From Odiellus spinosus (lineage: Eukaryota; Arthropoda; Arachnida; Opiliones; Phalangiidae): DNA of 64,000 nt. The stretch lies in NCBI GenBank assembly GCA_963920705.1, contig OY987225.1, forward strand, positions 3,484,501 through 3,548,500, written 5' to 3'. The notes under the pieces were generated by a model. The model saw only the letters and a list, made by a program, of their open reading frames with translations, did no database searches and was not told the origin of the DNA. Of the stretch, positions 1-64,000 are shown in pieces (the first letter of the stretch is position 1; each line of letters begins with the position of its first letter). Position numbers and translations under genes: made by a program.

Positions 1-645
1 CCTCACGGATGGCTTTGTGATAGGCGGTGAGGGTCTCCCTATAGGTCCCCCAATCGCCTGTCCTCTTAGCCTTATTAAAGAGACTACGAGATAGCTTGCG
101 AAGTCTACCAATTTCCTTATTCCACCAGGGAGCTAACTTAGGTTGGTTGATAGACTTCACCGGACAATTCTGATGATAAGACTCAACAATGGCTAGTTGT
201 AAATGTTCAACAGCCAGCTCAAAGTCTATCACCGAGGAGAGTTTAGAACTATATCCTCCAAGTTGAAGAGCTAAGTCTTCTTTATAACCGGCCCAGTCGG
301 CCGTCCTGGGGTTACGAATTTCAGTTAAGACTGTAGCAGGTTTAACTGAGACGGAGAAGCAAATATGCCGGTGATCCGCTAGAGACGGCTCACTGGAGAC
401 ATGCCAGTTCATGACAGAGGACACCACGTTTCCTGTAAACAGGGTGATATCAATGACCTCACTTCTGCTCCTAGTGACAAAAGTTGGTATATTGTTCCTA
501 TTTAGAATATGGAGATTAGTGCTCAACAGGTATTCCATTAAATCATCACCACGTTGGTTGCAGTCACTACTGCCTCACACAACGTGATGTGCATTAGCAT
601 CACAACCTATAATGAGCTTCTTCCCCAATAAACTTTTTTTAACCA
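1..645 (-). mobile_element. LINE pol fragment (endonuclease to RT linker)
   Basis: Read on the minus strand this is the end of an apurinic-type endonuclease and the linker that precedes reverse transcriptase in I/Loa/R1/Jockey-group LINEs. The endonuclease hallmark DANAHHVV lies near 575-600, followed by GSSDCNQRGDDLMEYL, then IDITLFTGNV and SEPSLADHRHI (the conserved SDH-type catalytic box) near 380-470, and PWWNKEIGRLRKL near 95-130. The frame is open except for one TGA where the family has Trp, in DANAHHVV-W-GSSD near 573. The RT lies beyond the left window edge. The fragment starts abruptly next to a TTAGG-like tract. The clade within the I/Loa/R1 group is not decided. Confidence 0.8.
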
Positions 646-668
646 AAACACTTGTGGTTTTCTTTAAC

Positions 669-735
669 CTAACCTCACCTAACCTAGCCTAACTAATCTA
701 ACCTCACCTAATCTAAGCCAATCTAACCTAAGTTT
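669..735. repeat. TTAGG-like interspersed tract
   Basis: A degenerate array of AACCTAACCTCACCTAACC type, complementary to TTAGG/TAGGTTAGGTTA. Similar tracts occur near 1445, 2930-3250, 18868 and 24450. It resembles arthropod telomeric TTAGG but is interstitial and degenerate. Confidence 0.7.
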
Positions 736-2740
736 CACACATATAATTGACGGGAGGGCGGCATTGCGCGGAAGTCGCGGGCGCGCGCGCGATTCAAATT
801 TCAAACGCGCGCGGTTAATTTTGAAACGCGGCGCGGTAGGCGCGTGCAGCCCCTCCACCTGACCTCTGGTTTGGCTTAAAACTAATAGGCTTAAGCATAA
901 ATGATTTCAAAGTTTCTTTTTTTCACCTTTGGCTGATAGAATTGAATACATTTTGGGACGAAGTCCTAAAAATTCCTGAATCGGAGTTCCATCTAGTTCG
1001 TCTTTAAATTTGCCTAGAACTTTCTTGTTCACTTCACTGTAAAGTGGGTGATCTTTCGGATACCCTGAGAAGTCGTACGCGACGCTATTAGCGGCAAAAT
1101 CTTTGTATAGATCGTCCGTCTCGATGTGGTACGTCAGGGAGTCAGTGTCGGTGAAAAGAAATTTTGCTTTGTTACCGTATTGCGCTTTAATTACGTCATA
1201 GTGGAATTGATACATTAGTAGCTTGGACAAGTCGAGGATGGCAAACCCCGTAAAGATCGGTCTGTTGAGGGTGAGATTCTTTTGGAGACTATGGATTCCT
1301 ACCAGGTCATTCTTGAAAACTGTGAAACGTTCAAACGCTGGTGAACTCGCCTTCTTGATGGCTCGTTCCGGGGTTTGGACGAGATCAAAATTGGTGCGAT
1401 TTCTTAGGTTTTCCATAGTTTTACCTATTAAAAAAATATATGTATAGGTTAGGTTAGATTGCCTTCTGAAAATTATATGTTTGAAACTTAGTGTAAATTA
1501 GGTTGCGTTAGTTTAGGTTACGTACCGAAAACGGCATTGTTCATCAGTTTGAAAAAATCCTTCTCGAAATCGTTAGTGGCTTATTTTCTCTTCTCCGTAT
1601 TGAAATCAATGTAGGGCTTCTTCCACGCCCCTTGCGTGAACACTAGGACTCTATGCACTTTATCGATAACCATCCCCTTCGCTACGTAGTATTTGAGGTT
1701 TCGATAGTGAATAACGTATTATTCACGCTTGTGAAAGGATGGGACCAGCTTTGGAAAACTATCCTTTTCCTTAAGACCGAGTTCCCTGAGTTGATCTTTT
1801 GAATATTCAGACAGTTCCTCGGTGGTGACAACACGCTTCTCTGGGGCCAAAGGATAGCAGTTGTGTTCATCGTGAAATTCTTTGGGGTATGATAAGTCCA
1901 CCTCTAAGATATAACCAGTAGAGTCGTCGTCCGGATGCGAAAGGATGACTTCATTGGTGAAATCGGGATAAGGCTGGATCCACTTGAATCCGCTCATAGG
2001 AAGGTTATCGCACATAACCTTACCGTATAGATTATTACAATCTTAAAAAAAGTCACGGTTTTATATAGTACCATTCTAAATATAACCATTTTATATATTG
2101 ACGTTAACATACCCAAGTACCCTATAAAGCTGCTGGGTTTGGAGGGATCGAAAGTTTGCGGTAGATCCCTATTGTTAGCCTCTGCGAATCGATGACTTAT
2201 CATAGAAACCCCTCCTCTTATACCCTTCTCGATAAAGAGATGCATATTGATGTCGAGAAGAAGATCCAGTTTGACTCCGCGCAAGCAAAGCCGGGTCCCG
2301 TGTAAGCGTGAGCGCAATCTAATTTATAATAGTCCAAACACATGGATCGAAAATTTTGAAATATGTCCGTCAGCAACAGGACATCGGATTGGACATACAA
2401 ATTGTGATAGTCGCCTGTGAAAAATACAAAGAAAAAATATTTCTTATTAAAGGACTAATAAAATTAATATATCATATTTTGAAAGTAAAAATGTATATCT
2501 CACCAAGGGTTTTTAAGTTAAACTTATTCCAGACATTGTGAGCGTGAGCGTAATCTTCATCGCTGATACGTTCTTCCGTCAAGGAATTGAAAAACGCCTC
2601 CTTTGGGGGTAATTGTGTCTCGTCAAACTTGTTCTCGTCGTCCATATAATCATAGACATAGATTTGTTTTCTTAACAGAAGTTGAACCTTTTCAGGTGGG
2701 TATACCTTATCATACACGTAAACTTCCCAACACCCCCCTT

Positions 2741-3543
2741 GGTATGTAGCCATAAGCGCAGTTGCCAAAAGAGCAGTTCCCATTTGCGCACTCCCATAAG
2801 AGCGGTTTCTCAAAAGCGCAGTTTTGCCAAAAGAGCAGTTTCCCAAAAGCGCGGTTGCCAAAAGAGCAGTTCTCATTTGCGCATTTCCAAAAGGGTTTTT
2901 TCGTATAAACTCATTTTCTTATAATTGCGGGTAAGGTTAGGTTAGGCTATTTAATCTGTCATTCGTATAAACTCATTTTCTTATAATTGCGGGCTCAGTT
3001 TTTGGACGTCTAATGCTAAAAATTTACAAAAATATTTTAGGTAAGGTTAAGTAGCATAGGTAAGGTTAGGTTAGATTATGGTAGTGTAGGTTAGGCTATT
3101 TAATCTGTCATTCGTATAAACTCATTTTCTTATAATTGCGGGCTCAGTTTTTGGACGTCTAATGCTGAAAATTTAAAAAAATATTTTAGGTAAGGTTTAA
3201 TAGCATAGGTAAGGTTAGGTTAGATTAGGTTAGATTACGCTAGTGTAGGTTAGGCTATTTAATCTGTCATTCGAGATTATGATTTTCGACATTATATACC
3301 GAACTCTTTTAAAAAGAGATTTAAAATTAACTTAAAAATTAACAATGAAAGATTTTGTCTTATGTTCAAGGTATTAGGGTCAAGTATACGAGTATTTCGT
3401 GGACGTCTCTGGTTAAGAAATGATTTGGAGAACTGCGCTTTTGGGAAACTGCGCTTTTGAAATTGCGCTTTTAGGAACTGCGCTTTTGGGAACTGCGCTT
3501 TTGGGAACTGCGCTTTCGGGAAACTGCGCTACTGGCTATAAAC
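2741..3543. mobile_element. Non-autonomous element with arrayed inverted termini
   Basis: An approximately 800-bp insertion in the Polinton polymerase. Its two ends are inverted copies: TAGCCATAAGCGCAGTT at the left matches TAGCCAGTAGCGCAGTT read inward from the right. Both ends then run into short tandem motifs of the form GCGCAGTTTCCCAAAA (left 2755-2895, right 3428-3535, opposite orientation). The target is a C-tract (CCCCCCTT on both sides), so the exact duplication cannot be set. The interior holds two copies of a 149-bp tandem repeat. No ORF of its own. Confidence 0.75.
2963..3270. repeat. 149-bp tandem repeat (about two units)
   Basis: The unit beginning TCGTATAAACTCATTTTC occurs at 2963 and 3112, with a partial start at 2901 and an end fragment at 3262. 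Each unit includes a TTAGG-like tract. It lies inside the insertion at 2741-3543. Confidence 0.85.
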
Positions 3544-4903
3544 CCCCCCCCCCTTAGCCAAGTTTGAAGCGAGCACTTCTAACGAAGCAGGCATGAACCG
3601 TATAGTGTCCAGGAATCTTAAATGACCAAGAGAGAAGCTAATATACGGCTCAGAATTACTAGGAATGCAGTCGATGTCATGATCTTTGATTATGCCGATC
3701 TTGCTCATAATTAAGTGGGCGTCGTACCTGAAAAGAAAAGAAAAATAAGACAAAATATATTTCTCAACAAAACCTAACCTAATTTAAGCAATGTTTTACT
3801 TACTTTGATAGATTATGGAGAAATACGGGAATATGCTTCGGCGGTTTAAGTTTTAGATTACACGAGTTGTGTGCGGTTCCACGGAAAGATCCATTCGTGT
3901 GGTCCCGAACTTTAGAGTCTTTCGTTGTGAATCGACCCTTACATATGTAGCAAGTGTGTGCCGCTGTGAAGGTGTTCTCCTCAACTAATGTTAAGTTCAT
4001 GGGAACATTCACCTTATTTTTTTTGGATAAAAGGTCTTGCTGGACTGTGAGATAATTCAGGAATTTTTCTGTCGCGTCTTTTCCACGATAAGTAACCGGT
4101 GTAGAAGGTTTTCCGTCAGGTCTAACAACAACGTAGCTAAGTCCACAGGATATATGTTTGGAGATGGAAGATGTGGAAGATAACGTCGCGTCTGGATCAC
4201 ATGTGGCGAGTTTTGGTAAAATCGTCTCGAAGTCGGCAAAAATGACGTGCTTTATCTGAGTAAAAAAAAATAATAATTAAAGTATGTATTCAAGTTTGAA
4301 TATAATTTGAATGAGCTTACCGGTTGTTGCCATCCGAATTTTTTGAATTGTAATATAAGCTCCTTTAATGGCATCGTAACTTTTGAGGAGCGTGTAAACT
4401 ACAATCCTTCGCATGTTCGTCTCGATTTTCCTCAGAGTTTGCACCCGAGAAACTGTGTAAACAATAGCGGCAATAATGGGTTTCACCATCATGTCTAGTG
4501 AAATTGCTAAGTAAACGACTTTAGCTGCGTATAAGACAATAATGTTTCTTCTCGCCTTGTATTATTAATAGGAGATTAACTTGTCTATCTTTTGTGACTC
4601 TCTTTTTACTTATATGAAGGGGGAAAATAACCTTTTCGTAGCCGAAAATATTGATGGAAAGACAATTTTTCTCTTCAAATTTTCCCAGCTTTTCCTCATT
4701 AAATTCGAATGGGAATGATAATCCCGATAAGTCGAGTTCGTGGCGGTAGGGCATATATTTCTGTACTCTATCAGGGTGGTCTTTGCCATTGAATGAAAGT
4801 AAATGAGCAAGGATCCACCATATAAAGCATAGATTATCGGTGTTTCTAATGTCAAGTAACGCCCTTTTAGAGGCAAGCCCGATGCCCATTCATCTTTCAG
4901 CAA

Positions 4904-5240
4904 TCAAGTCCATAGCGGAAACATCTTACAAGTTTATCGAAATATCTACGGGGCTGCTAAAAAACTTAAAGTCAAGCCCGCTAAATTTAAAACTGGTGAC
5001 CATGTCAGAATTAGTAAACTTCGTTCGGTTTTCGCTAAAGGCTTCGAAGCCAATTTCTCGGTCGAATTATTTAAAATAACTGGGGTACTAGAAAACAAGA
5101 CGCCACATTTGTATAGGCTTCAAGACTACAATGGTCAATATATAACGGGGCTCTTTTACGCTTTTCAACTCATTAGAACCAAGGTACCCGACCTGTACAG
5201 TATAGGAAAATTCTGAAGAAAAGGAAACGGAAAGGAAAAT
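4904..5240 (+). pseudogene. Polinton integrase C-terminal remnant (fossil)
   Basis: The plus strand encodes the SH3/chromo-like tail of a Polinton integrase: KFKTGDHVRISK, VFAKGFEANFS, then YRLQDYNGQYITGLFY and KVPDLYSI. The catalytic DDE core is absent. It abuts the truncated polymerase head to head at about 4903, so the junction probably records a deletion. Fossil. Confidence 0.75.
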
Positions 5241-5303
5241 TGGAATATTTTGTTTCATTTATTGGCCTACCTAAAGACCAGAATTGTTGGGTTAGTAGCG
5301 ATA

Positions 5304-6611
5304 ATGTCAGACCTTTACCTAACGCTCCCAAGTGATACGTCAATGGATATTTTCCCCGACAACACAATGGCTTCATACGTCACGAAACTACCAAATCCAA
5401 TTACCCTCAAGGGGTCGTGGGAATGCGCTTTGGTTGAACTAATATATACGTCTAGTTTTTTCAACGTGAAAAAGGACACCGCTGCTGAAGTAAACGTCAC
5501 ACGTCGCTCGACATCTCAACCTCCCCGGGGTAACGTTACGAAACTCGGTATGATCGACGTGCCCCCCGGTCATTATCAGTCGATTGACCATTTATTAGGC
5601 GTCATTAATGACGTTGAAATCTGTCTTAGGAATCAAGCGTGCTTTCTCCATGACGCTACGACTGGTTATATCAACCTAAAGACTAAAGCGGCTGGTTTGA
5701 TTGAACCTGTTTTGGCCATCCCTCGCGGTATCGCCGATATCATGGGCTACGAGGATTCCGAACATGTAAACGGGCGGGCCGAAAAACAAGCGCGTATTGA
5801 CTGCCATATCCCTTCTCAATTGTACATTTATACAGATATTGTAGACAATGTAATAGTGGGTGAGCGAGGAATTATCGACGGACCACCGCGTCGTCAAAAA
5901 CATCGCAAAATTGAATCGCCTAAAAAACTTAACTCGAGATTCCCTCTCGGTAAAAACTTGTACGTAACTTTCGGCCTGATAAACTACGATCGGTTCGAAT
6001 TATTTATTCGCAGAGTCGACTCACTGGTCGGATTCTCCATTCCTCTTAACGCCTGGGAAAAGCTGATGGAAAATTACGGGATCCTTCTCAAGGTGACTAA
6101 AACTACAGACGGCTCATCGTGCGAACTATTTCTGGACGAACAAGACGAAAAGTTCTTCTACGCCATGTCCGACCGCTCCGGGATCATATTCACTCTATCC
6201 GGGGATATCGACCAAAAATTCAAAATCACATGCGAAGAAGCGGAACTCCTCAAGGATGAAATGTGTCTCATAAACGAACATATTGGTATTCTGAAATTAA
6301 ACGCTAAAGCCATTGGCTGTATGTTTGGCGCCGTGGAAGACTTGATTGTTTCTTTACACGAGTCCCTGTTTACCAAGAGCTATATACGCGGCAGCACCTC
6401 TACGTGGGAATCAACCGGGCAAAAATTTGATGAAATAATCAATTATATTACGAATTACGTAAGCATGAGCGAAATTTTAAAGAAATTTAACGAGCGGTTA
6501 GCCGCGCGCGAATGTACGTACTCTTTAAGAGACGATAATTTGTTTACGCTGGTATTCTCACAACGACGCAATTTAAAAGAAGCCTTGAGTTGTGCCATTA
6601 AACATTTGTAA
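5304..6611 (+). CDS. Polinton-associated protein, whole ORF (possible minor virion protein)
   Basis: A 435-residue ORF starting MSDLYLTLPSDTSMDIFPDN; the ATG at 5304 is the first in frame. The N-terminal pattern (LPSxxSMDxFPDNTxxxYxTKLPxPIxLxGxWE) is one I associate with proteins encoded next to the integrase in animal Polintons and related elements. Assignment to penton/minor capsid or to another structural role is inference. No membrane segment is evident. An AATAAA signal lies 9 bases after the stop (6620). It is the only long open frame left in this Polinton and looks whole, in contrast to the broken polymerase. Confidence 0.6.
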   Translation: MSDLYLTLPSDTSMDIFPDNTMASYVTKLPNPITLKGSWECALVELIYTSSFFNVKKDTAAEVNVTRRSTSQPPRGNVTKLGMIDVPPGHYQSIDHLLGVINDVEICLRNQACFLHDATTGYINLKTKAAGLIEPVLAIPRGIADIMGYEDSEHVNGRAEKQARIDCHIPSQLYIYTDIVDNVIVGERGIIDGPPRRQKHRKIESPKKLNSRFPLGKNLYVTFGLINYDRFELFIRRVDSLVGFSIPLNAWEKLMENYGILLKVTKTTDGSSCELFLDEQDEKFFYAMSDRSGIIFTLSGDIDQKFKITCEEAELLKDEMCLINEHIGILKLNAKAIGCMFGAVEDLIVSLHESLFTKSYIRGSTSTWESTGQKFDEIINYITNYVSMSEILKKFNERLAARECTYSLRDDNLFTLVFSQRRNLKEALSCAIKHL

Positions 6612-6680
6612 TAACTTTGAATAAAAAAAAAATTGATTTTTGTGAGACTTTGTCTTTGAAACGGTGGTTTTTATTTATGT

Positions 6681-6767
6681 TGAAGCCGATTTTAAGCCTA
6701 TCTTTTTCTAGCCGCCGACCTACCGGGGCTGGTATAGCTGAAGCCGATTTTAAGCCTATCTTTTTCT
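6681..6767. repeat. 29-bp direct repeat, 58 bp apart
   Basis: TGAAGCCGATTTTAAGCCTA and the next nine bases occur at 6681 and again at 6739, near the 3' end of the MULE-type gene. A local duplication. Confidence 0.85.
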
Positions 6768-7959
6768 GAGTAGCGCTTTTATTCTTCAACCCATCAATCC
6801 ATTTTGATTTTGAGAGTCTTGTAGACACCATGTCCGATGTAAAAATTGACAATCCTAAGTGCTTTTGAACTATAAAAATGTGGACGCACGGTATTTCTTT
6901 TGTAACATATGTCGAACATGAGCACGTAATTCCATTTGAAATTGCGTCGGGAAGTTTGTCTATTTTTATGATAACTGAATTACTGTTGTCCACTAGGGTG
7001 CAGCTACTTTTATATTTTACGCTCTTTACAATGTTTTCAACAATTTCATCAGAAAAAACTGGAACTACATATTCATAAATTGCCTTAGCCGCATCTTGCA
7101 AATCGGAAGTATCAAGGGAGAGCCTGGAGAATGAATTTTTGGTTTTTGCTTTAAATTTTTCGTGGTCATTGATGTTTTCAATGTACGAGCACAAAACCTT
7201 CATGTCTTTATAAAAATCATCGAGTGCTGCGTTTCTTTTGCAAATCCCTTTGATTTTTTGGTTGTACGACTCTAATCTATTATTCGTTGATTCTCCCAGA
7301 TTAAAATGTTGTCTCCGATAAGCGTACACCCACATCTCTTTAATAGCAACCCAGTTATCTTGCATATATTTGACGAATTCAGGATATTTGTTAAGTTCCT
7401 CATCCATAATCATTGCTTCAACATTTTCTTTAAAATTATTTTCCGCAATTGAATACGCAAGTTTTTGAGCATACTTTCGCGCTGCCAAGCTCGCGGCTGT
7501 TGTCATTTTAATAGACGATATTTTTGCCTTCATGGCGTTTAACACATGAAATAAGCAAATTTCAATATCAGCTTGCGGAAAAAGTTTTTTAAGTACGCCA
7601 ATTTAACCCAAGTCTTTGTCAACCATAATTGATCTGGTTGTTCTCCAATTTTCGTTATGGGTTTGAAAGGAGTTAAATAGCATTTCAACAAACTCTTTTT
7701 TGCAATTTTTCGCCAAACATAACGCAACAATTTCACTTTGTAGGTTGCCATCTACTACCATTATTATGTACAATGGCATGCCGCATCGATTTAGGCAAAA
7801 CGTGGCGTCACAAAGTATGTGTTCAGGATATTTTTGGAAAACGTCCCTCATACGATCAGTTTGCCAATATACAAACTCTAGATATTTTGTCAAGGGTTCG
7901 ATGGAAATTTCAAGTACCTATATGTAAAAAAAAAAGATATCCAATTATTATAAATTGAG

Positions 7960-8820
7960 AACATTGAAATTCTCTACAGTTAAATGCGGCGGGGTGAAAA
8001 ATCCAACTACAAATTGCATTACAATGCTCTAAAAAGTTCAAAACTAGCCTTTGAAAGCTGAATACAAAACCCACCAAGATATTATTTCAATTTCCTTATG
8101 CTAGTAACTGTCCCTACTCGGTATGGTAAACTTGTCACACCTATAAACATACTTCGATTTTCTCTACAGACAGCACAATATTTTCTTAAACTCCAGCCAG
8201 GTGGCTTATTTTAGTTCCGGTTCGGGTAAGCCACCTACCAAACGGTTTAGATTTGTTTGTTTTTTCTAGTTCAACAATTGTATCAATTAGTTTATCCAAC
8301 AGATAGATTTTTAATATATTAAAAAGTTGAATCATCTAAACAGGCCTTAAGTTGGGTTTGTTATTGTTTGAATGACGAGGCCTGACGAGTGATTTTATCG
8401 ATAAAATTAGAAATAAAGTAGACATGCAACCTGTCTCAATTCGGGCCTCTTCTCGCGCCAACACGTGACTTTCCTTTTCAATAATTGAAAAACACCACAA
8501 AGATGCCGGCGCGCGTGTGATGTCTTTTTTTAAGAATGAATTTACTCTCGCTATAGAAAATAACGTTAAAAAAGTCCGTTTTGATTCGCGTTTCCTGGGA
8601 AAAGTTTAAACGAAATCGATTCGCGATATTTTTATTAATATTAAGTAGATTAGTATTTTTTTGGATATAAAGTAAGGTTTTTAAACCTAGTATTCTTTAG
8701 ATAGAGGCATTATAATAATATAAACTCATAAATAGGTGTTTATGTGGGAACTTAGGCATTGGCCTACAGGAAAGATATATTAACTCATAAACAGAAAATT
8801 ATTAAAAGAATGTTTAGTAA
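7960..8820. other. Gene-less stretch
   Basis: AT-rich sequence between the two halves of the MULE-type gene. The only structure noted is a 10-bp perfect hairpin AGGTGGCTTA/TAAGCCACCT near 8198-8245. No ORF or RNA gene was recognised. Confidence 0.6.
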
Positions 8821-8828
8821 AGTGTCAG

Positions 8829-9133
8829 CATAAGCCTATTAATTCTTCACCCGTAAGTTAGAGTTCCCCATAGAGCCCTTCGTATTGAGCACTATGCTGG
8901 AGAGAGAGATATAAATTTGAAGCCCTACACCACCTAGCGGAAAATCTAGTTAATTCTCCCTACCCCCAACCCCACCTCATTTCTATTGACAGAAAACAGG
9001 ATGTCCTAGCATGCATTGGGAGAGTTTTGAGCTAACACCACTAGATGGATTTGAGTCGCGAGATTGGCCAGTTATTAGCTTAAGGCTAAAACGACCCTCG
9101 TTTGTAACTTACGGGTGAATTCATAGGCTTATG
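8829..9133. mobile_element. 305-bp MITE with 7-bp TSD
   Basis: Terminal inverted repeats CATAAGCCTATTAATTCTTC / CATAAGCCTATGAATTC, continuing into ACCCGTAAGTTA on both sides, flanked by a perfect 7-bp duplication GTGTCAG (8822-8828 and 9134-9140). The CA...TG ends and 7-bp duplication are like those of the larger P-like elements in this window, so a P-derived MITE is a reasonable inference. No coding capacity. Confidence 0.85.
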
Positions 9134-10079
9134 GTGTCAGTTATCTCAATTTTTGATGGTACAAGTTGATGATTCTTTACGAATTAGTGAAGAATTATCA
9201 GTTTATGATTCGTTATAGCTCTCCTTTAGGCCTACTTAAAAGGGGCCCATGTTTTGTTATGATAATGACCATAGCTACATCTTCATATTCCCTTTAAAAG
9301 CATATAGTAAAATTCACGATATATAGGGGCTTCGGTAGTGGCACATAAAGCAAAAACAAAAGGTGATATTCGGCTTGAGAAAGGGACAATATATTGAAAT
9401 GAATTTTTTTTAATAATATTTACCATTTGTGGGTCATCTTTTTGGTCTTTTTGTAATAGATTAAGTAGTCTCTGTGCAGAGTTCGCAATTCCGATATCTT
9501 TGTCTTTCATTGATAGTTTAGACTTAAAGTTTTGGAGCGATTTTGGGATTTCATATCTTCCGGTTTCAGTTCGAACTTCTTGGAGAACGAGCTTGTTGTC
9601 TCCTCTCACTCGACAGAAATCCATAACTTTGGCTTTTTGATCTGGATTAGCTTGGCGCAGTGCGCGATTTGCTGGGTACTTTTCGAATAGTTCAGGGCCA
9701 ATGTCGTGGTTATGATTTAGCTCAATAGAGGATACGTATAACATTTGTAATTTTACACTCGCCGAATACGTTACGTGGGCAGGACAACAGTTAGTAAATG
9801 TGGAGGACTTTCTTTGTCCCTTGGCTTTTGATTCGTATTTTCCAAAGTGTACGCAAACCATTTTAACCTTTTCATACTTAAGTTTTTCATCTAAAGGAAT
9901 GTATACCCCTTTTAACGTTCTGCCCTGCGCTTTTTTATTACGACCTCGACTGTTGTGGCATGTTTATATTTGCTTAAAATGGGGGAAAAGTTATTTTTAC
10001 AGTATTGGAAGTGATTCAATTCACACGATTCCCAGTCCTCGAAAGTTTGTTTCAATTTAAGCTCCATATTTTCTCAAGA

Positions 10080-10770
10080 AAATTATACATGTATTCCGGT
10101 TACAAAGAAATTAATTAGCTCAAAAAGATATGTAATAGCTGTAATGACCTCGGTCCGTTAATGAGAGGACATGGTTCTCATAAACAATATATTCTACTGC
10201 GTCGTTGATGAATATGCCGTTGCATCGCTTACCAGCTGTTTCTAATTATTTAAATCTAGATGGCGCCCTAGTGCACCAGTTGAGGTTTGCGTTCCCTAAA
10301 ACGGCCGCTAGTACGCCAGTTCAGGTTAGCGCTTGATACAAAGCGGAATCTTACAGCTATAACATTGTTCAGATTCAAGTACAAAATAGGGCTAATTCAT
10401 AGGAGTTCAAAAATTAAGCTTTATTTTTTTTGCTCAATCTATATTGTTAAGATTCAAACACACTTCCCTAACCTTTTAAGAGAAGTGATACAATTCTCAA
10501 ATAAATTTTAAGTGTTAATAGACGAATTCGAAATTGAAGAGGAACTTACAGGGGCAACGCGCCACTCTTAAGAGATGTCAGTTTTGTAGTTCCCATTCTG
10601 ATGATCCTAGTGTAATGCGTGGATAGGTGCAAAAGCGAGAGATACAGTGAGGCGCAGGCGCGCCATCTATTTTTGTAATTCATCATTATGTTTGTACCCG
10701 TTAGTAATAGTATATGAGTATAATGAACTCTATTAATTTGTCGGCATCCCAATTTTGGTTGGCGGTGGGT
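10080..10770. other. Gene-less stretch
   Basis: No ORF with family resemblance. A 23-bp imperfect direct repeat (TAGTGCACCAGTTGAGGTT, TAGTACGCCAGTTCAGGTT) lies near 10268 and 10314. Confidence 0.5.
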
Positions 10771-10775
10771 TTGTT

Positions 10776-11110
10776 TTAAACACAATATTCGGTTCGAATA
10801 TCGTTTGGCAAACATCTCAAGAGCGCGGGACACAAAAAGAAAGCTTTTTCCTTGGTCTCTACTCCTAGAGCCTTTAGGCTGCGTATGCTTACTTCGCAGG
10901 TATTAAGTAATTTTCTAAGGGCTTTCAAATTATTAGAGTTAACTACCAGCTGTATTTCCAATAGCTTATTCATATGAGAGTGGATAGCTGGATCGGATCT
11001 TTCGAACCGTTTTTTCAATAAATCTATGGCTAGGTCGTAAGAAGCGTCGGATTGAACTAATCCTTCTACGGCCTTACGGGCCTGACCCTCTAGATACGAT
11101 GTTAAATAGA
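10776..11110 (-). mobile_element. Bel/Pao gag fragment (fossil)
   Basis: Minus-strand sequence matches the conserved gag segment (DUF1759) of Bel/Pao LTR elements: YLTSYLEGQARKAVEGL, LLKKRFERSDPAIHSHMNKL, then LKALRKLLNTCEVSIRSLKALG and CPALLRCLPNDIRTEY. Only about 330 bp survive, with no protease, RT or LTR. It joins directly to the end of the repeat-containing gene at 11120. A broken old scrap. Confidence 0.75.
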
Positions 11111-11119
11111 TAAATTTTT

Positions 11120-12178
11120 CTACCTTGGATATTCGGACGTTACTGTCAATGTTTCCTGGCCTGTTCCCTTTCTTAGGTAGTAATGTTTTATTATAACAGG
11201 CTTGTTATTACTCGATAAACCGCTACCTTTCCATAAAATACGGTCAGAATTGACTGCATCTGCTTCTTGCTCGATTGGGACTCGAAATACAAAGATATCG
11301 CCCCCCTTTGGAATCACACTGTCAGGCAATGGAGTCGTGTACACAGCACCATCTTGTTTTCCCTTTGAAACCGCTTTGAGTAATGTTTCGGCTTCTTTCG
11401 TTGTTAATTTTTTTCTAATGTTTTTACGGAATGGTCCATGTTTAACCGCATGGGAAGCGTATTTATCATCACTATCACCATTTGCATTTTCGTTGGTAGG
11501 GTGGCAATGATCATATTTGTTAATTGTTGGCTGCACTGCAACACCATCAACACTTTCATGGCTATCTTCACTGTTAGTGCCTTTAGCTGTAGCCATCTTA
11601 GCCATATATCCTGTGCTTTCCACTCGATCCATATATTCAATGGAGTAGTCGTCCTTTGTCATTGGAAAGGAAGTACCAGGGCTGACCTGGCTATTTGATT
11701 TATTTCCAGAATCCAGATTTTCAATGGATTTGGGATGTTTGAGCATACAAGGAGGTGACTTTGTCGTACTCTCCGTGCTTTTTACTCGATCCATATTTTC
11801 AATGGAGGAGTTGTCCTTTTTCATTGGAAAGGAAGTAGCAGGTTTTACCTGGCTATTTGATTTATTTCCAGAATCCAGATTTTCAATGGATTTGGTATGT
11901 TTGAGCATACAAGGAGGTGACTTTGTCGTACTCTCCGTGCTTTTTACTCGATCCATATTTTCAATGGAGGAGTTGTCCTTTTTCATTGGAAAGGAAGTAG
12001 CAGGTTTTACCTGGCTATTTAATTTGTTTCCAGAATCCAGATTTTCAATGGATTTGGGGTTTTTTACTCCTTTTTCATCGGACTAGTTGGCTTAGAAATA
12101 CTATTTACACCAACAGAGCAACCTGGTTCCCCGATAGGATGAACTAGACTGCGTTTATTCGCAACAACACCGTCTGAA
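11120..12178 (-). pseudogene. Gene with 54-residue tandem repeats, unknown function
   Basis: A minus-strand exon begins after a 3' splice-like TTTCAG at 12179. It encodes a low-complexity Ser/Lys/Asn-rich region made of 54-residue units (core MKKDNSSIENMDRV, KSIENLDSGNKSNSQV), followed by a non-repetitive tail (LTTKEAETLLKAVSKGKQ, GDIFVFRVP, KPVIIKHYYLRKGTG). I do not recognise the family. One frame change near 12075-12085 separates the first 35 codons (ending SPMKKE) from the repeats. The 3' end is cut by the Bel/Pao scrap, so the gene is truncated. Possibly a former element or host gene. Confidence 0.5.
11600..12086. repeat. 162-bp coding minisatellite, about three units
   Basis: The unit containing AATCCAGATTTTCAATGGAT recurs every 162 bp (about 11709, 11871, 12033). 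The period is a multiple of three, so the reading frame passes through. The leftmost unit is the most divergent. Confidence 0.9.
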
Positions 12179-12179
12179 A

Positions 12180-12724
12180 TTTAAAAAAAGGTAATAATTA
12201 ACACAAAATTAGTCGTAATTTAAATTTCTTTCCTAATTTCTCCGTCACGAGTTTTGCTATAAAAACGGTCCGGCCGCTAAAAAACGCGAGACCGCCAAGC
12301 AAATATTCTATAACCTTTTACAGTCGGACCTACCTAAATGTAAGCTATTCAAAACTTGAAACTTCACATTCTGGCTTAATTAGCGATCATACACGGAACT
12401 TGGTCATACATTATGTACATTTATTAAATAATTAATATATCTGGTTATATGTACAGCAGCTAACGAATAATACGAAACTCAGTAGTGCCGGCTATCACCC
12501 CCCCCCCCCCATTTCCTCATAGTTAGGTTCCAGAAGACAAGTTTAAAACTGATTGTTACAATAGAAGGTTTTTCTTTTTCAATTAAACGAAATTAATTTG
12601 AGTATAGCTTACCTTTATTCATCCTATGAGATATAGGCCTAAAAATAATAGTAAAACTTCCTTAAAAGCTTTAAAAGTTTGTAACGCGTACTTCACGCCA
12701 GTAACGGAACAAAGCGTCTAGGTT
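12180..12724. other. Gene-less stretch
   Basis: AT-rich spacer with a poly-C run near 12499-12512. Nothing coding recognised. It ends at the P-element target duplication. Confidence 0.5.
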
Positions 12725-13462
12725 GACGGAGTTCAAGGGGGGCGCATACATAGAACGAGTTTTGGAGATTTTTCCGGTCTAGCGTGGAGAAAAAAAAGTG
12801 ACGTCATACGTGGGCAAAATTCGTAGAGAGTCGCATTTTTTGGGAGGCTTATTAGTACAGAAACATGTTTGTCTGATACATAATAAGAAACTAAAGGTTC
12901 AGTTCCAAGATTCATAGTAATAATAAGTATTTAAATAAAACGAGTATATATGGATTAAGGAACAATATTGTCATAGTCACCAAAATAAACTTATTTATGT
13001 TATTATGATTATTATATAATTAAGAAGAAAATCTAGAAGTATATCACATCTTTTATTGAAAAATCAGGTATTTTTTAACAAAGTTAACAAAATTTAGAAG
13101 CTGTTAATAGTTTCTAACACAAAACTATGGAATCACTTTTAAACAAGTTTAGGATCTCGAGCGTTTATTTAGAGAAGCTGAATGTTTCTTTTAAGTATCA
13201 CAGCGTTTTTATATTACTAAATAAACTTAAAATTACTTGAAATATAATCTTTCATTAGTTTAACAACCATTAAATAAACATCATAGTGATTTTTATTTAA
13301 TTTAAAGTACGCGTCAAATATATATGAATGAAAACATCACGCTAATTTATCATTTCTTTAAAGAACATAATTCTTTAAAGAACTTATTTGTTTTATCCGC
13401 GGTGTACTATTAAATAAAACATTAAGTCAAAATACGTTAAAGTGTTCCAATATTAACAAAAT

Positions 13463-16400
13463 TTAGGTTGTTATTTTTTTCATTTTTTTACTTCTTGCTC
13501 TATTTTTTTCTTTCGATTCTTCTTCATATAATTGATTTAAATAGTTCATTCTTATGATAGTTCTCATTTTTATGTAAGAATGAATAACATCGGAGGGATA
13601 TAGACATTCTCCATCTCTTATAATTTTCTCAAAAACAGATTGAACTATTCCCCTTTCATTGCTTAAACCCTTATTAACTATTTCATTTGCGTGTGCCGCG
13701 AGAAAAAAAGATTCATAGATCTTGGCTTCATTTAAAAACTCCTTAGCTGGTTTTACTAAGTGGCTAAGCGACAGTTGTGACACCCATGTTGGTAAACTGT
13801 AATTGTGCTCAACTGAGAAATTACTTTCACATTTCAGATCTAAATCAGGATATTTCTCATAGTATTTCCTAGCAACCCAACCAGATAAATATTCCATTCC
13901 CCCTTCTTCGAACTCTGCAACTTCTTTTGGCTTTGATGGTGTTGAGGACACCAATTTAATACTTTTTTTTGGGGGTGATAAGCGAGAGTTTAAGTTGTTA
14001 TATTCTCTTGATTCGGAGATATCAATGTCATTGGAAACCTCCCAGTCTTTATTCAATTCATTAAAATCTTTATCATTAAAAGCTTTTTTTAAAATATCGG
14101 TAGTAAAATACTCTTCTGCTCCTTGAGAAATAGTGTTAGAGTTCCTTTGAACAACCCCTGGATTTTTTCCCAATATAATCATTCGCACTCTGTAAATTGC
14201 ATTCAAAGGCGTTGGGTGCTCATCGAGACCTCCTCTGGTTCTCAACTGTGAGAAAGAATTTTCCAAGCAATCTTGGTTTAGGCGGTGCGTTAGCAAATAT
14301 TTGATGTCATATTTTCTTCTTAATACATGGTAAAGGTTGATTAAGGAATTTATAGATATTATTATTCCTTTTTGGAACATTTGAAGGGTATTTTGGGACT
14401 TGCCGACACATCTCATTGAGTTTACCATTTTCATCATTTTCTCCAAAGCTTTTATCTGCTTATGAATGTGTAATCCAAATCCACATTTCATTTCTTTTTT
14501 ATCAATTTTCTGATAACTATTGAAAATATCAAACCAGCAATCGACAGTGTCAATAAAATTAGCCAGATCTAAATAGGACTGTTGTTTCTTTGAATTTCCT
14601 AATCTTCTTATAGCAGTGGAAACTGAGTGAGACAGCATCTCAGCTGCAACTCTTACATTTTGCCTTTCTGTTTTAACACAATCAACATGATGCTTCGTAA
14701 GCTTTGGACATGATTTTAATTCATTACAGTCTAATCTCAAAAGATCTTTAACTGGCTCTATGTCAATAATTCTTTTGTCAATTATGAATCCAGTATCAAT
14801 TAACCAGTTTCTAATTAATTTAAGCAGATGCGGTGCATCCGCAAAAACATAAATTGTATCATCTGCACTAACTGGGTTATGAAACCATGTTCTATTCACA
14901 GATATCCCAAGGGAGTTTCACAAACCCATGTTCCCGCCACCCATATCATTAACGCAAGCCACTACTTTAAAACCTGCCTTATGTAGCTCGGTGATAGCTT
15001 CAAATAATATGGCTTTTGTCATTTTTTGATCGAACCCCAAATAAATGGGTTGCTTCCAGGTTGAAAAAAAAGCCTTCTAGCCATAATTACTTGAAGTTGG
15101 TTGTATCTGCCTAATATCTGATCGTGCCTGGAATCATATTCAAAAACTGAACGTATCTTGACTTCATCAAAGGTTATCACAATAAGCTTTTCTAGTTCTG
15201 GCAACCTTTTAGCTCGTACAGCCATAAGATTGATTATGTCAGTGAGTATACCACTGCTAAGATCCAATTTTGAAGCGTACCTTTTGAGCGTAGCTAAATG
15301 TGGTAATGGTATACCTCTTTTTTCTCTTATGTATGTATACGCTCTTTTACTAAGGTAACGAAGAGTGAACGCATTAGCTAAATCTTCATTACCCCAGTTG
15401 ACTTTTTTCTTCCCTTTCAATATCTTTATTTGAGTGTTGGAGAAAATACGGTGTAAAATAGATTGGCTTTCCTGGTATCGATTATCTAATTTTGATTTTT
15501 CGCTTTTAAGTCGTTTCAGATCTTTTTTCATTTTACCACTGGAAATTCTTTCAATTGCTAGACGTGTTGTTAAAGTATGGTTTTTGTTCTTAGATTTGAT
15601 TAGCTGCTTTTTTAATCTGCTATAAGACTTCATATTTTTTGCAACGATTTCTAAGCTTTTGCTCATTTTCTAACGCTCCATTTGCTTCCACCTTGCTGTT
15701 GCGTTATAGGTCTCTAATTCATTATTGATCCAAGAGTTATTTGAATTCACCGATACACTTGTATCAGACGTTGATGTGTTCGGGTTTGAAGAGATAATTG
15801 TATCATCCATTGAGTTAGTCGGGTTAGACAAGAAACTGCATTCCGTGTTTGAATTATTTAGACTGGATAAACCCAAATCAGCAATCGAAGTGTTCAAGTT
15901 AATGGACAACTCAGAATCGCTGGTATGTTTTTTGTAAGCTTTACAAGTTTTATTATTCAAATCACTAAAACCTTGGTTAAAATTCAAAATGTCAGGAACT
16001 TCTTTGACTATGGTGCTACTAGGAACTTCATTGACTATGGTGCTACTAGGAACTTCATTGGGCATCATGATAATACTAGGAACTTCATTGGGCATCATGA
16101 TAATACTAGGAACTTCGTTGGGCATCATGATAATACTAGGAACTTCGTTGGGCATCATGATAATACTAGGAACTTCTTTAGTTAAGATGATACTAGAAAC
16201 TTCTTTGGTTGTAATATTATTAGGAACTTCTTCGGTTGTAATATTATTAGGAACTCCTTGGGTTGTGATCTTATTTGCAACTTCTTTAGTTATGATAGTA
16301 TTAGGATCTTCATTAGTTTCTGTAAAACATTCTTTGCTTGTGATAGTGTTAGGATCAGTAGTTGCAGTAAATCTAGGACTTAAAATAGAATTTGATTGAA

Positions 16401-16803
16401 TGTTCTTTAGTTCAATTCGTCTGTTTATATTAGGAAATGAGTGCATTTGTTCAGTTATTGGTTGGAATTTGTTGCGTGAGTCACTTTTGTTTGAATTTGA
16501 TTCTATTATGGATTCACATCCTATCAGATTTTGACTAGGAACTGCTGTTTTCTTTAAATAGTTGCGAGTTTTAGTGTTGAGAAGTTCAGCTTTGAGCTTA
16601 TTACTTTCATTATAGTCATCGGCTGTGAAATGAACCGAACAGATTCTTTTATTTTTTAAATTTAAAACTGAACATGAAGATTTGAGGAACCAAAGATTTT
16701 GAAAATTTTCATCCTTAGGAAAACTATGATAAGATACGCCTTTACTTTTGGTTTTTCCGATTCCATTTTTACATCCTGGCACGCAGCAGCACATTTCAGG
16801 CAT
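13463..16803 (-). pseudogene. THAP P-element transposase, three lesions
   Basis: The start is the ATG at 16803, directly before the THAP domain (MPEMCCCVPGCKNG...ICSVHF, C2CH pattern). Then come a decapeptide-repeat linker (about 15990-16260), a coiled-coil (about 15666-15450) and the RNase H-like core with VITFDEVKI (first Asp, about 15160) and CVNDMGGGN (second Asp). The C-terminal LNQDCLENSFSQLRTRGG, typical of P/THAP9 transposases, lies near 14220-14280. Lesions: TAG at 15672-15670 in frame before MSKSLE, a frame change near 15035, and TGA for Trp near 14917. Otherwise 478 residues are open to the end at 13463. Inactive, but not very old. Confidence 0.85.
15990..16260. repeat. 30-bp coding minisatellite
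   Basis: Tandem 30-bp units encode NEVPSIIMMP on the minus strand. Four are near-identical between about 16040 and 16175, flanked by more diverged KEVP/NEVP units. It sits in the linker between the THAP and coiled-coil regions. Confidence 0.9.
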
Positions 16804-17446
16804 AATGTAGTTATAAGTTTTATCAGTCACCTTTGCATAAAAGAAAATAACAATAAGTTATTTCAGTTTTGATTTCGCTATCAGGTAAACATTCTCGAAA
16901 AGCTTTGATTTAACAGTCTAAATTAATCATAAGTACTTTATTACAATATTTATTTATATACTTATTTATTTATATATATTTATTTATATATATACTTATT
17001 TATTTAGGTAATTGATAGTACAAAAGCCTTGAAGGAAGGCTTGTGTGTACTGTACAATAGGTGTATGTTTATAATAATTTTATTGATTTTATGTTGTAAT
17101 ATTTACTTCGAACAAACCTAGACCTAAATAAATAAATAAATAAATATGATACAGGCATTATAAACTTACCAATGAATAATGCGCCAAAATAAACAAATTT
17201 TGGGCCTTGTCGGCGCCTTCTTCATATTCAGCTCTGCAGCCTACAGCTCGAGCCTCAAGAGGGAGGTTACTAGACAAAAACACACAAGAGAACGCGATTC
17301 TTGTTGCTGTCCCACGTATAACGTCATGAATCGGGAAATAAAGTCTATCTACCCCCCCACTTCGAAAAATCGGATATTGTCGTTTTTAAAGAAGCGGGAA
17401 TGCTCCAACCTTATAGTGTAGTCGTCTAGTAACCTTGGACGGAGTT

Positions 17447-18337
17447 CTCGCGCAAGTAGGATGTGCGGCGGAGGCATGGAAATAAAACGTTTCACTGGAT
17501 AAAGGTTCAGTTACAAATGTTTGGGGATCTTCTGCACTTGGTGCTTGTTAATTCAAAAATTTTGTTGAGAAGTTCAATAACGAATACTTTTAATATTAAT
17601 TAAGGAAATTCTCTGTTCTTTTCCATTGTCAAACACGGTCAGGCCTAGTTGAGTGACGCGTACCGGATAATGTTACACCATTTAAAATACATTAATAGGT
17701 AGCCTAATGGTCGCTTCGGTATGTGACCTGAACGTAGATGAAAAATGGAATTAATGAAAAAGATTTCGAAATCAGAACGACAATCAGAAAGAAACAGCAA
17801 ACATGGCACGAGGACGACATGTTCAGCGGCACGTACCGGATAGATACTTTCGCCATAGACAATACATTAAGAAGAAACCTCTGGGTCGCTTTGCTATGTA
17901 GCGCTGAACGAAAATCTAAACAAGGTAAGTATAATAAAATTTTTGGAACGGTGGGCTGGAGCACTCTAGGTCGGTTCTAATACAACGGGGGCAAATATTA
18001 TGTGCCAAAATTGTGAGCCAAGCGTCAACTAAAAAGGATTTCATCATTAAACATAAGAATTAATGTCCTCACAAGCAAAACATGTTTACACCACATTTAT
18101 GCACACCCATGAGATACCAACATCCTGCCAACTTCCCATAACAATAATATCACCATCTTGTGGTCTCTGGCTTTATTCGCTCCTCCGTCTCTGCAGACGT
18201 CTCCAAACGATCTACTGGGCCACGGTTCGTTAAATCATCAGTTTTATTTATTTATTAATTGAGACTTGCGTTAAAAAATTATATTGAAATTAAATGAGTA
18301 AAATGTTTTGGTATTTTTTAATTAAAAACCAGGTTAG
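17447..18337. other. Gene-less stretch
   Basis: No family resemblance found. An imperfect direct repeat of about 85 bp, 173 bp apart (both copies start CGTACCGGATA, at 17660 and 17834), suggests a decayed tandem duplication. It lies between two P-like elements. Confidence 0.5.
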
Positions 18338-18393
18338 GCTTCAGAATGCGCTCACAAATGACTGGCAACTCATTTGTGAGCGCGTTCTGAAGC
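18338..18393. repeat. 24-bp hairpin
   Basis: GCTTCAGAATGCGCTCACAA... and its complement form 24-bp arms with one mismatch and an 8-base loop CTGGCAAC. A third, diverged copy of the arm plus loop (TGCGTTCACAA...CTGGCAAC) follows at about 18446-18469 and overlaps the target duplication of the next element. Confidence 0.85.
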
Positions 18394-18471
18394 AGAGATG
18401 AAGTGAAACAGTTCGGCTTTGAAGCTGATCTGCCCTGGTCTGAACTGCGTTCACAAGCTCCTGGCAACCCT

Positions 18472-18735
18472 GGGATACGGTCAATTTAACGTGTGTAATT
18501 TATCGTAACTATTTTACCGTGGGCACTTTACCGTTTAAAATTCATCGTACATTCATTATTATCGTTTACCTATTCACCGTAAACCACATTAACGCCATAA
18601 TTAATCGTAACATTTTTTACCGTAAATTTATTTACCGTGTTAAGTTTTAACGTACACAATATACCGTAAATATTTTACCGTTATCAACGTTAACCATATA
18701 TCGTATTTTCATCATTAACGTGTGAAAATGTGTCG
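18472..18735. repeat. Left terminal motif array of the 18.5-kb element
   Basis: More than ten short degenerate motifs of the type TTTACCGT, ATCGTAA and AACGTG follow each other. The right terminus (about 24530-24719) carries the same motifs as reverse complements (ACGGTAAA, ACGATAAA). These are likely transposase binding sites, by analogy with the subterminal arrays of other DNA transposons. Confidence 0.7.
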
Positions 18736-19204
18736 TTCACCTCATTATAAAGCTAATAGGGAGTGTCAAATTATTTAAAAGCAAAAAACTTGATTAAAAT
18801 AAGAGTTTGTTAAATATTCGAAATGCGTAAACATTTATCCAAATGGAGTTTGCTAAGTATTAAAGTAGGTTAGGTTCGGTTGAAAGTCGACCGCGAAAAA
18901 ATTTAAATCCTAAAGTTGATCGCCCTTGCAAAAAGACTGGTGACAGGCGACTCCGGGAATTCTAAAGATCCTTTAAAAAAAGTCGTACGCGCGAGAGTGG
19001 ATTTGATAAGTATTTACAAAAGTCTATTACTTATTCCATAAAAGTAAACAACGAGCCATAGCTTAATACTATTCGAAAGATGTAAGCCCGACGTACAGGC
19101 AGATTCTGATTCGAAACACTCTAGTGGCCATAAGAAGAACTAGCGGAAAAGGATTGTGGGACGATTTTTGTATAGGGCGCTAAGTTTAGTATTCTCCGTG
19201 GCTC

Positions 19205-19212
19205 TATAAATA
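19205..19212 (+). promoter_or_regulatory. TATA box of the accessory gene
   Basis: TATAAATA lies 170 bp upstream of the ATG at 19382. A possible 5' UTR intron follows (GTAAGG near 19300 to TTTTAG near 19362). Confidence 0.5.
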
Positions 19213-19381
19213 CTTGGAGTTTTCTCTCGTCTGCTGCGGGCATGTCGTGCCGGGCTGCCGGCTGCCGCCGAGTTGTAAACAAAGTGGAAAAGCGGAAAGG
19301 TAAGGTCTTTCAGTTTGAATAATTGATTTATACCAGTAATTTTTGTGATAGTGAACATTTTAGAGTAAGTACTGGTCTGAC

Positions 19382-20958
19382 ATGGAAGAAAATAACGAAA
19401 AGATTCTAGTAAATATCATGCCAAATTCGCCTGAAACTTCTTTCGGAATGGTAAGCCTTGTCGAAAATCCTGAAACCCGCAGTACAGGAACTTCAAAAAT
19501 TTCTAAATATATTGAAAAAGCACTAAATGAAGAATTACACATTAAAGAATCTGAATCAAGATTAGAACTGCATAAAATACTGATTTGTGATAATAATGTG
19601 ATATTACATCTTGATAACCTTTTACAATCATTTCTATCTCTTAAAGAAAGTATTGACAATCAGATTAAAGCTAAAGATCCAAAAATGAAGAAAGGACCAA
19701 AGGACTCAATGGGTCAGTTAATATTTGAGTATTTTGATGAAGCTAAAATTTTGGAAGAAAATTTAATGTGTAAAATACGTGATCTCACGCTTGCGAGCTT
19801 TCCGGAAGATTTGGAACCGCTTTTAAGTTTTTACGCAAACAGTGTATTTGGTTACATGCTACACGATTCAATGGAAGTTTGGCGTGAAAGGAAAAAGGAA
19901 ACTACTAGATCTACAAACCTTAAGAGTAATGGAAATGCTAATGGTAGTTATGAAGCAGAGCCTGAAACTATTAGAGGGCTTTACACTCTCGGAGGAGGAA
20001 CACTAGGCGAGATATGGAAAAGAACCAAAAGAGCTAAAGAAAATAAAAATCTAACACTACCGCAGAGAATTGAAAATAGAAAATTGTACAAAGCTACATT
20101 TGAAATCAGAATGAGTAATGAAATGAAATTGATTCATCTTCCTCAGGTGCTAATAAACAGAGATTTAAAAGGAGGGATGTTTTTTGCCAGAAAATCGTTT
20201 TTACCATTCATTAGTAGAGTTTTAGCAGACACCAAAGAATTATTAAATATACAAAATCTTGCTAATCGAGGCAAAAACTTGTTATCCATAGCTGCTGGAG
20301 AAATGAAAAATAAATTAATTATCTACGAAGAAATTTTCAATAAAGCTGTGACAGTGGAATCTATTGTCTTGGAAGAACATGTTCAGCGTAAGTTTTTTAA
20401 CATATGGTTTTGGAAAATAGTACACGCCACAACCGAGGAGTTTGTTTCTTGTAACATGAAAGAAAAAACTAAAAAAGGGGGCCAAAATTTAAGGGACAAA
20501 TTATACTCATCAAAATCCAAGAAAAAGAAACAAACAGTATCCAAAAGTAAGACAAAAAACTCAAAAAAAAACATTAAATCTCAAACTAAAGTTGCAAAAG
20601 GAGGCCAAAATGAGAAATCTATGATTTCTGAATCAAAAGACGAAAGCACTAGTCACCCAATGTCAAAAATCAAAAAATTAACTAATCTGACGAAGCAATG
20701 CCAACATGTGGATCCCAAAATTTCTAAGAAAAAAAACCCAAATAGAGGAAAAAAAAATGCCAAAAAACTATTGCCAAGGAGAAGATAACAACGGAAGAAG
20801 AACAAGAAAAAATTATTGAAGTTCAAAAATTTAATCATACTAGTCAAGGGGGTAAAAAAAGAAAAGCAAACGAATCTCCAATAACCTACCTTTCAGCATT
20901 AAGAAGAAGCGAGAGAATCGAGAGAAATGTTAAAAGAAAATTAAATTATGACTTTTAA
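19382..20958 (+). CDS. Convergent accessory protein of the P-like element
   Basis: About 525 residues if one frame change is allowed for. It starts MEENNEKILVNIMPNS. A mid-region reads GLYTLGGGTLGEIWKR, then RDLKGGMFFARKSFLPFI, a KR-rich stretch, and in the next frame a tail ending RRSERIERNVKRKLNYDF. The original frame stops at 20788. The tail frame is open from before that, so a one-base indel in the A-runs at about 20730-20757 is likely. No catalytic motif recognised. Its place, orientation, length and basic C-terminal half match the second genes at 49113-51015 and 61270-62948. Distant homology, with a shared [RK]GG[LM] followed by an aromatic helix, is inferred rather than shown. Probably nuclear and DNA-binding (inference). 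Confidence 0.6.
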
Positions 20959-21261
20959 CGAGATTAAAGCTAGAGTTATTCAAATTTTCATTTAGGATTT
21001 GGTTCACGAGGAAAACGTGTCACTGCTGAACCTATGAAATAAAACAAATTTAAAAAAACTTTTTAAAAACTGAAATCATTGGTACTGCAATAAATCTGTG
21101 ATAATTTTCTTGGTTCTGTTCCTAAGTTTTGGAAGTATTGAAAGTTTCAAACCAAAAATAAAAGTTTTTTAATTTTATTTCGAAAGATACTCATTTATAA
21201 GGGTGACAAACACTATAAAATTATTAATCATCAATTAAGAGACATTTAAAAGTGACTCAAC

Positions 21262-24079
21262 TTAAATATTTGCTTCTCTTAAATGAAGGGAAACATTTCT
21301 GTAGTCTCTGTTATTTTTGTGATGGCCATGGATATTTCTACGAACCAATACAGATTTTCTGGCTGTTGAATAGTTAACACTCGATAATTTGCTCCCTGTT
21401 GCGTATTTAAATTGACTAAATAGACTTTCAACAGCACTGCCATTAACACGACTTGGCGAGATAAAATAAGCAGGATAGCGTGACAAAAAATCTCTACACA
21501 AATTTAAAAAACCAAATACTGTTATCCTTAAAAGGTCCCAAGTCTGCCAACTTAGAAAAACTTTCTGTGTTGGCTTTGATAATTCTATTTCGGGATCATC
21601 AGTAACCAAGTCATTGGCCCAAGATTCAAAATATTGGTAACCATCTTTTAATGATTTTATTATGTCACTTTCCATGCTGGTTATTTTATCTTTACAAAGT
21701 AAACCATTCTCAAAGATCTTGTTACAGGCTCTTAAATATCTATAACATTGTAACGTTCTCATTCGTTCTACTTCGGTGCCATCGCTACTGTTATAAAAGC
21801 CGAAAAGCTCTGACAAAATATTTTCCTGTTGAAAAATTTTTGAGGGTACAACATTCAAGCGCGTCCACGCATCCCTGATCAAGTAACTTTGTTCAAGATT
21901 CGGCTCGAAACGCAGCAAACCTTTTTTTTTCCTCTCTTCTTCTCTATCTCCCAAGTCAAGTACCTGTTTCCAACCAAAATGATATCCACAAAATTTGTAA
22001 TCTTTTGGACCACCATGCCGAGAAGAATATAGCGCGGCAATAAGACTTTTTAGTTCATGAGTAGGGCAAATAACCCAGTGAATTAAGCGTCCAGGGCAGA
22101 AAGGATTTTTAAACGAGGGGTCGACTGAAAAATCATACTCATTTCCATTTTTTTTCCAGCGAAAAGCTCCTTTATGTTGCAATGTAAGTTTGATAAGGGT
22201 TAGGTTTTCGCTCGCTCCGTCACATACAATTCCCAAAGTTAGGAATTGGTAGGCTTGAAACACACGGATAGTTTCGTAAAGGCAAGCGAGAACAAAACTG
22301 TGCATAACCGAGGAGCTTGAGGAAAAATAGGGTCCAATAACATCATACTCAGACGACATATCGCGCCATAAGAATTGTAGGATATACTGCGCTGGTGTTG
22401 CTGGTTTGCCGGTAGTGCCTTCGAAAATGTCATGCAAGTTTACAAATTCATCTTCAGTCATTGCTAGCCCAATAAATTGATGATTTTTAGAATTCCAAAT
22501 GATCTTATCGATCACTTTCACTTCGTCGAATATTAATACTCCTTCTCCGAGTGGGACTTTTTCACCTTTTCTACGTTTTTCCTCTTGAAAACTGGCATAT
22601 TTCAAAGATTCTTCTTTTAGATAGTTGTGATCTATTCCAGGTTTACTGTTCAGGTGCCTAGTTTTGTTCTTCAGTGAGCTAACACTTGGTAGTTGGAGTA
22701 TGTTGAAGGATTTCAAAGCTTCGTAAGCAGCAGGGCTTCTTGTATAAATGGATAAGGCAATACGATAAGATATGGAACTCCAGGAATTTTGTTTCCGTCC
22801 GGTGTTAAATTTTAATTGATCGGTTAAAAAGTTTCTGTAATCTTTGTTTTGCTGCGCAGCCGAATCTTTTTGCCAGTTTTTTCTTATGGCATCCTGAATA
22901 TCAGTATTTCCACCTACACTTATTATTGCGCTTTCTACTTCGTTAGGAAAGTTTTGATTCAAAATTTGCAGAATTTTAGACATTTCATTAGAATGGTGCT
23001 CATTTAAAGTTAAATTACGTTCTTCAAAAAGAACCTGCAACTTTTTATTCTTTTGTAAAAGGGTATTCCGGGCACTTGCGAGTTTACTTTGTCTAATGGC
23101 CTTTGTTGTTGGTGTCATATAAGAAGTTTTGTAATTGCTGCTTATGCGTGCCCTCTTAATTTTCGAAACTGGGGTTAGTTCTGCTTTTCTCTTTTGCGCG
23201 TATCCCAAGCATTTCATAAGCTTTAAGCAATTATTGCATCTTAGAATTCGGTCCAAGTTTGGCCTTCTGCTTTCAGAAAAGTAAAAAACTTGGCAGTCTT
23301 TAGATTGATAGCGTGGAAAAGGTTGGCTTAAAATGTTTAATTTAGGATTACAAACACCTTTGACCTTTTCTTCAGGAATTCCAGGGCAGTAAACGTACTT
23401 CGGATTTATCATCAAAGTTAAGAATTCTTCAAATTTTTCCTGGTCAAATGTTCCTTCACATATTAAATTAAAAGTCTCAACAGGTCTAAAAACCACGGCG
23501 AAAGTGCACTTTCCAGACTCCGTAAGTAAAAGCGACACTGGCTCAATATCTTCTTCAATCAGTCCTAATAGTGCTGGAACAAATGATATTGCGTACTCTC
23601 CCCGTAGAAGCTTTTTAATCTATATAATTAGTATAAATAAAGAACTTAAGTTTCCTTTCTGAATTACCAAAAATATTTCAACATACCTCAAATGAAATGG
23701 CATCATATTGCGGTTTATTTAAAGTCTGCAATATTTCCTTTGGGAATTTCTGTATATCTGGGTGGCTTAGTTTTTTATTGCGGATACAGTATTCAAAATC
23801 CGTTTGACAACCGAAATCAACTCTACTAGCCCTTGTTACTTTTAAATCAGTTTGTATTTGTTTATTAATTTTACCCTTGAATTCCGGCTTTAGGATATTA
23901 TTGCACTGAGTAGAAATAGAAACAACTTTTTTTTCTTGACCAAGGCTTACTTTAACTTTTTTAGGCGCGGCGTTTTTAATATCATCAGTTGGCTTATTTA
24001 TCGAAAATATTAAATTACAGTTCGTAGCCTTTTCCGTTCTATTCTGTATAAAATAATTGCACTGCGTATATTTATTCAT
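21262..24079 (-). CDS. P-superfamily transposase without THAP domain, intact
   Basis: Two exons, 24079-23687 and 23619-21262, separated by a 67-bp intron (GTATGT...TATAG) in phase 0, give about 916 residues. The start is MNKYTQCNYF. Exon 1 has no THAP C2CH. An N-terminal KYVYCPGIPEEKV motif is shared with the other P-like proteins here (CPG motif). The RNase H-like core has FDEVKV (Asp about 495) and VCDGASENL (Asp about 598). The C-terminal VESLFSQFKYATGSKL (Glu about 860) corresponds to the LNQDxxExxFxxxR box of P/THAP9 transposases. No stop or frame change was seen. It cuts and rejoins DNA at the element ends in the nucleus (family knowledge). Confidence 0.8.
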
Positions 24080-24920
24080 AGTTATAAATATTCATACCCT
24101 AAGGCTTCCGAGTTCCGAATTTTTACGTCGGACGGTCGGACTAAGGCAACAGCTGATATGGGCAAAGTATTAATCTATTGCCTGAACAGGGCTGAACAGA
24201 TGGAAATTTTTTCGGATTTATAGTTTTCATTCGTAAAATATTTATCCCACAACTCTCTGCGCGCATGGTATAGACAGACTCTCTCTGAGCTTGAGTGACG
24301 TCACCTATCGCCTACGTATAGGTTAGATGGTGACGTCGTTGATACACGTTGCAAATAGTATTACGCTATGGCTCGTTGTTTACTTTTATGGAATAAGTAA
24401 TAGACTTTTGGTATTTATTTAGATATTTTTTATCGGTGTGTTCTTAGGTTAGGCTAGGTTAGGTTAGGTTATCAGTCGAACTAGCTCGTCCCAGTTTGTT
24501 ACGACCAATGTTTACACGATAAACTGACTGCAATTTTTTTTCGGGATACGGTAATTATGTAACGGGAAGAATGTATCAACGGTAAATTTAGTCACGGTGA
24601 ACTTTTTACGATATAATATGCTCTACGGTCAATTGTATACTACGGTAAATTGACTACGATAAATTGTCCACGATAAATTTGTTACGACCAATGTTTACAC
24701 GATAAACTGTCCGTAAAGCGGCAACCCTAGCAGACGATGTTGGTCATCATAAATTATATAGTCAAAGCCAGAATGCACATAAGAAAAGATGATTTTCAAG
24801 AGCCAAATAGCCCACAAGATCAGAATTGCAAAGTGGTAAGAAATATACCCTTCACTTCGAGCATCCCATTTTTCGGGTCTGATTCTGTGGGTTGCCGGCC
24901 CTCTGCCTGGTCCTAAATCT

Positions 24921-25016
24921 GCCCCTTAAAATGCTCTTACCGTGACCACACAGCCCAGCTTTGATTGTACAATTTATGTCGTCTGCTAAGCAAGAAAATA
25001 AGCCAACTTTCAACGG
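24921..25016 (+). repeat. 105-bp TIR element, copy 1
   Basis: GCCCCTTAAAATGCTCTTAC...CACACAGCCCAGCTTTG...GTCTGCTAAGCAAGAAAA. Related copies are at 35346-35451 (same strand) and 54262-54368 (opposite strand). The right terminus of this copy is degraded. Confidence 0.8.
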
Positions 25017-25392
25017 GATAGTCCTGGTCATTTGCTGGATATTATGGACGCTTGTCTCATAGCCGCGCCGCCATCTTTTTGAAGTAACATTTTAATTTTT
25101 ATTTCTTTCTCAATTTATTTGAAATTTTTTAGTTGAGCTCCAAAAGGAGCCGCCCTGCTCGCAAAGGGAGTATTCCTTGATTTCTGTAAGACAGCTTACA
25201 ATAAACCTTTAAACAGGCTGCCAGACAATTTCTAATTTTACTTCCACAAACCAAATTCAGGTTGTTAGTCTGTCGCTATCTAGTCTTTGTCGGTTTGTTT
25301 GACGGCCAATGACGGGCTAACCGTTTAGCAGACGAAAATTAGCCCACGATAGTTCTTGCCCGACAAACACCGCGCTGGAATTTGATGAAAGA
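25017..25392. other. Gene-less stretch before virus-like block
   Basis: No ORF recognised. A weak inverted resemblance (GGTTTGTTTGACGGCC, TTAGCCCACGATAG) was not resolved into a repeat. Confidence 0.4.
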
Positions 25393-25557
25393 ATGGAAAA
25401 AAATATCGCTAGCGCTATTCAGATGTTAAATATGGAATCTATCGTAACCAATTTTCAAATCACGCACGACGAATCCGAGGAGGATTTGGAGCGATTGTTC
25501 TTGGACATCACTAAAGATACGACCGACTTGAAATACTTAATTATGTACGATATTTAA
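25393..25557 (+). CDS. Small acidic ORF before the integrase
   Basis: 54 residues, starting MEKNIASAIQMLNMES and ending KYLIMYDI; acidic in the middle (HDESEEDLERLFLDI). Its AATAAA at about 25556-25561 overlaps the stop, supporting a real short transcript. It is followed 37 bases later by the integrase ORF. No known family. Confidence 0.5.
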   Translation: MEKNIASAIQMLNMESIVTNFQITHDESEEDLERLFLDITKDTTDLKYLIMYDI

Positions 25558-25594
25558 ATAAAAACTTTTTGAAATAATTGTTATTCTTATTACG

Positions 25595-26449
25595 ATGGTG
25601 GGGAAACGAGTAGCTCAAAAATTGAGCCGAGTGTATTACGATCCCCAACACGCCGCTAGTCTAGGTTCCCCGAAAAAACTAGGAGAGGCGAACCCGAAAG
25701 TCTCGAAACAAGATGTGCAAGACTGGTTAGTAACGCAACCCGCCTATACGAAACATAGAAACAGACGTAAAAACTTCCCTAGGAATCAAATCTACGTCAC
25801 GCAGATGGATGAAGTATTCCAAGGAGATTTAATTGACCTACCTAAACTAGTTAAGCGGAATAATAAATATCGATACGTTTTAACGGTAATCGATTTGTTA
25901 TCGAGATACGCCTGGGCCCGACCGTTAAAAACCAAAAACGGGTCTGAAATGATTAGAGCCCTGGAATCCATTTTTAAACAACGGACCCCTTCGCGTTTTA
26001 ATACGGACGAAGGTAGCGAGTTTATTAATAAACCGGTTCAGGCGTACTTAAAGAGAAAAGGTATTCACTGGTACCCTAGCTACGGCACTTTGAAATGTAG
26101 TATGATCGAACGCTTTAATAGAACTTTAAAAAATCGAATATTTAGATTAATGACTAAAAATAACGATTCGAATTACGTGAAACATTTGCAAAAAGTGGTG
26201 GAAGGGTACAATAAAGCGAAACATTCGACGATTAAAATGGCGCCGAAGGATGTGAATATTGATAACGAACATTTAGTCTGGAAACGGTTATACATGAAAA
26301 AGAAAAAGAAAGTTAAGAAGCCCAAATTACGTCCGGGAGATCGAGTTCGAATTTCGGCGGATAAAGGCATTTTTGGGAAAGGATATACGGGTTACTGGAC
26401 GGACGAGATCTTCGTTATAAGGAAAGTCCTCTATCGCTTACGTCATTGA
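25595..26449 (+). pseudogene. Polinton/adintovirus-type integrase (fossil)
   Basis: About 284 residues of a retrovirus-like DDE integrase of the Polinton kind. The first Asp is in VFQGDLIDLPKL, the second in FNTDEGSEFIN and the Glu in SMIERFNRTLKNRI. An SH3-like tail (LRPGDRVRISADKGIFGKGY...WTDEIF) follows. The catalytic triad is present. The family's last tail residues are not in this frame (about one break). It inserts element DNA into the host chromosome in the family. The fossil is followed 57 bases later by the protease ORF. Confidence 0.8.
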
Positions 26450-26506
26450 GGATGGAACTGGTGAGGTTATAAGAGGTGCGTTCTACGAGCCCGAAGTTCA
26501 AAAAGT

Positions 26507-26986
26507 ATGAATACCGAAGAATTAACGTCTTTTCTACAATGCGATATCCGAACGCGACCCTTTTTTGTCGGTGTGTTTCCCCAAGATATCTTACCCGAGA
26601 AACCCGACTTTAAACCCTATTGTTTCGTGATTAATTCGGAACCTGCCTCCGAAAGCGGTCTACATTGGGTAGGCGTTTTTGTGGATCGAAACGATGTCGG
26701 CCATTTCTTTTGCTCTTTCGGAAAAGAACCGAGTTATTACGGATTGGATTTATCTAGATATACCACCAAGTGGAAATACAACGCTACGTCGTTACAGCCA
26801 AAAGCGTCGTTCACCTGTGGAGGTCACGTGATTTTTGTTTTAACCGGCTTATGCGCCGGTCTGTCTTTCAAAAATATCCTAAATGAAATGTATAACTTGA
26901 GAGATAAAACGTATAATGATATTATTATAATGTTAAATATGTGTATGCATTTAATGAATCACGAAAACGGTTCTTGTATCGAATAA
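26507..26986 (+). CDS. Adenovirus-type cysteine protease (C5 family, fossil)
   Basis: A 159-residue ORF starting MNTEELTSFLQCDIRTRPFF. Family hallmarks are the N-terminal FxGVFPQDxLP block, the catalytic His in SGLHWVGVFVD (about residue 52), and the catalytic Cys in SFTCGGHVIFVL (about residue 104). The ORF looks whole and has the length usual for Polinton proteases. In the family it processes virion proteins. Confidence 0.75.
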   Translation: MNTEELTSFLQCDIRTRPFFVGVFPQDILPEKPDFKPYCFVINSEPASESGLHWVGVFVDRNDVGHFFCSFGKEPSYYGLDLSRYTTKWKYNATSLQPKASFTCGGHVIFVLTGLCAGLSFKNILNEMYNLRDKTYNDIIIMLNMCMHLMNHENGSCIE

Positions 26987-26991
26987 TTTTA

Positions 26992-27423
26992 TTAAAGAGT
27001 GTTTACAGATTTAAACATCTTAACATGTTTTTTACAAAAATAACAGTATAAGTTTTGGGGTGAATTGAAAGCGCCGTGAAACGCGAAAGCGAAAGTGAGA
27101 AAGAAACTGCCGAGTGCTTCGAAGATACTTAAACTTAATATATTTATTAAAATTAAATATGTATTTACTATAAACAGATAACAAATTGCATAAATAAAAT
27201 AAAAACACCTATGAATCGGGTTATCTTGAAAATATAGACATATAAATAAGGAACATTCGCACTCGACGGAATTCCGGTGTTTAATCTTCGAATATATTAA
27301 ACAAATAATCAAAACAGGTATTAGCGCGATTAACACGCAAACTGTCAAAAGAAATAATAACGGAAGTCCTAATGTAACGCCAAGGCAGAGAAGAAAGCGA
27401 CCGGTTGTCTTCACAAGTCCCAT
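26992..27423 (-). CDS. Small multi-membrane protein
   Basis: 143 residues from the ATG at 27423. Two long hydrophobic segments lie near residues 10-42 and 75-112, separated by a loop with VECECSLF, and a CYFCKKH near the C terminus. It overlaps the end of the preceding small ORF by 13 bases and its stop faces the protease stop 5 bp away, so the region is very compact. Proteins of similar size and layout lie at 33496-33924 and 54633-55052. No family name can be given. Confidence 0.5.
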   Translation of the reverse strand: MGLVKTTGRFLLCLGVTLGLPLLFLLTVCVLIALIPVLIICLIYSKIKHRNSVECECSLFICLYFQDNPIHRCFYFIYAICYLFIVNTYLILINILSLSIFEALGSFFLTFAFAFHGAFNSPQNLYCYFCKKHVKMFKSVNTL

Positions 27424-27566
27424 CTTCTTCCAGTTTTCTTTCTTAAGGTCATACGCTCTTGATTTTCTTCGTTCGATTTATCGAGAGTTTCCCGGGCGTA
27501 TCTGCGCTGTTTTTCCTTCAATCTTTCGGCCGTACTTTGTCTCGGCGGGAGCTCGCTCTCACTCAT
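27411..27566 (-). CDS. Small basic ORF overlapping the membrane-protein start
   Basis: 51 residues, MSESELPPRQSTAERL... ending RKKTGRRWDL, rich in Arg/Lys/Glu and predicted helical. Its last 13 bases overlap the start of the membrane-protein ORF in another frame, a typical compact viral arrangement. No known family. Confidence 0.4.
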   Translation of the reverse strand: MSESELPPRQSTAERLKEKQRRYARETLDKSNEENQERMTLRKKTGRRWDL

Positions 27567-27594
27567 CGCGAGAGACTGAAGAGGAAACTCCCTA

Positions 27595-27834
27595 TCACTT
27601 TAATAAAAGACGTACTTCTAACGGTTTCAAACCGGTAAATTTTACGAGAGGGAGTTTAGGCCAGCTTTCGTAGATATAATTTAAAGAATCCTCTTTATTG
27701 TAAGAAACAACACTTTGCATGAACGACACATCGGGAATTTTAATTGATAAAAGACTGAATATACAAACAATATCGCCTTTCTCGTATTTCGTAAATTGGT
27801 GAAAATCGTATGAGAATTTAAAAGCATTCGTCAT
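27595..27834 (-). CDS. ORF of unknown function (virus-like block)
   Basis: A 79-residue frame with YNKEDSLNYIYESWPKLP near its C terminus. It may be part of the same product as the next ORF upstream (27918-28415), but this is not assembled. No family recognised. Confidence 0.3.
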   Translation of the reverse strand: MTNAFKFSYDFHQFTKYEKGDIVCIFSLLSIKIPDVSFMQSVVSYNKEDSLNYIYESWPKLPLVKFTGLKPLEVRLLLK

Positions 27835-27917
27835 AAAATCGTCACTACGGATGAACGCAAAGTTAATACCCTGCGGGGTTGGATCACGATCTAAAAGATG
27901 CCATCCATCACCGACAT

Positions 27918-28415
27918 TTAAATGGGGGTATGTTTAAAGGTATATTTGCTCTTTAATTCATTAAAACTCTCGGTTAATTGTCTTCTAAGACTTTTCAGAA
28001 TATAAACCACAACATCGGGATTAGTTATATATAATCCGTCAATGAAAGTCGGTAACCTTCTCAACCATTTTTGTTCATTTAAAATTTTTTGAATACCAAG
28101 TTTATCTGATGGATTTGGGCCTAAGCGCCAAAAACCAAAGTCCGAAATCCACGGGTGGTTTATTATAATTCTTTTAAAAATCGTAACTTTCGAAGAATAT
28201 TTCCCGTTTATATAATATTTACGCACTATATCCGTAGGCACTACGTGTACCCACTCTAGAGCATGCAAGAACCATAAAAATCTACAATATTCTAAATGCT
28301 CTCTATAAATTTTTGCAACTAAAAATTCATTAAGACCTAACTTGACAAACCGTCTTGTCTGTCCAGTACAAACAACGCTATTAGTTGCTAGGATTAAGAG
28401 AGTAGGCGGATCCAT
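27918..28415 (-). CDS. ORF of unknown function (virus-like block)
   Basis: 165 residues from the ATG at 28415 (MDPPTLLILATNS). Contains RFLWFLHALEWVHVVP and WISDFGFWRLGPNPSDK. Trp-rich, with no clear signal or membrane segment. No family recognised. It lies on the same strand as 28488-28920 and is separated from it by a poly-A/T run. Confidence 0.45.
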   Translation of the reverse strand: MDPPTLLILATNSVVCTGQTRRFVKLGLNEFLVAKIYREHLEYCRFLWFLHALEWVHVVPTDIVRKYYINGKYSSKVTIFKRIIINHPWISDFGFWRLGPNPSDKLGIQKILNEQKWLRRLPTFIDGLYITNPDVVVYILKSLRRQLTESFNELKSKYTFKHTPI

Positions 28416-28487
28416 ATTTAATACACACAAAAGTTAACTAACCTGATAATTGTTTTTTTTTTTTTCAAAAAAATGGAAAATCAATAC

Positions 28488-28920
28488 TTAAGTTTTCTTT
28501 GAGCGCTTGATTGGAGGGACGATAACCTTCTCCGGGTTCTCCCTCATTTCTCTGGCAATTCGGGCTACCATGGTGTTGATCAGTTTTGATTCGCGGGAAT
28601 CCTCGTCAACGATGAACTTCAATCTCCGCGAACTTTGTTCCCAGATTTGGGACGCGGCGACATCTTTTATATCAGAATAATTGTAAATCTGAATATCGAA
28701 GTAGACCTCTCCTTTGGTCGCCGGCAGCTTGATAGTATACGTAGAATTATCACTTCTTATATCGAACCGCGGAACAATGCCACCCTGGCGATCGACTGTT
28801 GATTCCTCAACCATTGACTGGATATGTTGTTCCAATTCTGACCGCCAGTCGTCCACCTCGGACAAGTCGGGTAGCGTGTTGACCAAGTCCAATTTCCTTT
28901 TCTGCGAGCTACCGGCCATA
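28488..28920 (-). CDS. Small protein with basic tail (virus-like block)
   Basis: 143 residues; the start chosen is MAGSSQKRKLDLV at 28920. An acidic helix (LSEVDDWRSELEQHIQSMVE) is followed by a beta-rich middle (YTIKLPATKGEVYFDIQIYN), and the C terminus PPIKRSKKT looks like a nuclear localisation signal. The promoter-like TATA 45 bases upstream supports this start. No family recognised. Confidence 0.5.
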
Positions 28921-28964
28921 ATGATGATCGAGAGAGTTTGTGATATTTTCAACTAAAAATAGTG

Positions 28965-28974
28965 GTTTATATAC
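28965..28974 (-). promoter_or_regulatory. TATA box
   Basis: GTATATAAAC on the minus strand, 45 bases upstream of the ATG at 28920. Confidence 0.5.
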
Positions 28975-29021
28975 ACCCTTGTATAGGTATTTTAATCGAA
29001 AAAAAATGAACTTTCAAGATA

Positions 29022-29640
29022 GTTCATCATCTAGGTCACACCTCGAAACAACTTTTGGGCGTTTTTTTGTCTATTTTTTAAGAAAAGTGGGACCTATTTT
29101 ATTTAGACATGTCCGGACTTCAAGATGTTAGTTAGCTGGAATAGTTAATTTCCCGGGTCACGCTTCCAAACAAGTATTGTCCGGATTTTTAGATCTGAAT
29201 AGGCCTTATACGATTTATTATATCAAGAAGTTCAAACTGTCAGAAAAATACGTATTTACTTCCTTTAAACTTTGTTCTGTTCGGACTTTCAAGGTTAGCA
29301 GAGTTCATCATCTAGGTCACATCTCGAAACAGCTTTTGGGCGTTTTTTTTGTGTATTTTTTTAGGTCTGATCAAAACTTTTTAAGAAAAGCGGGACCTAT
29401 TTTATTTAGACATGTCCGGACTTCAAGATGTTACTTAGCTGGAATAGTTAATTTCCGGGGTCACGCTTCGAAACAAGTATTGTCCGGATTTTTAGATCTG
29501 AATAGGCCTTATACGATTTATTATATCAAGAAGTTCAAACTGTCAGAAAAATACGTATTTACTTCCTATAAATCGAGTTCGGACTTCAAATGTTGGTTAG
29601 CTGGAATAGTTAATTTTCAAGTTCACGCTTTGGAACTAGT
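29022..29640. repeat. 280-bp tandem repeat, about 2.2 units
   Basis: Units start GTTCATCATCTAGGTCACA at 29022 and 29302. A shorter third copy (TTAGCTGGAATAGTTAATTT) follows near 29592. The first two are over 90 percent alike by eye. It lies between divergent transcription units of the virus-like block. Confidence 0.85.
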
Positions 29641-29799
29641 TATAACTGGAATTAACTGGTGTTTTATGATGCGAATATCTCTAAAACAACTTTTTCTAAC
29701 CAAAAAAATCGCTAATTTGGTCGAAAAAAAAAGACTATATAAGCTTCATGGAACCACGTTAAACAGTATCTCGCTTTTGTAATCCGGATCATCATATGT

Positions 29800-30205
29800 C
29801 CCTTCTCTACAATTTTAAACTTAAAACTTTAACTTAAATATCTTCGTCTTTTAAAACTCTAGCTTAAAATCTTCGACTTTAACTTAAAAACTTAAACTTT
29901 AAGTTAAAAAGCTTAAACTTCTCGACTTTTAACTTTTCAAGTCTTAAATTTAAAAACTTTAAATTTTTTAAACTTCTTGGAGAATGAACGCCGCTACTCT
30001 AACTTGTAAGTGTTTTTATTTTTAAAATATTAGTTTTTAGCTACAGGAACATTAAAATAGTTTAGAAATTATACAAGATTAATTTTAGACAGTTTTAGAA
30101 CATTTTTAAACAATAGAAAAGGAAAGGTTTAAGGTGGTCGTTAGCTGCCAGTTTTGCGGAGATGGAACATTGATATTTACAAGATACAGAATTGAAGTTT
30201 TTAAG
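29800..30205. other. Low-complexity spacer
   Basis: Runs of AACTTAAA/CTTTAAACTT type at 29808-29980. A short ATG with seven codons and a GTAAGT near 29985-30010 could be a first exon for the ORF at 30471. Nothing else seen. Confidence 0.4.
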
Positions 30206-30437
30206 TTATAGATCTATTCTGGCGAGAAGGTTAAGGGAAATAGGTAGTTCATTTTCGGAGAGAGGTTTATAGATATCAACAATATGAGGACAGTTCTCGT
30301 GAATAAAGGCGATTAGAGCACTGTAATAAGTACAGTCGGGAGATAAACAGTAATAGGCACGAAGGTTATTGTTGGGTGAAATCTTGTGGAGAAGAAAACG
30401 TTTGCAGCCTAAACAGCTGATATACCCTTGATATAAT
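30206..30437 (-). CDS. Cys-rich exon (CxxC / YC type)
   Basis: An open frame after a 3' splice-like TTTTTAG encodes about 76 residues with SCLGCKRFLLHKI, AYYCLSPDCTYY and HENCPHIV, ending LLARIDL. CxxC with a downstream YCx(4)C suggests a small zinc-ribbon. There is no ATG in the exon. The plus-strand ORFs at 32281-32640 have the same Cys spacing style. Confidence 0.4.
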
Positions 30438-30465
30438 CTAAAAAGGAGTTTTATATATATTTTAG

Positions 30466-31001
30466 ATCAATTGGAGGAGATCGTTGTCGTAGAATTAATT
30501 TACTTGCGGGGGCGTCCCGTAGTCAACCCCCGCAATGGGAAAAAACACGCTGATTTTGTCGTCAAAGAACTATCGGCTGCGAAATTCGCGAGGCGTGGAT
30601 GTGGGGATGGGTACATCACTAAGGTCATCGACCTCTCAACCTATCTACCGCCTTACGCCTTAAGTGATGTATCCGCCCCCGTTCAAAAATCAAACAATTT
30701 TGCGGTCGGTAACCTTACCGGACTGAGCTGGACGGCGGGGCTACTCCCTTATGAACGTCTCGCGCCCCATTGCCAAGCCTTTAAAGGGTTTAAAAAAATT
30801 TTGTGCAAGGGGCACGAGAAGACATTACTAGCGACCGACTTGATCGGTGCCGCTGTAGAAGACCTGGACAAGTATGGATGCCCCGTCGTCCCATGGGTAG
30901 CTAACCCCTGCAGTATGCACATTGGTGCAGTCAAGAAGTGCGCCCGGGAAAGCGTTCGGATATACGCGGACTGGGTGTTGGAAAATTATCAACTTTTTTA
31001 A
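30466..31001 (+). CDS. RNase-H-fold-like (exonuclease-like) protein, copy A
   Basis: A 176-residue frame opening after TTTTAG at 30465, so probably an exon, with no ATG at its start. The pattern is VVVELIYLRGR, FVVKELSAA, SNNFAVGNLTGLSWTAG, ILCKGHEK, VEDLDKYGCP, CSMHIGAVKKCARESV. The same order is found in 51378-51920. I have seen this layout in uncharacterised arthropod proteins. The early Glu, mid-protein TGLSW and late Cys/His cluster recall DEDD exonucleases, but that is inference. Base composition is GC-richer than its neighbours. Confidence 0.5.
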
Positions 31002-31223
31002 ATTCCAACACTCGGTCCGACGTAAAGTGCGGAAAAAAAATATTAAACTGTTAAAAAATAAACTTTAAAAACATTAGGGATATGTATGTGCGTGTGCTCG
31101 ACGGATAAAAACTTTTCAAGAACTATAAACTATTTAATTTTTAAAATAAAAAACCAGAGGGTTTTGGTTTAAATATTTATAATAATAATTAAAAAAGATT
31201 TAAAACATATGAATTGTTTTTCC

Positions 31224-31860
31224 TTACTCGTTATCATCAACGTCGGGGGTAGAGCAAGGGGTTGTCGAAGCGTCCGAATCGATGGCTACAACGTCAACAG
31301 CCCCCTCTTCTTCTCCGTCGGTTTCGGTGCTTTCGTCATCTTCACTAATAAAGAGAGATTTACAGGGGTTAATAGGAAACACCTTATGAAATTTACCCCA
31401 ATCTATATACTAACCAACGAGCTTTAATGCAAAAGGGTTGAAACAGTTTTACAGGGGTTGATATAAACAACGCGTATAATTTAATCTTCATACCCGCGGT
31501 AAATCTCCCTAGACCGTTCTTCTTTGTTCACTTCAACCTCCACCTGACCCTCGCAGAAATTCCTAAAATAATCAGGATCCGGGGAGGCTGGAGACTCCAA
31601 ATCCCTATAACATTTTCAATTTCTAACATAAATTCAGTGTAACCGGTACAAGGCTAGAAGAGAATTAGTATAATCTAAACCTTTCTCAAAAACATTTAAT
31701 GAATTACGATAATACTAGTATAGCTCACCCGATCTCAACCACGTCTTCGATAAATTCTTCATCATCTTTAACGCTCCCCTGCCACGACTCACATTCGAAC
31801 TCAATCTCTTCCCCCTGCTCGCTACCGTTTTCTTCTACGTGATTAATCTTATCCACCTCT
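31224..31860 (-). CDS. Acidic protein, three exon-like blocks
   Basis: Minus-strand blocks near 31860-31736, 31610-31492 and 31345-31224 have matching splice-type borders and phases (GTGAGC, TATAG, GTATGA, ATTAG). All encode acidic sequence: VEENGSEQGEEIEFE and DDEEFIEDVVEI; LESPASPDPDYF and VEVNKEERSREIYRG; EDDESTETDGEEEGAVDV and STPDVDDNE at the end. The first exon with an ATG was not found. Low-complexity acidic tails occur in transcription activators and chaperones. No family can be named. It may belong to the virus-like block or to the host. Confidence 0.45.
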
Positions 31861-32086
31861 TAATTAAATATTAATCCAGAACATCGGGTTAATGTAAAAA
31901 ATTATAAATAACAAGAATAATTTAACCTTCTTACTGGGTATAAGTGGTTAAAAAATTGAGTCGTTTCGCTAAAAAGACTAGAGAGAAAGTAAAAGTTTTT
32001 AAAGCGGTATTATAGAATATCAGAGAGAGTGAAAAACTCACTTGTTCGTATCGAGGTCTGCTAACGAATTATAACTAGTCACAACA

Positions 32087-32089
<3 letters not shown>

Positions 32090-32138
<49 letters not shown>
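32090..32138. repeat. (TA)n microsatellite
   Basis: About 24 uninterrupted TA units. Confidence 0.95.
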
Positions 32139-32139
<1 letters not shown>

Positions 32140-32280
32140 TTTAAAAACACCGTAAGGTCATCAGCCTCTTAGAAAAAAAAAACCTCAGGAGATAGACTGT
32201 ATTCCGACACCACGCTGTTATTTAGATGGTCAATGTATTTTTGTTTTATAGGTGTTGTGTAACATTAATTTCGTTTTCAG

Positions 32281-32435
32281 CTTTTACGAGACAACAGTTC
32301 CGACGCTTAGTTCGCGACGGGGAGACGGAGATTCGTGCGCGTCAAGTAGTACCGTGTTACTGGTGCACGGACGTGTGCGAGGTTTCATTACCTATAAGCG
32401 GTGGATCTATTCACTACTGCGTTAACAAGGACTGA
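32281..32435 (+). CDS. Small Cys-rich ORF 1
   Basis: Opens after a splice-like TTTTCAG at 32280. About 50 residues with RQVVPCYWCTDVCEV and SIHYCVNKD. The CxxC...YC layout suggests a single zinc site. It lies in the virus-like block, directly before a similar frame. Confidence 0.4.
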
Positions 32436-32640
32436 CTGAGCTATAAACACGCTATATACGTTCAAAGAGGGCGCATTCTTAACCTCACCATCCCCGCGAT
32501 TTATCTTAAAGTTCTCCCCTCATCGTGGTTTTGTATCAACTGTGACACGTATTCCTCGCACGCGAATCGGTATACAAGTTCGTGTCTAGCCTTCCCCGAG
32601 GACGAAAACCAAGAGTACTGCTGTAGGTACTCGAAAGATT
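32436..32640 (+). CDS. Small Cys-rich ORF 2
   Basis: About 67 residues with WFCINCDTYSSHANRY, SSCLAFPEDENQEYCCRY and terminal SKD. Cys spacing resembles ORF 1 and the minus-strand exon at 30206-30437. The three may be paralogues. No family name. Confidence 0.4.
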
Positions 32641-32643
32641 AAA

Positions 32644-33426
32644 ATGGAGCTCGTCGAAGAAGACTATGGACAATTGGATTTTCTCCAAAATTATTACCAT
32701 TTGTATATGCCTGTCTATTTCTCGTTCCACCGTGGATGTAAATCGCTTCTCAGTGAAAATTTACCTTCTAAAGTGCCGCGGTTAGGGACCTTAGCGTTAG
32801 TTGAAGTAATAAATAACAATAATGCGGAAGCTCAATTGGAATATATAAAATATATAATACGTGTTTTTGTATGCAATGAAATGTTAAAAAACGACTGCGG
32901 CCTAGCTCTGGATATAAGAATTCAAAACGCACGCGGGTTTACAATGATCGATTTTATCGATAGTAGAGATTGTGGTCGCTATATATTGCAAACCGAATGT
33001 TCTTTAGGAACTATGCACAAATACTCTGAATCCGAAATTCATCAATGCCAAAATTTCAACGAAGCCTCTTATATACTCGGGTATATATGCCATTCCAAAG
33101 CCGCTCTAGAAGGAGTAATTAACACTGGCTTGATAAAGACTCTCTATGAGCTAGCGTCAACGCGGACTGTGAAAAACAAGACTGTAAACAAATCCGGAGG
33201 GTGTCACGGATATTTAATGAATATCACCAAATTAATGGAGATAAATCAAATACTTATATGGCTAAGAGACAAACATTTATGCAACTACGCTTCTCAACAA
33301 GAAGGGAGCTATTTAAGCCCGCAAGTGGAATCGTTACGTAAAGCCTGGTTTTATAATCCGAGTGGAAAAGTGTTTTCAAATGATTCTGTATATCAAAAAG
33401 TATCTGACGAAATTTATAACACTTGA
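32644..33426 (+). CDS. 260-residue protein of unknown function
   Basis: Whole ORF starting MELVEEDYGQLDFLQNYYH, with AATAAA immediately after its stop (33427). It follows the Cys-rich ORF by 3 bases. Helical repeats are suggested by VPRLGTLALVEVINNNNAEA, ALDIRIQNARGFTMIDFIDS and ASYILGYICHSKAALEGV, a little like ankyrin/ARM-type repeats, but no domain can be claimed. No signal peptide or membrane segment. Confidence 0.55.
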   Translation: MELVEEDYGQLDFLQNYYHLYMPVYFSFHRGCKSLLSENLPSKVPRLGTLALVEVINNNNAEAQLEYIKYIIRVFVCNEMLKNDCGLALDIRIQNARGFTMIDFIDSRDCGRYILQTECSLGTMHKYSESEIHQCQNFNEASYILGYICHSKAALEGVINTGLIKTLYELASTRTVKNKTVNKSGGCHGYLMNITKLMEINQILIWLRDKHLCNYASQQEGSYLSPQVESLRKAWFYNPSGKVFSNDSVYQKVSDEIYNT

Positions 33427-33495
33427 ATAAAAAACAAATATTTTTTCAATCAATTTTTATTGTACCAAATTTTATTTAACATACATTAGCACCTA

Positions 33496-33924
33496 TTATC
33501 TTTTAGATCTTCGAACGATGTAACCATCACACCGACGGCATAGATTATCCAAAGAATTATCATAAATCTCCCATATATATGGTATGATTAATATCAAGCC
33601 AAGAATGTGAAAAATAGATTCGTAGATGTATCGACCATCTCGATTGTAAATTGATCTAATTAGACCAACTGGTAATGTAACGGGCGTGATAAGAACGCTA
33701 GCAAAATATTTCCAACGTCTTAGACAAAAAGAATCGTGATAAAAATAACGTTTCCAACGACCACATTGACATAGGTCCAACAAGACGCGACCATTTTCTA
33801 CACACATTTTTATTAGTATGATACGATAGCTTTCAACTAATACAACGAAACACACTAACCAATGATGAATCATCGAATTTACCACGCGAGATTTCATATA
33901 TACAAGTTTCTCTATCGAGGTCAT
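33496..33924 (-). CDS. Small membrane protein with C-terminal CxxC
   Basis: 142 residues from the ATG at 33924. Hydrophobic segments lie near residues 20-40, 72-88 and 100-118, with LCQCGRW between them and LCRRCDGYIVRRSKR at the end. It is convergent with the 260-residue ORF (70 bp between stops). Size and layout recall 26992-27423 and 54633-55052. Confidence 0.5.
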   Translation of the reverse strand: MTSIEKLVYMKSRVVNSMIHHWLVCFVVLVESYRIILIKMCVENGRVLLDLCQCGRWKRYFYHDSFCLRRWKYFASVLITPVTLPVGLIRSIYNRDGRYIYESIFHILGLILIIPYIWEIYDNSLDNLCRRCDGYIVRRSKR

Positions 33925-34007
33925 AGACCATTTTTATTTCTCTATCGAGATCATTGGCCACTTTTAATCTTGATCTTTTGCCCTTTTTGACCTTTAACCT
34001 TTAACCT

Positions 34008-35300
34008 TTAACCTTTCACCTTAACCCGTTGCATACATCTATTAAACAGGTTTGCTGCACTCGAGGTCCCACTATTACTACTTCCATCTCTAAATATTTC
34101 ATCCATGAGCCTTTGGAAGGTTGACGGAGCTCCTGTCAAGCCGTAAGGGAGAACATTAAATTCATACTTCCCAGCATGGGAAATGAAAGCAGTTTTCGGT
34201 GCACAATCTGGACACATTTCCACTTGCCAGTACCCACTCTTCAAATCGAGAGCAGTGAGATACTTCGGTTTACCCAACTTGTTTAATGTTTCTTCAATCC
34301 TAGGTATGGGGTACGGGTCTTTTTCAGTAACTTTGTTTACTCCTCTTAGGTGCACACAGAATCGGGTTTTAATTTTTCCAGTTCCTGATCCGTCGTCTTT
34401 CTCCACTATGACAATCGGAGATGCCCACGGAGACGTAGAAGGTTTAATTATTCCATCTTTTAGCATTTCGGAAATATGTTGCTCAATAATTTCCTTCTTT
34501 CGATCGCTGACTCGATACGGCATCTTGTTGACTGGTTTAGCGTTTCCAGTGTGGATCTCATGAACTACGAGATTAGTTCTTCCCAATTTGTCGCTGAATA
34601 AGTCTGGGAAACGAAGGAGTAATTCCTGTAATTCTTTTTTGTATTTCATCGGAAGTTTAGTTCGATCAATGGCCTCATTAACATTTTGAACAATTTGAGG
34701 TGAAGGTGGACCTTTATCTTTCTGTAGATCTTGGAATTTTAAGGTAGCTCCTTCTATTTGACAGGATTTGTTTTTGAAATTCATAATTACCTTCCAGTCT
34801 TCGAGAAAATCTTGTCCTAGTATAGCATCGCAAAGCAGAGAGGGAACTATGTGAAACTCTTGAGTGAATTTTCTTAATTCACCATGTTCGAATTCTATCT
34901 CGAAATCCAATTTAGTGGATCCTTTCGTAAAGGTATAGTGTCCATCTCCCATTATTATGCATTCCGTTACTTTCTCATTCGGAGCAAATGTTTCTTCTTC
35001 ACCTCGCTTTTTCTTTATTGCCCTCCATTGTTCGATACTGATCATTGAAACTTCCGCTCCGTTGTCAAGTCTTGTTGCTATGGGTCCATGTTCAAAATTG
35101 ACAGAAATTGTATGAGGTATCCTGTAATATCTCCTTCTTCGTTTTATCAATCCCAATCGTAGAGGGGGAGGTGCCTCAGATGAAACTGAACCGGTTGGCC
35201 TTATTGAGTGGTAGCGGGAGGCTGGGCGTTTGTAACTCTGCCTCCCGCTCCGGCGTTTCCCTGGTTCTGACTTCGGGACAGAAAAACTAACTTCGTTACC
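34008..35300 (-). mobile_element. Ty3/Gypsy protease-RT fragment (fossil)
   Basis: Minus-strand pol piece. An aspartic-protease region (GPIATRLDNGAEVSMIS; AILGQDFLEDW) lies at about 35110-34790, then the RT N-terminal half (HEIHTGNAKPVNKMPYR, GIIKPSTSPWASPIV, YLTALDLKSGYWQVE, LPYGLTGAPSTFQRLM) down to about 34080. The rest of RT, RNase H and integrase are missing; the fragment ends next to a CCTTTAA microrepeat (33985-34020). The frame is open over 380 residues, so it is truncated rather than riddled. LTRs were not identified. Confidence 0.85.
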
Positions 35301-35345
35301 AGCCTTGAATTTGCTTGAATTACCTATTTAAAGTAAACAATGAGT

Positions 35346-35451
35346 GCCCCTTTAAAATGCTCTTACCTTATGCACACAGACTAGCTTTGTCTGAATAATA
35401 TATGGTAAACATTGTCTGCTAAGCGAGAAAAGTAGCAGACTTTAAAGGGGC
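35346..35451 (+). repeat. 105-bp TIR element, copy 2 (best preserved)
   Basis: GCCCCTTTAAAATGCTCTTA at the left and GACTTTAAAGGGGC at the right form terminal inverted repeats. The conserved interior is CACACAG-CTAGCTTTG and TGTCTGCTAAGCGAGAAAA. Copies lie at 24921 and 54262. Confidence 0.85.
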
Positions 35452-35878
35452 GTTTAATATCACAGAAAAGTCAATTTAATAAGTATAAGTAGCCAAGCAA
35501 ATTTACTAATTTAGTTTTCATTCTCTATTATTTTGTGGAAATATTAGCTTTATGACTCAAAAAATAATGAAAAACGATTCAAACTTTTAAAATACAAACA
35601 TTCAAACTTTGTTAGTTAAAAAAAAAACAATTCAAACTGATAAAAACAATAAAAAATATTCAAAGGGTGAGGTGAGTTATTATAAGGAAAATTTAGTTAA
35701 AACAAATATCATTCATAAAGTAAGTTTAAAAACATGACGTGAGTATTTAAATATGAAAATTAACAAAATAGGATAAAAACGAAAACATTCATACTATAAA
35801 TAACATACATGTAAGAAAAAGAAATGAAATGTGACAGCCGCAAAAGCACAAATGAAAGCAGAAAAAAATCAAAAACAA
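35452..35878. other. Gene-less AT-rich stretch
   Basis: AAAACATTC/AAAAACAATTC-like low complexity; nothing coding seen. Confidence 0.5.
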
Positions 35879-36947
35879 CTATATGTATCGGTTAACTTTG
35901 TATCCAGTGTAAGGGTTTCGAGGATGGGGAAACCTATCTCTAATTTTCCACACTACACATGATGGGATGACCTTTCTGTTTCCCTGGCCAAGTCGCCCCC
36001 ATTGCCAATATATATATTGCCTGTAGGCTGCATGGCGATACCTCTTATTGTTATCACCATCCTCCAAGAGAAGGTGGACAAGGTTTTGTCTCATTTCCAT
36101 CTGGATTTCCAGAACTTCTCTATTTAAAATTAAATTTTCGAAGTTCTGGTAATCCGTGATGCAGCACTTCCGTTCTTCTGGGGTTGGCATTTCGCGGCAC
36201 TTATCACACTTACACCACACTGGGTGGTTATCCCCGTCTGGGTTTGGAATTGGTGGTGGGGGATCTTCAACAACTTCCTCCGCTTCTGCAGCGATAAACT
36301 TCGCCAGTTCTTCCTCCCAGGGCTCTTCTGGCTCAATACATTCAACTATGGGTTCTAAATAATTTTTAATATTTATATGAGGGTTTTCTTCCTGAATTCT
36401 ACGGAGAATCAACCTCAACTGTAAAGTCGTGAATTCATTCACATCTACTTTATCAGTTCCCTAAATTATGAAGAAGATGTTATAAAAAGTTCATAATGTA
36501 TATAATTTAAAGATTTAAAATTATCGATGATGACAGTAAACTGACCACCTATAATAAGTGCAATAGCAACCCATGAGCGCAGAGATCAAGCCCATACTAT
36601 GGGGTTAGTTTATGGTTATTTTATTTGATTTCATTACATACCTGACACGGCAAAATCTTTCCCAGCGCTTTCGCTGAATTTTCAACTTCCTCAGCTTTCT
36701 GCAAAATCTCAGAGGAAAGGTTTTCCTTTATGATTTGAGTTTTTGATCTTGTCCTACTAATCTTTATCCTTTTCATTGGAGGGCATGAAGGGATTGAAGG
36801 CTCCTTACCTGTCGCTAACACTTTGCCATTGCAACACGGTATTTTTAATCCACATTTGCATAATAACGTGCATTTTAACTCATTAATTCTGCATTCACAT
36901 GCATTTCTTTTATTGCTGAGGCAATTTGATGTACAGGAACACGGCAT
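35879..36947 (-). CDS. CXC-type Cys cluster plus P2X7-ballast-domain protein
   Basis: Two exons, 36947-36642 and 36460-35879, joined in phase 0 by a GTATGT...TTTAG intron, give 295 residues with no lesion. The N terminus MPCSCTSNCLSNKRNACECR...CTLLCKCGLKIPC is a CXC-like zinc-binding cluster. The C-terminal 190 residues match the ballast domain of P2X7 receptors, which also occurs alone in many invertebrate proteins: WCKCDKCREMPTPEERKCC, AYRQYIYWQWGRLG, RKVIPSCVVWKIRDRFP, YTGYK. No channel region is present, so it is not a receptor. Such stand-alone proteins are often multicopy and sometimes element-borne; the role is unknown. It sits between pieces of Gypsy-like sequence. Confidence 0.8.
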
Positions 36948-38414
36948 TTGGAATTGTTTTAAATTTTAGGCCTTAGCCAACTTATGAAACTGTAAAAACA
37001 TTAAAAAACTCTCTTACGTTATGACGCTTAGCGCACGCGCACGTGACCAGGTGTGGGGGGAGGTCAGGAGGTGGAGGATATTCATAAGCCAACTCACTCA
37101 ATTTCTAAATTGTCAGCATTCGCCCAAAAAGTTGATATTTTTTGAAAAAGAAGTAGATTAGAGGGGAGGGAGGGTCTCGGAAATTGAGGGGGGAAGCGAG
37201 TAGACAGTAGGGAGCCGCCAAGGGTCCGAAGGACCCCTTTAAACGTAATAGCTGGTAGGAAAAATAAGGATTCTTGTTGCTCTGGCTTCACTGCTTTAAA
37301 TTCGTTGTTTTTTAAATTATAAGGGTCTACATTATTAATTTGAGATATTTTCTTTTCGTACCTAATTTTGACATGGGGTTGCAATTGATTATAATTGTAA
37401 CCGGTTTATATTTTTCTTCTCTTAATTCCGCCCTAATCTATTTCCCCAAAATATCCCCGGCTACAAAATCCCATTTTGTTTCAGCTGGGTGACAAGGCCT
37501 AAATTTTTCTCTCGTTGGTCTTTTAAGACACTAGTTCTATTTTGGAGTTCCTCTTAAGGAATAGAGATCTAGTCCCCTGTTTTGTTATTTCTTAAAGATC
37601 TTATTTTCGGGGATTAATCTAAAAGAAGAGTTTACTTACTTTTCGTTTTCTAAATAGAAATGTAATTTCTTCCTTGGCGATACTCGAGGGAGCTGTCATG
37701 ACTAATAATTTGACCAAGTCAGGCCTCTGCTATCAAACTTCGTTTATTAAAGAAGCGTTCTGTTCCCTTTTCTTTAAGGGAACCATACAAACTTAGAATT
37801 ATATAAGAAAAAATAAACTTTTTCTTCCACCTTCAACTAAAGTATTCAATCAAAGCTAGAGTTATTTTAAAGAACTGAACCTCGCGATCGCCTGACAGAG
37901 AGTGGCTGAACACACATATTTTTGTGTCTTCCAAAAACTGAAAAGAGGGAGGGAAGATGCAAGAGGGCGCCACCACGTATCTAAAATTTAGTGAGTATTA
38001 TTTTGGCGGGAAATTCGAAAATATTGTTTTGTTCTTTGGGCGGGAATTTTGAATAGAATTAGATTTTTTTTTTTTTTGATTTGCTATTTTAACTTGGTGG
38101 AGCCCCTTGCATCCTCCCACCCTTTTTTTTTCTCTTGTATAATATCGAATCTAATTTTGACTAATAATTCTAATAATTGACCGATAACTCTAACCTTGAT
38201 TGATTTTCCCTATGTTTTCTTTACAATTTTAAATTTTTGAGTTACTCTTTCTTTTCATTAACACTTCTAAATTTTTTTTTTTGATTTAGCTCTTTTACAG
38301 TTATAATTTTAATCAATTTAGATTCATTCTCTGTTCTAGTTCGTTTCTTCTTCTTTGCCTTTCTCTTCTTCGATATTCGAATCTGAATGGACAATAAACG
38401 GGGTAGTGTAGGCC
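36948..38414. other. Gene-less stretch between Gypsy-like pieces
   Basis: No ORF with family resemblance. T-runs near 38060 and 38275. A TGTCATGACTAATAATTTGA at about 37695 could be an LTR edge, but no paired copy was found. Confidence 0.4.
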
Positions 38415-41165
38415 TCATTCTTTACAGGCGACACATATGTAGCCTTTAATTGGAGGTATTATTACTGGCCACCCAGCTTCATTAACCGGACACAATGCGG
38501 CTTTTTCTTCCATGGTAATCTCTTTCCATGCCACTGGAATTTTGGACCTGTCGAGAGGAGGACTCGGAAGGGCTTTTCTTCTCCATCTTCGTTCCGTGTC
38601 ACTTAGTCTCCATCTTCTTGAGGGTGGTACAGGGAGATATCCGTAGGCTCTATGAGACAACTCTTGGAGTTTCTTTAGTTCGAAATTAGTCGGGTGCGCT
38701 CTTGGATTATAGTTATGATTTCTTTTCTCGGTTTTTTTGTTTGTCCTTGATTTTTTCGTTTGGGAGTTTAGAAACTGTAGGTTCGTAGTCATCTGGAGGT
38801 CGTGAGGCACTTGGGAGACTACACGTGAAGGTGAGGTTTTCGCTACGATCTCGGTTTGAGTCCCTATCTTCTACGTTTGAATTTAGTTGTCGCCGAGTTT
38901 CATTTCTTTCCGTCATGAGATTTGGATTTGTCCATGGGTCTGATAAACTGTCCAACAAGAGTTTTTGTTTCGGTTAGTTTTTGTTCTTGAGAATATATTC
39001 TTTGGTTTGCTTCCCACTTTCTTCGCAGTTTTTCGAGCACTTCTCGACCATTCGGTAGTTGTTTCTTTTGTTCTTCTCTTTCCTTTTCACGAAATTCCCT
39101 TCTTTTTCGTCCTAGTTCTTCCTCGAGAGTCAGAGGTTCACCTGTTTCCGGACTCGGTTTAGGTTCGAATGTAGGGATAATTTCATCACTCATCAAAGTT
39201 TCGATTAATCTTTCTCGTCGTAGAGCTTCAGCTTCCCTTCTATCTCTCTCGATTGCTCTCTCCCACCTTCGCCTTCTTCTTATTTCTTCTTCTGAATCCC
39301 ATTCTTCTCTTATTCTCCTCTCTTCCTCTTAGATTCTTTTCTATTCTCTGATCTTCTTCTAGTTTCCACTGTCTTAAGCGCTCTTTTTCTTCTTGCTTTC
39401 TTTCCTCATCTAACCGTTTATCTTCTTCCTGCTGCCACAACATATCTAAGCGTTTTTCTTTCTCCCTTCTCCTTTGTACTCTGACCTTTAACTCTTTTAA
39501 TCTTCTCCTCTCTTCTCGGTCTATTTCTCGACTCTGTTGATATTCTTCTAGTGTTTCTTCCGGGCTAGAGGTTTTTTCTTTTTCCTGTTCTTGGCTGTTC
39601 TTTCTCCCTGAATTCCTTTTCTTTCTAGTTTTTACAGGTTTTTCTATTCTTTGCTTTTTTTTTTCTAGGTCGTCTTCAGAAGATACAAGCGGATCGTAAG
39701 TATTTTCTTCTTTTGGTTTAATATTTTTTTCTTGGACTTGTTCAATGGTTGAAATATTTCTCTCCTTACAGGTTGGTAGCTCTTCTATGACACCTAATTC
39801 TACAATAACATCATTTTCTTCGATGACACCAGTTTCTTCAATTATCAACAGTTCGTCTAGGTCTTCCGAGGATTGTTCTTCCTTTTTTTCGTTAAATTTT
39901 TCTGGCTGTTCTAATTTCTTTTCATTTTCAGGATTCTCTGGATTTTCTTTAATTGGTGAGTAGAGAAAGACATCAGGCAAAAAGCTCTTCCAGGCGGAGA
40001 AAGGAAACTCGCGTATATCATCTTGTATTGATTGATTTTCGGTCAGTGGATCCCAAGTAAATCGGCTTTCGAAGGTTCTAATTTTTTCAGTGCGGAAATC
40101 AATTTCTAGAGCACGGGCTAGATTCCAGGACGGGTAAGTTTTTATGGTGTACAACCTTCCTTCTTCTTCGTTGACGTATACCTGTGGAATCGGCTCCTGT
40201 TGATTTTCCTCAGGCCACTTCATCTTCCGGAATAAATGTTTTATCATCGATTGATATAATCCGTGATTATGACTTTTTAGACGTTTTTCCTCGTCGTATT
40301 TATTCTCGGGTATTAAATTTCTTAACCATTTTGGTCGTGGATCCTGTATAAAATAATTTTAGATATTTAATTATGGTTCAATCTCAAACTCGTCTTTTCC
40401 TCACGAATCGTATTCTTTCCCAGGGTGGTTTTGCTATGGGGTGTCGATTAAAATCAAAATCATCGATCTCTAAATTTTTGATGTTCTTAGAATTTAAATA
40501 AGCTTCGACTTCCCTTGAGGAACGTAACCGTTTGGGTTTTGCACCAGGAGGATAATAATACACATCAAAAAAACACCTCTAGGTTGAACTGTATGCCTGT
40601 AACAAATTTCTCTAAACCATCCCTTTTTAAAAGGTTTCTCATAGTTGGTGGGGATTTTATCTCTAAGAGAAGGTATTTCCCCGCTAGGGGAAGACGAATC
40701 ACTTTCCGCATCGTAATTTAGTGGCAGACGTTCATCGATTTCCTCTTCATTTTCTCTTAGATTTAATTCCCCTTCTGGTTCCTGTTCTCTGCGTGTTTTT
40801 CGGTTTGGTACGCTTGTTGAGTCCGACTTTGGTGGTCCTTTCCTTTTGTATTTTGTAAGTCGTTTAGCGTTTTGTTTTAGGATTTCTCGCCCCTTCTCTA
40901 TAAGAGCAGCGTCGTAATCGGAGGAGCTTGACGTTCTGTCCTTCTTTCGCTTTGGGTCTGGTTTTTCGGGAGGACTGGATGAAGCATCCCTTTTATTCTT
41001 TTTCTCTTCCATCATCTCAGGAGTAGAGACGGAAGGGTGAACTTCAATGCTCGCATTTCTTTCTTCCGAATCCTCTTCGCGGTTAACCTCTCTTGATTTT
41101 TTTCTCTGAGGTTTTCCAGAAGATGAGGACGAGCGTTTAGAGCGGGTTCTTTTCGAGAAGAGGGG
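38415..41165 (-). pseudogene. MBD/TAM-domain and charged coiled-coil ORFs (probable Gypsy gag region, fossil)
   Basis: Minus-strand pieces in this order. A Ser/Lys-rich N terminus comes first. Next is a methyl-CpG-binding-like (MBD/TAM) domain starting PFKKGWFREICYR and continuing with YYYPPGAKPKRLRSSREVEA at about 40660-40480. A short intron-like gap follows near 40350. Then comes a very long charged coiled-coil (RREKEKRLDMLWQQEEDKRL, about 40247-38900), and last a tail GYICVACKE. Broken in a few places. It lies upstream of the Gypsy protease-RT piece on the same strand, so it may be that element's first ORF; a decayed host BAZ2-like gene is the alternative. Treated as a fossil. Confidence 0.5.
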
Positions 41166-41984
41166 AAAATACGGGAAAATGAGGGTGGGGTACTCCTAAT
41201 TATTTTATTACTCCTTTTTTTTTAAGAAAGGGGACTAAAATGAATTGCAGCTGTGTCCCAATGTAGAGTGTGATCTTTTGTTCGAGTTTTGCGAGCGGTT
41301 CTGGTATTTTACGACTATAACATCGGAACGCGAGTTACCATCGGTTTACCTTAGCCCTATAACTAAACTACACGTTCCAATCTTCACTCAAGTTGCAAAG
41401 TTAGGTTTACCCATATACGCTTTTCTTTCGAATGCAGAAACAGCTCATAGCGTTTTGGCTGAATTACCGACTTGTTTGAAAAAAAAACTATTACCAAGAT
41501 AAAACACATAGCGGAAAAATTCGTAAACTTTTTTCTCTGAAGCCGCCTTAAAATAGGAATAGAACTCATGAAAGAAGTGCCACCAAGAAATAGTAAAATC
41601 GAGGGGTGAAGCCTCCATTTACGCTGGATGAGTTCAATAAAACCTCTCCCGGGCTTTCAACATTTAGCGCTGTTAAAATATTTCCTTTTCTTGGCAAACG
41701 GATGCCCCGTGGCTACCCTTCTTTCGCTCTTACTGGAGGGTCCCGATAGCTATCTATAGCCATTAGCGTGGCCATTCGACTTTCAAACCCTCTTCTTTAC
41801 AACATTTTCTTTACAATAAAATTTACCATTCAAGGTAAAATGTTTCAAACTCATTTCACGTTAAATAGAAACATACAAATTAATTTATATTTAAGAAGAG
41901 AAAAACAATTTCCCCATTGAAATAACCGAGGAAATAACATTAAAATCCCGTGCATCGCAGAACTTAAAGACTAATTATTTGTTA

Positions 41985-42138
41985 TACCCTCTTCAGACGA
42001 GGCGTAATTAGCCGTGGTTTAATTAGATTTAACCAAGGTTTACGTAGCCTTCTCAGTTTAATAAACCTCGGTTAATTTTGACTAAACCACGGTTAAATCT
42101 GATCAAACCGGCTAGTTACGCCTCGTCTGAAGAGGGTA
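41985..42138. mobile_element. 154-bp MITE, TSD TTA
   Basis: Inverted ends TACCCTCTTCAGACGAGGCG, identical over at least 22 bases on both sides, continuing less well into GCCGTGGTTTAA. Flanked by TTA (41982-41984 and 42139-42141). A 3-bp TTA duplication suits PIF/Harbinger; a TA duplication (Tc1/mariner) is the alternative. Confidence 0.85.
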
Positions 42139-43396
42139 TTACGGTTAAAATCGATTTTAAGTGGTAGAGCAAGGTTCGAATGTTGAACTTTTCAAGTTTC
42201 ATTAAAAATATTAAGTCTAAGTCGGTCTAAGTATTTCAAAACTAATTCTGAAGTTGACCCTTTTTTTGGTACTTAGCTAGTTCCGCTCGTGGCCAAATTC
42301 GTATTGTAATTCTATGGGATTTGGTTTTTTGGAAGTGGCTTACCTTTTAGGTTTATTTTCTAATACTTCCAGATATTTTTGAAACTTGGTTTTTCCGTGT
42401 GGTATGAATTGAGATTCGAGCTTTATTTTAAGACTAGTTTCATAATTTTACACCAATTAGTTGGCCTACAATCTATTTATGAAAACGGAGGGCGCATTAA
42501 GGCGGAGAAATAGAGTCGCCAAAAGCTAAGCCTAATTTGACATATTAGGCTTAGGTTTTCTATTGTTTTTTAATATCACGCGCAAGAGAGCGTTATTTCA
42601 ATTCATTGAAAAATAAACCTGAAAATATCTGGAAGCGTTAAAAAATTTCTGAATCTCCTTGGGTTTACATTCATGCATATACCGAGAAAATTCAGGTCAG
42701 TTAAGGCTATATTAATTTTTAAATAAGAGAAAAATATTCAATTATGTACCTTACAAATTTTCATCAAGATCGGATATGTTACAATAATTTAATTTTCATA
42801 TTTCAAGTTTTTAGGGTAATAATAGCTTAGGATATAACATTCATTATTCATATTTGGTACCTCAACTGTAGAGCGCTCATGGCGTTGACTAGGAGCGTTT
42901 ATTTATTACGGGTCATGGAAAAACAGCCGTCGAAAGTGTTGATTTACAGGTTAAGGAAGTCTAAAACTCTAGATGCAGTACTGCGATGTATCAAATAAAT
43001 CATTTTAAACACGTAAGACCTTCTGAGAGTTCACTATCTCCTTTGCACTCCTTTAAAACCTAAAAAACTACAAAAATCTGCTAGAAATTAGCTTTTAGTG
43101 CTTTTTAAAGTTAAGCCTTGACGTTCTCTACGTTACCTTAAAGAATAAAAGTTGTTAGAAATAGCAAGACTCTATGTATTACAGATGTACCGAGAAAGTA
43201 TTCTTTATAATGTATTTTCAAAAAGATGATGCTTTGAAGGTATTGCGATTTTTGTGGGAGAATTGTACCCCAATTTCGCGCACTTATGAAATTCCCAACA
43301 ACTGTTATAACATCAAAGTCATGTTTTAAACCCTAAAGTTCTGTTGTTCTGTAAGCAGCGTTGTTATATCTTTTTATTATCTAGAATTATCTAAAT

Positions 43397-43600
43397 AGGG
43401 GGGAAAGTAAAGATTTCAGTGTCTCAATTTGCGGCTGACGGAGGTTTAACATCAAAAATTATGGAAAGATGAATTTTAATTGGGATTAAAGGGGTAATGG
43501 GGAAAATATAAAGATTTCAGTGTATCGACTGCCGCTGCCGGAGAGAGTTACATCAAAAATGATGAAAAAATTAATTTTAATCTGTCGTGGAAATTCGGGT
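43397..43600. repeat. Tandem duplication, about 105 bp
   Basis: The segment with AAAGATTTCAGTGT, then GGCTGACGGAGG/CGCTGCCGGAGA, then ACATCAAAAAT is present twice in a row with divergence. Confidence 0.75.
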
Positions 43601-43799
43601 TAAATTAAAATAACAAAAAATTTGAACTCGCGTTTTCCCTGAAAAATAATTAAGCCAAGTTTAATGTTAAGGGTAATGGGAGAAAATCGTCCGCTATGTT
43701 TTTTCTTAAATATTTGCGAGTGAATAAAATCAGTTGTTTTGAAATTAGATACTAAATCCTGTCAGATTGCGATTGTAATTAAATTTTGCGTTTTAAAAG

Positions 43800-43960
43800 A
43801 AAATTAAACATACCTGTGACTTCAGCCAACCGAAATCATCAAAGGTCTTTCTGGGTCTTTGTTCACAAAGACATTTTCGATATTATATCTGTCACTTCAG
43901 TCATACGAAATCGTAGCGTGTCCTACTGGGTCTTTGTTCGCAAAGACCTTTTTGATATAT
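43800..43960. repeat. Tandem duplication, about 80 bp
   Basis: CTGGGTCTTTGTTCACAAAG and CTGGGTCTTTGTTCGCAAAG, each preceded by a similar GTGACTTCAG/GTCACTTCAG segment. Confidence 0.8.
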
Positions 43961-46003
43961 TTAAGATAGGGGGTGGGACTCATCTTTTTCTTCTTAATTT
44001 GATTTTGACTAGGCCCTATTTTTAATATTTTTATATAATGCAGGGAATCGGTAAAAGGATAAATTTGACTTGTTTCTGTTTACCAAACCGTATTAAAATT
44101 AACGGAAGAGAAAAAATCCATTCGAAATTTCTAAAAAAAAAAACAAACAAACAGGAAACAGGTTTTTAAAGGATAAAAGAGGCTAAAGTGCGTATAAAAT
44201 ATAGGATAAAATAGGTGGTGAGAGTTTGCGTCAATTCCCGTAGATTCTAAAATAACTAAATTTTGTAACGCTATCTGTTAAATTTTGACAAAAGTAGTTT
44301 AATAGCGGAATACCACTATTCAGATTCTCTAAGCTTTTAACGATAGCCTTGAAGTTTGGCTGGAGAAAGAATTAACTTTTTTCTTCGTATTGCGTTACTT
44401 CGCGACGTTACGATTTAAACCGACTTTCAAATATATAATAACGATCTTAAGCAGGACTAGAACCTATCGTATTTATCCTGAAATTATCGTACGCGTTATA
44501 AGGCTAGAAAAAAATCTAACTATTTACCCATTTACATAGTAGGAGACTTCTGATTAGGAGTAGGGTCTGTTTCTCTGTCTACTGTGCTACGTCTAGGAGT
44601 GTTGCTGCGTACGATAGCTTGAGCTCGAATTATCCTACAAATACGAATAGTTATGACTGAGATCTAAAGCTGTAACGTTTCCAATTACTTACGAAGTACC
44701 AAGATGATTTCGAGGTTAACAGCGAGATCCAAAACCTTCGATCGTAGATATTCCCCACCCCAAATCCCAACCTAAAATTTACTTAATTTCTTCAATTGGA
44801 ATAAAAAGTCAAAAATTTAAGCTTTATATTACGTTATTCCTTCGTTTGATAAACCAAAAAGAATCGTTGCGGATTAGTTGAGAGAGTGCAGCGTGACTTT
44901 AACCCAAGATTCTAGACGTGGACTCATAAAAGATTAAGGTTATCGTGAAAAATATCAAAATTAAGGTAAAAACCCTAATAACTGCGTGATTCGACAGGTC
45001 AATTGAATAGCAGGCATTGTAGCAGACTCCTTTAGAGCAAGAAAAGGAAAATAAAGATAGGTTTGGAAATAACACGTGTCGATAGTGAATGTTTTTACTT
45101 TGTCCTACTGAATCCTATTATAAATACACGAAGTAAACTACAGTAACTGCCGTAGTTTTCGGTCTCTAATTCGGTACGCGATCCCTTGGAATTTATTTAA
45201 GCTTCGATATCTTCAAAATTTCCTAACGCGCGAAATTTAAATCTTTATAAAAACGTGTTTTGAGCTTTTAAAGTTCGTAAACGTAATAATCTTTTGAAAA
45301 GAAACGATAAAACGAGCAAAAAAACCTTGAGATTTGCTTCTTTATTATTGTCAGAGAGAATTTAGAAAGGTAGTGTAAGCCCCTGCCTTTGACTCTATTA
45401 AAAATAATGTAGGCTCTGCTCTTAGAGGTTTTGCTTAAATTATTTTGGGGCTTAGAGGTTTTGCTTTTAGGGGGAGGAGGGGGTAGAGAATAATACTCTA
45501 GGAAGTTCTACTCTTAGTCTTAATTTAATTAAAAACAATCATCTGCCGAAACTTTGTAAGTGATGAAAGATTCGTAACAACTAAAAAGGGTTTAACTATG
45601 TACAGTACAAAACCGTTTTTTAGAAAACTATAGCAATTTGTAAAAATTACAACAGATTTACTGTTATTTCTCTGAGTGTGTTAATTGTTTAACTGAACGA
45701 GGTTTTTATAGTAAGTCTTCTTCATCTCGGATAACCTCCAATCAAAGAAAATATACCCAAGGAATAGAAGGTCCCCCCTTGGTACAGGCATTACTGAAAA
45801 TCACGGGCGCCCCTCTATTTTCACCCCCATTTTATCATACACCTCTCTTCCGGTTGATTCTCATTGGCTGTCATTTTTGGAGCCAAAATAATTTCGCGGT
45901 CTGCTACTGCTGCTACGAGCAAGGCTTAGTATCTGGTATATCATTACGTTGTTCGAAAACTTCAAGCTTTTTTTAACTTCGTTAATTAAAAATAATCAAG
46001 GTA

Positions 46004-48934
46004 ATGGGCTTACGTTGTTCATATGGGTCCTGCAAATCGCGAATTAAGAATCTAAAATGTAAAGTGAAAGGGGCTGATGGAGTGTTTTTTATAAAATTCC
46101 CATCACCCAAAAACGATGTGAAAAAATGGAGAAATTGGATTTCAGCGTGTGGACGTGATGATTTAACTCTTGAAAAAATAAACAAAACAAGTTACATTTG
46201 TTCAAGACATTTCTACGGATTTCAAGGACCTACACCAGAACACCCAGATCCTATTCCTATTAATGCTATTACACCCCAAAGTGAAATATACAACCACAAC
46301 ACACCTAACTTTGAAGTAGTAAGTCAATTTCAGTTTTTAATTTTATAGCTTTGATTTAAATATTATTTTGTTGCAGGCATCTCAAACGCCCAAAATACTT
46401 AGAAGTGTTTGCCCACGACAACTATCCTATTCAAGCGCTTTCCTCGGAATTGAAGGAAACTCGGAACGCCCTGATCCTATTCGTATTAGTGCGACACCAC
46501 AGAACCAAATTTACAATAACAACACAACTGGCTTTGGATTAGTAAGTTAGTTTTATTTAATTTTATAGCTTTTATTTAAATATTATTTTGTTGCAGGCAA
46601 CTGAAACGCCCAAAGTACTAAAAAGTGTTTGCCCACGACAACTATCCTATTCGATTTTGCCATCTAAAGTAGACTTTAATAATCTGCGTGTACCAAAAGG
46701 ATGGGCTTTGGAGATAGATGAGGAATTTTTTACCTTCTTTAAGCTTCAAAAAAATTGTAAAGTCATTGAAGTAATGATATCAAGCGAGGTATCAGTGAAA
46801 TTTTTGGATAAAAACATTGATCCAGAAAAGATTTTTCCAAATTTCGTGATAAAATCAGCCGATGACATTACCATTTTCTTGAGTAAATTAGATGAATTTT
46901 CAGTATGCCCGGGCAATGTTGAAAGTGACTTAGTAGCAGTGTTCAAGCAATCCCGAAGAGCATCTGCAGGAAAGGGTCATTTGTACATGAAGCTAGATTC
47001 TGTATATAGCAAAAGTTGTTTAGGATTGTTCAAGAAATCCTCTAACACTCCCCGTTGTCAGAAGTGCTCACTATACCGTAGTACCTTAAGAGGTATGAAA
47101 GCCCAAAGCTTGAAGCGTTTAAAAAAACCAAAACCTAGTTCCATTAAATCAGAAAAAGCCAAACGAGTTGTTTTAAATTCCAAAGAGATGTTGTCAAAAC
47201 TTAAGAGAACAGGAATGCCATTGAGAAAATGATACAGATATGTAAGAGACAACTAAATACAGTATTTTTGGATCAACAAATAAAAGCTATGAATACGTCA
47301 AAATATGGCATTAAGTGGGACCCCCAATTTCTTAAATGGTGCTGCTATCTGAAAAATAAATCCAAGTCGACTTACGAAGCTCTTAGAAAATCATGCTGCA
47401 TGCATCTCCCTACTACTAGAACATTGTATAAACACATGCACACTACTACGAACTCATCAGGATTCCACGGTGAAGTTTTCAAACAAATGTCTGACGAAAC
47501 AGGAGTTTCAAATCTCCCGGAACACCAAAAGTATTTCATGATTATGCTCGATGAAATGAAAGTCAAAGAAAACTTAGTTTGCCACAAAGACACCGGGCTT
47601 TTAACTGGGTTTACAAACTTAACAAAAGAGCATAATGAATTAGATGAGATTGAGCGAGAAATTACAGGAAAACATACTCCACCATTGGCCACTCAAGTCT
47701 TGCAGCTTATGCTACGAGGTATTACATCAGATATTCGCATTCCATTTGCCCATTTCCCAAGTAAAACAGCCAGTGGTGCCGTCCTTTATAGTATAATATG
47801 GGAAGCTATAAGGCGATGTGAAAATGCTGGATTTCGGATTTTAGGAGTCGTAGCAGATGGAGCAACAAGCAACAGGAAGTTTTTCCGTATGTGCTTTCCG
47901 TCGGATACTGGTGACAGTGGAATTCTATACTACACAGATAACCTTTATGCTACTGATGAAGAGCGACAGTTATTCTTTATATCGGATGCCCCTCATTTAA
48001 TTAAAACTTGTAGAAACTGCTTTAGTAACAGCTGCCAGAATTCCAAATGTAGAAAATTATGGAAAAATGGTGAAGAAATATTATGGAACGTGATCATGAG
48101 GTTATATTACCGGAAAGTCAGAGCCAAGGGAGAATTCAAACATCTTCCCAAGTTAACATACTCTCACGTTTTCCTCCAATCCTACTCAAGAATGCGTGTC
48201 TGTCTTGCAGTGCAAGTTTTGAGCGAATCAGTTGCATCGGCAATTGAAGTTTTATTTGCGAAAGATATGCATCGATATACCGAAACTGTCAAGTTCATTA
48301 GAACATTCAACAGGTTCTTTGATCTTTGCAACGTTAAAAATTTAAGTGAAGCTAATCGAACCCTCAACCAAGATAAAAAACCATACACTTCAATTGATGA
48401 TGAGAGATTAACGGTTGGTTTTTTTAAAGTCAACTTAGTTTCCCTATATTTCTTAATTAAATATAAGTTTTATTACAGTGGCTAGAAGGTGATTTTATTG
48501 CATATTTGGATGAATGGGAGAGAGATGTCCGAGAGAGACCAGGTGACTTTTCAAAGTCAGAGCGAGATAATATGATGCTGAGCCGAGAAACTATCGAAGG
48601 GCTGAAAATAACTGGTAAATTATAATGCATGCAGATTTGAACTATTTTCTGAAGTTGATATTGCAGATTTGAACTATTTTCTGAAATTGATATTTTAATT
48701 TCAGCCTATTCAACTGTAAAAATTGTACGTTTCCTTCTAAATAAAGGGGCGCCTTACGTTCTTACACAACATTTGAACCAAGACCTGTTAGAGCAAAGTT
48801 TTGGTCGTCATCGATCAGCATGCGGAAGGAACACCAATCCATCAGTTTGGTTATATGAAGCCAACATCGATAAACTCAAGTCTTTAAAAGGATTTATTCT
48901 AGAAGCTGTTGGAGGCAACACCAAAATAACATAA
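46004..48934 (+). pseudogene. THAP P-like transposase, one frame change
   Basis: Exons 46004-46318, 46377-46541, 46597-48413, 48479-48614 and 48705-48934 have consistent phases. The THAP domain (MGLRCSYGSCKSR...YICSRHF) starts at residue 1. The CPG motif (FSVCPGNVESDLVA) follows. The catalytic region has IMLDEMKVKENLV and VVADGATSNRKFF. The last exon carries LNQDLLEQSFGRHRSACG. Exon 2 is a tandem copy of neighbouring sequence (220-bp duplication). The only lesion seen is a frame change at about 47228: the upstream frame ends PLRK at 47232 and the next resumes at MIQICKRQL, overlapping by four bases. The partner gene lies convergently downstream. Confidence 0.85.
46320..46760. repeat. 220-bp tandem exon-intron duplication
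   Basis: Exon 2 (46377) and exon 3 (46597) start alike (TPK-[IV]-L-[RK]-SVCPRQLSYS), and the introns before them are nearly identical (TTATTTAAATATTATTTTGT then GCAG). The duplication keeps the frame. Confidence 0.9.
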
Positions 48935-49112
48935 ACAAATGTGGTTAAAATTTGATTTTAATATATAATTATATACAAAAAAATATTCTCATTTGAGAAA
49001 CAAAATTTGTACCCATTGTTGGCATTGTTATCACTAGAAAAATAAATCAATTCATTTTAGTCAACTATCACATTTTCATTTGTAAATTTAAAATCTTGGT
49101 TAGGCAATGGGA

Positions 49113-51015
49113 TTAATCAATGTTTTTAGTAATATCACAATGGCTTGTAGTTGTACGTAATGGCAGGATTATGGTATTTTCAATACCCGAAGGGGTTGTG
49201 TTTCTCATATTGTTTGTTTGAATGCTCAAAACTTTAGTTTTCTTCTTTGGAGACCTGTTCTCTCCTGGGGTAGATAATGGTAATTTTTTGTTTTGCTTGG
49301 TTTTTAGTTTAGTAGTTTTCTTAGGATAATTCTCTTTCTCTAGAGGACTAGGTTTCTTCGGTTGTATCTTTTCATCACTAGAACTTGGTTTATAAAATTG
49401 TAAATACAGATCCTTGTCCGGATCATTGTCGAGGAAAGAAAAATCTTCATGCTTTTCATTCTCTTGATGACTAGGTTGTTTTCGTTCTCTCATTTTATGA
49501 CTAGAACTTGGTTTGCAAAACTGTAAATACAGATCCTTGTCCGGATCATTGTCGAGGAAAGAAAAATCTTCAGGCTTTTCATTCTCTAGATGACAAGGTT
49601 TCTTTCGTTCTCTCTTTTTAGGACTAGAATTTTCTTCGCAAAACTGTAAATACAGATCTTTTTCCGGATCATTGTTGAGGAAAGAAAAATCTTTTTTTTT
49701 CGCAGAACAATTGGAGCATGAGTCACATTTTGTAGCCTTTGCCGCTGCCGTAGAGTTTTTTTGGCTTCATTCTTTTCCTTTAAATCCTTCCGGAGTGCTT
49801 TATTGATTTTTAAAGCTTCTTTGCTATCCAACTGATATTGTTCTAGAATATCGTTTACAAGGCACTTTCCTCTTGTGTTTAAGAAAACATCCAAAATTTT
49901 CTTTAATACTTTTTCATTGATATCATTTGGATATATTTTAGACCATTTGTCCAGGATTTCTTTATTATCCAAAATTGCATTCTTTGCAATTACTTTTAGT
50001 TTTAGACCCCTGGTTTCTCGCGTAGATTCCACATAAAACTTGTCAGATATTTCTTTAACCTTTTTCATTATATCAAAAAAATCATCCGAGACGTTTGTCA
50101 ATCTTCCCCTCGTAAGCTTTGATAGCCACTGTTCCGATGGATCTACGGCTAGGGATTCCACATCTTCTTTATTGCTTATAATGGCCTTTTTGATGTTTGG
50201 CAGATCTTGTTTGGTCTTTTTTGATACTGAAAAAGTAGCGAAACCACTCACAAACCTCAAAACATCTTCATTTGATTCTTTTTTTTGTTCATCAAACAAC
50301 TCTGGCTTAGCTGGCATTTTATTCTTCTTTTTTTCATATTGTAAAAGAACTTTCTCGGTGCCAATTTTGAAAACAACCATTAACAACGAAAAGAACCTCT
50401 CATATATACTGCTCAAAATGGATCTCTGATGCTGAATGTCAATTTCCTTTAAAATACGCAGGTGTTTTTCTAGAAGAACTCTTACTCCATCATTTTTCCT
50501 CTCCTTGCGACAAATAGAATTAACCTCAGTTAAATAATTTTCTCTTGTACTTTGGGAATTCAAGTTGTGGGATATCAAGAGTTGATTCAAAATTTGCGCA
50601 AACTCATCGATTATTGTTGAATTGCTGTTGAATTCTTCGAGAAACTGTTTTATTTTATTTCCAATCATCTCATCAGTGTACTCATTAGGAAGAGAATTCT
50701 TCATTTCTTTTAAAGTTTTATTTAAAACAGCTTTCGTCTCTTCATAATTATCTGAAATTAGATACCACAAATTTTATTATGCATAGTTGAGTCTCTACTA
50801 CTCTCTAGTCTCTCTAATCTAATATTGCCATAAATGGCAAGGCTTAACGAGAAAGTGTTTATATTCTTAATTTCTGCAGCCAACAAGACAAATTGTCTGT
50901 TAAATTAAATGATTATAATCACAATCGTTAATACTTGCCATTAAAAAAAAATACGGTTGTTTTATAACTTACCTTTATTTAAATAAATACTAGAAACCAC
51001 GTTAATACCAGCCAT
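49113..51015 (-). pseudogene. Convergent partner gene of the P-like element
   Basis: Exon 1 51015-50973 (MAGINVVSSIYLNK) and exon 2 from 50751, joined through a GTAAG...TTTCAG intron. Shared with the 529-residue protein at 61270-62948: VLRFVSGFA near 50260, RGRLTNVSDDFFDIM near 50095, LKKILDVFLNTRGKCLVNDI near 49870, then basic sequence. The frame changes in an A-run near 49690. In the following frame the C terminus carries the motif SFLxxDPxKDLYLQF three times (about 49690-49640, 49565-49514, 49445-49392; period about 125 bp) and ends CDITKNID at 49113. Function unknown. Probable nuclear accessory factor (inference). Confidence 0.65.
49392..49692. repeat. 125-bp tandem repeat encoding the DLYLQF motif
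   Basis: AAATACAGATCCTTGTCCGG and AGGAAAGAAAAATCTT recur at about 49402, 49526 and 49649, three units in tandem in the C-terminal part of the partner gene. Confidence 0.9.
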
Positions 51016-51377
51016 TTCGTCCGCTATCGTGCAGCCGATGCCTCTGCTAAAGTCTGCTTACCTCTGATTGGCTCAAAGATTTGACCGGAAATGATAGAGC
51101 GGCTCGCTCGTGATATTTTAAACCGCTCCTTCTATTCCTTGGGTATATTTTCTCTGCTCCAATCCCTTGTTCTTATCGTGGAATTCGGAGTGTTCGATTT
51201 TGTCCCAGATTTTCTTGACTTGTTTTGGTGGAAATAAAGGGCTAGTGAAGTAATATCAAAAACCCTAAAAGTCACGAAGGTTAGGATTATAATATTTCGT
51301 ATAGGCTTATTTTTAGTAAATAAAGGGAACGTGAAATAGGTTCAAAACATTTAATGACAAAATAAAATACTTAAAAA

Positions 51378-51920
51378 CTAAAAATGAGGGCAGACGGCCA
51401 GAAACCGGGCATTAGCCCAAGCGCGCTCTGTGGCGCAAGGCCTGGATGTAGTGGTCGACCCGTGGGGGTGCCCGCACCGTAGGGAGACGTCCTCGACGGT
51501 CGGACGTGGACATTGCACATGATTCAGGTCCCCCACGCGCCTATTCAAATAATCCTCGAGGAGGTCCGCTTTATCTGATCCGGTCGTCCACAGGGACGAA
51601 GCCCCGATGGTGGCCCCGACGAGGAGGGTCTCCAGCCTCGCTGGGTCGATGGCGCCCCCGTCAAACGCCAGCCCGTGTATATTTTTGGTGATATACCGGT
51701 TGGTACTGCCGATGGCGGGGGGCAGGTACTTGGACTCGTAGGGGGAGGCGAAGGTCCACGATACGAGGACGGGCAGCGGGGCGATGGTGGCGACGGCTAA
51801 CTCCTTGATGACCATGTCGGGTCCCCGGCCGAAACATCGGACCTTGTTGCGGCCGTTGAGATACTCCATCTCTATAATGGCGGCGGTGGTCTTCTTAGTG
51901 CTGTAACGAAAATTTTCCAA
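51378..51920 (-). CDS. RNase-H-fold-like (exonuclease-like) protein, copy B
   Basis: The open frame starts near a 3' splice-like TTACAG (about 51902). The pattern parallels the protein at 30466: AAIIEMEYLNGRNKV, MVIKELAVATI, STNRYITKNIHGLAFDGG, GSDKADLLEDYL, VGDLNHVQCP, then Cys/His residues and RPCATERAWANARF. The similarity is in spacing rather than identity, so copies A and B are old paralogues. Very GC-rich against AT-rich surroundings, suggesting a different origin. Fossil of a virus-like element or a domesticated gene; ORF length about 173 residues, looks whole. Confidence 0.45.
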   Translation of the reverse strand: MENFRYSTKKTTAAIIEMEYLNGRNKVRCFGRGPDMVIKELAVATIAPLPVLVSWTFASPYESKYLPPAIGSTNRYITKNIHGLAFDGGAIDPARLETLLVGATIGASSLWTTGSDKADLLEDYLNRRVGDLNHVQCPRPTVEDVSLRCGHPHGSTTTSRPCATERAWANARFLAVCPHF

Positions 51921-52009
51921 TATGGTTTAATTTCGTTCACGTATAATTATTTTATGGTAGTAAAAGGGAGGCCTATCTCTACATGGGGGTTTTCCGCGGA
52001 ATCAAATTT

Positions 52010-52255
52010 TTAATTTAATTTCTAATAATGTAATATAAATCTAATTATTATTAATTTCTAATAATTTAATATAAATCTAATTTTTGTTTGTTTCTAATAA
52101 TTTAATATAAGTCTAATTTTTAGTTTCGAATAATTTAATATAAATAATATTTAATTTCTAATAATTTATTATAAATAACATTTAATTTCTAATAAATTAT
52201 AATAAATATTTAATTTCTAATAATTTAATATAAGTAATATTTAATTTCGACACAT
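52010..52255. repeat. AT-rich minisatellite
   Basis: About seven degenerate units of roughly 35 bp with the core TTTCTAATAATTTAATATAA. Confidence 0.9.
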
Positions 52256-52330
52256 ATTTAAACCATCTCAATTCGGCTGACGAAGGTCCACGGTCCGAAA
52301 GCTCCAGACAGATAAAACGGTCTAATAACA

Positions 52331-52428
52331 TTTTATTTACGGATAAATTTTTGGTAAATAAAAAAGCCACACGGATAATATTATCCGTGTGTCTTTTTAT
52401 TTACCAACAATTTATCCGTAAATAAAGT
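52331..52428. repeat. 98-bp near-perfect palindrome
   Basis: Two 49-bp arms meet without a spacer at GGATAAT/ATTATCC (centre 52379/52380). The arms TTTATTTACGGATAAATT... are complementary with about three mismatches and one slipped base. No coding content. Confidence 0.9.
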
Positions 52429-52429
52429 A

Positions 52430-53035
52430 TCTGATTACATAATCGAAGATAAGGCCATTTTTGGTTTATATCTGAATAAGTTAACTCGAATGAAAAATAG
52501 ACTATTTTTAATCAAATAGATAATATACATCCGCTAGAGTTTAATTGATTTCATCCAATTAATAAAAATTGTACAAGTTCGGAGCTCTAGTCTAAGCCTA
52601 AGAGGGTATAAAGGTAGAATATCTCAAGTTCACGAGCAAATAAATATAGATTGGATTTAATTTACCTTGGCATATTCTTTCAAGTTTGACTGAGCTTGTT
52701 CGTGAGTTGACGAGAAATAGCCATCTTTCGTCAACTTGCCCCTTATATAGATTTTACTAACCCCCCCAACGTAAAGGTCGAGGCTTCCCGCTCTTAAACA
52801 AGCAGACGCTAGTGATTGGTTAAACAGTCTTAAAAAATACATGATGGTTAAGCCCAAAGGAAAGCCACACCACGTATGGTATGATGCAAACGTTGGAAAT
52901 TTCAAATGAAACTTTTCCAAATTTCAAATGACAAATACCTTCTTTTTTCAAATAAAACTTTTTCAAATTTCAACGGAAACTTCTCCGTGAATTCCGATTA
53001 AATTTCATATTTATTTCTAGTTTAATATTTGTTCG
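52430..53035. other. Gene-less stretch
   Basis: AT-rich, with short CAAATTTCAAATGA-like repetition near 52900-52975. No gene recognised. Confidence 0.4.
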
Positions 53036-53748
53036 TAAAGTTACTTCAAGGATGACGCATGGGTGTTTTTTAGTTATTCCATATGTAAAAAGCCAAAAAA
53101 GCCTAAAAAAACATCTATTTAGAATTTTTAAATAACTTTATCGCAATAAGTAAATTTAAAAATTCTCAAAATTTGAAATTTCGTTTTTTGGCTACCAGTT
53201 AAATGTGAAACAAAAAAATTTAACCAAACACAATTAAGATGAAAGATATACCCTTGGGGTCTTGAGAAAAGTTAAAATTAAAAAAAAATAAAAGTTGCGC
53301 CACTCGAAGCTACTCGTCATAGTGTGGGACCCCCCCGCTAAATTTTAATTTATAACTTGAAAGAGATAGACATTTTTTGAGATAGCGGTCAGATTCCTCG
53401 TTTTTTAAAGCATTTATGTGGAAAATTTCACGAGAATAGCCCTAAAAAAAGCGAGTTGTTATTATGTTTGTCTGGGCTGAAAAAAAGACGATATTGAAAT
53501 CGTCGAATTGCCCAACTTTTATTTTTTTTTATTTTAACATTTTTCAAGGCCCCAAGGGCATATCTTTCATCTTAATAATTTTTGCTTTTTATTTCATATT
53601 TAACTGGTAACCAAAAGACGAAATTTAAAATTTTGAGAATTTTTAAACCTATTAAAAATTTGTAAAGATATATAGAATTCTAAATAATTGATGTTTTTTA
53701 GGCTTTTACGGCTTTTTACATTTGGCATACGTCTTCCTAAAAGTAACT
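53036..53748. mobile_element. Foldback-type element, about 710 bp
   Basis: Inverted arms of roughly 240-265 bp: 53036-53300 (AAGTTACTTCAAGGATGACG... TGTAAAAAGCC ... AAGATGAAAGATATACCCTT) and 53505-53748 as reverse complement, with a spacer of about 200 bp. The arms differ by numerous substitutions and small indels, so the element is not young. The target duplication is unclear. No ORF. Confidence 0.8.
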
Positions 53749-53892
53749 TGATTGGATAAATGACGGAGTATTTTGCGTTGGTACAAACATTTATCTTCTC
53801 TTTGGCCGATAGGGTCTTTAGCCCGATTTAAAATAAATATTACTCCGCCAATTTTTTTTATTTATCTAGCTCTTCAAATAGGGGATGTCTCT

Positions 53893-54590
53893 AGGTTCTC
53901 TACTTCAATAATTCCGCCAATTTAAAAACCCTATTGTCCGCCTAATTATACAAGATGGCCGTCATCGGGAAAGAATCAATATTTAAAAAGTGCCATTTCT
54001 GACACCATTGTATTTTAATATAAATAATATATGTGGCTAGGTTCTCTACTTCAATAATTCGGCCAATTATTTAAAAACCCTGATGTACGGCTCGTTATAC
54101 AAGAAGGTCGTCATTGGGAACGAAACAATATTTCAAAAGTGCCATTTTTGACACTATTGTATTTTTATATAAATTTCGCTAATATATCTTCTGACGTCAT
54201 ACCTGAAGGTAAAGGGTCTATTTAACCTTCCGGTTAAAGGGACTATCCGCGGTTTATAAATCCCCTTTAAAGTCGCCTGCTTTTCTAGCTTAGAAGACGA
54301 CGTTGTAGAAAACAACGTGTTCAGTCAAAGCTAGGCTGTGTGCGTTAGGGAAGAGAATTTTAAAGGGGTAAATATCTGAGCAGATAGGGCCTTTAAGATT
54401 TTGGCGCTACCGATTTTAAATAAATATTACTATTACTCCGCCAATTTTTTTCATTTATCTAGCTCTTCAAATTGGAGATGTCGCTAGGTTCTCTACTTCA
54501 ATAATTCCACTAATTTAAAAACCCTGTTGTCCGGCTAATTATACAAGACGGCCGTCATTGGGAAAGAACCAATATTTGAACACTTGAAAA
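53893..54590. repeat. Direct repeats of about 110-165 bp, three copies
   Basis: AGGTTCTCTACTTCAATAAT begins each copy (about 53892, 54041, 54492), followed by CGCCAATTTAAAAACCCT and ATACAAGA-GGCCGTCAT. A 105-bp TIR element sits between the second and third copies. Confidence 0.85.
54262..54368 (-). repeat. 105-bp TIR element, copy 3
   Basis: CCCCTTTAAAG...TTTTAAAGGGG with the interior block CAAAGCTAGGCTGTGTGCG (reverse complement of the conserved interior). Flanked by TAAAT on both sides, a possible 5-bp target duplication. Confidence 0.85.
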
Positions 54591-54632
54591 CATATATGAG
54601 AGTTTGGAGGAAAAATTTGTATTAAACCTGCA

Positions 54633-55052
54633 ATGAATTATACGGAGTTTCTTAAATTGACTCTGATAATTCCGTTGATTCCCCTACTAATTTTAACGGT
54701 TGGTTTTTTACTCGGCTTAAAATACGTAGATTTTATAAAGTGTATTTTAAATTTACCATATTTCCTATTTTATATATTATACGAAATTCCAAACTTCATT
54801 CGTGGAGTATTGCGAGTTCTACGCGTCATATTAATTATATATATCGTGGTCTGTGTGCACATAATCGAAGATTTAGAACGTAGGATCACGGTAACGAAAT
54901 TTGGAATTTGTTCATGCTTCATACTTTTAGTTTTACTGATTTTTTCAATCAATAATACATTATCAACCCAATTTAAATCCAACGTACAACCTTACTTAGT
55001 TCCAAACTATACCGTTATTCAACCCATAATTGGGTACGCAATTGCGCTTTAG
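54633..55052 (+). CDS. Small multi-membrane protein, virus-like block B
   Basis: 139 residues starting MNYTEFLKLTLIIPLIPLLI. Four hydrophobic segments lie near residues 7-30, 40-52, 60-80 and 90-106. The layout resembles 26992-27423 and 33496-33924, but sequence identity is not obvious. ORF whole. No family recognised. Confidence 0.5.
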   Translation: MNYTEFLKLTLIIPLIPLLILTVGFLLGLKYVDFIKCILNLPYFLFYILYEIPNFIRGVLRVLRVILIIYIVVCVHIIEDLERRITVTKFGICSCFILLVLLIFSINNTLSTQFKSNVQPYLVPNYTVIQPIIGYAIAL

Positions 55053-55299
55053 ATCAAACACAATACTATAACTATAAAGCTAGGTTCCCACTTGACCGAA
55101 AATGACGACGGAAAACGTTAGCGCTGCGTCAAAAAAAAAAGACTCTTACACAAGGCAAAAAATAGGCGTTTGAAAATGGTTTATTAATGGTTTAAGCTCG
55201 AACGTTAAACCAATAAAGGTTTAAATTATAATATATAAAGGTTTAATAATGGTTTCAGCAACATTTAAACCATAAATAGTTTACCTCGAAAGTTCCGCC

Positions 55300-55850
55300 A
55301 AACCCCGAATGTTCTATAGAAAGACCTGAAACGCTAATGTTCTAATATTGAACCAAAGACAAATGTTCTGAAATTATAATGTAAAACTGTTATGTTCTGA
55401 TTTTAGATCTAAAAATCATAGTGTTCTAATATTATCACTAAAAATCTTAATGTTCTAATCTTAAACCTAAAGCGCAATGTTCTGATATAGGAATATAAAA
55501 TCGTTTCGTTCTGATTTTAGAACTTATGTTCTAGTTTTAAACCTAGAGCGTAATGTTCTGATATAGGAATATAAAATCGTTTCGTTCTGATTTTAGAACC
55601 AAAAGTCATAATGTTCTGATATTATCACTAAAAATCTTTATGTTCTACTTTTGAACCTAAAGCGTAATGTTCTGATATAGGAATATACAAACGTAATGTT
55701 CTGATTTTACACCTGAAGTTCATAATGTTCCGATATTACCAATAAAAATCAAAAGATATTTTATTCCGATTTTAGATCTAAAAATTATAATATTCTCATG
55801 CCACCTAAAATCAAAATATTCGTATTTAAATCTTAATGTTGAGATATTTG
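55300..55850. repeat. TGTTCT minisatellite
   Basis: About fifteen degenerate units with the core AATGTTCTGATTTTAGA / AATGTTCTGATATAGGAATA. The higher-order unit GGAATATAAAATCGTTTCGT occurs at about 55492 and 55568. Confidence 0.9.
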
Positions 55851-56104
55851 CGCTTAATTAGTCACGAGGAAAAATTAACTCTAAGTTCATTTTTTTAAAT
55901 TTCGCTAATTACAGATTTTGACCTTAAAGATATATAATTTTTCCCTTCAGTCAAATACGCATCTAACAATTCGTGGCAAACGAGGGAATCAGCCTGGATT
56001 TAAAAGAAGCCAGTTTTCTGGTTCTTCTTTAATTTCATACGCGAAAATTTTTGGGATAAATTCTCTAACTTTATAGACAATACCGGCCAACAATATACGC
56101 AGAG

Positions 56105-56358
56105 CATGGGCCAAGAAATGATAAATCCAGGACATGACTCTAGCGTCTACTAAAAGAAACAGGCTACGTCATCACCGTACCGTGATGACGCGTTTTTTGG
56201 GGTCAATTTTGTACAATCAAAGCTATGGCGTTTTGGGAGCAAAGTGACGTCATATGACGTCACACGCTGTACGAAGGCTGTTTGTTTGGCCGAACGAGAA
56301 TTTTATTCCCTCAAACAGGGAAGAGTCATGTCATGGATTTATCATTTCTTGGCCCATG
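56105..56358. mobile_element. 254-bp MITE with 7-bp TSD
   Basis: Inverted ends CATGGGCCAAGAAATGATAA, matching over about 38 bp with one small gap, flanked by a perfect 7-bp duplication CGCAGAG (56098-56104 and 56359-56365). Two short palindromes lie inside (CGTCATCACCGTACCGTGATGACG; GTGACGTCATATGACGTCAC). The CA...TG ends and 7-bp TSD fit a P-derived MITE. Confidence 0.9.
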
Positions 56359-56639
56359 CGCAGAGCCTCTGCGTCAAGATTTTCGTTTGGTTCACACATA
56401 CGACCGAATTCAAACCGAAAAGTGCGGTAATCAGTCACGTGGGAGGTCGCCTCGTGGAAAGAGTGCGAAACTCCGCGGTCGAAGCATCGACGGCTAAAGA
56501 TTTTATAAGCCTCTGCGTTCTAATTGTTTGTGCACTCATGCGTAGTCTTTACTTTTCAGTGATATTCAGAATTGAAAAAAAGGCCACTATATTTTCGAGA
56601 TCGCCAAAAAAATATTTTTAATAATTATGTGATAAGCCC

Positions 56640-56933
56640 AGGCACCCTAAAATTCATATTACTATTCCGCCTAGCGGCCTAGGGCCTAGGCAGCCTAAGC
56701 TACGGCGACCGAGGCTTAGCGATATTCTTAATCCAAGGAGATACTTTGTCAACCATCTATTGGACTAATCGCCATAATTGTCTTTGTCTGAATATTTTGA
56801 CCCGGGAAGGAAATATGCCCAATAAACCCCCTTCAGAAATTCAAAGTTATCGGACCCATAAAAATAATTATCGCTCATTGCTAGATTTAATGTATAAGCA
56901 AAGGTGGATGAGGGGGAAAGTATGAAACGGCCC
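56640..56933. other. Gene-less stretch
   Basis: No ORF recognised. A palindromic GCCTAGGGCCTAGGC lies near 56677. It ends at the target duplication of the next element. Confidence 0.4.
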
Positions 56934-57435
56934 ATAGAGCCATAGACAATAAACAGAAGGACTAGAAGGCGTAGAGTCCGTAGTGCATGCATCTATGCCG
57001 CGTTTTTGCGGGGGGCCGTACTCCAAACTTCTGAAACTCACTTCCGTTTTCACAGAGAACGACTGGTATGTCGTCTGCTCGTTTATCACGCGAGAAGCCG
57101 AAAAGGCATATGACGAGGCTTATGGTAAATGATTTTTAAGTTTAAATGAGATTAAGTCAGAGAAAATAACTGTTTTGATTCAATGTTATAAGTAAGTGAA
57201 AACATTAATCATTAACTTATCATTGATATGTAAAATTAATTTCATGTTTAATTTTTACAGTTACCATTTACTATTGTATACTGATACTAAAGGATAAACT
57301 AACTTAATATTAGTTGGTAATTGCGCTTATTTTAATCTTATTTCTTTAAAGTAATAATTAAAAATATTTTGCTTTATTATTTAATGATTTTTGTTTAGTT
57401 AAACTTATATTTATCATCTTATATGATATTAGGAA

Positions 57436-60400
57436 ATGGTTTATTCGCCTAAGAGGTGTGTGTATGGATCGTGCACATCGAGGCGCAATGAAACAACTAA
57501 AATTGTTCCTGGAGCCCCTGGAGTATTTTTCATAAAATTTCCGTCACCAATCACTCAAAGCGATAAGTGTTCACGCTGGGTAAATGCTTGTGGTCACACT
57601 GATTTTTCCAAAAATGACGTGAAAAGATCAACGTACATTTGTTCCAGACATTTTGAAGGATTTTCTGGACCAACACCATTAAATCCTGACCCGATTCAAA
57701 ATACCTCACCTCCAAATTTACCAGTTAGTATAGCGTAATTTGATTTAATTTGTCTATTTACAAAGATGTTTTTTTCAAGATGGAAGTGTTATGTTTTTAG
57801 GTTGCAACCAACCAGGAGCGCGTGAATAATTCAAGCATATTGGGAACTCGGAAGCGAAAATTGCAGAAATCCGATAACGAATGTGTAAATTTACTTCCTT
57901 TCCAAAGTATCAATGTAGACTTTGTAAATCAATGTTGTTATTACTAATTTAGACGAATACTCCAAGATTAAGTTTGAAGAAGGATATTAGCCCCAAAGAA
58001 TTATCATTCACATTCAGTGAGTGTGAACAGCGTTCATCACCTATTCAAGACTTCTGTGGATTTTCCTCTACCCCTAAAAGGATTAAGGGAGGAACTGAAG
58101 CTATTAAGTTTACAAGAAGCACTGAACTAGCAACTATTGCTATGGATTTGAAAACTTTAAGCCCCCCACCTAGCTGGTCTATGGAATTATTTGAAAATAG
58201 TGCAGTGTTTTCCAAATTCAAGAACAATTTTAAATTTATGGAATGTGTCTTTGAGGAAGACATAAGAAAAGAAGTTACCGCCAGTCTTAAAATCCAGAAT
58301 AAACCGATAAATTTTGAGATGGGAGAAAATGAACCATTAATATTGAAAAGTAAAAGTGATATTTATGAGGTATTGAAAAATGCAAATCAATTCACCTGTT
58401 GTCCTGGTAACCAAGACCCTGATTTCATAATTCTCTACAAAGGCCAAAGCGAAAGTCACCAAAAAAGACAACTTCGAAGTTATTATTGTGGTAAACTGAA
58501 TGGCATATTTAGTACAAACTGTGAAGGTTTCATTAAAACGCCGCAAAATAGATGTTTTCAATGCTCAAAATACCGCTCAAGTTTACGAAAACTTCGACAC
58601 CGAAATAATTTGAAAATGACTGACAAGCGGGAGAAAGGTAAATCATACACGAAGGTCATAAAAAAGAACAAAAAAAGCTTAGTTCAAACGGAAAGCAGTA
58701 AGAATGAAGTCAAAAGCATGATGTTACTACTGAAAGAAAGACTTAAAGATGAACCGACCGGTTCGCTTATGTCAACATTTTTAAGACAGCAGCTTCAAGC
58801 CATGCATAGATCAAAATATGGCATGCGTTGGGATCCGCTATTTGTTAAATGGTGTATTTATATGAAAAATATGTCAAAATCTTCTTATGAAGCTCTCAGG
58901 AAATCAAAATTACTTGTACTCCCCACATCAAGAACCCTTTACAATCATAATCACTCTATAAACAGTAAATCTGGCTTCACAACAGAAATGTTTGAAGAAA
59001 TGGCCAAAGAATGTGAGCTTGAAAAAGTTCCAGAACATCAAAAGTATTTTGTTTTATCACTTGATGAAATGAGTATTAAGGAGGACTTAATATTAAACAG
59101 GACTACGGGCCTTGTAACAGGATTAGTAGATGTAAACGAGAACCATAATTTCCTAGACGACTTGGCACATAAAGTTACCAACTCCGAGAAACCACCTTTA
59201 GCCACTCATATTCTACAATTAATGATCAGGGGAGTTACCAGCAAAATAAAGATTGCGTTTGCTCATTTTCCTACCAAAGGTGCTTCTGCTGCAGAATTAA
59301 ACAGCATTATTTGGGAAGCAATCCGAAGACTTGAAACAAGTGGCTTTCGAATTATAGCTGTTGTAGGGGATGGAGCTTCCACTAATCGTAAGTTTTTCCA
59401 TTTATCTCAATCTTACGAAGCGAAAGAAGCGCAAGAAATCCCATACAAGACGCAAAACCTTTTTGCTATGGATGAAGAACGACCCATTTTCTTCATATCT
59501 GATGCGCCACATTTAATCAAAACGGTACGCAATGGATTCGCAAACAGTGGTACTAATTCTAAAAACACTCGTACACTTTGGAAAAATGGAGAAGCAATAA
59601 CATGGAAAGTTATTCTAAGATTGTATTACCTAAAACTGAGATCACAAGGGCAATTTAAACACCTAAACATATTAACATATTCCCACGTGTATTTGAACAG
59701 TTACTCAAAAATGAAAGTAAACCTTGCAGCTCAGATTTTAAGTGAAACTGTTGCTAATGCTATCGAACACCTCTTATCAAAGAAGACTAATACTTACAAG
59801 GAAACCATTGAATTTATCCGAGTTTTCAATAAGTTCTTTGATCTTTGTAATGTAAAAAACAGAGTTGAAGGGATACACCAACGAAATAAGAACCATCTAC
59901 CCTACACCAATGTAGACGACGAACGTTTAAAAGTAATGATTATCACTAGGGGTGTGCGAGTACTCGTTTAGGTTGAGTACTCGATCGAGTCTCGAGCCGA
60001 GTACTCGGCTCGAGACTCGATAAGAAAATTTTTAGATACTCGAAAAAATTCGAGTCCGTAAAATCCATTTTTTAAGACTCGATAAGGACTCGAAGCCAAA
60101 ATCTAGCTTATCTAGTATTTATCGAGTCCATTCGGACATATTCTGTAACTAATTAACTAAATACTAACACTTCCATTGAGCCATATAGAGTACTGGAAGC
60201 TATATTTCCTATTGTTATTGCTCCATGGCATTGTTATTGTCAATGTGAGCACTAAAACTTATATAACCATTCAAAAAGATACAATGAGAGTAAAAGCCAT
60301 AGAGAAGGAAAAATGACTAATGACGCCATAAGTCATATCTTTCTCCCTGCCTTTTGTTTATTTGTTATTAGTCTTATTTATTTTATTTAAACCTAAAAAT

Positions 60401-61172
60401 ACTAGGAAATTAAGCTAGGTAAAAATTTTCCTTAGGCTCGTTAAATACTCGATAACAAATTTTTGGACTCGACTACTACTCGAAAGCCAAAATTTTCCTA
60501 ATTTTAATACTCGAAGACTCGAGTAAGAATCGAGGACTCGGCTCGAGACTCGATAAAAAAAAAATTTAATACTCGGACTCGGCTCGAAACCCAAAAAAGA
60601 GGACTCGCACACCCCTAATTATCACCCTATTTTCTTATCGGCTTGATTTCATTACTCATTTATTTATATTAGTGGTTGGAGTGTGACTTCATCAAATACT
60701 TGGATGATTGGGAAAACCAAGTTTTAAATAGGCCTGGCAAGTTTACTAAAACCCAGAGAGATTCCATGCTCTTGAGCAAGCAAACAATCCAAGGACTGAA
60801 GATAACTGGTAATTTCAACTAATTTGAATAATTTCAACTACTGATTTATGAAATAAACGAATATTTTGTTTATATTTAGCTCTGTCAACTGTAGGAGTAG
60901 TTAAATTCATGTTGAGTAAAGGGGCTGAGTACGTACTCACACAGCATTTGAACCAGGATCCGTTAGAACAATATTTCGGAAGGCATCGGGCAGCTGGGGG
61001 CAGAAATACTAACCCAACGGCATGGCATTATGGTGCAAACAAAGATACAATTAAAACTTTAAAAGGAATTGTTTTAGATGCGGTAGGAGGTAATACTCAA
61101 GACCCCATGAAAGAAATTGTAAAAGATATTACCGGGATGGTTATTGACAATGTTGAAAAACTACAGTGTTGA
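57436..61172 (+). CDS. THAP P-like transposase, intact, five exons
   Basis: Exons 57436-57723, 57801-57884, 57953-59932, 60675 to about 60810 and 60880-61172, all in phase, give about 927 residues. The THAP C2CH domain is at residues 1-85 (KRCVYGSCTSRR...YICSRHFEGF). The CPG motif (FTCCPGNQDPDFII) is near 270. RNase H-like core: LSLDEMSIKEDLI (Asp about 494) and VVGDGASTNRKFF (Asp about 596). The C-terminal box LNQDPLEQYFGRHRAAGG (about 855) corresponds to the catalytic Asp/Glu region of P/THAP9 proteins. Substrate: the element's own ends (family knowledge). No lesion seen. Intron 3 carries a MITE, which should be spliced out. Confidence 0.85.
59947..60617. mobile_element. hAT-type MITE in transposase intron, 671 bp
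   Basis: Inverted ends TAGGGGTGTGCGAGT (15 of 15), perfect 8-bp duplication ATTATCAC (59939-59946 and 60618-60625). Rich in ACTCG/GAGTCTCGAG motifs, including a perfect 38-bp palindrome at 59984-60021. It lies 14 bases after the donor site of transposase intron 3. The 8-bp duplication and TAGGGGTG ends are typical of hAT. Confidence 0.92.
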
Positions 61173-61269
61173 TGTCCGTTAATATTTCAATTGTATAATA
61201 TAATATTTCTTATTAAATAGAATTTTGCATTTTATTTGTCAGATAATATCACAATCATATATATCACTG

Positions 61270-62948
61270 TTACAGAAATTGTAAATACAAGTCTGCGTCT
61301 GGATCGTCAGCCAAAAAACTTAAGTCATTGTTTTTCTTAGCCTCTTCAATTGCAGGGGTTTCAATGTTGTTGTACTTAGATATTTTCCTCTCAGACTCTT
61401 TGGGATGTTGTAAATTTGTACTATTTTTAAGGCTTTTTATTGCACAACTACTTCTAATGAGACTAGATTTATTTTCTATTTTTGACTTTTGTTTAGCTGG
61501 TGATTTAATTATGAAGTCAAATTTGGGTGGTTCCAAAAATGTCAGATCTTGTTGAAACTTAGTGGAGTTGTTTTCCTTCGCTTGTGTAATTTGACGCTTT
61601 GGGATTTTTCTAGCTGGTGATTGAGTCCAAACCTCTTGTATTTTGGTGTCGCTACTTTTCACTCCAGTCAGTTTTGACATACTTTGTTTTTTCTTTTTAG
61701 GCGTTTTTATTGTCTTTCCCAAACTTGTGACTTTGGTTTCTCCTTTTTCAAGTTCCTCCTTTTCCTTAAGTTTTCTCCTTAATGCTTTTTTGGCTCGTAT
61801 ACTTGATTTTGTTATGTGTTGAAACAGTTCTGTTATGTCTCTTGTCAAACATTTTCCTCTAGTATTGAGAAAAGTATCAAGTATTTTGTTTAACCATTTC
61901 TCTGAATCATCTCCCTTGTGAAGATTAGCCCATTCTTTAGAAATTTGCGCATCCGCTAGAGCTTCTTTGGTAGCGTTCTCTTTTAATTTTTCATTTCTAA
62001 GCAATTCATAATTAACACAGTAATGCTTATCAGATAGTTGTTTAATTTTGAGCACCATCTCGTAAAATTCATCAGAAATGTTTATTAATCCACCACGCGA
62101 TATCTTTTGTATCCAAGATTCTGTCTCATCCATAGTTAGTTTATCTTCTTTGGTTATTCTATCAACTGTTGATTTGGGACATTTTTTTCTAATCAAACTT
62201 CTCACTACAAACCCACCAACGTATCGTAGCACATCATTATTAACTCTTGATTGCGCAGGAAATACAGCAACCTCATTTACATCTATATCAGTATCAACTT
62301 TTTTGTTTTTTAATTCTTCCAATTTCTCCAATACATTTTTTATTCCAATTTGGAACATGGCCATCAATCGACCAAAAAAGATTTGTAGAATAGTTTGGAT
62401 TACCGTTTTCCTGACAGGAATTGGTAGATCCAAGAAATTGCCCGAGGATGCAAAGAGTGCTGATATTTTGTCATTTTTCCTTTCAGCAAACAATAATTTG
62501 TTTACAGCATTGCAATAATCCACCTGAGATGGATATTTTTCAAGATTTGAAAAGGTTACTACTTCTAAAAGGTGATCGGTAACATTCTTTCTTAACATTA
62601 CATTGTGTGGTGCCTTTACATCCACCAGAAACTCATTGACCATAGCTCGATTTATAATAAAGTCGTTACTGCCATCGCTCATTTTGTCAAGTGTGAAAAG
62701 AATGGTTTTTTCTACGATTTCTAATTAACAAAGACACATTTTAAAAAAAATTATAACAATCAAAATATTGGACAAAGGCTTAGTAGCGTAATAATATTAC
62801 TATGTTTACCTTTGATTTCTGTTTCCTTGAATAAGGCCAGACCATCGCGATCGCTCGAAAAAATACGATTCGAATTTATATTTAAAATAAAGCATCCTAA
62901 TTTATTTGAATTATTATCTGTAGTTGTTAAGTTTAAGTTTAAAGCCAT
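61270..62948 (-). CDS. Convergent partner protein of the P-like element, intact
   Basis: Two exons, 62948-62810 (MALNLNLTTTDNNSNKLG...) and 62720-61270, with a GTAAAC...TTAG intron, give 529 residues with no lesion. Conserved with 49113-51015: DVLRYVGGFVVRSLIRK, RGGLINISDEFYEMVLKIKQ, WLNKILDTFLNTRGKC, then a long Lys/Ser-rich stretch with TPKKKKQ (possible nuclear signal). The extreme C terminus is LSFLADDPDADLYLQFL. No catalytic motif or known domain recognised. Conservation of position, orientation and sequence across elements implies a role in transposition or its control (inference). Confidence 0.75.
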
Positions 62949-63267
62949 TTAAATTCATTCCGTTGACTCTGTATGCTGTCTGCTGCTATGCTTCGAAAAT
63001 AAAATAAATTTTAAGCCAATCATCATCATTCAGCGGAGCGGAAGTCAGCATCAGAAGTTTGGTCCCCGAAAATCGCGGCATGGAAAATTCGCACCTTCTA
63101 GTCCTTCTGTTTATTGTCTATGATAGAGCCCATGTTAAAAATAGGAAACATCAAAACTTCGACAAAGACCAACAGTATACTTGTGCTATATGGTCTTTGT
63201 AATGGACTAGTAACTACTTTTGACGTCACACTTAAAAGTAGTTTATCCGGGAACACTAAAGAAAAAG

Positions 63268-64000
63268 ATGGAGGCGCATTCAACATCAACAGCAGTGTTT
63301 TCTTCTCAATTTGGTCCGGAACTTAAATCTAAACTTGTACAAACCATTTTAAAATATAATGTGTTGCTAAAACGTGGTCAGCTTTGCGTTTGTTCCGAAA
63401 ATACAGAAGAAATTCCAAAGAAAAAGGGGAAATTTGAAGATAAAGCTCAGGTAAATTTAAGCCTTGGTCGTTATTCATAGTTATCTCATAATTGCCGAAA
63501 GATAACAACTTTTAAAGAAAACATTCATTTCCAATCAATCATTTCCATATCAATCTCATCACAGGGGTTTGTATCTGAAATCGTGAACAATGATACTTTG
63601 ATAAAGTTTTCGAAAATACGTTTTTGGCTATCGAACGAAGATAAGGAAAAAATCCTCTTAATCGCAGAAAAAAGTCATCTGCGTAAAAAGGTAATTATTA
63701 ACAACATTATTTTGATATTCTATGTATTCAAATCTCATTATTTAAATATTTAAGATACTTCTGGAAGTAACTAGGAGGGATCGTTTCATGGTGGAATGTG
63801 GAATGGACCCCGTTAAAATTACGATTCAAGAAAATGGTGAAGCATCAGTCTTCCACATCTTCAAGGGTGCTGTAGCTAAAGTTCATCTTTTTGATGGGGA
63901 AAATTTCCTTGAAAATGTTATGAAAGACATTTTTCAACAACTGTTAGATGATAGCTTTTATTTATGCCCTGGGCTCACTGAAGACTCAATTAATAGTTTG
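63268..64000 (+). CDS. Start of another P-like transposase (runs off window)
   Basis: Exons 63268-63450, 63565-63690 and 63755 to the window end, all phase 0 with GTAA donors and AG acceptors. Starts MEAHSTSTAVFSSQFGPEL; no THAP domain. The third exon ends DSFYLCPGLTEDSINSL, matching the KYVYCPGIPEEKV region of the transposase at 21262-24079, and the preceding VFHIFKGAVAKVHLF aligns with TFAVVFRPVETFNLI. So this is the N-terminal quarter of a non-THAP P-like transposase. Open so far. Confidence 0.6.

Follow-up and report, generated by a model that had tools for sequence, protein, structure and literature searches.

We report that positions 56941-63122 of the window (the whole stretch of 64,000 nucleotides that was analysed) are an intact P-superfamily transposon with two convergent genes between its terminal inverted repeats (TIRs), and that this two-gene layout is common to many divergent P families in the Odiellus spinosus genome. 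P elements are the textbook one-gene transposon, in which activity is set by splicing the C-terminal part in or out. The reading that we favour, with a probability of roughly two in three, is that the present element is an autonomous cut-and-paste transposon whose transposase is divided between the two convergent genes, ORF1 and ORF2, with the C-terminal domain (CTD) supplied in trans from ORF2. The second gene is thus probably a built-in component of the element, one that provides what the transposase lacks at its end.

The element spans 6.2 kb and is flanked by a perfect 7-bp target site duplication (TSD), ATAGAGC, at 56934-56940 and 63123-63129. Its 29-nt TIRs (56941-56969 on the plus and 63094-63122 on the minus strand) are 100% complementary, and a search with the TIR 20-mer allowing up to three mismatches returned two matches in the window, both exact, while two matches occurred in 0 of 100 shuffled controls. 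Subterminal inverted repeats of 24 nt lie further in (57023-57046, plus strand, and 63039-63062, minus strand) and are 88% alike. Between the two genes, poly(A)-signal-like hexamers face each other about 20 bp apart (61212-61236), ATTAAA on the plus strand at 61212 and AATAAA on the minus strand at 61231. The 29-bp TIRs and the 7-bp TSDs seen at five insertion sites agree with the P superfamily, where TIRs are combined with TSDs of 7 or 8 bp, whereas canonical P elements have an 8-bp TSD, which was found at none of the five sites, and a single gene.

Seven full-length copies with both genes between the same TIRs were found among 17 genomic places examined, and they occupy five insertion sites, each with a different 7-bp TSD. 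Those copies that were compared are 99.4-99.85% identical, and for both insertions tested, including the one in the window, paralogous empty sites were found. Both genes are open in the window copy and its two duplicates. Near-identical copies, differing TSDs and paralogous empty sites together show that the element has recently been mobile. The original prediction, made from the letters of the window, had described the TIRs, the perfect TSD and the departure from the single-gene picture, and had proposed looking for further copies and empty sites; all of this is borne out, with the second gene inside the TIRs in 7/7 full-length copies.

ORF1 and ORF2 are gene models built from open frames and splice signals. 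ORF1, on the plus strand, has five exons and encodes 926 aa plus stop (about 927 had been predicted), and its four introns are all GT-AG with consistent phases. Exon 1 (57436-57723) encodes the N-terminal THAP domain that characterises the superfamily (PF05485, E 3.8e-11, 44 bits against a cut-off of 23.9). It is followed by exon 2 (57801-57884; GT-AG, phase 0) and by exon 3 (57953-59932), which carries the N-terminal half of the RNase H domain and the GTP-binding insertion domain (PF21787, 2.1e-25; PF21788, 1.1e-21). Exon 4 (60673-60808) is part of the gene model, and exon 5 (60880-61172) holds the C-terminal RNase H motif, DPLEQYFG, and then the stop (PF21789, 2.4e-7); PF21787, PF21788 and PF21789 each score above their cut-offs. 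Intron 3 is long (740 nt) because a 671-bp hAT-like MITE sits inside it (59947-60617), with its own TIRs and an 8-bp TSD, ATTATCAC (59939-59946 and 60618-60625). This MITE stretch aligns across the six copies compared, with a 36-bp deletion in one of them (L013).

ORF1 matches the fly enzyme (6p5a; a PDB chain of 569 residues) with E 9.7e-21. Its DEM, VGD and QDPLEQ motifs align with the catalytic D230, D303 and E531 (numbering from PMC7776569), the first of these alignments falling in a sub-threshold segment. The ORF1 stop is 67 residues past the third catalytic residue, and there was no THAP9_C or PF12596 match in the three ORF1 pieces scanned (E up to 1); the CTD that canonical P elements have within the transposase was accordingly not found in ORF1.

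ORF2 lies on the minus strand and, as in the original prediction, has two exons and encodes 529 aa. Exon 1 (62810-62948) contributes 46 codons and 1 base; exon 2 (61270-62720) encodes an N-terminal part, a conserved core (motifs DVLRYVGGF, SRGGLINISD and FLNTRGKCL), a basic linker and the C-terminal motif SFLADDPDADLYLQFL, a peptide of the form SFLxxDPDxDLYLQF that is repeated in some families. ORF2 is open in six of the seven full-length copies. In seven measurable between-family comparisons its dN/dS was 0.07-0.25 at dS 1.2-2.7, which shows purifying selection between families where this can be measured; synonymous sites were saturated in five further comparisons of ORF2 and in all five of ORF1, so that no ratio could be obtained there. 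For three close pairs the values were 0.60, 0.69 and 0.74.

When four ORF2 queries were pooled, 60 of 88 ORF2-like loci had a P-type transposase locus within 8 kb. Fifty-six of these were downstream on the opposite strand, i.e. convergent, with 32 distinct gap lengths; three, whose gap lengths point to a single family, were upstream on the opposite strand, and one, a short piece, was downstream on the same strand. The other 28 lacked a transposase within 8 kb. With just the first two queries there were 78 loci (49 convergent, three upstream on the opposite strand, none on the same strand and 26 without a transposase), against a chance expectation of approximately 0.4 of 78 near a transposase. 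Moreover, both genes lie inside one TIR pair with a 7-bp TSD in three further families, namely family B (window positions 45743-51156; L057), L058 and L059. In canonical elements, the CTD was downstream on the same strand in 9/9 Pfam CTD matches near a transposase, these nine being the matches, out of 87 in the genome, with a transposase within 5 kb.

Since the same relative position recurs in divergent families, ORF2 is not a stray insertion, and the possibility raised in the original prediction that it might be an insertion with its own termini did not hold. An origin of ORF2 as a gene captured from the host, as a nested element or as a chance ORF has the lack of a known domain as its one argument, and the repeated convergent position, the frame open in nearly all copies and a between-family dN/dS well below 1 where measurable make it highly improbable. 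The prediction of a complete two-gene P-like element is supported; it stopped short of the layout shared among families and of the likeness of ORF2 to a CTD.

For this likeness, the ORF2 profile was compared by hhalign with 65 ORFs of at least 100 aa (from the window and L061, three pieces of ORF2 having been taken out). The two top ranks went to CTD-bearing canonical single-gene P ORFs, with scores of 29.3 and 25.3 (the next being 18.8), and the two matches use overlapping columns of the ORF2 profile and fall inside the CTDs. A shuffled lysine-rich protein (from the second gene of another P-like element, the third in the window) reached 28.8, and scores of this size therefore need composition-matched controls; for the two CTDs, their own shuffles exceeded the score in 0/150 and 1/150 cases, and decoys in 0 and 1 of 365. 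The hhalign probabilities were low (13.9% and 4.0%). For the third P-like element, whose second gene is also convergent, homology of that gene to ORF2 was not detected, its score being matched by 53 of 200 shuffles. The L061 segment matched by the ORF2 profile (11-76) overlaps its Pfam THAP9_C match (17-79). Aligned directly with each other, the two canonical CTDs scored 13.4 without a mutual match, and, judged in this way, the ORF2 profile is thus nearer to each of them than they are to one another.

Other searches gave no significant match. Using HMMER with the ORF2 profile, none to canonical CTDs was found among the matches listed, where L061 was the best match below the inclusion line (E 0.38; extended ORF2 profile). 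Pfam THAP9_C and Tnp_P_element_C did not match any of 11 ORF2 members scanned (E up to 1), nor distant ORF2 members or the consensus (E up to 10), and none of the 87 matches to these models in the genome overlaps an ORF2 locus. A PDB search by sequence gave no significant ORF2 match (best E 0.058), and with the ORF2 profile nothing up to E 10. The AlphaFold models of both ORF2 cores present in the window had a pLDDT of 39.6 and were unusable for fold comparison, and viral contigs contained no relatives of ORF2, the canonical transposase or ORF1. Taken together, the profile comparison is suggestive of homology between the ORF2 core and the CTD and does not prove it.

Second proteins that act as helpers are known from other transposons, e.g. 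the Myb-like protein of PIF/Harbinger and MURB of MuDR. ORF2 could likewise be an unrelated protein gained by the P lineage (with a role in, for example, nuclear import, DNA binding or the pairing of ends), with the CTD simply lost. The lack of a convincing Pfam or PDB match, the approximately 200 residues that precede the CTD-like core, and the basic linker and repeated C-terminal peptide, which suit an adaptor protein, would all fit. We nevertheless regard this as unlikely, given that both of the best profile matches among the 65 ORFs fall in canonical CTDs and share one register and that ORF1 has no match to the CTD module. ORF2 might instead be a regulator and not an enzyme subunit, such as a repressor acting by competition for the transposase or for the sites it binds, like the 66-kDa and KP proteins of the fly. 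In fly P elements, portions of the one gene also give rise to repressors (PMC7776569), and 3/79 ORF2 loci have a THAP match 5' of ORF2 itself, so that a DNA-binding ability is possible for some ORF2 proteins. One would not, however, expect constraint on a pure repressor to persist across so many families during loss of the CTD from the transposase, and the fly 66-kDa repressor lacks the CTD and does not consist of it; a regulatory role is therefore quite improbable.

In the split transposase that we prefer, ORF1 would bring the THAP, RNase H and GTP-binding insertion domains and stop where an ordinary P transposase continues into the CTD, and ORF2 would encode a diverged CTD with an N-terminal extension of its own, a basic tail and the conserved C-terminal peptide. 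ORF2 would join the complex of ORF1 and transposon end in trans and take over the role of the fly CTD in contacting transposon and target DNA, and movement should therefore need joint expression of both genes. PMC7776569 describes the fly CTD as all-helical, with a flexible linker and a basic end, and places it between the RNase H domain of one subunit and the GTP-binding domain of a different one; supply of such a part in trans is therefore plausible. The arrangement may have arisen by inverted duplication of the whole transposase gene followed by complementary loss.

MuDR and PIF/Harbinger are also two-gene DNA transposons, and the MuDR genes are convergent, but they belong to other transposase superfamilies and to our knowledge their second proteins are not pieces of the transposase. 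Within the P superfamily, the TSD length is a likeness to 1360. Two ORFs are described for PIF and Pong-like elements in the abstract of PMC5543537. The Drosophila P element (87-kDa transposase) shares with the present one the THAP domain, a split RNase H with a GTP-binding insertion, the aligned D/D/E, TIRs of similar length (31 bp against 29 here) and subterminal inverted repeats at unequal distances (for the fly, PMC7776569). It differs in having a single gene, to whose product IVS3 splicing adds the C-terminal part, and an 8-bp TSD (same source); the element described here has 6.2 kb, two convergent genes, a 7-bp TSD and an ORF1 without a CTD match. For Galileo, PMC4168063 gives a THAP transposase whose domains extend to residue 884 and TSDs that are mostly of 7 bp, and the text available of this paper describes one transposase and mentions no second gene; unlike the present element, Galileo has long TIRs. 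THAP9 and zebrafish Pdre2 are alike in the P-type transposase, the TIRs and the subterminal repeats and differ in the 8-bp TSD and in one THAP9 transposase gene, a second gene being unmentioned in the parts of PMC10983969 and PMC7776569 available. No earlier report of a two-gene P element was found in the part of the literature searched, Repbase and most subscription papers lying outside it.

Finally, in many families of this genome the CTD seems to have a gene of its own on the opposite strand. More tentatively, and at somewhat less than even odds, we envisage a large, old P-superfamily radiation with a two-subunit transposase, in which the CTD became a separate convergent gene through inverted duplication and complementary loss, with a THAP exon kept on both genes in some families, and in which tissue control is perhaps exerted via co-expression instead of splicing. 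If the CTD is indeed encoded by a separate gene, these elements would be a natural split transposase, in which the role of the CTD in target contact, end pairing or regulation could be tested by adding or omitting one protein. The annotation of P-like elements would change as well, as the second gene could otherwise pass as an uncharacterized host protein.

The P-superfamily element at window 56941-63122 lies on contig C1 of the 443-Mb genome searched and is bounded by perfect 29-bp terminal inverted repeats (TIRs) and a perfect 7-bp target site duplication (TSD), ATAGAGC. Subterminal inverted repeats (24 nt, 88%) are set in from the element's ends by 82 bp on the left and 60 bp on the right, an unequal spacing resembling that of P elements as described in PMC7776569. 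Two genes were modelled from the sequence. ORF1 (plus strand; 926 aa, five exons, GT-AG introns) has the domain order THAP, RNase H N-terminal half, GTP-binding insertion and RNase H C-terminal motif; all three catalytic residues of the fly transposase could be aligned, the first one in a sub-threshold segment, and the stop comes 67 residues past the third. ORF2 (529 aa, two exons) is on the opposite strand, with approximately 100 bp between the two stop codons and poly(A)-like signals facing each other. ORF1 intron 3 is 740 nt long because it houses a 671-bp hAT-like MITE with an 8-bp duplication, and since the MITE stretch is alignable in all six copies compared (with a 36-bp deletion in the copy at locus L013), the MITE predates the spread of these copies.

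The exact 20-base element end occurs 23 times genome-wide, and we examined 17 places bearing it: seven hold full-length two-gene copies, while a single exact end was seen at 10. Three full-length copies (the window, C1:7.18 Mb and contig C45) have the same flanks and represent either a segmental duplication or haplotype copies; the four others are at separate sites. The TSDs at the five insertion sites are ATAGAGC, GTACCTA, CAAGAAT, ATAATAC and ATAAAGG. Six copies have both ends exact and show pairwise identities of 99.58-99.85%; the seventh, at locus L023, is 99.40% identical to the window copy. The ORF1 frame and stop are intact in four of the seven copies (one has lost the stop codon and two carry a frameshift) and ORF2 is open in six. 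Empty sites were searched for two of the five insertions, using the joined flanks; the window insertion has three paralogous element-free sites, one on C13 (99%) and two on C274 (96%), and the L023 insertion has element-free matches on C202 and C87 (98%), among 40 places listed. Given the near-identical copies, the TSDs and the paralogous empty sites, the element has moved recently, by precise insertion. Among the 10 places with a single exact end, L015 and L024 (one insertion, present in duplicate) hold elements of 226-227 bp flanked by a 7-bp TSD; at L017 and L020 a second end with two mismatches lies at 214 and 248 bp, where the TSD does not match.

The ORF1-ORF2 pair is old. Searched against the genome, the ORF2 protein yielded 65 matches and the transposase 70 (the latter at 31-100% identity); after adding a second ORF2 query and Pfam PF21787 (150 of 386 PF21787 candidates scored) and merging, the first locus set comprised 78 ORF2 loci and at least 151 transposase loci. 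Within 8 kb of a listed transposase locus, at least 49 of the 78 ORF2 loci lie downstream and three upstream, in both cases in the opposite orientation; none shares the transposase's strand and 26 have no listed transposase in this range, with approximately 0.4 of 78 expected near a transposase by chance. With two further ORF2 queries the set grew to 88 loci, of which at least 56 lie downstream and three upstream of a transposase in the opposite orientation, one shares the transposase's strand, and 28 have no listed transposase within 8 kb. The three upstream loci have equal gaps and constitute one family, and the lone same-strand locus is a 62-residue piece 7.5 kb from the transposase. Many ORF2 loci are mutual duplicates, such that the 60 paired loci are not 60 independent events; the 56 convergent downstream loci show 32 distinct gap lengths. 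Conversely, an ORF2 partner is present at 47 of 65 ORF1-related transposase loci. Whole elements of three other families were scanned for TIRs plus a 7- or 8-bp TSD, and each gave exactly one solution, with a 7-bp TSD and both genes enclosed: family B (window 45743-51156 and L057, a duplication; CTCCAAT in both), the L058 family (CTTCTTG) and the L059 family (GTTAAAC). The same scan of L056, where the sequence was cut too short, gave no solution. Between families, ORF2 dN/dS is 0.07-0.25 in seven comparisons with dS close to saturation (1.2-2.7); five more are fully saturated, and three close pairs have values of 0.60-0.74.

In the family B copy at window 45743-51156 both frames are broken up. 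A family B copy and the 56941-63122 element recur together at C1:3.53-3.55 Mb, C1:7.17-7.19 Mb and C45:1.39-1.42 Mb, with similar spacing (approximately 11-12 kb between transposase matches), as a result of segmental duplication or unmerged haplotypes.

A literature search lacking most subscription papers and Repbase found no two-gene P-superfamily element. Two-gene DNA transposons are known elsewhere, e.g. MuDR and PIF/Harbinger. PIF and Pong-like elements are described with two ORFs (PMC5543537), and 7-bp TSDs are already known in the P superfamily from Galileo (PMC4168063).

ORF2 had no convincing match in Pfam or PDB. Its alignment displays an N-terminal part, a core (motifs LRYVxGF, RGGL and FLNTRGK), a basic linker and a C-terminal peptide, SFLxxDPDxDLYLQF, present in three tandem copies in family B (SFLxxDPDKDLYLQF-type) and two in L045. 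For comparison, the window carries an ordinary single-gene THAP transposase (13466-16857, minus strand) with a fused C-terminal domain (CTD) matching PF12596 exactly at cut-off, for which the scan used found no TIR/TSD pair; the ordinary P transposase in L061 matches THAP9_C at E 0.0042, below its cut-off. When the ORF2 profile was tested against 65 ORFs of at least 100 aa (window plus L061, minus three ORF2 pieces), these two transposases ranked 1 and 2, both matches falling in the CTDs and overlapping in profile columns. Of 365 shuffled or reversed decoys, none beat the first and one beat the second. The absolute probabilities are low and the Pfam CTD models did not reach ORF2, and the likeness of the ORF2 core to the CTD of ordinary P transposases is therefore suggestive. 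It is supported by the genome-wide layout: of 87 Pfam CTD matches nine have a transposase locus no more than 5 kb away and all nine lie downstream of it on the same strand, whereas the ORF2s sit on the opposite strand, and none of the 87 overlaps an ORF2 locus. The ORF2-like matches at C1:5540330-5542225 and C1:6930604-6932497 share their strand with a PF12596 match at a distance of 1.3-1.4 kb. Among 68 THAP9_C matches, 48 are alike, mostly 190-aa ORFs covering THAP9_C from approximately 67 to 175; none has a listed transposase within 5 kb, and they are perhaps a repeat bearing only part of the CTD.

According to PMC7776569, the CTD of the fly P transposase is on a flexible linker, contacts transposon and target DNA, and is lodged between the RNase H domain of a first subunit and the GTP-binding domain of a second; a 66-kDa product in which the C-terminal part is missing acts as a repressor. 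A CTD so placed could plausibly be provided in trans. In the model proposed here, ORF1 would be the counterpart of the 66-kDa form, ORF2 would supply the domain missing from it, and movement would require both, with the conserved ORF2 C-terminal peptide possibly acting as a docking motif instead of a covalent link. A THAP match is present 0.3-1 kb 5' of ORF2 on the same strand at three of 79 ORF2 loci (L060 2812-4215, minus strand; C2:30878840-30880287; C17:732519-734263), perhaps elements with two THAP proteins. In L060 a phase-compatible splice exists among nine candidates, and a further THAP match precedes ORF1. These matches, although few, fit an origin by inverted duplication of the whole gene followed by complementary loss.

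Elsewhere in the window (approximately 900-33000), ORFs resemble Polinton/Maverick genes by eye, including DNA polymerase B pieces, an integrase (25562-26449) and a protease (26465-26986). A third P-like element, at 19017-24410, has TIRs identical over 34 bases and the 7-bp TSD GTATTTA, and its minus strand encodes a transposase ORF of 785 aa (PF21787, 6.4e-7), its plus strand a convergent ORF of 474 aa. The latter matches nothing in Pfam, and homology to ORF2 was not detectable; judged by eye, its YTLGGG...KGGMF pattern resembles the ORF2 core. If this arrangement is real, the convergent layout would be still more widespread.
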